A DNA stretch of 38,617 nucleotides from the IMG/VR virus record IMGVR_UViG_3300037961_001441, positions 1 through 38,617 of that record. One strand, 5' to 3'. The notes beneath the pieces are model-generated. The model worked only from the letters and a program-made list of their open reading frames with translations, ran no database searches and was not told the DNA's origin. Below are positions 1-38,617 of this stretch, one piece after another. The stretch is from a virus. Within the stretch, counting starts at the first letter, position 1; every line of letters starts with the position of its first letter. The position numbers and the translations under genes are program-made.

Positions 1-6
1 TAATCT

Positions 7-34
7 CCCTCAGTTTCTGACTGGGGGTTTTTTT
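7..34 (+). terminator. Rho-independent terminator at left edge
   Basis: An 8-bp stem (CCCTCAGT, 7-14, with ACTGGGGG, 20-27, including one G-T pair) closes a 5-base loop and is followed by seven T's (28-34). It would end a forward transcript entering from the left, so the neighbouring gene outside the window is probably on the forward strand. Confidence 0.8.
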
Positions 35-433
35 ATGTTCCCTATATAAAGGTAGGCAAAACTACTTGCGACTCATTCTCAACTAACTAAAATTTAAAAA
101 AAATCTGGCATCTGTGTATACGTAAGTGTACTCCCCCCCTAGTGTCGCTTGCCCACGGTAGCCTTGGTTTTCTAAGGGTCTTTTTGCGCATAATATATAT
201 TATGTCTTTAGTGGGTGTTTTGTGGTTTTCGGTTAAGCCTTAGAAGTTAGACATAGATATGTTCATGTATATTTTTTTTTACCATAGAGATGACAAAATA
301 ACTGGTTATATTTTGCTAAGTTGTTTTTTTATGGGTCAATCGAGAGGGGGTGGGCGTACCTTTTCAAACAGATATAAAGGGGGTACTGGGGATTATTAAT
401 TATATTATCAATAAGTTAATGATTATTCAGGAT
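35..433. other. Gene-free region with a 16-bp palindrome
   Basis: I see no convincing gene in about 400 bases between the forward terminator and the reverse-strand terminator. It contains a perfect 16-bp AT-rich palindrome, CATAATATATATTATG, at 189-204, and several G-runs between about 340 and 395. No tRNA or attachment site was recognised. It may be a protein-binding or end region, but no function can be assigned. Confidence 0.5.
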
Positions 434-466
434 AAAGAAAAACCCCCCTCAAATTAATGAAGGGGG
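434..466 (-). terminator. Rho-independent terminator, copy 1 of a duplicated element
   Basis: On the reverse strand a GC-rich 6-bp stem (AGGGGG/CCCCCT, 461-466 with 444-449) with an 11-base loop is followed by a T-rich tract (434-442). It lies directly after the gene ending at 499. A very similar sequence ends the next gene upstream (943-974). Confidence 0.8.
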
Positions 467-498
467 CTAGGGAGGGATTCCTAAAAGTAGGCGTTTAT

Positions 499-882
499 TC
501 AGCTAAAATCTATTACAGGTGTAAAAGGTTTATCACTATCAGAAGATAACAAGCCGTTATCTTTTGCAATCGCATACTTCTTATTTTTATATCTTAAACC
601 ATCTTGAATTCTTAAAAGTTGGTCTTTCTCATAATCGTTGAAATAATCGAAGTCGTTACAATCTTCCAGAGCACCATACACCGCAAGCAATTCCTTAACG
701 GTCATATTCTCAATTTTACGCCTGTTGAAGTTATCACAATAAGCAAAAGCACTATGGAAACTTGCAATAGCGTCGTCCAAGGACTCGCACCTTGTGGGTG
801 ATATGCCTAAATTCCTGTAAAGATACCTAGAAAATAAAGTTTCTGTATAAGTATCGAATTCGTCTTTATTAAATTTTACCAT
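499..882 (-). CDS. Hypothetical protein, 127 aa
   Basis: No family is recognised. The product is acidic and soluble-looking, with no signal peptide or membrane segment, and many aromatic residues (repeated Asp-Tyr/Phe pairs near residues 70-85). The start is supported by AGGAG about 7 bases before the ATG. It is the last gene of the reverse-strand early cluster: it has its own candidate promoter (913-941) and is closed by the terminator at 434-466, so it may form a single-gene unit. Small unique proteins at the end of an early phage cluster are often host-takeover factors, but nothing in the sequence proves that here. Confidence 0.75.
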   Translation of the reverse strand: MVKFNKDEFDTYTETLFSRYLYRNLGISPTRCESLDDAIASFHSAFAYCDNFNRRKIENMTVKELLAVYGALEDCNDFDYFNDYEKDQLLRIQDGLRYKNKKYAIAKDNGLLSSDSDKPFTPVIDFS

Positions 883-912
883 AATTTTCTCCTGTATTTG
901 GTTTATGAATTT

Positions 913-941
913 AAATTAGTTTGATTTGTTTACTGGGTCAA
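913..941 (-). promoter_or_regulatory. Candidate sigma70-like promoter for the 499-882 gene
   Basis: On the reverse strand TTGACC (941-936) and TAATTT (918-913) are separated by 17 bases. The pair sits just after the terminator at 943-974 and about 30 bases before the next ATG, a sensible place to restart transcription. The -10 box is weak. Confidence 0.45.
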
Positions 942-942
942 G

Positions 943-974
943 AAAAAACCCCCTAAGAAATTAATCAAAGGGGG
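943..974 (-). terminator. Rho-independent terminator, copy 2 of a duplicated element
   Basis: The stem AGGGGG (969-974) with CCCCCT (949-954) on the reverse strand is followed by six T's (948-943). It ends the gene at 1002-1316. The block 941-999 resembles 434-492 over its length, including an AAGTAGGC at the same end. Confidence 0.8.
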
Positions 975-1001
975 CTACAGGGGAAAACCTGAAGTAGGCA
1001 A

Positions 1002-1316
1002 TTAATCGTCTTGCTTACCTTGTTTTTTTCTGTGAAGACTTTCAGCATATGCTTTTACCTTGGCAAAGTCTTCATTGGATAACTTGTCATTATCTGCTTT
1101 TATCTCTTTGTCCAGTTCCATTAATAACTGGGAAACATGGTCAGTAACATTATAGGACAGTTCGTTAAAAGTGCCCATGATTGCAACCTTACTGGGAATT
1201 TGGCAATCAAGAAATTCTCTATCCATCCATGCTTGCAGTCTTGTAATTATGTCAATGAATTCTTCTTGAGATTCTTTCTCTCTTTTAGTTTGTGGTCTAG
1301 TTCTTACATCAGTCAT
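1002..1316 (-). CDS. Hypothetical protein, 104 aa
   Basis: Unrecognised small charged protein, helical in appearance, with a Lys/Arg/Gln-rich tail (HRKKQGKQDD). No Cys pairs, signal peptide or membrane segment. Its ATG overlaps the end of the preceding gene (1309-1494) by 8 bases, so the two are probably translationally coupled, and a terminator follows directly. It belongs to the run of small reverse-strand genes that starts at 6548. Function unknown. Confidence 0.7.
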   Translation of the reverse strand: MTDVRTRPQTKREKESQEEFIDIITRLQAWMDREFLDCQIPSKVAIMGTFNELSYNVTDHVSQLLMELDKEIKADNDKLSNEDFAKVKAYAESLHRKKQGKQDD

Positions 1317-1494
1317 GTTTAACTCCTATTAAGTTATCAATCATATAATCAGTTTTAGCCTTGATACTTTGAAGGTCTTCAACCGCACTTTTTGTTGTGC
1401 TGTGATTTTCCATAATTGATTTGCCTATACATTGAAGGCGGTTTTGAATTGTCATTGTATATAATTTCAATTCGTTTATTTGTTCTAAAGTCAT
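1309..1494 (-). CDS. Hypothetical protein, 61 aa
   Basis: The reading frame is open upstream to 1632, but the ATG at 1494 is preferred: AAGGA lies about 9 bases before it and the longer start would overlap the DUF932-like gene. The product (beginning MTLEQINELKLY) is a small, mostly helical, charged protein with no recognised domain. It overlaps the next gene by 8 bases. Function unknown. Confidence 0.65.
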   Translation of the reverse strand: MTLEQINELKLYTMTIQNRLQCIGKSIMENHSTTKSAVEDLQSIKAKTDYMIDNLIGVKHD

Positions 1495-1517
1495 TAATCT
1501 TATCCTTGTTTTTTTTG

Positions 1518-1595
1518 TTAAAAGATTAATCCCAACAAGGCAATACCTAAAATAATCAGTACTGCCTTGTAAATGCCTGAGATTAGTTCGTACAT
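1518..1595 (-). CDS. Possible 25-aa membrane peptide
   Basis: A 25-codon frame starts at the ATG at 1595, just after the stop of the DUF932-like gene, and encodes a peptide that is almost entirely a hydrophobic helix (KAVLIILGIALLGLIF near its end). It fills most of the gap between two genes. No strong ribosome site is seen, so expression would depend on coupling to the upstream gene. Similar one-helix peptides occur at 4315-4431 and 6748-6834. It could be a chance frame. Confidence 0.4.
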   Translation of the reverse strand: MYELISGIYKAVLIILGIALLGLIF

Positions 1596-1597
1596 AA

Positions 1598-2725
1598 TTA
1601 ACTAGCCAATTCAGTGAATAATGGACTAGCAATAGCTTTTAAAACTCGACCCTCTCGTCTTAGTCTGGTCTCATGAACCTTACCTTTCTTCTGGGTCATG
1701 GTTTTGATTTGTCCCTCTTCATTCTCATAACTATCTAAAGAAGTCCCTGCATGAGTCGACCAGTTGGTCAAGGCATTGTAAAGGGTGTACAGATTTCTGG
1801 ACATACCAGTCTTCAATTCCTCTTCCCATTTATGAATGAGAAAGCCAAGTTCTTTTTGATTGTACTGTTTTGCAATGTCCTCATCCTTATCAATGGTTTC
1901 CTGTAGGCTATTAATATCGGATAATTTTTTCTTGCAAAGTACCTCTTTAAAAAATTCAATCACTTGCTCGTCACTTACTTTTGTATTTAACCATGCTCTA
2001 AACACATCGCCTTGATTTGCAAAGTTTGAAACAGCATTTTTAATCTTGCTTACTTCCTGCTTATAATCAAATCCAGAGGTATGTTTTTTCATGGCGTAGT
2101 ATTGTCTCTCGCCACCAAACACCATTGAGTTTCTACAATAATCACGATAAGCACCAGTAAAAACTTGAAACTTCCATGATGAATTTGTTGAGTTCAATAC
2201 ATCAATTCGCATACACAACTCGCCAGTCCCTTCAATATCAACTGTATGGTCAAGAAGGTGAATTGTCCTTACTGCTTTTGTGTCCTCTTCATATGTTCGG
2301 TCTTCAATGTGGACTCTTGCGGTTGATATGTCCTCACATTCTATTAACTGGGTTGTTACCTCTTCAAACAATGGTAAGTGGTCAACTAGCTTGTAATCTT
2401 TAGAGGGTAAACTAACGAAAGAGAATTTTTGTTCGCTCTCTTCATCTCTAAAAATGCCCTTCCTTCCTTCCACCTTCTGGAATTCTTGAGTGTAGGGGTT
2501 TAATGAATAAACATCACCTTCCGAAAATTTAGATTTAAAGATTGAATGGTCATTTATGTCGGAGTGCATTTTGAATTGTGAGTCCCAGTCAGTCCGTAGA
2601 ATTTCTTGGCTACTTTCTTGGTTGGGGTTGTGAAGGTCAACTTCTGTTGTCCCATGTTGTGGGGTTGGGTTTGTAAAGTCCTCTAAATCGGTTTGGACTG
2701 GGTTTTCTAAAATATCATTTTCCAT
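1598..2725 (-). CDS. DUF932-like phage protein, 375 aa
   Basis: The protein resembles the phage/plasmid DUF932 family: a central core with an aromatic- and arginine-rich stretch (near AYRDYCRNSMVFGG), followed by helices and a C-terminal segment with YTLYNALTNWSTHA, which matches the usual 'hN.hTxxxxH' signature of these proteins. Members are common in phages, and the biochemical role is not settled. An earlier in-frame ATG exists at 2806, but the ATG at 2725 has AAGGA nine bases upstream and is chosen. The first about 60 residues are acidic and low in structure. A 14-bp palindrome (2750-2763) lies just before the start. Family assignment is by pattern only. Confidence 0.65.
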   Translation of the reverse strand: MENDILENPVQTDLEDFTNPTPQHGTTEVDLHNPNQESSQEILRTDWDSQFKMHSDINDHSIFKSKFSEGDVYSLNPYTQEFQKVEGRKGIFRDEESEQKFSFVSLPSKDYKLVDHLPLFEEVTTQLIECEDISTARVHIEDRTYEEDTKAVRTIHLLDHTVDIEGTGELCMRIDVLNSTNSSWKFQVFTGAYRDYCRNSMVFGGERQYYAMKKHTSGFDYKQEVSKIKNAVSNFANQGDVFRAWLNTKVSDEQVIEFFKEVLCKKKLSDINSLQETIDKDEDIAKQYNQKELGFLIHKWEEELKTGMSRNLYTLYNALTNWSTHAGTSLDSYENEEGQIKTMTQKKGKVHETRLRREGRVLKAIASPLFTELAS

Positions 2726-2749
2726 GATTTTTTCCTTATGTAATAAAAG

Positions 2750-2763
2750 AGAGAAATTTCTCT
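2750..2763. promoter_or_regulatory. 14-bp palindrome upstream of the DUF932-like gene
   Basis: AGAGAAATTTCTCT is a perfect inverted repeat 25 bases upstream of the start at 2725. It could be an operator, or a weak hairpin in the leader. Confidence 0.35.
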
Positions 2764-2783
2764 TTTTTCTGATTATCACTTTC

Positions 2784-2809
2784 AGGGTGTTCGTTTTCGT
2801 AGTCAAGGA
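2784..2809 (+). repeat. Dispersed repeat, copy 1 (partner at 6716-6740)
   Basis: AGGGTGTTCGTTTT, then CGTA, then GTCAAGGA. The same two blocks occur at 6716-6740 with a 3-base spacer. It lies between two reverse-strand genes. Read on the reverse strand it begins CCTTGAC, like a -35 box, but no good -10 lies at the right distance in either copy. Confidence 0.6.
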
Positions 2810-3493
2810 TTAATGTTTAAAAAATCCGATTATTGTTTTTCTTTTGTTATGTGAGCAAAGTTTACAATCCAAACATTTTATATTATGGGTTTGTTCAGGA
2901 CATATTGTAATGTGTTTACCTTGTGGCGTTTTTATATCTGAGGGATTTGCTGACAATTTCTCAAATTGTGTTTTTGTAAATGGTAAGACAACAGTTGTCG
3001 GAATTTTGGTATCTGACAAAATGTCGGCTTGTTCGAGTGTATCTGCTGACAAGTTAATTGTGAAGCCTTTATTGTTTGCATATCTAATTAAATTAAGATT
3101 ATGTTCTGACAATTTTCTTTTCTTACCTGACAAAATTGTGTGGTGGTGTGTGTAACAAATAACCTTACCACCCCTATTTGCTTTTACAAGTTGCTTTAGT
3201 TTCTTAGCATCAATTTTGTTTTTCTTAACTACCAAATCACCGACTACATTGTGTCGCCATAAACCTTGTCTGTTATGTTTTCTAAAGTAATAAACTTGTT
3301 TTACAAATTCATCCCAGTTGTCAATATTGTCTTCACTGTATCTGTTCCAGTGTAGGCGAATGGGAAAGTTATCTCCATAACAACCATTCTTTTTGAGGCT
3401 ACAAGAAGTCGGACAAGTTTGTCTTGGACTGTAAGAAGTAGGCATTGCTCCCACCTTCTTTGATTGTGTATTGGTTACGAATTTGTAAGTCAT
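2810..3493 (-). CDS. Cysteine-rich GP88-like protein, 227 aa
   Basis: Near the N terminus (residues about 26-40) is TCPTSCSLKKNGCYG, a CP-x-x-C ... GCYG pattern like that of phage 'gene product 88' proteins. The C terminus carries a second cluster (CPEQ...CLDCKLC, about residues 199-216). The spacing suggests a bound metal or iron-sulphur cluster. The middle has alternating helices and strands (VICYTHHHT, TINLSADTLEQ, PTTVVLPF) consistent with a barrel-like fold. Biochemical role is unknown; a radical-chemistry or nucleic-acid role is speculation. A good promoter (3515-3542) and AGGAGA before the ATG indicate its own transcription start. The gene contains five CTGACAA motifs on its non-coding strand, read as Leu-Ser codons. 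Confidence 0.6.
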   Translation of the reverse strand: MTYKFVTNTQSKKVGAMPTSYSPRQTCPTSCSLKKNGCYGDNFPIRLHWNRYSEDNIDNWDEFVKQVYYFRKHNRQGLWRHNVVGDLVVKKNKIDAKKLKQLVKANRGGKVICYTHHHTILSGKKRKLSEHNLNLIRYANNKGFTINLSADTLEQADILSDTKIPTTVVLPFTKTQFEKLSANPSDIKTPQGKHITICPEQTHNIKCLDCKLCSHNKRKTIIGFFKH

Positions 3494-3514
3494 TATTTTT
3501 TTCTCCTACATTCC

Positions 3515-3542
3515 CTTATATAATATAATTAAACCTTGTCAA
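3515..3542 (-). promoter_or_regulatory. Strong sigma70-like promoter
   Basis: On the reverse strand TTGACA (3542-3537) is followed after 16 bases by TATAAG (3520-3515) and GGG. The arrangement matches the promoter at 6582-6610, which has the same TATAAGGG. It is 20-odd bases before the ATG at 3493. Confidence 0.7.
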
Positions 3543-3718
3543 TAATATTTTTGATTTTTTTCTTCTGCTTTCTCAAGTAAGAATTCTCTCTTTTGTTCAT
3601 CAGTCATATTGTAGTTACGAAAAACATCTTCAAGTGTGCTTTCTATACCTAAGAAACCAAGTAACTCTTCATTAGTATATGCTGACAAAGGCTTTTCATT
3701 TTTAGGGTCAAATGACAT
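3539..3718 (-). CDS. Hypothetical acidic protein, 59 aa
   Basis: The start at 3718 is chosen because AGGAG lies 9 bases upstream; longer readings would run inside the upstream gene. The product (beginning MSFDPKNEKPLS) is small, acidic and helical, ending in a charged EEKNQKYY tail. It starts two bases after the upstream gene's stop, so the two form a coupled pair. No family recognised. One CTGACAAA lies within it, read in reverse as Leu-Ser. Confidence 0.65.
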   Translation of the reverse strand: MSFDPKNEKPLSAYTNEELLGFLGIESTLEDVFRNYNMTDEQKREFLLEKAEEKNQKYY

Positions 3719-3719
3719 A

Positions 3720-4061
3720 TTATGCACTCCTATGTAATTTTCTATTCCAATAATAAATAGGATGTCCTTTTTTCTTACCTGACAAAATAGCATCTTGTGT
3801 GTACATATCACCACATTTGACAAAAGCCGTTTTGCTGATGACAAAGCTTCTGTAGTGCTTAGCTGACAAATCGTAAGCAGTGAAGGTGTAATCCTTAGCT
3901 GTACTTTCGCCACCCTTTAAATGTTTCTTGACATTTAAATGTAAACTTCCATAGTTTTCGTACCTACCTTTACTCTGCGAATAATACCTGACACTGAAGA
4001 AACAATCTCCTACAATGTCTCTCAAGTTTTCTTTAAATCTTTTGTTTACATCATCAACCAT
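3720..4061 (-). CDS. Hypothetical protein, 113 aa
   Basis: A basic protein with beta-rich appearance in the middle (FFSVRYYSQ, GSLHLNVKK, KDYTFTAYDLS) and no recognised domain. GGGAG precedes the ATG, and a candidate promoter lies at 4096-4125. The gene carries CTGACAAA at 3779 and 3863 plus TTGACAAA at 3817 and ATGACAAA at 3838 on the non-coding strand. The Leu-Ser-Gly and Leu-Ser-Ala pairs in the protein come from the two CTGACAAA copies. Function unknown. Confidence 0.7.
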   Translation of the reverse strand: MVDDVNKRFKENLRDIVGDCFFSVRYYSQSKGRYENYGSLHLNVKKHLKGGESTAKDYTFTAYDLSAKHYRSFVISKTAFVKCGDMYTQDAILSGKKKGHPIYYWNRKLHRSA

Positions 4062-4095
4062 ATTAAAAAACTCCCTATAATAATAACTATAACTC

Positions 4096-4125
4096 TATAT
4101 ACCATAATAATTATATCCATGTCAA
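4096..4125 (-). promoter_or_regulatory. Candidate sigma70-like promoter
   Basis: On the reverse strand TTGACA (4125-4120) is followed by TATATA (4101-4096) after 18 bases. It sits at the end of the 42-aa gene and before the ATG at 4061. Confidence 0.55.
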
Positions 4126-4128
4126 CCT

Positions 4129-4257
4129 CTATTTTCTTTTATACCATTTTCTAGTTACTTCATCAAAGTAAATGTTTTCTAAATCTACCCTTTGAGGTCT
4201 ATGCGAATACCTTTTACCTTTCGATTTTTTCTTACCTTCGATAAGTCGCTTTGCCAT
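4129..4257 (-). CDS. Small basic protein, 42 aa
   Basis: Begins MAKRLIEGKKKSKGKR and ends WYKRK; about a third of residues are Lys or Arg. GGGAG lies about 8 bases before the ATG, which makes translation credible despite the small size. A compact, strongly basic protein could bind nucleic acid, but there is no recognised fold. It sits between the one-helix membrane peptide (4315-4431) and the promoter for the next gene. Confidence 0.6.
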   Translation of the reverse strand: MAKRLIEGKKKSKGKRYSHRPQRVDLENIYFDEVTRKWYKRK

Positions 4258-4314
4258 TGTTCACTCTCCCATTTCTCGTAGCTACGAAGCCACTGTTTTG
4301 TTTTTGTGTTTACT

Positions 4315-4431
4315 TTACCTTTTATCATTTTGTTCTGTCTTCAAGAATATGTAAATTACAAGTAGAGCTGTAAACAAAAGTATAAACGAACAACCCCAAC
4401 CAAACATTAAAGATACTGTTACTAAGTCCAT
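4315..4431 (-). CDS. One-helix membrane protein, 38 aa
   Basis: The peptide (start MDLVTVSLMFGWG) has one central hydrophobic segment of about 22 residues and a charged tail (KTEQNDKR), giving an N-out, C-in or reversed single-span protein. Its ATG shares a base with the stop of the previous gene (TAATG), a typical translational coupling, which supports it as a real gene. It could be a holin-like or host-membrane factor; no family is recognised. Confidence 0.6.
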   Translation of the reverse strand: MDLVTVSLMFGWGCSFILLFTALLVIYIFLKTEQNDKR

Positions 4432-4664
4432 TAGGGCAACCTCTTTACAAACTCTGCCTGCTCATCTGAGGCTACTCTCCGCCTTGACAATTCTTTTGCT
4501 ATCCTATCTAACAAAGTAATTATATCTTCTCTGATACTTGCAGTGCCACCGCCCCTTTGTAATCTAAGAAGGGCATGAAGTTCATGCTGTGCAAACTCAT
4601 ACTCTTCTGTAAGAGTTCCTAACCTAATTAGCTTTTCGTACTTGCTTAAATCTATGCTCATCAT
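4431..4664 (-). CDS. Hypothetical helical protein, 77 aa
   Basis: A charged, helix-rich small protein with Arg-Arg-Arg near the C terminus and Arg-Gly-Gly-Gly in the middle. Two adjacent ATG codons (4664 and 4661) follow GGGAGAG, and either could be used. It overlaps the end of the zinc-ribbon gene (to 4624) by 41 bases in another frame, and its stop overlaps the start of the membrane peptide. Function unknown. Confidence 0.65.
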   Translation of the reverse strand: MMSIDLSKYEKLIRLGTLTEEYEFAQHELHALLRLQRGGGTASIREDIITLLDRIAKELSRRRVASDEQAEFVKRLP

Positions 4665-4779
4665 ATCTCTCCCTTAAGTGTGGTGTCTTTTGTTCTATGT
4701 AACATTTAGCACACCACAATCTGTCTGTTCTATTATCTACAATATCTGCCCTGTCATCACAGTAATCACATTTTCTCAT
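4624..4779 (-). CDS. Small zinc-ribbon protein, 51 aa
   Basis: The protein begins MRKCDYCDDRA and has a second pair, CAKCY, at residues 23-26, so four cysteines in C-x2-C pairs about 16 residues apart can bind one zinc ion. A strong GGAGGA lies just before the ATG. The tail is basic. Such mini zinc-ribbons in phages often bind DNA, RNA or RNA polymerase, but the partner is unknown. A long hairpin (4799-4845) lies 20 bases upstream and would form in its leader RNA. Confidence 0.65.
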   Translation of the reverse strand: MRKCDYCDDRADIVDNRTDRLWCAKCYIEQKTPHLRERYDEHRFKQVRKAN

Positions 4780-4798
4780 CTATTCCTCCCTTAGGTTC

Positions 4799-4845
4799 GA
4801 CAACAGACAAGGGGAAAAATAATGATAAAAACCTTGTCTGCTGTC
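4799..4845. other. 14-bp inverted repeat / hairpin
   Basis: GACAACAGACAAGG (4799-4812) pairs with CCTTGTCTGCTGTC (4832-4845) with one G-T type mismatch around a 19-base A-rich loop. No T-tract follows on either strand, so it is not a standard terminator. It could be a leader hairpin for the zinc-ribbon gene, a processing site or a protein-binding site. Confidence 0.65.
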
Positions 4846-5421
4846 CGTCTTAGTTTTGGTATCCATCTGTCTGTCCTATTTCAACAGGGTCTACGGATTT
4901 TTAATTAACTAAGACAATCCTTTTTGCAAGTAGGAGGGGACTGATAACCTCTTGCTCACGAGATTGAATCGCCCCTACTACTCTATTGGCTTACGAAGGA
5001 CTGGTCTGCGTTTAAGTTTACCTTCGCTATTTAACTACGCCTTTAACTAGTATTACCTTTTCGTAGCACCAAATTCTTATAACTCCCAGTAGTAAGTAAA
5101 TTGCATATCAGGAGCGACCTGATGGAGTATCTTTTTAAACACTTACCCCTAGATTTCAGTGTCCTTACTAATGGGTATCCTAGCTAGGATAATTTTTTTT
5201 ATAGCTTGTAGTCTAGGCACGCAACTGTTTTAACTACCAACTTAGCCCACCCTTACACGAGTCTCAACCTCAGCCTCTTGTAGGTACTATAATTCTTTAT
5301 AACTTGGCATTGATAGGTAATCTTTTGGGGAATACTTTTAATGGGTTTTCTCCTTTGTTTAAGGGTTACACCACAGACTTTCACTGCCTTTCCCAACCAA
5401 GTCAATTTTTTTAACTCCTTA
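4846..5421. ncRNA. Candidate structured non-coding region
   Basis: This stretch has no credible gene on either strand although the flanks are densely coding. It holds several inverted repeats: 4930-4939 with 4972-4981 (10 bp, one mismatch) enclosing 4950-4954 with 4959-4963; 4994-4999 with 5021-5026; 5107-5112 with 5118-5123; and a 16-bp perfect palindrome at 5176-5191 followed by T's. Base composition is less AT-skewed than the other gaps. I could not match it to tmRNA, RNase P RNA, a tRNA or a group I intron core. Strand is uncertain: the T-tract fits a forward transcript ending near 5200, while the flanking operon reads in reverse. Confidence 0.4.
5176..5200 (+). terminator. Palindrome with T-tract, possible forward terminator
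   Basis: TATCCTAGCTAGGATA (5176-5191) is a perfect palindrome able to form a 6-bp stem with an AGCT loop, followed by A and eight T's (5193-5200). The stem is AT-rich, so strength is doubtful. There is no forward gene before it, which is why a forward non-coding transcript is considered. Confidence 0.45.
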
Positions 5422-5607
5422 CTAACTAAATTTAAAGTCTACATCATAATCACGAAAAGGATATTTTGATGATGTAATTTCTCTTCTCATATATTCACAA
5501 GCTGATTCCCAACTTGGTTCATCACAGACTTGTAAACTGATTTTCATAGTCATTGTTACTGACCACTCTTCACCTTCTTCCCATTCTCCTTCTTCATTTG
5601 TTTCCAT
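5422..5607 (-). CDS. Hypothetical acidic protein, 61 aa
   Basis: Begins METNEEGEWEEGEEW, a very acidic N terminus rich in Glu and Trp, followed by a short beta-like segment (VTMTMKISLQVC). No family is recognised. It lies 10 bases after the preceding gene in the reverse-strand operon and is the last gene before the 640-base gene-free stretch. Small acidic phage proteins can act as DNA mimics, but that is only a thought here. Confidence 0.6.
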   Translation of the reverse strand: METNEEGEWEEGEEWSVTMTMKISLQVCDEPSWESACEYMRREITSSKYPFRDYDVDFKFS

Positions 5608-5617
5608 AATTTACTCC

Positions 5618-5998
5618 CTACTTTACTTCAAACTTCTTTGAAACTTCATTAATAATATCATCTATGTTTTCGTGGCTAGACAATTCCATAAGATGTAGTT
5701 CATCTACAACCTTATATCGTAATTCATATCCAACAAATTTAGTTTTACCTGTTTCTGTTTCTATATGAATAAAGTCTAAATCTTCACCAAAAATTTTTTC
5801 AACTAAATCACCTTGCATACTTTGATATTCATCTCTTAAAACATCATACTTTTTCCACATAGCATCTGCTTTGTCCTTAGCCTTTTTGTATTTAACAAAT
5901 GCAGGGTTTTTTGCTACTGATTTTGATTTAAAGTTACTTCCAACTTTTTTAACTATTTTTTCGGCTATCAGTTCTTTTTGCCTGTTCGTTATTCTCAT
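5618..5998 (-). CDS. Hypothetical helical protein, 126 aa
   Basis: The ATG at 5998 is chosen over 6019 because AGGAGA lies 7 bases upstream of it. The protein (start MRITNRQKELIAEKIVKK) has a long basic helical first half (many Lys up to about residue 50), then a coiled-coil-like stretch and an acidic C-terminal half with the strand pattern TKFVGYELRYKVV. It overlaps the preceding gene by 50 bases. No domain recognised. Confidence 0.65.
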   Translation of the reverse strand: MRITNRQKELIAEKIVKKVGSNFKSKSVAKNPAFVKYKKAKDKADAMWKKYDVLRDEYQSMQGDLVEKIFGEDLDFIHIETETGKTKFVGYELRYKVVDELHLMELSSHENIDDIINEVSKKFEVK

Positions 5999-6173
5999 TA
6001 TTGTTTCTCCTAAGTTCATTTAAAAATGTTACTATCACATTGATGTCTGCTACTTTGTATTCTAATTCAGTCAATGCCTTCTCAATGCGATTTACTCTAG
6101 CATTAACTTTTTCGGCTTCTTTGTCAACACCTAAAATATTTTTTATTATTTTAATCACTTCCTGTGCACCCAT
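5949..6173 (-). CDS. Hypothetical coiled-coil protein, 74 aa
   Basis: A short helical protein with a heptad-like middle (VNARVNRIEKALTELEYKV) and an Asn-rich tail. It overlaps both neighbours (19 bases with the upstream gene, 50 with the downstream one) in different frames, and no clear ribosome site precedes its ATG, so translation probably depends on coupling. The overlap at the 3' end makes its last 16 residues share DNA with the next gene's start. Function unknown. Confidence 0.55.
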   Translation of the reverse strand: MGAQEVIKIIKNILGVDKEAEKVNARVNRIEKALTELEYKVADINVIVTFLNELRRNNNENNEQAKRTDSRKNS

Positions 6174-6352
6174 AGATTACCATGTTTATCTTCTTTCCAT
6201 TCTTGTACACGAATATTTCTTACTCTATAATTTAAATCGTCAAGCCATGATTTAATTTCATTTTCAATATGTACCGTATCAAAAAAATTTTCATCATCTT
6301 CTAGTAAATTATCATCTCTATCTAAGTCAAATTCTACATTAAACTTTGCCAT
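6155..6352 (-). CDS. Hypothetical acidic protein, 65 aa
   Basis: Begins MAKFNVEFDLDRDDNLLEDD and is strongly acidic in its first half, with a more basic C terminus (VQEWKEDKHGNLWVHRK). The strand-like start resembles small beta-alpha phage proteins, but no family is recognised. It overlaps the upstream gene by 14 bases and the downstream one by 19 bases. Confidence 0.6.
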   Translation of the reverse strand: MAKFNVEFDLDRDDNLLEDDENFFDTVHIENEIKSWLDDLNYRVRNIRVQEWKEDKHGNLWVHRK

Positions 6353-6548
6353 TATGTTTCTCCCACTTCAAAGCATTGTCTGAAAAGTTTTTTAATCTAA
6401 CTAAAACTTCTTCTTTATAAAAACCTCTGCCGATAGCATCATCACCAAAAGCTATTTCATAAACTTCTTCAATAAATTCTCTATCTGACATAGCACCTTT
6501 CCATTGTTCATGAAACATATCTATTTGTTGTTTAGTTATATCTGTCAT
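6339..6548 (-). CDS. Hypothetical protein, 69 aa, first gene of the early reverse operon
   Basis: A small, soluble, mildly acidic protein (start MTDITKQQIDMFHEQW) without a recognised domain. It is the first gene after the promoter at 6582-6610, with AGGAG seven bases before its ATG, so it is probably among the earliest and most highly expressed phage products. Chained overlaps with the following genes suggest one polycistronic message. Confidence 0.7.
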   Translation of the reverse strand: MTDITKQQIDMFHEQWKGAMSDREFIEEVYEIAFGDDAIGRGFYKEEVLVRLKNFSDNALKWEKHNGKV

Positions 6549-6581
6549 TACTTCTCCTAATTATAATTATTAACTATAACC

Positions 6582-6610
6582 CTTATAAAACTTACCTTTC
6601 TTATTGTCAA
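6582..6610 (-). promoter_or_regulatory. Strong sigma70-like early promoter, reverse strand
   Basis: On the reverse strand TTGACA (6610-6605), 17 bases, TATAAG (6587-6582) followed by GG. It is almost identical in design to 3515-3542. It drives the operon beginning at 6548, with about 30 bases of leader. Confidence 0.75.
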
Positions 6611-6632
6611 GTAATTTTTTATTTTTTATTTA

Positions 6633-6710
6633 TTGACTATAAGTAGATTAGTATTAGTATATTAAATACTCCCTTAATAATGTTATAATTTTTATGTAGA
6701 CTAAAGTCTA
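6633..6710 (+). promoter_or_regulatory. Forward early promoter region with palindromic operator
   Basis: Two candidate forward promoters lie here: TTGACT (6633-6638) with TAGTAT (16-base gap) or TATATT (19-base gap), and a clean TATAAT at 6684-6689 with only a poor -35. Ten bases after the TATAAT is the inverted repeat TAGACTAAAGTCTA (6697-6710), overlapping the expected start point, a classic place for a repressor to bind. Together with 6582-6610 this is a divergent control region. Confidence 0.55.
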
Positions 6711-6715
6711 TTTTA

Positions 6716-6740
6716 AGGGTGTTCGTTTTTATGTCAAGGA
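6716..6740 (+). repeat. Dispersed repeat, copy 2 (partner at 2784-2809)
   Basis: AGGGTGTTCGTTTT, then TAT, then GTCAAGGA. The last bases form part of the ribosome site of the 28-residue peptide that starts at 6748. Confidence 0.6.
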
Positions 6741-6747
6741 GAAAAGT

Positions 6748-6834
6748 ATGAAAATAAGTTTATTTAATTTTATGATGATAAATTATGTATTACAATTATC
6801 CATAGTTCTGATAGTTGCTTTAATGAAAGGCTGA
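6748..6834 (+). CDS. One-helix membrane peptide, 28 aa
   Basis: AAGGAG lies 6-7 bases before the ATG, one of the best ribosome sites in the window. The peptide begins MKISLFNFMMINYV and continues as a single hydrophobic helix (about residues 11-26) with a Lys-Gly end. It is the first forward gene after the divergent promoters, so it should be made very early. It may be a membrane-acting peptide or a leader peptide that controls downstream translation. The stop codon is inside the first CTGACAAA of the repeat cluster. Confidence 0.55.
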   Translation: MKISLFNFMMINYVLQLSIVLIVALMKG

Positions 6835-6902
6835 CAAAATGTCTGCTGACAAAAAGGTGATATTATGGTTGACAAACAAAGTTGAAAAGTTATACTGACA
6901 AA
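6831..6902 (+). repeat. Iteron-like cluster of CTGACAAA
   Basis: Four copies in 72 bases: CTGACAAA at 6831, 6846 and 6895, and TTGACAAA at 6869, all on the forward strand, in a stretch without a credible gene of its own. The same octamer recurs at 3013, 3127, 3682, 3779, 3863, 7272, 7310 and 7427. Spacing is irregular (15, 23 and 26 bases). Confidence 0.6.
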
Positions 6903-7012
6903 CTTGATATTTGCTTTGTACTGTCTGACAGTAGGCATTGACATACAGTTGGTGCACTCTAAATTTAACAAGCGAGGAAAGATTAAGTTGCAGGTAACTT
7001 CGGAGATAGAAA

Positions 7013-7306
7013 ATGATTACATGGGATAGATTGAATGACGCCATTATAGGAATAGGTGGTCGCTGTGGCATGGAAGAAGTATTTGTTTATAGCTATGACA
7101 AAATTCTTGACATCCTGATGAAAGAAGATGGGATGACAGAAAGAGAAGCTATTGACTACATTGAATTTAATATTGCAGGTTCGTATGTAGGTGAGATGAC
7201 ACCTATCCTTGTACGCAGTCTTGACGAGTTAGAAAAATTTATTGTTGACAAACAAACTGAATCAGTATTTACTGACAAAAAGATTGACGACAAGGAGATA
7301 AATTAA
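7013..7306 (+). CDS. Hypothetical protein, 97 aa
   Basis: Begins MITWDRLNDAIIGIGGRCG and has the appearance of a compact alpha/beta protein (FVYSYDKILDILMKEDGMTEREAIDYIEFNI), resembling small uncharacterised phage proteins often found near primase genes. GGAG lies about 9 bases before the ATG. The C-terminal tail is acidic/basic low-complexity and contains TTGACAAA and CTGACAAA, read as Val-Asp-Lys and Thr-Asp-Lys. The stop overlaps the next start (TAATG). Confidence 0.7.
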   Translation: MITWDRLNDAIIGIGGRCGMEEVFVYSYDKILDILMKEDGMTEREAIDYIEFNIAGSYVGEMTPILVRSLDELEKFIVDKQTESVFTDKKIDDKEIN

Positions 7307-7476
7307 TGGCTGACAAAAGGGGTAGATTGTCCTCTGACGAATTGTGGCAAGAAGATCAGGACAGGAAGAGAGAAGAAGTAGGGTATGAAGAATACGAAAG
7401 ACAAATGGACTTAGAAGAATATCTTGCTGACAAAAGCTACAAGGAACACAAGGCTTGGGTAAATTCAAAGAAATAA
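7306..7476 (+). CDS. Small charged protein, 56 aa
   Basis: Begins MADKRGRLSSDELWQ and is over 40 percent charged, probably one long helix. It is coupled to the previous gene by a TAATG overlap and to the primase by close spacing. Two CTGACAAA copies lie in frame as Ala-Asp-Lys (residues 2-4 and 41-43). No family recognised; it might be an accessory to the primase that follows, judging only from position. Confidence 0.65.
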   Translation: MADKRGRLSSDELWQEDQDRKREEVGYEEYERQMDLEEYLADKSYKEHKAWVNSKK

Positions 7477-7481
7477 ATGTT

Positions 7482-8243
7482 ATGATACAGGACATTGTTT
7501 TACAATTAGCACCACCACCCTCTGACGTAGCGTTACGCATGGACTGTCCTGCCTGTAACCACAAGAACACATTGTCTATAATGAACAACAACGGAACAAT
7601 TCTTTATCACTGTTTCTCGGCTTCATGTAATGTGAAGGGTAGAGTGTCTGACAGAAAAGAATTAAAGTTCACAAGGCATGAACAATTACCTCCTAAGGCT
7701 GTTCCTCTTGACTCACGTAGTTTTGTGCCCCTAGGTAGAAACCAAAAGGCTCTTGACATGGTGGTCAAGCGGAACAGTTATGAGGCTTACCAACACGCAA
7801 GGGCTGACATACGATATGATGTACGCCAAGACAGGGTTGTCTTTATGGTATATAAGGATGGCAAGACTGTTGACGCTGTGGGTAGGAAATTAAACGAAGA
7901 TGACAATAGACCTAAATGGTTTCGTTATGCACGAAGCCGACACCCATTTGTTTGTAGGGCAAAAACTGACACTGACATAGCATTTCTAGTAGAAGATTGT
8001 TTCTCTGCCTGTGCTGTATCGCAGGTGTACCATGGTGTTGCACTGATGGGCACTAATCTTCCAAATGAATACTTGACAACTCTTAAATCTTACAGTAAAA
8101 TAGTAGTAGCATTAGATAGAGATGCCTCCAAAAAAGCTATTGAGCTGACCAAACAACTTAAGTTGTATGTGCTTTCTACCCTCGTTTTTCTGGAAAAAGA
8201 TATTAAGAATATGCAATTAACAGAAATACAGGAGTTAATATGA
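7482..8243 (+). CDS. DNA primase, T7 gp4-type primase domain, 253 aa
   Basis: Synthesises RNA primers for lagging-strand replication. The N terminus has a zinc-binding domain, CPAC followed 17 residues later by C-x4-C (HCFSASCNVKG), as in T7 gp4. The TOPRIM-type catalytic part shows LVEDCFSACAVS (acidic residue of motif 1) and VVALDRDAS (the D-x-D metal site). Unlike T7 gp4, there is no helicase domain; the helicase is the separate gene at 11860. The C terminus is short. A TTG at 7455 with AAGGA upstream is an alternative start that adds nine residues; I prefer the ATG at 7482, though its ribosome site is weak. Confidence 0.85.
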   Translation: MIQDIVLQLAPPPSDVALRMDCPACNHKNTLSIMNNNGTILYHCFSASCNVKGRVSDRKELKFTRHEQLPPKAVPLDSRSFVPLGRNQKALDMVVKRNSYEAYQHARADIRYDVRQDRVVFMVYKDGKTVDAVGRKLNEDDNRPKWFRYARSRHPFVCRAKTDTDIAFLVEDCFSACAVSQVYHGVALMGTNLPNEYLTTLKSYSKIVVALDRDASKKAIELTKQLKLYVLSTLVFLEKDIKNMQLTEIQELI

Positions 8244-8695
8244 AACCGCATACTGCACCAACAAAAAAATTTGACAGACAACTATTTAATGCAAACGATC
8301 CTCAGACAAGAGAGTCTGCAAAAAAATTATTACCACCAAAATTAAAAGAAATATTAGGGCTAGATGAAGAGCCTGTCTTGGAAGATAATCCAAAGGCGTA
8401 TGGCATTGACCTTCTATGTAAAAAACATAATCTCAGTGTAGAGGTAGAAACAAAACATGGATGGGGCTCTGGTAAATTTCAGTGGAAAGATATGCACATT
8501 CCAAGAAGAAAGTTTAGGTACACAGAAATTGACGGTGATGTCTTTTTTGTAGTGTTTAATACTGACAGAACACAGGCAGGTATAATGACAAAAGACTCTG
8601 TTAAAAAACAAAGAGTAGTCAATAAATTCAATAGGTTATCGAGATTACATGAGGATTATATCTCTGTACCTGTTGAGGAAATTATATGGGTTTAG
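8240..8695 (+). CDS. PD-(D/E)XK-like nuclease fold protein, 151 aa
   Basis: Residues 54-72 (YGIDLLC...SVEVETKHGW) give the pattern D57 ... E68-x-E70-x-K72, as in restriction-endonuclease-like folds, followed by strands (DVFFVVFNTDRTQAGIM) and a basic segment. The first 40 residues are basic and helical. It overlaps the primase stop by 4 bases (ATGA). By context it may process DNA during replication or degrade host DNA. Substrate is unknown and the fold is inferred from a short motif. Confidence 0.6.
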   Translation: MKPHTAPTKKFDRQLFNANDPQTRESAKKLLPPKLKEILGLDEEPVLEDNPKAYGIDLLCKKHNLSVEVETKHGWGSGKFQWKDMHIPRRKFRYTEIDGDVFFVVFNTDRTQAGIMTKDSVKKQRVVNKFNRLSRLHEDYISVPVEEIIWV

Positions 8696-8704
8696 GAGAT
8701 ACCA

Positions 8705-10615
8705 ATGCAACAAGTAGAGTTACCGTCAGATTATCAAAAGTTTATACACCAGTCACGTTACGCTAGATGGAAAGAAGATGAAGGAAGAAGAGAGACATGG
8801 GAGGAGACAGTATCAAGATATTTTAATTTTATGTCTGACCACCTTATTGATAACTTTGATTACGAGTTACCTGACAGTATAAGAGAAAGGATAGAAAACA
8901 GAGTCCTTAATCTTGACATCATGCCTTCTATGAGAGCATTGATGACAGCAGGTGTTGCATTAGAAAGATGCAATGTTGCAGGTTACAACTGTTCTTATCT
9001 ACCAGTTGACAATCCAAGATCGTTTGACGAGTGTCTTTATATACTTATGTGTGGCACAGGTGTAGGTTTCTCTGTTGAGACTAAGTACACAGCACAACTA
9101 CCTATAGTAAACGAGGCACTACACGACTCTGACACTGTAGTAGTGGTGTCTGACTCTAAAGAAGGTTGGGCTAAAGGTTACAAAGAACTAATATCATTGT
9201 TATACTCTGGACAAATTCCTAAGTGGGACTTGTCTCGCCTACGCCCTGCAGGTGCTAGGTTGAAAACATTTGGTGGCAGATCATCTGGTCCAGAACCTCT
9301 TGACGATTTGTTTAGATTTACTGTAGATATTTTTAAGAAATCTGCAGGTAGGCGTTTAAAGTCCATAGAGTGCCATGACATTATGTGTAAGATAGGCTCT
9401 GTGGTAGTGGTAGGAGGAGTACGAAGATCGGCTCTAATAAGCTTATCTGACCTTGAGGATCAAGAGATGTCATTGGCTAAGTCTGGTGAGTGGTGGAATG
9501 ACGAAGGGCAAAGGGCTCTTGCAAACAATTCTGTATGCTACCAAGACACACCTCCTGTAGGCATTTTTATGAGAGAGTGGTTAAACCTATACAATTCCAA
9601 GTCTGGTGAAAGAGGTATCTTTAGTAGAGACGCTTCTGTTAGACAAGCAGAAAAAAATGGCAGAAGAGATTCTGGACATGAGTTTGGAACTAACCCATGC
9701 TCTGAGATTATATTAAGACCGTATCAATTTTGTAACTTAACAGAAGTTGTAGTCAGAGCAGATGACGACATTGAAAGGTTAGCTAAGAAAGTAGAAGATG
9801 CTACGATACTTGGTACAATACAATCTACACTTACAGAGTTTAAGTATCTACGAAAAGTTTGGCAAAACAATACAGAAGAAGAAAGACTTCTTGGTGTTTC
9901 GCTTACAGGCATACTAGATAATCCTAAATTAGGAAAGGCAGATGACCTGAAGAGGTTAAGACAACAGGCTGTAGATACTAATTTAGGATTAGCAGAACAA
10001 CTAGGCATACCACAGTCAACTGCTATTACTTGTGTAAAACCCTCAGGCACAGTCTCACAACTTGTAGACTCTGCTTCTGGTATACACGCAAGGCACTCAG
10101 CATATTATATAAGAACAGTTAGAGGTGACAAGAAAGACCCATTATCTCAGTTTCTTATTGACCAAGGTATACCGCATGAGGATGACCTTATGCAACCAGA
10201 GAACACTGTGGTCTTTTCATTCCCTATGAAGTCCCCTACCAAGGCAGTACTTAGAGAAGACCTCAGTGCCATTACTCAGCTAGAAAACTGGAAAAACTAC
10301 CAAGAACATTGGTGTGAACATAAACCCTCCGTTACCATATCTGTAAAAGAAGATGAATGGTTTGAGGTAGGTTCTTGGGTGTACAATAACTTTAAAGATG
10401 TAGCAGGTGTTTCATTTCTGCCACACTCTGACCATACATACAAACAGGCACCATACCAAGATATAACTAAGGAAGAGTATGACGCCTTAAGTAAGAAAAT
10501 GCCACGAAATGTCGATTGGACATTATTATCAAACTACGAAAGAGAGGACAATACAACAGGCACACAAGAGTTGGCATGTAGTGCAGGTGCTTGTGAGATT
10601 GTAGACATAACATGA
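8705..10615 (+). CDS. nrdJ: Adenosylcobalamin-dependent (class II) ribonucleotide reductase, 636 aa
   Basis: Converts ribonucleotides to deoxyribonucleotides using a B12 radical, feeding phage DNA synthesis. The catalytic finger loop is NPCSEI, with N330, C332 (thiyl radical) and E334. The redox pair is C96 (GYNCSYL) and C343 (FCNLTEV). C332 and C343 are 11 residues apart, as in the Lactobacillus leichmannii monomeric enzyme (C408/C419). The C-terminal shuttle pair is C625 and C630 (ACSAGACE), again with the known 5-residue spacing. At 636 residues it is about 100 shorter than that enzyme. GGAG precedes the ATG. No partner subunit is needed. The host must have B12 available. Confidence 0.95.
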   Translation: MQQVELPSDYQKFIHQSRYARWKEDEGRRETWEETVSRYFNFMSDHLIDNFDYELPDSIRERIENRVLNLDIMPSMRALMTAGVALERCNVAGYNCSYLPVDNPRSFDECLYILMCGTGVGFSVETKYTAQLPIVNEALHDSDTVVVVSDSKEGWAKGYKELISLLYSGQIPKWDLSRLRPAGARLKTFGGRSSGPEPLDDLFRFTVDIFKKSAGRRLKSIECHDIMCKIGSVVVVGGVRRSALISLSDLEDQEMSLAKSGEWWNDEGQRALANNSVCYQDTPPVGIFMREWLNLYNSKSGERGIFSRDASVRQAEKNGRRDSGHEFGTNPCSEIILRPYQFCNLTEVVVRADDDIERLAKKVEDATILGTIQSTLTEFKYLRKVWQNNTEEERLLGVSLTGILDNPKLGKADDLKRLRQQAVDTNLGLAEQLGIPQSTAITCVKPSGTVSQLVDSASGIHARHSAYYIRTVRGDKKDPLSQFLIDQGIPHEDDLMQPENTVVFSFPMKSPTKAVLREDLSAITQLENWKNYQEHWCEHKPSVTISVKEDEWFEVGSWVYNNFKDVAGVSFLPHSDHTYKQAPYQDITKEEYDALSKKMPRNVDWTLLSNYEREDNTTGTQELACSAGACEIVDIT

Positions 10616-11073
10616 TATCATTATTAGGCTCCGTTCTCGGCTTTGGAACTTCTTTTCTTCCCTCCGTGTTGGGATTCTTTGAAAAGAAACAAGCCAACAA
10701 ACAAGAACTTTTGATGCTAGAGGCAAAAGCTAAGTATGCATCAGAACTAAGCAAACTAAAATTAAAAGAACTAGATGCAGAAGCAGACATAGAAGAAGTA
10801 AAAGGTTTATACAAACATGCTGAGTCATTGGCACAAGCAAACAAATCTACATTTGTATCTGCCCTACAAGCATCAGTAAGACCAGTTATAACATATGCTT
10901 TCTTTGCTATATTTGCATTTGTTAAAATTACCTACGTAATAATGGCAGTGCAAGAAGGAAGAGATGTACTACCTGCTATACTAGAGGCATGGGATGAGGA
11001 AAGTCAAACCGTCTTTGCTGCTATTATTAGCTTCTGGTTCGGTCAACGTGTTTTTAAAGCAAGGAGTAAATAA
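10612..11073 (+). CDS. Holin-like three-TM membrane protein, 153 aa
   Basis: Hydrophobic segments lie at about residues 1-20, 91-115 (PVITYAFFAIFAFVKITYV) and 131-147 (TVFAAIISFWFGQRVF), with a long charged helix between the first and second. The VRP...FWFGQR pattern is that of the three-TM holin family also found in gene transfer agents (GTA_holin_3TM-like). If it is a holin it would time lysis by opening the inner membrane. Its place in the replication block, overlapping nrdJ by 4 bases (ATGA), is unusual for a lysis gene. Confidence 0.75.
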   Translation: MISLLGSVLGFGTSFLPSVLGFFEKKQANKQELLMLEAKAKYASELSKLKLKELDAEADIEEVKGLYKHAESLAQANKSTFVSALQASVRPVITYAFFAIFAFVKITYVIMAVQEGRDVLPAILEAWDEESQTVFAAIISFWFGQRVFKARSK

Positions 11074-11813
11074 TGCCTACAGATTTTTCAAAAGCACCTG
11101 AAGGTCAAATATCTCCTTTGTTTCCTTTTGCACCTATGATAATGTACGCAAAGATGCCTATGGATTTAGTAAGAAGAATGAATAAGTATGTTAACAAAAC
11201 TATAAAAAATGAAAAGAAGGTTAAAAAGTTAGACCATTCTAATAATCTTGTAGGTAAACTTAAACAAGAATTTTTAATAGAGTCTGATGAGTTACAAAAA
11301 CATACAAAATTTTTTAATAATGTCATAAGTAGGTATTTAGATACTGATTTAAACAGATCATTTAAAAGTTTAGCACCTGGTACAGGATATGGCATACAAT
11401 ATAAATCAGCATGGATAGTTAGACAATTTGCAGGCGAGTATAATCCTGCACACATACATACTGAGTGTGATATGTCTTGCGTTGGTTATTTAAGATTGCC
11501 TGAAAACATACAGGAAGAGTGGGAAGAAGATTATAAAGATCATTACCCTGCTAATGGACATATAGAGTTTTTACATGGTTCGTCTGGTAAAATGCACCAA
11601 CATACTTTAATGGTAAAGCCTACAGTTGGTGATTTTTTTGTATTTCCTGCCGACCTCATACACATGGTCTACCCTTTTAAAAGTGAGGGTGAAAGAAGAT
11701 CATTTAGTATGAATATAGAAGTGCACCAACAAAAATTTGATAAAGATGGAAAACCAATAGAAATACCTAAAGCAAAAGAAGGACATATTGCAGGTGGTTT
11801 TGACCTTGCATAA
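11073..11813 (+). CDS. 2-oxoglutarate/Fe(II)-dependent oxygenase-like protein, 246 aa
   Basis: A cupin-fold dioxygenase of the phage 2OG-FeII_Oxy type. The iron site is H-x-H-x-E (PAHIHTE, H127/H129/E131), with the distal His at H197 (DLIHMVYPF) and a following Arg in GERRSFSMN that usually binds 2-oxoglutarate. The double-stranded beta helix spans about residues 95-225; the first 80 residues are a Lys-rich helical region of unknown role. Many marine phages carry these enzymes; the substrate is unknown (protein, nucleotide or DNA base). The ATG overlaps the holin-like gene's stop by one base, so the two are probably co-translated. Confidence 0.85.
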   Translation: MPTDFSKAPEGQISPLFPFAPMIMYAKMPMDLVRRMNKYVNKTIKNEKKVKKLDHSNNLVGKLKQEFLIESDELQKHTKFFNNVISRYLDTDLNRSFKSLAPGTGYGIQYKSAWIVRQFAGEYNPAHIHTECDMSCVGYLRLPENIQEEWEEDYKDHYPANGHIEFLHGSSGKMHQHTLMVKPTVGDFFVFPADLIHMVYPFKSEGERRSFSMNIEVHQQKFDKDGKPIEIPKAKEGHIAGGFDLA

Positions 11814-11829
11814 TTAAAATAAATATAAT
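11800..11829 (+). promoter_or_regulatory. Promoter before the helicase gene
   Basis: TTGACC (11800-11805), an 18-base spacer, then a perfect TATAAT (11824-11829). It is about 30 bases before the helicase ATG, in the only gap of this part of the block. Confidence 0.6.
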
Positions 11830-11859
11830 ATAACACTCTAACCTTTTTAGGAGAACAAA

Positions 11860-13065
11860 ATGGAGTCACAAATAATATCCCTACTTTTAAGTAGAGAAAA
11901 CTTTGATAAGGCAAAAGCCCTTGTCACAAAAGATATGTTTGATAAAAAATATAAAACTATCTTTGATGCAGTAATGCATTATCATACTAAGTATGAAGGT
12001 GATTTATCGAAAGATAATCTTTTTATAGTACACAAAAATTTATATCCTGCCATGCCAGACTCTACTAGAGAGTTAGTAGAAGATGCAATAAAAGATATAC
12101 CAGAAGACATAGAGGGTGATCCTCAATTTGTAATGGACACACTTACAGAGTTCTGGCGTAGAGAGATGGCAAGGAAGGTAGGCGAAACAGCCATTGATAT
12201 ATGGAATGGCGATTCAGCTAACTTTGGTGATCTACGAATGATGATTGACCAAATAATAAATCAAGACTCGGCTACTGGTATTCTGTCTATGCAAAGGGAA
12301 GAGACAGATGTTGAAGAATTGTTTCAAGACTTTGAGGCAGACCCAGACTTCCCTTTTCCAATAATAACATTATCTGATGAGGTAGCAGGTACATACCGAG
12401 GCAACCTTGGTATTATCTTTGCTAGACCTGAAAGCGGTAAGTCATCTTTCTGTGCTTTCTTAGCTGCAGAAGCAATACGCAAAGGCAACACTGTTGGGTA
12501 CATAATGAATGAAGAGACAGCCAAAAGAATGAAGTCAAGAGTTCTAACTGCCTACTTCAATGTACACAAAGAAACCTACATGCAAGAGATAGAAACTATA
12601 AAAGAAGTTTACAAAAATGAAATAGAAGATAGACTTTTTATTATGGATTCTGTAGGCTCAGACATATCAGAGATAGATCAGTTTACAAAATTAAATAAAA
12701 TTGACGTGCTGTTTGTAGATCAGTTAGACAAGGTGAAGGTAGGTGGTGAGTTTAGTAGAGGCGATGAAAGATTGAAAGAGCTTTATGTAAATGCAAGAGA
12801 GATAGCCAAAAGAAATAACTGCATGGTGTGGGCTGTGTCTCAGGCAAGCTATGACGCACACAATCGTCAGTTCTTAGACTTTGCTATGCTTGATGGTTCT
12901 AAAACTGGTAAAGCAGGTGAAGCTGATATAATTATAGGCATAGGAAAAAATCCTGGTGAGGATGATGATACTAGGTTCCTATGTGTTTCTAAAAATAAAA
13001 TCTCAGGGTGGCATGGTCACGTAGTTTGTGAGATAGACAAACTTACTGGGAGGTATTACGAATGA
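11860..13065 (+). CDS. DnaB-like replicative DNA helicase, 401 aa
   Basis: Unwinds the replication fork as a hexamer. The N-terminal helical domain (residues 1-130) resembles DnaB N. The RecA-like core has Walker A (ARPESGKSS, 188-196), Walker B (KIDVLFVDQLD, ending at D287) and the glutamine/sensor motif WAVSQAS. Near residue 345 are the loops usual for ssDNA contact. TTAGGAG precedes the ATG. It is about 60 residues shorter than E. coli DnaB. The primase is separate (7482), so the two must meet in trans. The last bases overlap the exonuclease gene by 4 bases. Confidence 0.9.
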   Translation: MESQIISLLLSRENFDKAKALVTKDMFDKKYKTIFDAVMHYHTKYEGDLSKDNLFIVHKNLYPAMPDSTRELVEDAIKDIPEDIEGDPQFVMDTLTEFWRREMARKVGETAIDIWNGDSANFGDLRMMIDQIINQDSATGILSMQREETDVEELFQDFEADPDFPFPIITLSDEVAGTYRGNLGIIFARPESGKSSFCAFLAAEAIRKGNTVGYIMNEETAKRMKSRVLTAYFNVHKETYMQEIETIKEVYKNEIEDRLFIMDSVGSDISEIDQFTKLNKIDVLFVDQLDKVKVGGEFSRGDERLKELYVNAREIAKRNNCMVWAVSQASYDAHNRQFLDFAMLDGSKTGKAGEADIIIGIGKNPGEDDDTRFLCVSKNKISGWHGHVVCEIDKLTGRYYE

Positions 13066-13625
13066 TTCTAACATTAGATGTAGAAACCACTTTTATAAAA
13101 ACAGACAAGGGTTCTGATCCGTCACCTTATACTAGGGGTAATCAGTTAGTGTCTGTAGGTTTTAAAGAAGATGATAACCCTGTACAGTATATATGGTTCT
13201 ATCACTCAAAAAAAGACCCTACACCAAACAACATGAAGATAGTACAAGACGCACTAGACAGAGCAGATGTACTGTTAGGTCATAATATAAAATTTGACTT
13301 ACAGTGGCTCTTTGCATCTGGCTTTACATATGATGGTCCTGTCTACGATACCATGGTGTTTGACTATGTGTGGGCTAGGGGTGTTAAAGTACCACTTAGC
13401 CTAGATGAATGTTGTCGTAGGCATAAAACGTCAACTAAGAAAAAGAAAGAAATTTTAGAAAACTACTTGAAAGAAGGTATAGGATTTGATATAATACCTG
13501 CAGACATAGTAGAAGAATATGGAATTGCTGATGTGCAGTCTACCTATGAGGTAGCTGTTAGTCAGTCTAAACAAGAAGGAAAGAGCATTGAGCAGATTGC
13601 AGCCTACGTTGTACCTGTCTTTTGA
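13062..13625 (+). CDS. 3'-5' exonuclease domain of family A DNA polymerase, 187 aa, separate frame
   Basis: The proofreading half of a family A polymerase. Exo I is LDVETT (D6, E8), Exo II GHNIKFD (N75, D79) and Exo III YGIADV (Y153, D157), all intact. It ends in TGA at 13623-13625, while the polymerase half continues in the +1 frame from an overlapping TTG at 13588. In most family A polymerases the two are one chain. The last about 17 residues here (from about EGKSI) do not resemble polymerase sequence, whereas the +1 frame does, so the intended junction lies near 13555-13622. Either two proteins act together or a frameshift joins them. Confidence 0.85.
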   Translation: MILTLDVETTFIKTDKGSDPSPYTRGNQLVSVGFKEDDNPVQYIWFYHSKKDPTPNNMKIVQDALDRADVLLGHNIKFDLQWLFASGFTYDGPVYDTMVFDYVWARGVKVPLSLDECCRRHKTSTKKKKEILENYLKEGIGFDIIPADIVEEYGIADVQSTYEVAVSQSKQEGKSIEQIAAYVVPVF

Positions 13626-15159
13626 GGTAACAAAAGTTTTAGCAGGTATGGAAAGAGACGGCATCAAGATAGATCGTCAAGCTCTTAACCTTGTTAAAGA
13701 TGAATACACAAAAGAATTAGAAGAACTTGGTATATTCTTAAACAAAGAAATAGCTAGAGTTATGGGTGATACACCTATAAATTTATCTAGTCCAGATGAT
13801 AGGTCTAAGTTATTATTTTCTAGGGCAGTCAATAACAAAAAGACTTGGACAAATGTTTTTAACCTAGGCTACGAAGTTAGAGGTAACACAAAGAAACCAA
13901 AACGTAGAGCCTACATGACTGATGCACAATTTAAAAGGGCAGTTGTAAACAACACTACAGTGCAATACAAAACAGAGGCTACTAGATGTAACCCTTGCAA
14001 AGGTTATGGCAAGGTAGCTAAAAGGAGAAAGGATGGTTCGTGGGGTACTGCTAGATATATCTGTAAATCTTGTTCAGGCACTGGTATACAGTATGTGCCT
14101 ACAGGACAGGTAGCAGGGTTTAAGTTAGTACCATTAGATACAAAAGCATGTAGCAGTGCAGGATTTAAAACCGATGCGGATGCTTTGTCTTTGTATTACG
14201 AAAGAGGTAACGAAGAGGCAGTTGCATTTATAAAAGCCTACCTTAGATACAATGCTATCAAGACATACCTAAAAACTTTTGTAGAAGGTATAGAAAAAAA
14301 TTTAGATTACTCAGACAGAATACATCCTCAGTTTATGCAGTGTGTTACAAGCACAGGCAGACTGTCATCTAGGAATCCTAACTTTCAGAACATGCCTAGA
14401 GGTAAAACATTTCCAGTGCGTAGGGCAGTTATTTCTAGGTTTGAAGGTGGTAAGATTCTTGAAGGGGATTACGCACAGCTAGAGTACAGAGTAGCAGGCT
14501 ACCTTAGTCAAGATAAGCATGTATACGAAAATGTCAAGGGTGGTGTTGATGTACACAACTTGACTGCTACGATTATAACTGGTAAAGATAAAGAAGACAT
14601 TACGTCAGAAGAAAGACAAAATGCCAAAGCACATACTTTTGCACCTTTGTATGGTGCTACTGGTATGGGTCTACCTGAACATGTACACAGATATTACTAT
14701 CAATTTACAGAAGTGTACCCTGGAATTGGTGAATGGCATGATAGGTTAGCTCAAGAGGCTTTAAAATATAAAGTTGTGAGTCTACCTTCTGGTAGGGAAT
14801 ACAGATTTCCTTATGTAAAGAGAACAGCTAGAGGCATTACACATGGGACTAGCGTAAAGAATTATCCTGTACAGGGGTTTGCGACAGCAGATTTACTTCC
14901 GTCTGCTCTAGTGCTTACCTTCGAGGAGTTTAAGAAAAAGAAACTTAAATCCCTGCTTTGTAATACAGTACATGATAGTATAGTGGTGGATGTACATCCT
15001 GATGAAGAGGATCAAGTGATTGAGACTGTCAAAGAATGTATGCTCTCCATCCCTCAGCAAGCCAAGAGAAGATGGGGCATTGAGTATGATATGCCTGTAG
15101 GCATTGAGATTAAAATCGGAAGCAACTGGCTAGATACTAAAGAAATTTTTTCTAATTAA
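13588..15159 (+). CDS. Family A DNA polymerase, polymerase half with DnaJ-like zinc insert, 523 aa
   Basis: Replicative polymerase. Motif A is LEGDYAQLEYR (D294), motif B RQNAKAHTFAPLYG (K347, F351, Y355; F351 corresponds to E. coli Pol I F762), motif C VHDSIVVD (H462, D463). In the thumb region, residues about 130-172, is a module with two C-x-x-C-x-G-x-G repeats (C134/C137 and C159/C162), like the DnaJ zinc domain. A partial DnaJ domain in this polymerase is known for the marine phage HMO-2011. The TTG start at 13588 has AAGGA 7 bases upstream; the frame is open from 13555. A single protein made by +1 shift with the upstream exonuclease is the alternative. Confidence 0.9.
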   Translation: MSRLQPTLYLSFEVTKVLAGMERDGIKIDRQALNLVKDEYTKELEELGIFLNKEIARVMGDTPINLSSPDDRSKLLFSRAVNNKKTWTNVFNLGYEVRGNTKKPKRRAYMTDAQFKRAVVNNTTVQYKTEATRCNPCKGYGKVAKRRKDGSWGTARYICKSCSGTGIQYVPTGQVAGFKLVPLDTKACSSAGFKTDADALSLYYERGNEEAVAFIKAYLRYNAIKTYLKTFVEGIEKNLDYSDRIHPQFMQCVTSTGRLSSRNPNFQNMPRGKTFPVRRAVISRFEGGKILEGDYAQLEYRVAGYLSQDKHVYENVKGGVDVHNLTATIITGKDKEDITSEERQNAKAHTFAPLYGATGMGLPEHVHRYYYQFTEVYPGIGEWHDRLAQEALKYKVVSLPSGREYRFPYVKRTARGITHGTSVKNYPVQGFATADLLPSALVLTFEEFKKKKLKSLLCNTVHDSIVVDVHPDEEDQVIETVKECMLSIPQQAKRRWGIEYDMPVGIEIKIGSNWLDTKEIFSN

Positions 15160-15162
15160 TGC

Positions 15163-15191
15163 TTGCAATTAATTTAGTTCTAGTATACAAT
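15163..15191 (+). promoter_or_regulatory. Promoter before the 285-aa gene
   Basis: TTGCAA (15163-15168), 17 bases, TACAAT (15186-15191), in the 64-base gap between the polymerase and the next gene. It could raise expression of the next gene above that of the polymerase, as expected for a stoichiometric DNA-binding protein. Confidence 0.5.
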
Positions 15192-15223
15192 AGTAAGATT
15201 GTGCAACTCATAAGGAGTAATAT

Positions 15224-16081
15224 ATGACACAACTAGCGACTACCGAGAATACAGACCTCGTAATTCCAGATAATCTGGATAAATTGTCTGTAGATGAACT
15301 AGCAAATCTGCTTGGTCAAAGGGATGGGATGGAGTCTCAATCCTCTGGCGATTCGTTTGCTAGATTGTCAATTAACCACTCACCAGAAGATGATGCAGGT
15401 AATACATTACCTAGAGGTCACTTCGCATTATACAACCCAAACACTAAAGAAAAAGTTTTTGGTAAAGATGTGACTTTAAGAGTTTTCGTGAGAAGGTTTA
15501 TGTACAGCCTATGGGACAATGAGCAGGGTGCATACTCTGTTCGTAGCACTCAGCAAGCTAAACTTAATGATGTCTTCCCAGATAACGAAGGCGGATATAA
15601 GTGTGGTAAACTAACTCGTAAAGAAATAGAAGAGTTAGGTGCTGATTCTCCAGAAGCTGCTGCATCTGCTATGGTTAAATGTAATCAAGTACTATACGGA
15701 TTAGTATCTATTGCTGATGGTAAAACTGCAACAGGTGAAGATGCTCCTGTAACAGATGTGCCAGTAGTATTCTATGCTAAGGGAGCAAGCTTTACTCCTA
15801 TATCTCAATTCTTTAAAGATGTAGATAGTAAAAACCTACTTACTTGGAATGTTGTAGCAAAGATGAAATCTGTACGTCATAAGAATGGTGCGACTATCTA
15901 TTATTCTAGTGACATGTCTATTTCTGATACAGTGGATTTCTCGAAAGAAGATAAAGAACTTTTAAAGAGCTTTGCTGATTCGATTAATTCCTATAATCTC
16001 CGTGTATCAGAGGAACACACTGAAGCTAAAGGTGGCTTAGGTGTGGAAAATGCTATCGACCTTGCTGCTGTCGAGGCATAA
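15224..16081 (+). CDS. Possible single-strand DNA-binding protein, 285 aa
   Basis: No family is recognised with certainty. It lies between the polymerase and the Cas4-like nuclease, where related phages keep a replication protein, and has its own promoter and a strong AAGGAG ribosome site, suggesting high output. The acidic first 45 residues are followed by a compact domain (about 60-235) with strands such as GHFALYNPNTKEKVFGKDVTL in its first part, then an acidic C-terminal tail with Glu/Asp-rich stretches, a common feature of ssDNA-binding proteins. The function is inferred from context and the acidic tail only. Confidence 0.5.
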   Translation: MTQLATTENTDLVIPDNLDKLSVDELANLLGQRDGMESQSSGDSFARLSINHSPEDDAGNTLPRGHFALYNPNTKEKVFGKDVTLRVFVRRFMYSLWDNEQGAYSVRSTQQAKLNDVFPDNEGGYKCGKLTRKEIEELGADSPEAAASAMVKCNQVLYGLVSIADGKTATGEDAPVTDVPVVFYAKGASFTPISQFFKDVDSKNLLTWNVVAKMKSVRHKNGATIYYSSDMSISDTVDFSKEDKELLKSFADSINSYNLRVSEEHTEAKGGLGVENAIDLAAVEA

Positions 16082-16951
16082 ATGAACTCGATTCAAATAC
16101 TCATACAAGATTATTTGAAGAGAGGGATCAAGGGGGAGGCAGAAATGCCTTCCTCTCTGGTTCAAGAGTTTAAAGATTCTTGTGGTCAAGCACTAGAGAA
16201 ACAATTTTCTAGAGATTCAAACAAATATAAATTACGTTTGTCTGGTCTAGGTAAACCTCTATGTCAACAACAATCAGAAATGCTAGGTATTGAACAAGAG
16301 TTTAGTTACAATGCAATTATGCGTTTCTTACTAGGAGACTTAGTAGAAGCTGCTTTGGTAGCAGTTATGAAAGCATCTGGAATAGATGTGCAAGATGAAC
16401 AAAAGAAAACAAAAATTAATTTAGATGATACAGATATTGATGGTACTTTAGATATTATAATAGATGATAAGGTATATGATATTAAATCTGCCAGTCCCTA
16501 TGCTTTTCAGAATAAGTTTGGAAAGTTCGGTGGCTACTCTAAGGTAAAAGAAGATGATCCTTTTGGGTACGTAGTCCAAGGTTATGCCTACGCTGAAGGT
16601 GTAGATAAGCCATTTGGAGGGTGGATCGTTGTAGATAAATCGTCAGGTGAGGTCACGGTTTGTGAAGCTCCAGACATTCAAGAGCAAGAAAAAAAAGAAG
16701 CCTTAGAGTCAGCCACTGTTAATGTACGTAAACTAAAGAAAACTAAAAGAATAGAAAAACAGTTTAAGCCTACAGATGAAATAGATAAAGGTGAACCTAA
16801 TGGTAACAAACTTTTACCTAGAGAGTGTGGTTTCTGTGGGTTTAGGCATAACTGTTGGTCTAAAGCAAAATACATACCTAAGCAAACATCTAGGGCAAAG
16901 AACCCTCCGTATGCATGGTACACTAAAGTAGTCACAGATGCCCATTCTTAA
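16082..16951 (+). CDS. Cas4/RecB-type PD-(D/E)XK exonuclease with Fe-S cysteines, 289 aa
   Basis: The nuclease core has GDLVEAAL (helix motif), IDGTLD (D120), YDIKSAS (D133, K135) and QGYAYAEG (Q-x3-Y). Four cysteines frame it: C61 (KPLCQQQ) and C249, C252, C258 (ECGFCGFRHNCW), the usual iron-sulphur staple of Cas4 and AddB. It probably acts as a DNA exonuclease in recombination or end processing. The ATG directly follows the previous stop (TAAATG). The C terminus overlaps the next gene by 14 bases. Confidence 0.85.
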   Translation: MNSIQILIQDYLKRGIKGEAEMPSSLVQEFKDSCGQALEKQFSRDSNKYKLRLSGLGKPLCQQQSEMLGIEQEFSYNAIMRFLLGDLVEAALVAVMKASGIDVQDEQKKTKINLDDTDIDGTLDIIIDDKVYDIKSASPYAFQNKFGKFGGYSKVKEDDPFGYVVQGYAYAEGVDKPFGGWIVVDKSSGEVTVCEAPDIQEQEKKEALESATVNVRKLKKTKRIEKQFKPTDEIDKGEPNGNKLLPRECGFCGFRHNCWSKAKYIPKQTSRAKNPPYAWYTKVVTDAHS

Positions 16952-17324
16952 AACTTATAATCTTTCTGTAGCAGACTTTACAGAAAATAAAAATGTACAT
17001 TATTTGTATCCTGATAATTGGAGTCACCAGAAAGGGTCAGACATAGTAAAGATACTTAGAGATAGTGATTTCGGTATACCTTTGTATGTAGGCTTATCTC
17101 CTGTAAAACCTTTTGATGAAACAAGAGGTATGAATGAACTAGATCAAAGTTTAGAAAAAGTACGTAACATTCTTTTACAAAAAGGTATAGTTATAGTTTT
17201 GATAAATGAGTTTTATGAAGCTATAGATTATGATAATGGTGAGCCTTACGAAAAAGAAATAATAGATAATGTGTTAGAATTACTAGATATAGGATGCCCT
17301 AAAGATGTTGAAATTACCATATAG
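16938..17324 (+). CDS. Hypothetical protein, 128 aa
   Basis: A mixed alpha/beta acidic protein (start MPILKTYNLSVADFTENK), with the pattern GIVIVLINEFYEAIDYDNGEPY in the second half. No recognised motif or metal site. It overlaps the Cas4-like gene by 14 bases and the endonuclease I gene by 20 bases, so it is part of the same message, and may be a recombination accessory judging only from its position. Confidence 0.7.
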   Translation: MPILKTYNLSVADFTENKNVHYLYPDNWSHQKGSDIVKILRDSDFGIPLYVGLSPVKPFDETRGMNELDQSLEKVRNILLQKGIVIVLINEFYEAIDYDNGEPYEKEIIDNVLELLDIGCPKDVEITI

Positions 17325-17673
17325 ATCAAAGTTTGAGATAAGAATTGCTGCAGACTTAGGTAAGAAAAAGATAGAGTTTGATTACGAACCTAAGACTTTT
17401 ACATATGTACCTAAGATAAGATCATACACCCCAGATTTTTACATAAAAGAAAAAGACTTTTACATAGAGGCTAAGGGTAGGCTTACAACAAATGATAGAG
17501 TAAAACATCTTATGATAAAAGAACAATGGCAAGATTTAGATGTAAGGTTTATATTTGTACAGGCAGATAACAAAATATTAAAAGGTTCAAAAACTACGTA
17601 TGCAGATTGGTGTGATAGGCATGGTTTTCTTTGGGCACAAGGAACTATACCTAAGGAGTGGATGGATGACTGA
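17305..17673 (+). CDS. Endonuclease I, T7 gp3-like Holliday-junction resolvase, 122 aa
   Basis: Resolves branched DNA formed in replication and recombination. It shows the family's catalytic set: E11 in YRSKFE, D44 in YTPDF, E55 and K57 in IEAKG, matching E20/D55/E65/K67 of T7 endonuclease I, and the family signature SKTTYADWC near residues 95-105 and a C-terminal IPKEWMDD. Length is close to the T7 protein (149) minus its N-terminal arm. A clean ATG follows the previous gene by overlap. Confidence 0.93.
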   Translation: MLKLPYRSKFEIRIAADLGKKKIEFDYEPKTFTYVPKIRSYTPDFYIKEKDFYIEAKGRLTTNDRVKHLMIKEQWQDLDVRFIFVQADNKILKGSKTTYADWCDRHGFLWAQGTIPKEWMDD

Positions 17674-18010
17674 TGATATAAGTATTACGTTTGAAGATGA
17701 TGATAGAGTTAAAAAATTTGTAGATGCACTTGACTTAAAAGAAGGTTATCTATATATTGTACTAAAACCAGAAGATAATGGTTTTGAAATACTAGGTGCA
17801 GATAAACTTCCAGGCGATGTTGCAGAAGGTGCTGCAACTAAGATGTACATATTGTTTTCAGGTCTTATGAGTCTGGCTACCGAACAACAAGATTTAGTTA
17901 TGGAAGCAGGTAATTATGCTATACACAGAGAGTTAGATAAAAAAAGAAAGAAAGAAGTAGAAAGTAAAGGAGAGAATGTAATTGCTTTTCCGAGGAAAAA
18001 GGATGTTTAA
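17666..18010 (+). CDS. Hypothetical protein, 114 aa
   Basis: The frame is open from 17600, but the ATG at 17666 is preferred because AAGGAG lies 7 bases upstream and longer starts lie inside the endonuclease gene. The product (start MTDDISITFEDDDRVKKF) is acidic with a Lys/Arg/Glu-rich segment near the end (DKKRKKEVESKG) and a short FPRKKDV tail. No family recognised. It overlaps the stop of the previous gene by 8 bases. Confidence 0.65.
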   Translation: MTDDISITFEDDDRVKKFVDALDLKEGYLYIVLKPEDNGFEILGADKLPGDVAEGAATKMYILFSGLMSLATEQQDLVMEAGNYAIHRELDKKRKKEVESKGENVIAFPRKKDV

Positions 18011-18281
18011 ATATAACGAAAAGAATTTAATTAAACAAATTCTAGTTTACATAATAAACACCTACACACAGCATTATTCTAAAAATAATCTACAGGCTAC
18101 TGAGGTAATTATAGACTCAGGGTATGGTAAAGGTTTTTGTATCGGTAATGTGCTTAAGTATGCACAACGATATGGAAAGAAAGGAAGTCATGAAGATCAA
18201 AGAAAAGACTTGCTTAAATTAATACACTATGCAATCATAGCGTTGTTTATTCACGATGAAGAAGGAGTTAGTGATGAGTGA
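18003..18281 (+). CDS. DUF3310-like protein, 92 aa
   Basis: The segment FCIGNVLKYAQRYGKK...DLLKLIHYAIIAL is the hallmark of DUF3310, a small helical family seen in T7-like and other phages, often described as a possible nucleotide-kinase-like accessory, though its function is not established. The ATG at 18003 is chosen because AGGAAAAAGG precedes it; the earlier ATG (17982) lies inside the previous gene. It overlaps both neighbours by 8 bases. Confidence 0.75.
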   Translation: MFKYNEKNLIKQILVYIINTYTQHYSKNNLQATEVIIDSGYGKGFCIGNVLKYAQRYGKKGSHEDQRKDLLKLIHYAIIALFIHDEEGVSDE

Positions 18282-18555
18282 AGAAGAAGTAAAAAAAGAA
18301 AGAGCACGTAAGGAGGATGGCACATTCCAGGCTGATGACCCTAGTACACCAGACCAGAACGAAGCTTTTAAACCTGTAAGGTTCTATCTTATGCAAGACC
18401 AACTAGCTAATACTATCTTACAGAAGCTAGCAACTCTACCTTATGGTGAAGTAAGTGAAATGCTTAATAGTCTTAGAGCTATGCAACATGTCTTAGTTGA
18501 CCCAACAACAAGAAAAGTATTGGATCAGTCCGTTGCAGAAAAAACAGAAGAATAG
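18274..18555 (+). CDS. Hypothetical protein, 93 aa
   Basis: Begins MSEEEVKKERARKEDG, with a charged N terminus and a helical C-terminal half (SEMLNSLRAMQHVLVDPTT). AGGAG lies 6 bases before the ATG at 18274; an earlier ATG at 18256 overlaps the previous gene more deeply. No family recognised; its layout is that of a small phage regulator or structural accessory. Confidence 0.7.
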   Translation: MSEEEVKKERARKEDGTFQADDPSTPDQNEAFKPVRFYLMQDQLANTILQKLATLPYGEVSEMLNSLRAMQHVLVDPTTRKVLDQSVAEKTEE

Positions 18556-18763
18556 AGCTATACTTGCACAACTAACTGTAGAGTTAAGTCAAGACGGTAA
18601 AGTGTATCTAGAAAATCAATCTCTTGATCCTAGGCTTTTTAGACAAGCAATGGATGAATGGAATGATACTTACGAAGGTACACTTACCCTAACTAATCTT
18701 TTATACGGTTTAAAGCGTGAAATAGAGCTTTTACAAGACAAAATCCCTACATTTTTGAAGTAA
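18497..18763 (+). CDS. Hypothetical protein, 88 aa, start uncertain
   Basis: The frame has no ATG before residue 52. TTG codons at 18497 and 18533 are the best start candidates, neither with a clear ribosome site, and it overlaps the previous gene by 59 bases. The C-terminal part (NDTYEGTLTLTNLLYGLKREIELLQDK) is plausible helical protein, and codon use is like the neighbours. It is the last gene of the forward block before the terminators. Confidence 0.5.
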   Translation: MTQQQEKYWISPLQKKQKNRAILAQLTVELSQDGKVYLENQSLDPRLFRQAMDEWNDTYEGTLTLTNLLYGLKREIELLQDKIPTFLK

Positions 18764-18790
18764 TCCTCTGTAAAGCCCATAGAAGCTCAT

Positions 18791-18811
18791 ACAGCAAAAG
18801 TTGCTGTTTTT
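18791..18811 (+). terminator. Rho-independent terminator of the forward block
   Basis: ACAGCAA (18791-18797) pairs with TTGCTGT (18801-18807), loop AAG, followed by four T's. It lies 28 bases after the last forward stop codon. Confidence 0.8.
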
Positions 18812-18844
18812 GGATGTCTACTATTCAGGAGGTGTTAAAAGGGT

Positions 18845-18874
18845 CTTAGAAACGATTCTGAGGAACTTTTTTTT
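18845..18874 (+). terminator. Second, possibly bidirectional terminator
   Basis: CTTAGAA (18845-18851) with TTCTGAG (18856-18862), loop ACGA, then GAAC and eight T's (18867-18874). On the reverse strand the same stem is followed by ACCCTTTT, so it may also slow the late transcripts, with weak support. Confidence 0.55.
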
Positions 18875-18931
18875 ACAGAACCTGTGATAAACAGATGATT
18901 ATTACTAAATACGATGCTACGTGCACAATGT

Positions 18932-18960
18932 TTTCCATGAAATACTCCTAGGCATGGAAA
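18932..18960. other. 8-bp inverted repeat at the convergent junction
   Basis: TTTCCATG (18932-18939) and CATGGAAA (18953-18960) with a 13-base spacer. No T-tract follows on either strand. The whole 18764-19043 stretch between the two converging blocks has no gene that I can support. Confidence 0.5.
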
Positions 18961-19043
18961 GGTTAATGATACTTTCATTATACACACAGAATACAGATTT
19001 GTCCAATCAATAGTTGTAATGAAAACTATTTATAATGTAAATA

Positions 19044-19289
19044 CTAGTTAGCTAAAGGGTTGTCATTGTTACCAATATTGTCAACTCTACCTTCAACTCT
19101 ATCTAATCTTTTCTCAAGGTTTTCTACTTTAGTTTCTAAAGGTGCAATGTTAACAGTCTTAAACTTTCTTTTCTCTATATTGTCAAGACGTAAATTAAAT
19201 TGTCCCCACGTGTAGAAGCCCCCTCCTATTGCAGTTATCACCCCTATTATGGTAATGTACTGCTGTAGCTTTGGTAATATGTTTTTCAT
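19044..19289 (-). CDS. Small membrane-anchored coiled-coil protein, 81 aa
   Basis: One hydrophobic segment at residues 11-30 (ITIIGVITAIGGGFYTWG) is followed by a heptad-patterned segment (ETKVENLEKRLDRVEGRV) that predicts a coiled coil. Last gene of the late reverse block, next to other small membrane proteins, so a lysis or host-envelope role is likely. No family is recognised with certainty. Confidence 0.65.
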   Translation of the reverse strand: MKNILPKLQQYITIIGVITAIGGGFYTWGQFNLRLDNIEKRKFKTVNIAPLETKVENLEKRLDRVEGRVDNIGNNDNPLAN

Positions 19290-19304
19290 ATTGTTCTCCT
19301 TAAT

Positions 19305-19400
19305 TTACCAGTGTCTAATGACACCTGCTATTATAAAAAAACAAGTAAGCCATCCTAGGACTCTATCTGTTTTTATTATAAATTTTTTTATTAAATGCAT
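19305..19400 (-). CDS. One-helix membrane peptide, 31 aa
   Basis: Begins MHLIKKFIIKTDRV with a basic start and one helix (about residues 14-29, VLGWLTCFFIIAGVI). Its ATG shares a base with the stop of the 79-aa gene (TAATG), so the pair is translationally coupled and this peptide could be a partner or modulator of that protein, as antiholins are. Confidence 0.6.
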   Translation of the reverse strand: MHLIKKFIIKTDRVLGWLTCFFIIAGVIRHW

Positions 19401-19639
19401 TATTTTTTGCCTACGTAAAGACCGAACCAAGCTGCTCCTGCACCCACTATCACAGATACAAAAGCTGATTGTGCATTGGTAGGGTCTGGTAAAGTCATAA
19501 ACCACATGGATGTTTTGTAAAACATTAATCCATATAAACTAATTAGAAGCCTAGGAAATATTCTCCACTTGTCAAAGCCTTCTGGATTGTTATACCAGGA
19601 CTTTCTTTCAACTTCTACTATCTTTACTTCTTCTGCCAT
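19400..19639 (-). CDS. Small two-TM protein, holin candidate, 79 aa
   Basis: After a hydrophilic first 25 residues there are two hydrophobic segments, about 28-45 (FPRLLISLYGLMFYKTS) and about 58-76 (AFVSVIVGAGAAWFGLYVG), ending in GKK. The AAWFGLYVGKK end and two-helix layout resemble small phage holins, and it lies at the end of the late genes. If it is a holin, the window has two holin candidates (also 10612-11073) but no visible endolysin. Assignment is tentative. Confidence 0.55.
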   Translation of the reverse strand: MAEEVKIVEVERKSWYNNPEGFDKWRIFPRLLISLYGLMFYKTSMWFMTLPDPTNAQSAFVSVIVGAGAAWFGLYVGKK

Positions 19640-19640
19640 A

Positions 19641-21611
19641 CTATCTCCTATCTATAAAAAATTCTGTAGACTGTCCACCTGTCATGTTTTGTAAGGTGTT
19701 CATACTATCAGATACCATAAAACTATACCCTGCATTATCTTCTAGCGTTACACTTGCGTATATCACAGTTGGTGTATACCAGTTTGTTTGATCTGTTATG
19801 TTAGCAGAAGTATAGTCAGAGAAGTTGGGTACGTAGTTCATGTAGGCAATTAAATTAGATTGTCCTTGAGAATCATATTGTCCAGACTCCTCTTGTTGTG
19901 CTTGTGATTGTTCTTGTTGTGCTCTTATGTTGTTGGCTACTATCTCCTCTGCTATCTGTTCTGCTTCAGATGATGTAACCATAGTGCTTGTAACACTTTG
20001 TATTTGGTTTTCCATACTGGTAACTTGTACCTCAGCCATTGCCATAGATGGTGTATTGTCCATAGTAGGCACTGGCAGTATCTCTATAGATTGTAAAACA
20101 TTGTTTGTTTGTACTTGTGCAGACGCTATCTGGTCTGAGATACTAGGTGAACTAGATATAGATGTGCCACCTGAGCCTCCTGATACTGCAGAAGCTGTAG
20201 TGCTGTTTGTACTAGAGGAGTTACTGTCTCCGTAACTGTTAGCTATAGAATTACTAACTATAGAATTTGTATTAGATACTACATCCCTACGTCTAGTTCT
20301 TCGTTCAGGTCTATCTCCTGATTCTTCAGCAAGTTCCTCACTAATCTCCTCTTCTTTAAATTCTTCTTCATATTCTTCTTCAAACTCTTCTTCCGTTTCT
20401 CCAAGTTCTTCTCTCTCCTCAATCTCTTCTTCAAAGCCTTCAAACTGTTCTTCGTATTCTTCTCTATCCATTTCATCTTCAAAGTCAAAGTGCTCATCCA
20501 TATGTTGAGCAAACTCTACAAACTCTTCTTCTGTAACTCTTACCTCAGGTAATTCATCTAAAGGTATTAGTATATCTACAAAAGTTAATGATCCTTCTGT
20601 ACTATTATCCAGAGTAGAATCCCCAAAATCAAATATATCGAAACTATCAAAAGTGTCTTCATATTCTTCTACATCCCTGCTATCATATTCCATATAACCA
20701 ATGCTAGTAATATCATCGTAGAAATCACCAGTATCACTCCTGCCATCATCACTCGTAGAAAAAATGAGTGCTCCTGTATAAAGCTCTTCATCATTGAAAC
20801 CATAAAAATCATCCTCATCATCGTAACCTAACAGCATAGCATCAGAAACTCCTGAGCCCTGTAGGTAGTAGTCATCTTCTTCTATATCAAAACTTAAGTC
20901 GTAAACATCACAGAGTTCACTGAAGTCAGAGTCGATTAAACACTCAGAAGATAGGTTAGTAAAAGATTCATCTATAACTGTGTCTGTAGTTAAAGACCAA
21001 TCCTCTGTTCTATTAAAAGTTGTTGAGTTAGTGTCCTCATATCTTAAATAAGTCACAGCCTCATTGTTACCTTGCAAGCCTATAGTTATGTCGTGGTTTG
21101 ATACTTTTATCTTATCATATCTAAACTCTATAACATTTGTCGTTTCGTACAAGATAGCTTCAAAAGAATTTTTGTTAGAGTTGTTATACTCTCTTGCATT
21201 ATACCATCCGATTACAAAGTATTGATCTGTATCAGATGTATTACCAAAGGTCTTTATGTAGGGATTTTGTGTGCCGTTGTTAATTAAATCGGTCCAAAGA
21301 GGGTATACTGTGTAATTGAAGGAGGTAGCAGGTATAACCTCTGATAAGTAGTTTCTTTGTCTAGGAACAGAGAAATTGTTCTGGAAGGTAAAGAAACCAT
21401 TCATAGATATGTTTACATCATCAAACGTAGAACCATAAAACTCAAAGTCAAAGCCTAGAGGTTTCATCCCAGACATTTGATCGTCACCAAGGTTTAGGGC
21501 AGTACCAGTATTTTGTATGTTAAGAAGGGGGTCACTGCCTACAGTAAATGTAGGTGTGTTTGCATATACGGTACTACCCAGTAGGAAGATTAATGTTAAG
21601 AGTCTGTACAT
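19641..21611 (-). CDS. Large secreted acidic protein, 656 aa
   Basis: A signal peptide (residues 1-17, LLTLIFLLGSTVYA then NT) leads to a beta-rich domain at about 20-200 with FDFEFYGSTFDDVNISMNG, resembling the nidogen-like or PEP-CTERM beta sandwiches of bacterial surface proteins. Residues about 220-430 are extremely acidic, with long runs of Glu and Asp; then Ser-rich and Gln-rich linkers and a short C-terminal domain (VIYASVTLEDNAGYS). The layout suggests an exported protein that works in the periplasm or on the surface rather than a virion core protein. It overlaps the 311-aa gene by 16 bases, so the two secreted proteins are coupled. Confidence 0.7.
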   Translation of the reverse strand: MYRLLTLIFLLGSTVYANTPTFTVGSDPLLNIQNTGTALNLGDDQMSGMKPLGFDFEFYGSTFDDVNISMNGFFTFQNNFSVPRQRNYLSEVIPATSFNYTVYPLWTDLINNGTQNPYIKTFGNTSDTDQYFVIGWYNAREYNNSNKNSFEAILYETTNVIEFRYDKIKVSNHDITIGLQGNNEAVTYLRYEDTNSTTFNRTEDWSLTTDTVIDESFTNLSSECLIDSDFSELCDVYDLSFDIEEDDYYLQGSGVSDAMLLGYDDEDDFYGFNDEELYTGALIFSTSDDGRSDTGDFYDDITSIGYMEYDSRDVEEYEDTFDSFDIFDFGDSTLDNSTEGSLTFVDILIPLDELPEVRVTEEEFVEFAQHMDEHFDFEDEMDREEYEEQFEGFEEEIEEREELGETEEEFEEEYEEEFKEEEISEELAEESGDRPERRTRRRDVVSNTNSIVSNSIANSYGDSNSSSTNSTTASAVSGGSGGTSISSSPSISDQIASAQVQTNNVLQSIEILPVPTMDNTPSMAMAEVQVTSMENQIQSVTSTMVTSSEAEQIAEEIVANNIRAQQEQSQAQQEESGQYDSQGQSNLIAYMNYVPNFSDYTSANITDQTNWYTPTVIYASVTLEDNAGYSFMVSDSMNTLQNMTGGQSTEFFIDRR

Positions 21612-22531
21612 ATCTTATGTGTAGGATACTTCTTACAGAACTTTGGTTTAGTGTAGGCTTTAAATTCGTGTGTGGCAAGTTCTTTTTTTACGTCTTCCCA
21701 GTCAGGTCTATCTTCTGGGTTCTGTTCCCAAGCAATACGTGCTTCTTCACCTATCTTGCCTTTATACGGACAGGGTGTGCCTGCCTGCATCATCGATCTC
21801 CACACGCCAGGATTTTCACAGAGTAGAGCTACAGCAGCTACTTTCATCCCCATATCGTAAAGAGCCTTGGAGTTTTTCAATCTTTCGCAGTTTTCGTCTC
21901 GTACACTTCTACCAGATGATACACCAAAGAACTGAGTTTGGACTGCTGAACTAGCTCCTGTAGTGCACAAGTCCTGACTATATGACATTATAGAAGGGGC
22001 TATGGCGGAGGGAGGAGCAGTTTTAATTCTTTGTGTTACCTTCTGTGTAGAGCTATTCTCAGATACACTAGTACTATTATTATTGTTTATGTTGGTATTC
22101 TGATTTGTATTTGTGTTTACATTTTCTGTAGTTACAGAAGAAGTGCTTGTAGAATTATTAGTGTTTAGGTTAGTGCTGTTATTTGTATTTAGGTTTGTAT
22201 TGCTTGCTGTCGAGTTACTAGTTATAGCACTAGTAGTATTGTTTGTTACGTTTTGTGTCTGAGTAATGTCAGATGTTACAGTGCTTGTACTAGTTGTAGT
22301 ATTGTTGTTAGTAGCAGTTGTAGTTATGGTGCTAGTGTTCACATTGTTATTATTGTTTGTTGCAACGGATGTACTATTGATTGTATTATTATTAGTATTA
22401 TTATTGGTATTTGTACTAGTTACAGTGCTTGTAGTTGTATTAGTTATGTTAGAGTCCTCAGCTAGTAGGAGGCTACTAACAGATATTAATGCTACCCCTA
22501 TGATAGCATACTCTCGTAGGTTTTTAATCAC
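21596..22531 (-). CDS. Secreted Asn/Thr-rich protein with Cys-rich C-terminal domain, 311 aa
   Basis: A signal peptide (residues 1-24, ending SSLLLAE) is followed by about 140 residues of almost only Asn, Thr and Ser (25-165), a mucin-like linker, then a C-terminal domain (about 180-311) with six or more cysteines (LCTTG, ENCERL, LLCENP, GTPCPYKG, KFCKKY, ICTDS) able to form disulphides outside the cytoplasm. Similar C-terminal domains with MGMKVAAV...AGTPCP are common in marine phages, function unknown. With the next gene it forms an exported pair, possibly for adsorption, superinfection block or lysis. Confidence 0.7.
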   Translation of the reverse strand: MIKNLREYAIIGVALISVSSLLLAEDSNITNTTTSTVTSTNTNNNTNNNTINSTSVATNNNNNVNTSTITTTATNNNTTTSTSTVTSDITQTQNVTNNTTSAITSNSTASNTNLNTNNSTNLNTNNSTSTSSVTTENVNTNTNQNTNINNNNSTSVSENSSTQKVTQRIKTAPPSAIAPSIMSYSQDLCTTGASSAVQTQFFGVSSGRSVRDENCERLKNSKALYDMGMKVAAVALLCENPGVWRSMMQAGTPCPYKGKIGEEARIAWEQNPEDRPDWEDVKKELATHEFKAYTKPKFCKKYPTHKICTDS

Positions 22532-22556
22532 AACAATCTCCTATTGTGGGTTTTAT

Positions 22557-25500
22557 TTAAAATGCAGGTGCAAGTAAATTAGCCATTTGTTCTTCTTCAG
22601 AACTTCTTTCATCCATGTATATACTTTTTAATTTAGTGTCTTTTGGTGCTAATTGATCTACTAAATTTTCAACACTATTTAATCTTTTCTTTCTTAATCT
22701 TGCTTCTTTTCTTGGAGTTAGTCTTTCTCCGTGTACTTCACTAATTGAAGGTATTGAACCTAAAATAAATCCTCGTAATTTTATTCTTTCAAATCCTGTT
22801 ATAGGTTTTTCCTGTAATAATTTACCTATTAATAAAGCACTATCCTTACTTGTTAAAACTTCTGCCATTAACCTAGCATTTACATTAGCCATATGTGTTC
22901 TAGCTAAATCTGAAATTAACCATCTAGTACCTATAACGCCTCTGTTCCATGAATATACTAAAGACTGTAGTTTTGAAAAAGAAGGCATAGTAGGAACATT
23001 TAATATTTTTCCAGAAGTAACTCTAGACCTATCTACTATAGCAGTGTCTGCAATATCCCTAATATCTCCTGCTGTTTTAAAAATAGCCTCAGTTGAAGGG
23101 TCTCTTTGTTGAACATACTTTATTAAATTATCATATTCTTTAATAACTTTTTCATAACCATTAGCTTGCATCCTAAACATTTTTTCTAATTTTGCACTTT
23201 TATCTTTTGACGTTATGGCTAAAGGTCCTTCTAATATTTTAAACTCTGGTGCATCCACTGCTTGTAAACTTGTTTGTGAAGCATCTAATAATTTTTCTAC
23301 TATTGTATTTTTTAAACCATAAGCTATAGCATCGTCAAATTCTCTTCTTGATATACCTTCAGGATTATATTCATTTACAGCTTTGTAAAAATTTTCAATA
23401 CCTTCTAAAGAAGTTTTAGTTGGATCATTTATTGTTTCTATAAAACCTTTCCAACTTCTTCTTTCAAGATTTAATGCAGGAGCAATTACATTTTGAATTA
23501 TAGCTTCATTTTTACGAGATAACTCTAAAGCTGTTTTTTGTTTAGTTCCAAAATCTATTATACTTTCTTTTAATTGAACTTCTATATTTTTTCTAGCTGT
23601 GTAAAAATCTTTAAGGTCTTTTGCTAAAGTTCCTTTTGGATATTCAGTAGACCTCATACCAGAAAGAGGTAAATTTTTAGATGAAGGAACATAATTATCA
23701 TCTAAAAAATTTTCTATTTTTCCCCAAGCAAAATCATCAAATTGTTTTCCCATATGTATATCATGCGTTATTTTTTGTATAACAAATTCAAGACCTTGTT
23801 CCTGAGTTCCAAAATATTTTTCTAAATTTTTTGAGACTCCTGGTTTGGTTAATACATTACTTAAAAGCCTATCTGCAATAGTATCGTCTCCAAAAACATT
23901 TACACCTGCACTATCTAGCATCATAGCTTCCCTACCAAAACCACTTTTCCATATTTGACTTTGTTCTGTATACTCTTTGTTTATCTGTTTTAAATTTTCT
24001 AAAGTAGAATCGTTTAAGAAGTTAGTCATTTTTTCAGCATTTTCATGTGCAACGTGACCTTCTTCTGTATGTATGTTTTGTCTTTCTGTTCTTTTAAATC
24101 TAGACCTAGCAGATATAAACTGTTCCATAGTAGTGTTTTTATCTACATATATATTTATAGGCTCTGCACCTTCTATTTCAGGAGTGTATGTTCTTTTAGG
24201 TTCAAACCCTGCTTTTGCAAATAAAGAATTTATAGTTTTCCAAGATTGATTATTAACTAAATCTTTGTCTGCTAAACCTACTATTTCATTTAGTCTAGGA
24301 GATACATCAGCATCTGATATTTTTACTTTAGTAATAACTCCATTTTCATCTACTCTAGTTTTAAAGTTATCATAAAGTTTTTCCATAGAACCACCGTCTC
24401 CAAAAACTTCATCCCATTCAGTATCTATAGTATTTCTTATTTTAATTCCTAAATTATCAATAGCATTTTTTCTTGTATCTCTAGTTGCACCTGTAATTTT
24501 AGTATATAAATCATCATGCTTTTTAACTGAATTAATTTCTCTAGGATTTATGTAATTAAATAAAATGCTTTTTTCATTATATAAATTGTCTAAATCAAAA
24601 CCACTTACTTCATTTTTAATTATTGCGTTAGCTTTAGCTACTTCTGCATTTATGTAAGATTTATTTTTTTCATAAGTTTCAAATTGTTTATCTCTTCCTA
24701 TATTTAACTCTTTCATTACGTCTTCTAAAAATTTTTTACCGTTACTATCTTCTATTTTTGTTATTTTCTGTAATAGCCCATTGTGCAGATTAGTTAACTT
24801 ATCAATATTTCTTTCTTGTACGCCAAGCATTTCTATATAATCATTGGCAAATAGACTGTTTAGCCTATTACCAAAAAAGCCTAAATCAGCAGATGTTTGT
24901 AGTGCCTCTGTAAATTGACCAAACATACTAGTTCCTAGATAATTATCAAAGTATACTTCTATAGCTTCTACATCATCATTAGAAAATACCCCCCTGTACC
25001 TTGGTTTTATTTGTTTTGTTTCTGAATCCAAAATTTCATCATATATTCCGTCTATTTTATTTCTTACCGCATTTACGTTTCTTAAAATAGTTTCATACTG
25101 TTCAGGATTTGATTTTTCTATTTTTCTAAATATTTCAAAAAACTTCCTATCTCTTTTTAGTTGTGTAGCAGAAAGTTTACTATACTCCATTTTTTTGTTA
25201 AACGCTGTTTGAGCCTGTCTGTAGGCAATTTCGTTATTATCTAGTGGTAGCACATTACCGAAATCATCCATTTCTTGTGGTTTAAATAATCTTTGTTGTT
25301 TACGAGGCATTAAATATTCTGAAAGTAAATAACCATATCTATCAGGATTATTAGGATCAGTTTTAAATACTCCTTCTGGTATAGATTCTGCAGGCATATT
25401 ATCAATAGGTTTATTAAGTTCAGTTACAATACCTTCAGGTATATCTTTATCATTAATTAATTTTCTATCAAGCCTATCTTCAAAATATTTTCCTTGTCCA

Positions 25501-26927
25501 AAATAGTTTCCTTTACTTGTGCTTAAAGCTATAGAGTTTAGAACACCAGAAGGACCCTTGTAGGCTATTTCTCCTATCTTATGACCAAATATTCCTGAAA
25601 GTATCATAAGACCAAAATTACCTATTAGAGAATCAGGTACAGGAACTAAATCTGCTTCTTGTGCACCAAGCAAAGTAGCTACACCAGTATTAATAAAAGC
25701 ATCCATAGTCTCTGCTTGTATTGCAACATCATCACCATATGCTCCTGCTCTACCTAAAAACCCTTGTTTTATTGCTGCTGTTCCTTTTTTCCATCCTGTG
25801 CTAATAACACCATTTTTATTAGCTTGTTTAAAAGCATTAAAACTTTGTTGTGTTATTGCGTCTATCTCATCTATTCTTGCTTTATTAAAAGTACCAAAAA
25901 CATTTACAGCAGGTAACCCTAAAGGAAGATTTTGTTTACCAGATAACATCCCCTTACCTATACCTTTTCCTGCACTAGTTAATAAACTACCTTCTCCTAA
26001 AACCTCAAATGCTATTTCGTATACATCTTGAATACTACCTGCGTTCATTAGATAACTTTGATAGTGTATAGAACTATCTAATTCATCTTTTGCTTCCCCT
26101 ATACTAGATAAAAATTCATTCCTATTATTTGCAATAGATTCTGAAAGTAATTGTTTACCATATGTATCTCTATCTTTTAAAGATTCTGCAGTAAAAAACT
26201 CTTTAACTTTTTCTCCACCTTTAGCAACGTACTCTCCTAAATAACCTGTAGCTAATCCTGCAAACCCAGTAATGTTTAAAGGGCTTAATATACCGCCTCT
26301 AGCATTTACAACTAAAGTATCTCCAGTAAAATCTGCCCAATCTTTTGCTTTAGTTCCAACATAATCAACATAACCTAATGCATTATTTTTTTTATAATTA
26401 CTTTCTACAACATTATATCTATTTTGAAATTCTGCTCTAGTCTCTTCATCTGGGGCTTCATTTATTTCACCTTGTAAATAACTTAATTCACTATCTACAA
26501 GTAAATCATAGTATTGTCTGGCACCTTCTGCATCAATACTAAATTTAGGTATATCTGGAATATCTTCATCTCCTCTAAGAAGTGCTTGTGAAGTTCTTTC
26601 TCTTGAGGGTTGTTTATATTCTAAATCTCTTATTACATTGTAGGGATTTACTTTAGAATTGTATAAAATATTAGGTACTTTACTTAAATCAGCACCTATA
26701 GTTTTTTCTGGAACAGTTTCTGTTAAATCAATGTTATTGTTAACATATTCATTTCCTAGTTGTTGAAACAGTGCTGATAAGGTAACAGACTTATTAGGAT
26801 CAATATTTGCTACGTTTGATTCAGTCTCAATTAAACTTCTTAAATCATTACTTCTTTCTTCTGTTAATTCTTCAAGACCTTCTGCAATAGCTATATTACC
26901 TGCTATGGGTATTAAGGGGTTAACCAT
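22557..26927 (-). CDS. Very large probable internal virion protein, 1456 aa
   Basis: By size and place this corresponds to the big internal or ejection proteins of T7-like podoviruses (T7 gp16-like). It begins MVNPLIPIAGNIAIAEG, has long helical, charged regions and a hydrophobic stretch near residues 405-445 (TLLGAQEADLVPVPDSL onward), and ends with LAPAF. I see no clear transglycosylase or peptidase motif. Its start overlaps the stop of the 657-aa gene by one base, so the two are made together. The role is inferred from context, not from sequence. Confidence 0.6.
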   Translation of the reverse strand: MVNPLIPIAGNIAIAEGLEELTEERSNDLRSLIETESNVANIDPNKSVTLSALFQQLGNEYVNNNIDLTETVPEKTIGADLSKVPNILYNSKVNPYNVIRDLEYKQPSRERTSQALLRGDEDIPDIPKFSIDAEGARQYYDLLVDSELSYLQGEINEAPDEETRAEFQNRYNVVESNYKKNNALGYVDYVGTKAKDWADFTGDTLVVNARGGILSPLNITGFAGLATGYLGEYVAKGGEKVKEFFTAESLKDRDTYGKQLLSESIANNRNEFLSSIGEAKDELDSSIHYQSYLMNAGSIQDVYEIAFEVLGEGSLLTSAGKGIGKGMLSGKQNLPLGLPAVNVFGTFNKARIDEIDAITQQSFNAFKQANKNGVISTGWKKGTAAIKQGFLGRAGAYGDDVAIQAETMDAFINTGVATLLGAQEADLVPVPDSLIGNFGLMILSGIFGHKIGEIAYKGPSGVLNSIALSTSKGNYFGQGKYFEDRLDRKLINDKDIPEGIVTELNKPIDNMPAESIPEGVFKTDPNNPDRYGYLLSEYLMPRKQQRLFKPQEMDDFGNVLPLDNNEIAYRQAQTAFNKKMEYSKLSATQLKRDRKFFEIFRKIEKSNPEQYETILRNVNAVRNKIDGIYDEILDSETKQIKPRYRGVFSNDDVEAIEVYFDNYLGTSMFGQFTEALQTSADLGFFGNRLNSLFANDYIEMLGVQERNIDKLTNLHNGLLQKITKIEDSNGKKFLEDVMKELNIGRDKQFETYEKNKSYINAEVAKANAIIKNEVSGFDLDNLYNEKSILFNYINPREINSVKKHDDLYTKITGATRDTRKNAIDNLGIKIRNTIDTEWDEVFGDGGSMEKLYDNFKTRVDENGVITKVKISDADVSPRLNEIVGLADKDLVNNQSWKTINSLFAKAGFEPKRTYTPEIEGAEPINIYVDKNTTMEQFISARSRFKRTERQNIHTEEGHVAHENAEKMTNFLNDSTLENLKQINKEYTEQSQIWKSGFGREAMMLDSAGVNVFGDDTIADRLLSNVLTKPGVSKNLEKYFGTQEQGLEFVIQKITHDIHMGKQFDDFAWGKIENFLDDNYVPSSKNLPLSGMRSTEYPKGTLAKDLKDFYTARKNIEVQLKESIIDFGTKQKTALELSRKNEAIIQNVIAPALNLERRSWKGFIETINDPTKTSLEGIENFYKAVNEYNPEGISRREFDDAIAYGLKNTIVEKLLDASQTSLQAVDAPEFKILEGPLAITSKDKSAKLEKMFRMQANGYEKVIKEYDNLIKYVQQRDPSTEAIFKTAGDIRDIADTAIVDRSRVTSGKILNVPTMPSFSKLQSLVYSWNRGVIGTRWLISDLARTHMANVNARLMAEVLTSKDSALLIGKLLQEKPITGFERIKLRGFILGSIPSISEVHGERLTPRKEARLRKKRLNSVENLVDQLAPKDTKLKSIYMDERSSEEEQMANLLAPAF

Positions 26928-28900
26928 TAACTTTTTCCTCCTCTTAAACCTTTTGTAGGATCAAAGTTTGGATCAGGAATAGGTTCAGGTTTAGGCTTTT
27001 CTATATCAGCCCTAAATATTTTTTTAAACCTACCTCTATTAAGATAATTTTCAATGTCTAACATCTCCATACCTAGCCTATCATTAAATAAAAATAAAAC
27101 ATCTGATAAATAGTATGGGTTAGTAGTTTTTTCTACTCTTTCATCATTGTAAATATCATGTCCTCTATTTGCATATTCTCTAATATATGTTTCTACTTTA
27201 GGTTTATTAGCAAAATAATTATAGCCCTTTACAGAATTAGTTAATTCTATAGCTGCAGTTTCTTCTATTCTTCTTTTTAAAAAGTCTAATACAGTCTGCA
27301 TCCTCTGAGTAATATTACCAGTTCCTACAGAAGCTTCAACACCTTTTATAAAATCTTCATTAGATATTCTTGCAGATTCTGATTTACCACCTTGCATAAC
27401 TAAAGCTGCCTTATAACCAATAATAATTTCTAAAGCTTGTAATCTTTTTCTAGCATTTGCAGTAGTAGCTAATGCGTCTACGGCTGCAGATACTTCTTCT
27501 TGAACACCCCATCCTTTTTTTAATCTGCCTCTTGCATCTAAACCAAAAACAGTTTGATCTTTTGTAAGCTTACCTTTTTCTTCGTTACCACTAAAAGCAC
27601 CACCAAAACGTTCTGAACTTAAATTATTTTTTAAACCAGATAATTGTTTTGATAAAGTTTTAAATTGATTTACATAACCCTCTTGACCTAAAACTGTATT
27701 AAGAGCATCACTAATTGTACCTATAAAACCTGAAGGGTTGATAGCTGTGTCGTTATCACTTATATTAGGGTCTTCTATCGCTTCTTTTAAAATTTTTACA
27801 TAAGCTAAACCTGATTTTAAAATTTCGTTATAGCTACCTAATAATTCTTGATCTTTATTTATAAGTTTTTGTCCTTCTTCACTATTATTAAAAGCATCTC
27901 CACTTAAACCTATAAATTTACCTCCCCTACTTTCTATAGAAGGATCATGTATCATATTTGATATGTTTTCTTTAAAATCAATAATATCAAAACCTGTAGG
28001 TCTTTTAACTTTACGATTACTTCCTAAAACAGGGTCATACATTTCTACTTCCGTGGTATTTTTAAAATACCTATTAACTCTTTTCCTTATAGTTCCTGCT
28101 TGAGTAATATCATTTGAGTTTATATTATTAAACATATCACTTACTACTAAACTGTTTGCAAGATTACTATCTAATATAGTTCCTTGAGTTTTTTTACTTT
28201 CTCTCAAACTTTCATACGCTGCTCTGTTATTTCTACCATCTGGACTAACAAAAAGAGATGGAGAGACTGTGATTTCTTCTCCATCAATAGTATCATAGTT
28301 AGGATCACTATTGATAATAAATTCATTTTTAGAAGTTATTTTACCTCTTATAGGATTTGCTTTAGCTTCAGGGTATATAGTAATATCTCTACCACCTAAA
28401 CTTCTACTTTGTATTTCATCATGTAAACCTGAAAAACTTTGTGTGTTTTGTAGATAACCATAATCAGGCTGAGGAAGTAATTTTCCATTTTCATCATGTG
28501 TTTCGCCTAAGGTGCCTAAAATAGTTTGTCTAGTTAAAAGGTTACTTGCGTAATTGTTAGGGTATTCATATGGGTTATTAGGATCACTATTCATTTGAAC
28601 AATAAAATTATCAAGCCTAGCTAACTTACCAGGGTCATCTTTAGCAAAATCAATAACAGAGTTAGCAAACACTTTTTTTTCAGTGAGTTTTGTAGGAATA
28701 TTATTTATAGTAGGTAAAGTAATAGAATCCCCAGTTATACTATCTGTGTATGTAAATGTTTTTGCATCCCTACTTTTTTGCATATTTGAAATAGAAGCAG
28801 CTATAAGTAATTTTTGTCTTTCTGCTTCTAGTGCAGCATCTCTTTTTACATCTGCATTATAACCGTCAGCAACTCCCCCTAAGAATGATAAAAAACTCAT
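26927..28900 (-). CDS. Probable internal virion protein, 657 aa
   Basis: Begins MSFLSFLGGVADGYNADVK with an Ala/Gly-rich hydrophobic N terminus, then charged, mainly helical sequence (ALEAERQKLLIAASISN), ending in KPEPIPDPNFDPT, a Pro-rich tail. In position it matches the mid-sized internal virion protein next to the largest one in podoviruses. No motif proves it. The start is the ATG at 28900, just after the 208-aa gene's stop. Confidence 0.6.
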   Translation of the reverse strand: MSFLSFLGGVADGYNADVKRDAALEAERQKLLIAASISNMQKSRDAKTFTYTDSITGDSITLPTINNIPTKLTEKKVFANSVIDFAKDDPGKLARLDNFIVQMNSDPNNPYEYPNNYASNLLTRQTILGTLGETHDENGKLLPQPDYGYLQNTQSFSGLHDEIQSRSLGGRDITIYPEAKANPIRGKITSKNEFIINSDPNYDTIDGEEITVSPSLFVSPDGRNNRAAYESLRESKKTQGTILDSNLANSLVVSDMFNNINSNDITQAGTIRKRVNRYFKNTTEVEMYDPVLGSNRKVKRPTGFDIIDFKENISNMIHDPSIESRGGKFIGLSGDAFNNSEEGQKLINKDQELLGSYNEILKSGLAYVKILKEAIEDPNISDNDTAINPSGFIGTISDALNTVLGQEGYVNQFKTLSKQLSGLKNNLSSERFGGAFSGNEEKGKLTKDQTVFGLDARGRLKKGWGVQEEVSAAVDALATTANARKRLQALEIIIGYKAALVMQGGKSESARISNEDFIKGVEASVGTGNITQRMQTVLDFLKRRIEETAAIELTNSVKGYNYFANKPKVETYIREYANRGHDIYNDERVEKTTNPYYLSDVLFLFNDRLGMEMLDIENYLNRGRFKKIFRADIEKPKPEPIPDPNFDPTKGLRGGKS

Positions 28901-28901
28901 G

Positions 28902-29528
28902 TTACACTCCTTCCATTTCTAAAAAAGTACCGTCAGATTCTACGGTAGGCATTTCTTCTTCTTTTTGACGTATTTTATTTCTAGCTTGCATTACTTGATC
29001 TGCATCTATAGCTTTTTGTTTTAATTCTTCCATAGCTTGTTTGCCTTTAGCAAATCTTGCTCTTTCAGGTGCAAGTTGTTCCATACTTGACATAGTTTCT
29101 TCTTCAAGTTTTTTATCCATAGATTCTTCATCCATAACTTCATCTGTAAATGGTATTACAGGGATTCCTAATTCTAAAGCTGTTTTTATTAGGTATAAAG
29201 CTACTATTGGTTTAATTATTTCAGCTACATCAGGGCTAAATCTACCTTCAGCAACTCCACCTATTGCCATGCTATTAACTATAGCTTCTACAGGAAATCC
29301 TGAAGCTATGGCTGACATTAATTCTTTTTTTGTTTCAGGAGTTTCAAATGATGCTATAACTTCATCAACTGCTTTAGCAGGATCAGTAATTTGAGCAGGG
29401 TTTTCATATGCTGCATTTTTTGGATCAGACGTTAAGGAAGCTCCTGGTGTAGGATAATCCATAGGGTCTAATGTATTTACAGAACTTAAACCTTGTGGTT
29501 TTTCTATTGTTTCTTCTCTTGTTTGCAT
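28902..29528 (-). CDS. Structural-block hypothetical protein, 208 aa
   Basis: A mixed protein with a Pro/Ser-rich first 60 residues, a hydrophobic patch at about 100-130 (VAEIIKPIVALYLIKTALELG) that could be a membrane-contacting helix, and a strongly acidic coiled-coil-like C-terminal third (MDKKLEEETMSSMEQ...). It is in the late block with the internal virion proteins, two bases from the next gene. Function unknown. Confidence 0.6.
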   Translation of the reverse strand: MQTREETIEKPQGLSSVNTLDPMDYPTPGASLTSDPKNAAYENPAQITDPAKAVDEVIASFETPETKKELMSAIASGFPVEAIVNSMAIGGVAEGRFSPDVAEIIKPIVALYLIKTALELGIPVIPFTDEVMDEESMDKKLEEETMSSMEQLAPERARFAKGKQAMEELKQKAIDADQVMQARNKIRQKEEEMPTVESDGTFLEMEGV

Positions 29529-29529
29529 T

Positions 29530-30066
29530 TTATCTACCTAAGGTAATAGTTGGTGTTGTATCTATTTCAGGGTCTATTGAAATAGCATCTTGATATTGAA
29601 AAAATTCATTTCTTTTAGCTATACCATCTGCTATAGATTCGTTTGAGTTTAATACTTTAGAAGTTAAACTTTCAAGTATAGCTTCTGTAGGTTTACTAAC
29701 AGAGCTTACACTAGTATCAGAGGTTAAAGCTACCATTCTAGCATCTACAGGATCAGGGCTTAATTCTCCTATAGTAGAACGAGATACAAAGCCTTTGTCT
29801 TCTTGCTTGTTTAAAGAAGATACAGCTTGATTTAAGTATAATTGATTTAACATATCTTCTGAAGCATCTGGAAATTTTTCTTTTAATTGATCTATACTTA
29901 AAATTTGTGCAGATACTTCTAGAGGAATTTCTCCTCCTAAAGTAATTACATCTTTTACAAATTTACCTCCTGCAGTAACCGCATCCGTGATAGGCGAAAC
30001 AAACTCTTTTATGCCTTTTCCTATATTACTTAAAGAAGTCCTTAAACTATTAGAACGTGCAGTCAT
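29530..30066 (-). CDS. Structural-block hypothetical protein, 178 aa
   Basis: Begins MTARSNSLRTSLSNIGKG, then Val/Gly-rich hydrophobic sequence (AVTAGGKFVKDVITLGG), then a soluble acidic part (SPDPVDARMVALTSDT). No recognised domain. It lies between the long repeat protein and the 208-aa gene with minimal spacing, suggesting one late message. Possibly a small virion or ejection-apparatus component. Confidence 0.6.
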   Translation of the reverse strand: MTARSNSLRTSLSNIGKGIKEFVSPITDAVTAGGKFVKDVITLGGEIPLEVSAQILSIDQLKEKFPDASEDMLNQLYLNQAVSSLNKQEDKGFVSRSTIGELSPDPVDARMVALTSDTSVSSVSKPTEAILESLTSKVLNSNESIADGIAKRNEFFQYQDAISIDPEIDTTPTITLGR

Positions 30067-30075
30067 TTTATATCC

Positions 30076-33009
30076 TTATAAATTTTTTACCCAATTATAG
30101 ATGCCTGTACCTACCTTAGACCAAACATCTGTTTTTACCTTTTGATTAAACAATCTTGCATTTACATCTCCAGATAATCCTATCTTTGCTAACTCATGTG
30201 CAAACTGTTCTCTGTTTAACCCTTTTTGTGTTAACCATCCTGCTTCATCTCTATAGGCTTGCCATATTCTGTTTAATGCATTTTGACTTACGTTTAACAA
30301 GTTAAGTGCATTTTGCCTATTAGCTTCATTTTGATTAGCAGTATTTACTGTATTTATTTGCCTACGCCAAGCTGCATTAGATTGATTAATCTGTGCTTGC
30401 ATTGTGGAGTCAAATTTATCTCTAGCATCTACAATAGATGTATTATATCTTGCTTGAGCATTTTGTTCGTTTACATTAAACTGTCTCATAGCAGCTACTC
30501 TATTCAGATTTTGATCTCTAACAGTAGCTCCTAATTGAGAAAAGAATTGATCTACTTGATTTTCAGATTGTGCATTAAACTGTTTTCTAGCATTATCTGC
30601 TGCAGCATCTGTAAATAGAGCTTGTGTTTTAGCTTGATATTGTAATACTTCACCTTGCTGTTTATTTGTAAGGTTAGCCATATCTAATTGTAAAAAAGCT
30701 TGAGCATTTAGAACTTCAGCTTGTTGTCTATTATTTAAGTTAGCCATATCCATATTTGCGTAAGTAGCAGCATTTGTAAGTGCGGCTCTCATATCTGCAT
30801 CTAAGTTTGTTAAGGTCATGTTTTCCATAATCTTAGCATTGTTTAAATTACGTGTTTGTTCTTCTGTAAACGTAAGATTGTTTTGTTCTGCTAACCTTGC
30901 AGCATTTATAACCTGTGCTTGCTGTGCATTAGTAAGTTCTTGACCTCTAATAGCAGCTTCTACTTGAGTATTTGCTAAAGCTGTTTGTTGTTTATTACTT
31001 AAATTTGTTAAATCTACTTGTAAATTTGCAGAAGTATTTGTTAACCTTGCTTGTTGGTCGTTACTTAAATTAATATTATTTAACTCTGCATGTCTAGCAG
31101 CATTTACTAAATTAGTTTGTTGTGCAAAACTTAATTCTTTGTCTTGTATAGCATACTGAAGTTGTGCATTAGCTAAAGCAGTTTGTTGTGTATTTGTTAA
31201 AGATTGGCTTTGTAACTTAAATGCATTTGTTGAATTAGCTAAGGCTGATTGTTGTCTAGCACTAAGATTTGATAATGCTATATTTGTAGCAGCAGCAGCA
31301 TTTGCTAAAGCTACCTTTTGTTTATTGTTTATATTTGTAAGATTTATCTCTCTAAATACTTGAGCATCTTGTGCAGCTATTGGAATAGATGCTTCCATTG
31401 CAGCTTGCATAATAGCCATACCTGCCATAGAACTTGCAGATAAACCTCTTTGAGCCATAACAGCATTTGCATTACGTATAGCACCTGCAGCATAAGCAGG
31501 AGTTTTACCATCAGCAAATTGTGCCATAAGGTTTTCTAATTGTCCTTGTACAGTAGCTTCTTTAGGCACTTCAGACATCTGTTGCTCCACAGCCTGTGCT
31601 TGAGTCCTAGTAAATTCGTCAGTGCTTGTTTGGGCAGCTTGCATAGTAGCCTGTTGATTTAATTCAGACATTACTTGTGCTTCGGCTTGTGCTACACTTC
31701 CAGGTAGTGTTTGAGCAGTAGCTAACTGATCATTAGAGACTGTGCCTTGTGCTGCTTGCATAGCTACATTATAATCTGTAGTTACTTGGTTAGCTTGTGG
31801 TACAGCTTCACTTAAAGTAGCCCCAGTCATATTTGTAGGTTCTTTTGTAAGTTCAGCTTTTTTAATTTCTATACTATCTGCCGCAGGTTTTATTCCTGCT
31901 AGTGTTTCATTAGTTATTGTGGCGTTGGCATTTACAGCACCTGTTTGAGCTTCAGCACTATCGGAAAGAGCATTTGTTTGTTGTGCAGATAAAGCTAAAT
32001 TATTTATATTTTCTTGTGTATTTGTTGTGCCTTCTATGGTGTTTGCATCCATAGCTGTAGGTACAGTAGCAGATAAATCTCCAGAAGCTGCTATTTTTGT
32101 AGCTGCAGCAGGGTCTGCTCCTAATTGTATGCCTGCGGTAGTTTCTAACTCACCAGAAAGTACACCCATGTTTTGTGGGTTGTATGTTTGACCTGGAGCT
32201 AAAGTAGGTGCTTTGCCTGTAAGACCTGCATATTGGTCCATTTGATTTATTACGTCTGAGTATGCACCCTCAATATTTGTATTTTGTCCTCCAGTAGCAC
32301 CACCAGTTACAGTATCTCTTTTTGTTCCTATTATTTCAGATGTTCCATCACTGTAAGTAACAGTAACAGTTCCATCCCCATTGTCTACAGTGTTTGTAAT
32401 TGTTTTTGTTTTTGTTCCAACTATTTCTGTAGTTCCGTCACTGTAAGTAACAGTAGAAGTACCATCGTTATTAGATACTACGCTTACTATAGTTTTTTCT
32501 GGAGTGTCATCGTCAGTTGTAGTAGTTGTAGTGGTGTTATCGTCTGTTGTAGTTGTAGTGGTGTTATCGTCTGTTGTAGTTGTAGTGGTGTTATCGTCTG
32601 TTGTATTATTAGTACCTGTGGTATTGTTTGCAGATGTGGCAGCAGCTATTTGTTCGTTAAGAGTGTCCGTATTAAGAGTGCCACCACCAGGAAGTTGAAT
32701 TGTGCCTGTATAGTTACCTAAAATATTTCCTAAACCTGTAGGTATAGTAGTAGTTGGTGTAGTAGTAGTTGGTGTAGTAGTAGTTGGTGTAGTAGTAGTT
32801 GGTGTAGTAGTAGTTGGTGTAGTAGTAGTAGTAGTAGGTGTATCTAATGTTACTGAAGGAGTTGTAGCCGCAGGAGGTTGATTAGCCTGATACTGCTTAA
32901 CCATATCTGTTATCTGAGATTGGGTTAAACCACCAAGAAACATGTTTTGCCTAGCTAAGGCTCCTGCTCTCATTTGTTTTTCTTTCTTTGTCAACGGTTT
33001 TCTTGGCAT
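30076..33009 (-). CDS. Long repeat virion protein with 22-residue repeats, 977 aa
   Basis: An N-terminal segment (residues 1-60) leads to Thr/Pro repeats (about 63-90, PTTTT units) and Asp/Asn/Thr repeats (about 135-165). Residues about 175-240 hold two repeated beta units (VVSNNDGTSTVTYSDGTTEI and its kin). From about residue 559 to 800 run eleven exact 22-residue repeats with the pattern L-x-N-x-Q-Q at the start of each, then long helical sequence to the end (QARYNTSIVDARDKFD). The helical repeat suggests a long rod, as in tail, needle or ejection proteins. Identity within a known family is not established. Confidence 0.6.
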   Translation of the reverse strand: MPRKPLTKKEKQMRAGALARQNMFLGGLTQSQITDMVKQYQANQPPAATTPSVTLDTPTTTTTTPTTTTPTTTTPTTTTPTTTTPTTTIPTGLGNILGNYTGTIQLPGGGTLNTDTLNEQIAAATSANNTTGTNNTTDDNTTTTTTDDNTTTTTTDDNTTTTTTTDDDTPEKTIVSVVSNNDGTSTVTYSDGTTEIVGTKTKTITNTVDNGDGTVTVTYSDGTSEIIGTKRDTVTGGATGGQNTNIEGAYSDVINQMDQYAGLTGKAPTLAPGQTYNPQNMGVLSGELETTAGIQLGADPAAATKIAASGDLSATVPTAMDANTIEGTTNTQENINNLALSAQQTNALSDSAEAQTGAVNANATITNETLAGIKPAADSIEIKKAELTKEPTNMTGATLSEAVPQANQVTTDYNVAMQAAQGTVSNDQLATAQTLPGSVAQAEAQVMSELNQQATMQAAQTSTDEFTRTQAQAVEQQMSEVPKEATVQGQLENLMAQFADGKTPAYAAGAIRNANAVMAQRGLSASSMAGMAIMQAAMEASIPIAAQDAQVFREINLTNINNKQKVALANAAAATNIALSNLSARQQSALANSTNAFKLQSQSLTNTQQTALANAQLQYAIQDKELSFAQQTNLVNAARHAELNNINLSNDQQARLTNTSANLQVDLTNLSNKQQTALANTQVEAAIRGQELTNAQQAQVINAARLAEQNNLTFTEEQTRNLNNAKIMENMTLTNLDADMRAALTNAATYANMDMANLNNRQQAEVLNAQAFLQLDMANLTNKQQGEVLQYQAKTQALFTDAAADNARKQFNAQSENQVDQFFSQLGATVRDQNLNRVAAMRQFNVNEQNAQARYNTSIVDARDKFDSTMQAQINQSNAAWRRQINTVNTANQNEANRQNALNLLNVSQNALNRIWQAYRDEAGWLTQKGLNREQFAHELAKIGLSGDVNARLFNQKVKTDVWSKVGTGIYNWVKNL
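32519..32599 (-). repeat. Tandem 27-bp coding repeat, 3 copies
   Basis: Three 27-bp units (32519-32545, 32546-32572, 32573-32599; the first with one mismatch), encoding a nine-residue Asp-Asp-Asn-Thr6 unit within the long repeat protein. Confidence 0.9.
32746..32820 (-). repeat. Tandem 15-bp coding repeat, 5 copies
   Basis: Five identical 15-bp units (AGTAGTAGTTGGTGT on the forward strand) encoding Pro-Thr-Thr-Thr-Thr within the long repeat protein. Copy number could vary by slippage. Confidence 0.95.
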
Positions 33010-33020
33010 CTTTCTTCCCT

Positions 33021-33188
33021 CTAGCCTATAATTATTTTAAGTAATAACCCTATTACAGAAACACTAGCTCCTATAAGTATAGCTTCTATTCTGTACAGTC
33101 TTTTATCTATTGCCTCATACCTACTTGTACAAGCATCTACATGATCGTCTATTTTTTGGTTTACGGTTGCGGTTGTAGGTTTAGGCAT
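33021..33188 (-). CDS. Small tail-anchored protein, 55 aa
   Basis: A charged helical first half (start MPKPTTATVNQKIDDHVDA, then a segment ending RLYRIE) ends in one C-terminal hydrophobic helix (about residues 36-54, AILIGASVSVIGLLLKIII). AAGGAG precedes the ATG. The layout is like the small XhlA-type haemolysin/holin accessory proteins: a coiled coil plus a C-terminal membrane helix. It lies between the tail fibre and the repeat protein. Confidence 0.65.
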   Translation of the reverse strand: MPKPTTATVNQKIDDHVDACTSRYEAIDKRLYRIEAILIGASVSVIGLLLKIIIG

Positions 33189-33212
33189 GTTTACTCCTTT
33201 TTGTATTATTTA

Positions 33213-36200
33213 TTATACAACTCTTATTTTTAAGTTATTAGCAGCAAGTGCTGTTATTCGTACTTTGTTTTGAGCAGGAGCATCAAAGTCATAGTCAGTA
33301 CCTAAAATTGCTCCTTTGTTTAATACATTAGCATCATAGTTAATAGATACACCATCACTAGAAGGAACTGTAGTACCACTAGATAAATTAAAGATAATCC
33401 CTAAATCTAAATCATTACCTAATGTAAAGTGGTTGGCATCTGCTACAGCGTCTAATTGAGTTTTGTTCATTCTATTTACAGAAGTACCCATAGCTTCTTG
33501 TAAGGTAGCTAATTCAGTATTAGTTGCACCATTAACCCAAGTTTCTGAGCCATAAGTAGCATTAGAGTTATACTGCCAAGTTCCTGAGTTGTTACGAACA
33601 ATAGACCTTATACCATTACTGTTATGTGCAATTTTCCAAATAGCCCTATCATCAGTAGATACACAGTAATGTACAGTCCCATCACCTGCAGCTTCATCAG
33701 CAGTCATAGAATTTATGTCAGTCCAATAGGTAGAGTCGGTAGAGTTTTTAGTGTGAACAGCATGGTAACCTGATGGCTTTAAGAAACTTCCTAATGCGTA
33801 TTCATTAACCTCTTGTCCAAATTCACCAACAATAAACATTTTAGTTCCATCATTGTTAAAGGCAAGTCCTTGCACAAACCCCTCCTCACTATTTACAGAA
33901 AAACTTTGTGTAAAAGAAGCTGTTGATATGTCAAATCCTGTAGATAACGCATATTCAAATACACTGTCATTAGAAGCTCCAACAATAAACATTTTAGTAC
34001 CATCAGTGCTAAACTCTATATCATTTGCGTTACCATCTTGAGAATTTACAGAAAAGTTTTGCGAATAAGAAGCTGTTGATAAATCAAACCCTGTAGTAAG
34101 ATTATATTGGTTTACATTATCAGAAGAAGCACCAACAACATACATCTTAGTTCCGTCACTATTAAAAGTTAATCCTTTTGGTAATGACTCTTGTGAAGAT
34201 ACGGTAAAGGTTCGTGTGTGACTTGCAGTATCAGCTTGAAAAGCAGTAGATAATGCGTATTCATTTACATCATCACCATCAGAACCAACAATAAACATTT
34301 TAGTTCCATCATTATTAAAAGCTATTCCTGTTGGTTGTGACTCTTGTGAAGATACGGAAAAATTTTGAGAATTATTAATAGATGCAGTAGATACATCAAA
34401 TGCTGTACTAAGGTCATACGTATTTACGTCATCACCTGAAAGTCCAATAACATACATTTTAGTTCCATCATTATTAAAAGCTATTGCTTCTGGGTCTGAT
34501 TCTTGACCAGATACAGAAAAATTTTGTGTGAACGAGGCTTTAGATATATCAAAAGTTTGGTCTAAGCCAGATAACTCTAAATCACCATCAGTTGTATTAT
34601 ATACAACAGCATACATTTCCCAAGAACCTGAAGCTACTTGACTGTATGAAGTAGGAGCAGCGGTTTGTACCATAGAGCCATCAGTAGCTGTAAGAATAAA
34701 TTTACCACTATTAGCTTCAATAGTTTTGCCTACATCAGCAGAGGCAAATGAGCCTGAACCAAGAGTAACAGTACTAGGTGTTAAATCAAATTCAAATATT
34801 TTATCTTCAGTACGACCAAAAACAAACATTTTACTTAAATCACTATTAAAAGCTACTGCCATAGGAGTTGAAGTTTTAGCAGTTGTATCAAAACTTTCTG
34901 TAAAAGAAGCTGTAGAAACATCAAAACCTGTACTTAATGTATATAAATGTATTTTTCCTACATCAGTACCTGCAACATACATAAAAGTTCCGTCACTGTT
35001 AAAATTAACATCACGAACAGTTGTTTCTTGGGAGGCTACAGAAAAACCATCTGTAAAACTTGCTGTACTTACATCAAAACCTGTCGTTAAAGCAAATTCT
35101 AAAATATCATTACCAGTATTTCCTGCAATAAACATTTTCGTTCCGTCAGCATTAAAGGCTACTCCTTGTGGAGATGTTTCTTGGGAGGACATATCAAAAT
35201 CTTGTGTAAAACTTGCTGTAGAAAGGTCATATCCTGTGCTAAGAGCATACTCATATACTTTATTATTAGTTTGACCAGTAATAAACAATTTAGTTCCGTC
35301 ATTGTTAAAATCAAAACCTGTTATTACACTGTCTTTAGAAGAAACATCAAGTTCTCTAACATAACTTTGGGTAGATATATCATACGCAGTGGATAAAGAA
35401 TATTCATATACTTTATCATTTATATTACCGCTTAAAAACATTTTAGTGCCATCAGAGTTAAACCTTAAACCCATTCCAAAACCATCTCGACCAGAAATAT
35501 CTTCTTCTTGCGAAAAAGTAGCTCCTGACACACGACCTAAAGTAAAACTTAAAGTAGTTGCTGTTGCTGAATTTAAAAGTGTATAGTTTTCGTCAGTTGA
35601 GTTAACGTCCCAAACATTATTAGTTTGACCTGATTGTGCAACTTCTTTGGTTACAGATACTACTGGTGCAACAACATTGTCAGATAAACTTATTGTAGAT
35701 TGTTCATTTGTTAAAAATGTTTTGGTTAAAGTAGCTTCGGCTGATGCTATATTTGTTAATTGTGAGCCATCTACGGCAGGTAGCTTGGCAGAGCCATCTA
35801 ATTGCACAAGATTACTAGCAGATGTACCTGCTGTTAATGTTGCAGCACTACCTAATCCTAATGTTGTTCTTTGTGCTGCAGCGTCTGCGTCATCTAAGAG
35901 GGCTTTACCTGCACTTGTTAAATCATAAGTTGCAGCAGTACCACTACCTGTAAATTGTATGCCTTTGTCAGCAGCAGAGGTAAGCCCTGCAAGAGCGGAT
36001 AAATCAGCGTCAAAGGCTTGCACATTTGTGCCAATAGCTAATCCTAAATTTGTTCTTGCTGTTCCAGCATTGTCAACATCTGATAGGTTATTACTACCAC
36101 TTAAAAATCCACTTGCTGTAAACGCAGCTTGTGTCCATGCAGAACCACTCCAAATAAATAATTGATTTGATGTTGTATTAAAATATAATGCACCTGTAAC

Positions 36201-37514
36201 TAAAGCGTCACCATCATTATCAACTGAAGGTGCTGATGATTTTGCACCTAAATATCTATCATCAAAACTATCATAAGATGCAGCAGCAGAAGTTGCACTT
36301 GAAGCTGCAGCCGTAGCAGAACTAGCACTAGCAGTAGCGGAAGTTGCTGAGGAAGTTGCTGAAGTTGCAGCAGCAGAGGCTGATGTAGCCGCTGCGGTTG
36401 CTGAACCTAATATATCATCAACATATTTTTTTCTAGCAGCATCACCATCTGCTGTAGGTGCGGCAAGACCTGTAACTTTATTGTCACCCATAGCTAAATC
36501 ACCAGACAATGTACCACCACTTAAATTAAGTTTAAGTGCGTCTGCTGTATCTACATAAGTTTTTGTTGTAGCGTCATTTGCAGATGATGGTGCTTTTAAT
36601 CCACTAACAGTATTAGAGTTTGCGTTTATATCTCCTGTCATAGTACCACCTGCAAGTGGTAATTTAGCAGCTATTGAATTTGTTACAGTTGTTGAAAAAC
36701 TAGCGTCATCACCTAATGCTGCAGCTAATTCATTTAATGTATTTAGTGTTGATGGAGCAGAGTCAACTAATGCTGATACTTCGGTGTCAACATAGCCTTT
36801 TGTAGCTGCATCTGTAGAACCAGAGGGCGTGGCAAGTCCTGTAATTGTTTGAGATGTTGTACTATCCATATCAAGTGTGCCATTTATGGTCACATTGTTA
36901 AATGTTGATGAACCACTTGACGCTGTAATATTTCCTGTTACATCACCTGTAACATTACCTGTTACATTTCCTGTTACATTTCCTGTTAGGTTGCCTGTGA
37001 CATTTCCAGTTACATTACCTGTGATATTTCCTGCAAAATTCGTGTTTGCTGTAATAACTGTACCTGTAATAGCTGCAGGAGTATTTGCACCTATAACGCC
37101 ATCTATATTACCACCTGATATTGTTACAGTAGAACCTAAGTTAGCAGTGCTAGAAGCTGATAAGGTTGTAAAAGCTCCTGTACTCGCACTAGAGCCACCA
37201 ATGGGTGTTCCGTCTATTGCACCACCATTAATGTCAACTTTAGCTACTACAACTGATCCTGTGCCGTTAGGAGTAAGGTTTAGATCACCATTAGTATCTA
37301 AAGTAACAATAGTGTTACCATCTAAGTGTAAGTTGTCTATTTTAAGAGTAGATAATACTTCATTGCCTAAATTAAGATCGGCAAGTTGTGACATAAGTTC
37401 ACGAATAGCATTATTAATATTAGATGGTGCTGTACCCTCAGCAATACTAATACTATTTAGGTCAGTATTATTTGCTGCGGTTGCATCAAACTGTGATATT
37501 TTCGTTTTTGCCAT
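33213..37514 (-). CDS. Tail fibre with ten beta-propeller-like repeats, 1433 aa
   Basis: A receptor-binding fibre. The N terminus (start MAKTKISQFDATAANN) probably joins the virion. Residues about 162-200 are nine four-residue TGN-type repeats. Then come phage fibre sequences of the GYVDTEV ... AAALGDDASFSTTV type, an Ala/Ser-rich segment (about 365-410), and from about 665 on ten repeats of some 51 residues, each with a core like GIAFNNDGTKMFIVG and an end like YALSTGFDVSTASF. Five repeats (about 665-915), a 75-residue separating domain, then five more (about 990-1245), before a C-terminal domain (1245-1433). The repeats resemble propeller blades. A tight spacing to the next gene upstream implies a common late message. 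Confidence 0.85.
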   Translation of the reverse strand: MAKTKISQFDATAANNTDLNSISIAEGTAPSNINNAIRELMSQLADLNLGNEVLSTLKIDNLHLDGNTIVTLDTNGDLNLTPNGTGSVVVAKVDINGGAIDGTPIGGSSASTGAFTTLSASSTANLGSTVTISGGNIDGVIGANTPAAITGTVITANTNFAGNITGNVTGNVTGNLTGNVTGNVTGNVTGDVTGNITASSGSSTFNNVTINGTLDMDSTTSQTITGLATPSGSTDAATKGYVDTEVSALVDSAPSTLNTLNELAAALGDDASFSTTVTNSIAAKLPLAGGTMTGDINANSNTVSGLKAPSSANDATTKTYVDTADALKLNLSGGTLSGDLAMGDNKVTGLAAPTADGDAARKKYVDDILGSATAAATSASAAATSATSSATSATASASSATAAASSATSAAASYDSFDDRYLGAKSSAPSVDNDGDALVTGALYFNTTSNQLFIWSGSAWTQAAFTASGFLSGSNNLSDVDNAGTARTNLGLAIGTNVQAFDADLSALAGLTSAADKGIQFTGSGTAATYDLTSAGKALLDDADAAAQRTTLGLGSAATLTAGTSASNLVQLDGSAKLPAVDGSQLTNIASAEATLTKTFLTNEQSTISLSDNVVAPVVSVTKEVAQSGQTNNVWDVNSTDENYTLLNSATATTLSFTLGRVSGATFSQEEDISGRDGFGMGLRFNSDGTKMFLSGNINDKVYEYSLSTAYDISTQSYVRELDVSSKDSVITGFDFNNDGTKLFITGQTNNKVYEYALSTGYDLSTASFTQDFDMSSQETSPQGVAFNADGTKMFIAGNTGNDILEFALTTGFDVSTASFTDGFSVASQETTVRDVNFNSDGTFMYVAGTDVGKIHLYTLSTGFDVSTASFTESFDTTAKTSTPMAVAFNSDLSKMFVFGRTEDKIFEFDLTPSTVTLGSGSFASADVGKTIEANSGKFILTATDGSMVQTAAPTSYSQVASGSWEMYAVVYNTTDGDLELSGLDQTFDISKASFTQNFSVSGQESDPEAIAFNNDGTKMYVIGLSGDDVNTYDLSTAFDVSTASINNSQNFSVSSQESQPTGIAFNNDGTKMFIVGSDGDDVNEYALSTAFQADTASHTRTFTVSSQESLPKGLTFNSDGTKMYVVGASSDNVNQYNLTTGFDLSTASYSQNFSVNSQDGNANDIEFSTDGTKMFIVGASNDSVFEYALSTGFDISTASFTQSFSVNSEEGFVQGLAFNNDGTKMFIVGEFGQEVNEYALGSFLKPSGYHAVHTKNSTDSTYWTDINSMTADEAAGDGTVHYCVSTDDRAIWKIAHNSNGIRSIVRNNSGTWQYNSNATYGSETWVNGATNTELATLQEAMGTSVNRMNKTQLDAVADANHFTLGNDLDLGIIFNLSSGTTVPSSDGVSINYDANVLNKGAILGTDYDFDAPAQNKVRITALAANNLKIRVV
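36927..37034 (-). repeat. Twelve-base tandem coding repeat, nine copies
   Basis: Nine 12-bp units (roughly CCTGTTACATTT on the forward strand) encode a run of four-residue Thr-Gly-Asn-Val/Ile/Leu units in the tail fibre (one Asp variant). The unit boundaries are approximate. Confidence 0.85.
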
Positions 37515-37517
37515 GTT

Positions 37518-38617
37518 TTACTCCTGATTATCCGTTATTGCTTGTGCTGTTGGTACTGTTGCAACAGGCGTTAAAGCTGATGGTGGTATTTGCGTTTCAA
37601 ATCTTTTATTTAATCTTTCTAAAATTTGATTAATTCGTGTTATTAAAATGTTTTTATATTGTTCGCCTTTTTTTGTTTTTTTTGCAGCTTGTGCTAATAG
37701 TGGTTTTATTGATGGCTGAGCAAGAATATAAGATAGACCATAAATTACACCAACACCTCCAACTGCTGCAGTTAATCCACCAGCAGCACCAGCTACACCT
37801 AATGCTCCTACAACAGCCATTGGATTTACACCACTTGCAAATCGTAAAAATAAACTTCTTGTTACAAAAGTGTTCATAGCAGATGGGTCAGGGGTAATAG
37901 CTAAAAGATTTATAAATCCTTCTAAATCATCTGGTGTAACATCATCAGTTAATTCTAATATTTTTTTTGTTTTTAAATATTTTAAACTTTTTGATTTATC
38001 TGAAGCTGAAAAACCAAATTCATCTAATACTTTTTTTGCATCAAAACCAACTTTTAAAACTGTTTTACCGCCTATATTTTCATATAGATGTTTATGAAAA
38101 ATTTGGTCAATATACATATCTCCTAATGCTTTAAATCTTTCATCTCCTATAATTGTACGCAAATCGTCTAAAGCATCAATATCATTTTGTTTACCAAATG
38201 CTTGATTATATAAATTACTTAATTTAGAATTTTTTGCAAAAACATTTTCTTTACCAACTGTTGACCTTAAACCTTTACCTATTGCTTGGCTTATTAAACC
38301 AGACTCATAACCTGTAAGAGTTTGCATAAATGTTGCAAATTCGTCATTTGCTTTTTCTCTTAAATCTATTGCTTTTTTAAAATCTTTATCAACAGCATAT
38401 TTTGAGTTTTTACCAAAATATGATTTTTCAATTAAATTTTGTATATTTCTTGAAATACCATAACTATCAACTAAACTAGCATCAGCAACAGCATTTGGAT
38501 TATATGGATTTAAACTTTTTGAAAATTGTTTTAATTGAAACATAATATCTTCAACTTCTTGAAATGTGTAATTTTTGTTTGGAGATTTGTTAATATCATC
38601 TAATTGTCTGTTTAAAT
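37518..38617 (-). CDS. Large virion protein, C-terminal part, cut by the window edge
   Basis: The frame is open to the right edge without a stop: codons for LNRQLDDINKSPNKNYTFQE precede the ATG at 38543, so the real start is outside the window and this is the last 366 or so residues. It has helical charged sequence, then a Gly/Ala-rich hydrophobic segment (about AVVGALGVAGAAGGLTAAVG followed by VGVIYGLSYILA) that could cross or contact a membrane, and a basic tail with Pro-rich end. In position next to the fibre it may be another internal virion or ejection protein. It stops three bases before the fibre start. Confidence 0.6.
   Translation of the reverse strand, partial: LNRQLDDINKSPNKNYTFQEVEDIMFQLKQFSKSLNPYNPNAVADASLVDSYGISRNIQNLIEKSYFGKNSKYAVDKDFKKAIDLREKANDEFATFMQTLTGYESGLISQAIGKGLRSTVGKENVFAKNSKLSNLYNQAFGKQNDIDALDDLRTIIGDERFKALGDMYIDQIFHKHLYENIGGKTVLKVGFDAKKVLDEFGFSASDKSKSLKYLKTKKILELTDDVTPDDLEGFINLLAITPDPSAMNTFVTRSLFLRFASGVNPMAVVGALGVAGAAGGLTAAVGGVGVIYGLSYILAQPSIKPLLAQAAKKTKKGEQYKNILITRINQILERLNKRFETQIPPSALTPVATVPTAQAITDNQE

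Follow-up and report, generated by a model that had tools for sequence, protein, structure and literature searches.

The locus raises the question of what could hold one octamer, CTGACAAA, on a single strand through a stretch in which genes run in both directions. The window, i.e. the whole stretch of DNA analysed, is a linear fragment comprising 38,617 of the 39,128 bases of its IMG/VR record. An exact count over the whole window gave 11 copies of the octamer on the + strand, all within 3013-7434, and a single one on the - strand (35964-35971). The same twelve positions had been listed by a sequence-only reading, which had ascribed them to a strand-specific signal acting at the DNA level around the control region; the related strings that it had reported, TTGACAAA at 3817, 6869 and 7245 and CTGACAA at 2950, 3046 and 3106, were also recovered.

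The octamer and its expected frequency

The + strand copies are distributed in three clusters. The left one (2950..3870, + strand) contains eight CTGACAA, with five exact CTGACAAA (3013, 3127, 3682, 3779 and 3863), all antisense to leftward genes; the leftward DUF7227 gene (2810..3493, - strand) carries five TTGTCA on its coding strand. The central cluster (6831..6902, + strand) is formed by CTGACAAA at 6831, 6846 and 6895 and by TTGACAAA at 6869, at spacings of only 15, 23 and 26 bp, among short ORFs between divergent operons. It had been described as a non-coding cluster: the cluster is confirmed, but it probably overlaps ORFs 6748-6834, 6839-6898 and 6895-7029, the first and last of which are recognisable in relatives. 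The right cluster (7245..7434, + strand), with CTGACAAA at 7272, 7310 and 7427 and TTGACAAA at 7245, is read in the Asp-Lys frame. The frames originally assigned, Leu-Ser in leftward genes and Asp-Lys in forward genes, hold in the window.

In dinucleotide shuffles of the window, the octamer was found 2.17 times on average, both strands summed, and none of 100 shuffles reached 12 copies. A synonymous-codon null, which keeps every protein and the codon usage of each gene but not codon-pair context, gave 1.75 copies in 2900-7480, with a maximum of 5 among 300 shuffles, vs 11 observed; the enrichment therefore stands against the codon-shuffled control that had been proposed for it. Since both the dinucleotide shuffles and the protein-preserving null are exceeded, the strand bias is not explained by composition, codon usage or protein sequence.

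Chance and composition are excluded by these two tests. A protein-level cause is excluded by the synonymous shuffles, by the different frame used in a related phage (L071, see below) and by the presence of the octamer in genes of both directions, which also speaks against an origin in coding, in codon choice, in promoter -35 boxes or in mere chance. Such an origin is scarcely credible: CTGACA and TTGACA do resemble a -35 box, and coding explains the raw TTGTCA bias of the structural genes, but protein-preserving nulls reject it in the left zone of all seven clade representatives (7/7) described below. Promoter -35 boxes were also looked for directly, and 0 of the 11 octamers start a promoter-like match in the scan.

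A wider polar signal and its change of sign

The octamer is the most conspicuous part of a broader polar signal, whose core is TGACA (5'-TTGTCA-3' on the other strand). TGACA ranks first among the 1024 5-mers in the leftward genes 2810-4061 (13 vs 4.0, z 5.8), and TGAC first among the 256 4-mers on the + strand of the forward genes 7479-10615 (35 vs 16.9, z 6.5); it is the first-ranked 4-mer also in 7013-7476 (z 3.8). Throughout the forward genes in which TGAC is enriched on the + strand (7013..10615), the Asp codons following a T are GAC or GAT in a ratio of 39:4, whereas between 11.1 and 18.8 kb the forward genes give about 11:56. The octamer on which the sequence-only reading had concentrated is thus a real signal, but one that understates the extent of the phenomenon, as TGAC/TGACA is enriched on the + strand up to 10.6 kb.

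Polarity is opposite in the forward genes 10618..18763 (+ strand): of the 256 4-mers, GTCA takes rank 1 (36 vs 20.1, z 4.8), and TGAC falls below expectation (15 vs 22.8). TTGTCA hexamers are located 25 times on the - strand vs 4 on the + strand in 2951-10131, and 11 times out of 11 on the + strand beyond 10.13 kb. The copy at 35964, formerly taken as a sole exception, is present, but follows this general change of sign. Strong octamers occur only to the left of the switch. Structural genes are neutral in the synonymous-shuffle test (26 vs 26.2; 58 vs 59.1); their raw TTGTCA strand bias equals the coding prediction and, being so predicted and neutral in the whole-record analysis, was left out of the evidence.

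The cumulative TGAC-minus-GTCA count reaches its maximum near 10.5 kb, and the polarity switch, a candidate origin neighbourhood without strand, may be placed at 9500..11700; the 10-90% bootstrap interval of the switch point lies between +2.1 and +4.3 kb from the primase start. Gene direction is unchanged at the sign change near 10.5 kb, genes being forward on both sides. In a whole-genome polarity ranking, which is dominated by gene-direction effects, TGAC is only 5th of 120, and its switch points, at 2.8 and 10.4 kb, do not coincide with any gene-direction boundary. GC3 skew, evaluated as independent evidence of an origin, shows no matching switch.

Chi and other oriented octamers carry their function in their orientation, and are dispersed over the whole chromosome. 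The strict orientation observed here, together with the presence of a Cas4-like exonuclease family in signal-bearing clades, could suggest a Chi-like polar signal for a recombination nuclease, acting with the phage exonuclease. The likeness is one of orientation dependence; unlike Chi, the signal is local, and sites expected along the whole genome are at odds with neutral structural genes. The exonuclease family is also found in phages without the signal, and we regard this explanation as very improbable.

Conservation and turnover among relatives

Relatives are mostly available as fragments. In close relatives (primase 84-100% identical) and in a sister group (74-75%), the octamer is present and points the same way with respect to the primase, and in 12 IMG/VR records every octamer has one orientation relative to this gene, except one in a structural gene. 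Phages with a primase only about 40% identical, and a GC content from 0.34 to 0.52, also show the motif. CTGACAA strand counts are 10:0 in L046, 8:0 in both L042 and L071, 9:1 in L050 and 12:3 in L048. The sequence-only reading had proposed to count 8-mers in HMO-2011-type genomes as well: unisolated relatives are enriched in the octamer, but no such enrichment is seen in the cultured phages examined (HMO-2011, HTVC033P and CRP), and the signal is absent from HTVC033P-like phages, which have a related primase. For HMO-2011, CRP-1 and CRP-207, TGAC is the first-ranked 4-mer over early genes (248 vs 169), a bias inseparable from gene direction in these phages, whose early genes are nearly all forward.

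Leftward DUF7227 genes with 57-59% protein identity retain 3 to 6 TTGTCA, with only 1 or 2 positions in common with the window, and in L071 the leftward frame is GTC AAC / GTC AGC (Val-Asn, Val-Ser), vs Leu-Ser in the window. Counts that persist while positions and codons change point to selection on DNA. There is therefore strong support for a strand-specific, DNA-level signal in the neighbourhood of the control region and the primase: a polar site is selected at the DNA level, survives the protein-preserving null, has an orientation independent of gene direction and kept in most relatives, and is conserved with turnover of its positions.

The change of sign was evaluated across clades by comparing coding k-mers with synonymous shuffles in seven clade representatives (GC 0.34-0.51); only one per clade was pooled, because kinship of genomes within a group inflates z values. 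In the left zone (left of primase start +1.6 kb), TGACA was counted 191 times vs 82.5 (z 15.8; 4.3-8.6 per clade), and TGTCA 57 vs 46.2. In the right zone (+3.2 to +8 kb), TGTCA was counted 41 times vs 22.1 (z 5.1), or 35 vs 19.9 when the window is left aside, and TGACA 33 vs 39.7. In a ranking of all k-mers by enrichment on the primase-sense strand to the left and on the antisense strand to the right, the top places go to TGACA among the 1024 5-mers and to TGACAA among the 4096 6-mers. The right-zone boundaries were chosen after the window clade had been seen, and eight held-out genomes were therefore used as a check. In their right zone TGTCA was found 44 times vs 30.9 (z 3.1) and TTGTCA 15 vs 7.2 (z 2.9), figures that refer to the ADC subset, window excluded (ADC and ANC being the alternatives at a zinc-finger residue). 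The mirror signal to the right of the switch is real but modest, and weak per genome.

In the lineage composed of L159-L162, L168 and L169 the upstream zone is reversed, with tight arrays (e.g. TGACAAATGACAAACGC); in L157/L167 both signs are mixed, which looks like the result of a swapped gene cassette. Gene content around the switch differs between clades. The proteins common to essentially all signal-bearing clades are the primase, the helicase, polymerase parts, the 15224 protein and the 16082 Cas4-like exonuclease; DUF932, whose gene in the window (1598..2806, - strand) has an uncertain start codon, is among the few non-replication genes common to many signal-bearing relatives.

Possible functions: priming sites, iterons or nicks

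An orientation coherent over kilobases, and independent of gene direction, points to a process restricted to reading one strand or to moving in one direction. The best explanation, to which we assign a probability of roughly 0.4, is a replication signal whose polarity follows the fork, its sites most probably being places near an origin where the primase starts lagging-strand primers. The primase is the candidate reader: of the shared proteins, it is the member of a class known to recognise short sequences on a single-stranded template. From sequence we infer replication as the cause of the polarity, the primase as the reader and an origin near window 10-11 kb, and all that is said here on replication has the same basis.

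The phage primase would start lagging-strand primers at TTGTCA sites near the origin, with TTGTCAGC as a candidate single-stranded template and the octamer as the strongest form of a polar recognition site. If two divergent forks left from a point about +2 to +4 kb, TTGTCA would lie in the lagging template of each, as in the pooled data: left of the switch this template would be the bottom strand, right of it the top strand. The sites are selected over about 5 kb on the upstream side of the primase start and 2-3 kb on its downstream side, and are followed by a weaker zone in which the polarity is opposite.

The DNA primase gene (7482..8243, + strand) encodes a four-cysteine zinc finger and a TOPRIM domain, and a DnaB-like replicative helicase is encoded separately (11860..13065, + strand), not fused to the primase as in T7 gp4-type primase-helicases. 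Primase, helicase and family A polymerase, the latter split into two ORFs (13062-13625 and 13588-15159), are homologous to HMO-2011 types. The zinc-finger residue, ADC or ANC, was also considered as the reader of the motif; a correlation suggested at first failed in held-out genomes. No structured RNA families or tRNAs were found in the window.

The T7 primase uses the template 5'-(G/T)2GTC-3', ACAA is among the primers it makes, and TTGTC is an accepted form (PMC12839067). The sites described here resemble T7 gp4 start sites in this form and in having a 5'-GTC-3' core on the template strand, here within TTGTCA. T7 sites act on one strand set by fork direction, and opposite signs are expected on each side of an origin; the sites described here do change sign, at a candidate origin, and in one lineage they are reversed. 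Unlike T7 sites, they have a longer consensus, are enriched only near the primase, form arrays and go with a separate helicase. The connection to T7 primase made by the sequence-only reading holds for the TTGTC form, but T7, taken as a positive control, shows no GTC strand bias (rank 31/32), and the primase is about 20% identical to gp4, its best solved relatives by profile search being bacterial DnaG primases. Beside the unbiased T7 genome, the points against primase sites are the reversed L159-type lineage, the mixed signs of L157/L167, the restriction of strong octamers to one side of the switch, the weak right-hand signal, the HTVC033P-like phages without signal, the lack of a GC3 skew switch, the 15-bp arrays, and a consensus longer than a primase needs.

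The pooled consensus is approximately G(C/T)TGACAA-n-A-T on the + strand, about 11 bp (opposite strand 5'-TTGTCA(A/G)C-3'). Direct-repeat arrays are found in L071, L048 and L046, mostly at 15-bp spacing, where the spacing distribution peaks; L154 has arrays too, and L159-type phages have reversed ones. Replication iterons of phages and plasmids, such as the lambda O sites, are direct repeats in one orientation within a control region. Arrays and consensus length agree with iterons bound by a protein at least as well as with short primase sites, and the sites may be iteron- or operator-like double-stranded binding sites (e.g. CTGACAAAAT) for a phage initiator or regulator, with a central array and scattered single copies. 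In the window, two copies are 15 bp apart and clusters lie between divergent operons, which favours such sites; regular 15-bp arrays are a feature of some relatives. Single sites inside genes over about 8 kb, in one orientation throughout, would be unexpected for ordinary operators or iterons, as would a bare 4-mer, TGAC, enriched with a mirrored change of sign. No non-replication DNA-binding protein common to all clades was found, nor any initiator protein. We consider iterons somewhat unlikely, and less likely than priming.

The pattern of about ten copies on one strand also resembles phage tf, in which 14 nicks lie at TACT/RTGMC, all in the top strand and at uneven intervals, relatives keeping the strand and shifting the main variant (PMC3517423). 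The octamer might accordingly mark programmed single-strand interruptions of the kind found in phages tf, T5 and phiKMV. Like the sites of those phages, it has in the window a short consensus with about ten copies in one strand, wherever the genes lie; those sites keep their strand among relatives, as the octamer does in most of its own. Their consensus is a different one: TACTRTGMC is not enriched in the window (2 matches vs 1.5 expected). In the accounts consulted the sites run along the genome, are not clustered at replication genes as they are here around the primase, and come with no report of a degenerate core or mirror polarity. As to strand, the octamer is 11:1 in the window and opposite in L159-type phages, and TTGTCA occurs on both strands. 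No nickase was identified, and nick sites appear distinctly improbable.

The earlier interpretation is supported in its broad form; of its specific candidates, primase sites and origin iterons are both plausible. No direct precedent was found in a literature search on primase-site strand bias, and the literature searched does not describe where replication starts, or what the primase recognises, in the abundant marine phages related to HMO-2011. For the priming sites preferred here, a rather doubtful extension may be put forward: codon choice would be tuned over several kb to give dense polar priming sites on one strand around the origin, with opposite sign beyond, and the sequence by itself would reveal fork direction and origin position, both shifting between lineages. 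Since the strand-polar signal holds against a protein-preserving null in all seven diverged representatives, it offers a concrete prediction, open to testing, of where the origin lies, which way the forks move and what sequence is recognised. If these are nick sites, a little-understood trait would be extended to marine phages; if they are primase sites, coding DNA would be under selection for priming, which T7 does not show.

Candidate promoters and short forward ORFs

Divergent sigma-70-like promoters are possible, judging by sequence, at 6604-6660, where the promoter scan listed TTGACT at 6633 on the forward strand and a leftward TTGACA box was spotted by eye at 6604-6609. This leftward box would account for one of the four opposite-strand TTGTCA copies in the zone around the primase gene (2951-10131). 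Three short forward ORFs lie at 6748-6834, 6839-6898 and 6895-7029, and their stop and start codons are overlapped by copies of the polar octamer with the TGACA core; the first and the third can be recognised in relatives.

Other strand-biased words and an ORF-poor stretch

Within the structural region (19000-38617), GTAGTAGT was found 15 times on the forward strand and never on the reverse. GGTCA is the top forward-strand 5-mer in the leftward left-edge genes at 499-2725 (8 versus 1.9), an excess placing GTC on the strand opposite to that in the primase-region zone.

About 750 bases (4670-5420), flanked by small leftward genes, are poor in ORFs. The TGACA signal is not present in this stretch, and Rfam gave no matches there; inside it, positions 4799-4812 and 4832-4845 form an inverted repeat, and a stem resembling a terminator lies at 5106.

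Arrangement of the DNA polymerase gene

The family A DNA polymerase appears to be encoded by two overlapping ORFs, for the exonuclease part (13062-13625) and the polymerase part (13588-15159), whereas in HTVC033P, HMO-2011 and the CRP phages it is a single long gene. The same split is seen in the relatives L048 and L055.

Follow-up and report, generated by a model that had tools for sequence, protein, structure and literature searches.

A modular array of structured RNA domains in a gene-free gap of an HMO-2011-type phage, with domains shared between phage lineages

The described RNAs closest in character to the one reported here are GOLLD and ROOL, although the locus qualifies as neither. GOLLD is a large, elaborate phage RNA of unknown function with a variable 5' part and tRNAs sometimes inside or near it (PMC12286853), whereas ROOL is phage-borne, pseudoknotted and often located near tRNA islands (PMC12286853). 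Symmetric palindromic kissing loops are known from GOLLD and OLE (PMC12286853). The array described below is comparable to GOLLD in being a phage RNA of unknown function that has, in one relative (L087), a tRNA-like gene in one of its slots, and to ROOL in being phage-borne and pseudoknotted. However, it has no Rfam match to either family and lacks a universally conserved 3' domain; it is an optional set of domains, some arrays being only about 110 nt long, and a variable domain string in contrast to the one elaborate fold of ROOL. Two further systems share its tandem organisation. Phage tRNA arrays are also tandem small structured RNAs, and a tRNA-Trp-like gene fills the slot in L087; the domains of the array, however, are not tRNAs, with no ARAGORN prediction in the window and one among the 34 loci scanned. 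Type III toxin–antitoxin RNA repeats are likewise tandem pseudoknotted RNA units, whereas the units of the array differ from one another and no toxin gene was recognised nearby, although no specific search was made.

The window, meaning the whole stretch of DNA analysed (38,617 nucleotides), comes from a single virus record 39,128 bases long (IMG/VR IMGVR_UViG_3300037961_001441). The closest cultured matches of its DNA polymerase are HMO-2011-type phages, the best being Pelagibacter phage HTVC033P with 44.8% identity; the protein carries two CXXCXGXG motifs, at residues 134 and 159, and scores 20.1 bits against Pfam DnaJ_CXXCXGXG, under the cutoff of 32.7. Within a leftward run of very small genes of this HMO-2011-type phage lies the largest gene-free stretch of the window, 4780-5421 (642 bases, by a gene list that we chose from the ORF calls), flanked by minus-strand ORFs at 4624-4779 and 5422-5607. 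The ORF list contains no frame of at least 60 aa inside the gap. Its longest frame, 50 aa from a TTG start in domain A, was rejected as a gene on three grounds, all read by eye: an in-frame TAG after 9 codons in the relative L004, the absence of the start codon in other relatives and indels of 1-2 bases between relatives. A sequence-only reading had described the gap as gene-free, with a 14-bp hairpin at its edge, multiple inverted repeats and a perfect 16-bp palindrome followed by eight T's. The gap, the edge hairpin (4799-4845, with 14-nt arms at 4799-4812 and 4832-4845 that are 93% complementary) and the palindrome (5176-5191, TATCCTAGCTAGGATA, with T8 after it on the plus strand) all held, but for the multiple inverted repeats an inverted-repeat scan returned only one pair, the arms of the edge hairpin.

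On the minus strand, the RNA strand as argued below, the window contains the array A-X1-P-B-C-D-Y-T, from about 5408 to 4799. Comparison of relatives gives a general layout of A, an X slot, P+B, a slot pair E-F, the pair C-D, and T. The features, in the direction of the RNA strand, are:

6710-6737, minus strand: highest-ranking promoter-like site ahead of the leftward genes among which the array lies (identified by consensus alone, with 11 of 12 matches).
5422-5607, minus strand: upstream small ORF, 61 aa (ORF list; not beside the array in L006).
5415-5420, minus strand: Shine-Dalgarno-like AAGGAG directly 5' of domain A (sequence; same in relatives).
5299-5408, minus strand: domain A, with closing stem GACTTGG/CCAAGTT, hairpin GGCAG..CTGU and proposed pseudoknot UGGG/CCCA (10-sequence alignment A3).
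5192-5298, minus strand: domain X1 (alignment A1 and single-sequence fold; window and L002 only).
5176-5191, minus strand: palindromic hairpin P, loop AGCU (perfect 16-nt palindrome, 24/24 copies).
5085-5175, minus strand: domain B, a three-way junction with pseudoknot GACAC/GUGUU (22-sequence alignment A2).
4981-5076, minus strand: domain C, with stem S1 CTACG/CGTAG and its conserved loop, and stem S2 CGAAGG/CCTTCG (paired changes, 19 records).
4927-4984, minus strand: domain D, with long closing stem GTAGTAGGGG/CCCCTCCTAC (11 stem versions).
4847-4915, minus strand: Y, a hairpin closed by GTCTTAGTT/AACTAAGAC (sequence and single-sequence fold; window and L009 only).
4799-4845, minus strand: T, the 14-bp hairpin that ends the array, with no U run after it (inverted repeat).
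4624-4779, minus strand: downstream zinc-ribbon ORF, 51 aa (ORF list and neighbour search).

In relatives the X1 slot is empty or holds other domains (X2-X4), and hairpin T is also present in L003, L004, L006, L026, L065, L069 and L075. In many records, as at 5415-5420 in the window, the AAGGAG motif directly precedes the first domain with no conserved start codon following it; it is possibly a relic of insertion or a ribosome contact. In seven records (L062, L071, L073 and L088-L091), domain A is preceded by an extended hairpin, AGTGTGG..CCCCACAC, accompanied by T runs. In L087, the slot occupied elsewhere by C-D holds an ARAGORN tRNA-Trp(CCA) at 3320-3393, whose D and T arms look unusual.

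The relatives were gathered via the upstream 133-aa protein, which gave 5 loci, and then by patterns from conserved RNA pieces, which gave more. We found 34 related IMG/VR records, which together with the window makes 35 that have one domain or more. Loci L005, L008, L010, L011 and L012 were left out as lying on contigs already counted, and 55 loci among L013-L096 were dropped by eye from their context as chance matches to short patterns. The carrier records are mostly fragments and include near-duplicates (L039/L049, L092/L094 and window/L009); some arrays are cut by contig ends, so that absence of a domain is not always real. A scan of genome contigs gave 7 loci, none of which has the remainder of the domain. 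Of the 29 arrays of two or more domains, 27 follow the order A-B-F-C-D-T, the exceptions being T before F in L004 and a second F replacing D in L089; the apparent second 'D' anchors of L002 and L007 are spurious, the regex having matched inside a downstream gene. Domain content, on the other hand, varies from P-B only (L022, L050, L064) through P-B-T (L065) to almost everything (L067).

Single-sequence folding is too weak to decide whether the gap encodes an RNA, being only modestly better than in shuffles (z of -2.46 on the plus and -2.24 on the minus strand), and the case therefore rests on comparison. In P+B (22 distinct sequences), standard pairs fill 95.8% of the pair cells, and both partners have changed in 14 of 35 pairs; the covariation score is 0.255, compared with 0.115 for shuffles and no more than 0.103 with the partner slid. 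One pair of the B pseudoknot is A-U in 16 sequences, G-C in 5 and G-U in 1, and the joint GCAAUUUA is strongly conserved, being invariant in all 22. Hairpin P is a perfect palindrome in each of the 24 copies found, in four versions with 3 of 6 pairs changing on both sides, while its AGCU loop is the same throughout. In domain A (10 sequences), 98.6% of cells are paired, 6 of 21 pairs have changes on both sides, and the closing stem is even replaced whole, from ACTTGG/CCAAGT to ATGTAGG/CCTACAT; the pairs of its proposed pseudoknot never vary, and the pseudoknot remains unproven. The closing stem of domain D exists in 11 versions of 7-10 pairs with no more than one mismatch, and S1 and S2 of domain C have entirely different yet paired arms among 19 records. 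Support for domain F (11 sequences, 89.7% paired) is weaker: its covariation score exceeds that of every shuffle, but doubly changed pairs are no more numerous than in shuffles (257 of 500 reach the count), a small hairpin is poorly supported (paired in only 58% of cells) and the proposed pseudoknot is nearly invariant and likewise unproven. The F motif GGGAAAGCCATTAAATTG, seen in the L003 insert, the second copy in L004 and L089, is similar to AAAACCCATTAAAA of domain A, a likeness that suggests a common ancestor of the two domains. Although the alignments are of modest size (22, 10 and 11 sequences) and their members related by descent, covariation beyond shuffles and slid controls in P-B and A, weaker for F, shows that 4780-5421 encodes a structured RNA. 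The sequence-only reading had offered a candidate non-coding RNA and named as its own test covarying conserved structure as opposed to a small conserved gene; in related phages it passed, with conserved covarying structure present and no conserved small gene.

The strand follows from the wobble pairs. On the minus strand, G.U outnumbers A.C by 83 to 16 in the pair cells of the three alignments and by 45 to 2 in P-B when misaligned cells are left out, and we infer from this that the minus strand is the RNA strand, bearing in mind that some G.U pairs are constant and that cells are not independent. This strand-specific tolerance also points to RNA rather than DNA structure for the suggestion that the gap is an origin, for which there was no direct test. 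Reading the palindrome as a terminator on the plus strand was rejected: most relatives lack the T run and have AAAGAATTATCC or a like sequence ahead of the palindrome when read along the RNA strand, whereas the palindrome itself persists through paired changes.

A covariance model of P+B (R1) scores 125.4 bits in the window. Of the 35 carrier records, 28 reach at least 84 bits, as against none of the 55 chance loci used as controls, where the best score is 17 bits; the next-best scores are 28.4 bits within L026 and then at most 20.4. The L026 match (903-1007, E 0.00035) is weak, lies upstream of the true copy and is apparently in a coding region. There is one copy of P-B per record, extra low-scoring matches overlapping or adjoining the main copy on the other strand. 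Domain B was not found with R1 in the full genomes of HTVC033P, HTVC027P, HTVC023P and HMO-2011, so that these phage groups can do without the RNA.

No match at gathering score was obtained with Rfam 15 in the window or in 17 relatives, the GOLLD, ROOL and group I models included. Permissive Rfam scans of 4600-5600 and of L067 1100-2250 contained no GOLLD, ROOL or OLE, and neither these scans nor those of the window and the 17 relatives matched a group I intron, tmRNA, RNase P RNA or any riboswitch of Rfam 15. The earlier failure to recognise tmRNA, RNase P RNA or a group I intron thus held in the Rfam scans, and ARAGORN found no tmRNA in the window. Two permissive hits, Yfr17 (E 3) and L17DE (E 0.09), are at chance level and far below gathering scores, and a cobalamin-riboswitch-like look of domain A was dropped for lack of Rfam support. 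BLAST of the array of the window, L052 and L062 against cultured phages gave no match or chance scraps; Mammaliicoccus phage matches of L064 were set aside as lying within promoter-like sequence before a gene. HTVC033P (L097), a cultured phage of the same group as the window, has two gene-free blocks that fold into closed-stem modules (4218-4399 and 2130-2283) without similarity to any other phage record. No similarity was found that would make them cultured homologues of the array; they are possibly its tractable cousins. The open-access literature searched contained no description of the array RNA, most subscription papers and bioRxiv being outside its scope: passages of PMC2704228 do not describe it, 'intergenic' and 'non-coding' were not found in the HMO-2011-type genome paper PMC9038755, and a search for non-coding RNA of HMO-2011 phages matched one paper, on Red Sea brines. 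To our knowledge, the array RNA (P-B, A, F, C and D) is therefore previously undescribed and without an Rfam relative.

Near-identical domains occur in phages that are otherwise unrelated in their DNA. In nucleotide comparison, L064, L070, L087, L094 and L095 align to the window in the array alone (0 nt elsewhere), their B-containing pieces being 69-92% identical to it. Domains A and B of L039 and L049 are 91-95% identical to those of the window, with about 125 nt aligned elsewhere, and domain C of L067 is 98% identical as against 75% for other DNA. L002 gave no separate array piece in this comparison, its array match being part of one longer alignment. The carriers include at least two phage types: the HMO-2011 type of the window, whose DNA polymerase belongs to the same PHROG as those of L052 and L058, and L066, whose portal has its nearest match in Pelagibacter phage HTVC027P, closely followed by HTVC023P and two unclassified phages. 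Since array pieces are common to phages with little or no other shared DNA, we infer that the domains move between phage lineages.

The genes beside the array are not fixed. An automatic search sorted the upstream genes of 27 records into 11 families and the downstream genes of 26 records likewise into 11; the counts are approximate, as the downstream pick is wrong in at least L095 and the search passed over the zinc-ribbon gene in L006 and probably in L003. The relatives do not share one downstream gene family, as would be expected of a cis-regulatory leader. In the records read, the arrays are flanked by small same-strand genes; six records of one group have a preceding gene of one family, and in 9 records a promoter-like site immediately follows the array. 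Varied neighbours and these 9 arrays make a leader of the zinc-ribbon gene, or of any other single gene, unlikely. Among the three options offered by the sequence-only reading, the phage-borne large RNA fits, whereas the leader of the zinc-ribbon gene, found downstream in only 3 of 26 records, does not.

Conserved covarying structure, domains independently present or absent in mostly fixed order, and the lack of a fixed neighbour gene are shown. Based on these findings, we propose that the minus strand from 5408 to 4799 encodes a new modular, probably trans-acting phage RNA of independently folding domains, a reading that could still fall either way, as there are no expression data and no partner has been identified. 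In this hypothetical scenario, (i) a non-coding RNA of roughly 0.6 kb, with several tandem domains and pseudoknots, would be co-transcribed with the leftward block of small genes, as inferred from its position and one promoter-like site; (ii) the RNA would act in trans; (iii) each domain would be a platform of its own for binding a host or phage factor, be it a protein, a part of the ribosome or another RNA, an inference for which there are no binding data; and (iv) domain swapping would tune the phage's set, as happens with genes for tRNAs or counter-defence. Genes for host take-over and counter-defence typically come as exchangeable cassettes, and for this reason we favour capture, as decoy or scaffold, in the service of either as the most likely use, although the data name no target or defence system. 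It may also be, as no more than a suggestion, that palindrome P with its invariant AGCU loop dimerises the RNA, as kissing loops do in GOLLD and OLE.

The rival that survives best is a set of cis-acting UTR elements, in which the domains protect or process the 3' ends of upstream messages or regulate neighbouring genes. The arrays' position between same-strand small genes, the single upstream family in six records of one group and the 9 promoter-like sites right after the array all speak for it, whereas the 11 upstream and 11 downstream families, and joint conservation such as that of GCAAUUUA in 22 sequences, which exceeds the needs of a simple stem barrier, speak against it. A 3' UTR role remains possible, and against our trans-acting reading it must be said that the polycistronic and 3' UTR positions do not exclude a cis role on the upstream message. 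Less probable is a GOLLD- or ROOL-like large RNA that self-assembles from copies with palindromic hairpins as contacts. The perfect palindromy of P with its AGCU loop in 24/24 copies is only suggestive of homo-oligomers; palindromic kissing loops in GOLLD and OLE, the location of phage GOLLD and ROOL near tRNAs (PMC12286853) and the tRNA-like gene in L087 are further points in its favour. However, Rfam gives no match to GOLLD, ROOL or OLE, there is no universal core domain, arrays of P-B only (L022, L050, L064) are too small for such a cage, and any hairpin with Watson-Crick pairs only and a palindromic loop is a palindrome in any case. Self-cleaving or otherwise catalytic RNAs cutting the polycistronic transcript could account for compact pseudoknotted domains and invariant joint residues, but they match no Rfam ribozyme family and lack any evidence of cleavage, which leaves them very improbable. 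No more credible are mobile single-strand DNA cassettes (folded recombination sites or MITE-like elements) whose structure serves DNA mobility, for which domain gain, loss and exchange between unrelated phages and AATTAT at both edges of X1 can be cited, since the one-strand tolerance of G.U far above A.C (83 to 16), the pseudoknot, conserved joints and mostly fixed order, and the absence of a recognised recombinase beside the arrays (without systematic search) all count against them.

In summary, the covarying domains, traded between phage lineages related to those infecting dominant ocean bacteria, would amount to a new RNA class together with a new organisation, cassette-like RNA domains in mostly fixed order. 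The array offers a defined collection of small RNAs for synthesis, folding, bait experiments and deletion, and it shows that gene-free gaps of abundant marine phages hide RNA machinery overlooked by protein-based annotation. A bolder reading is possible, namely a combinatorial RNA system in which pseudoknotted domains are drawn from a pool shared among marine phages to form a trans-acting, perhaps self-dimerising scaffold, each domain capturing a different host factor such as a defence effector, the ribosome or an RNA-processing enzyme. If this were true, horizontal exchange of domains would match the RNA to the host, and the array would be an RNA counterpart of modular counter-defence islands.
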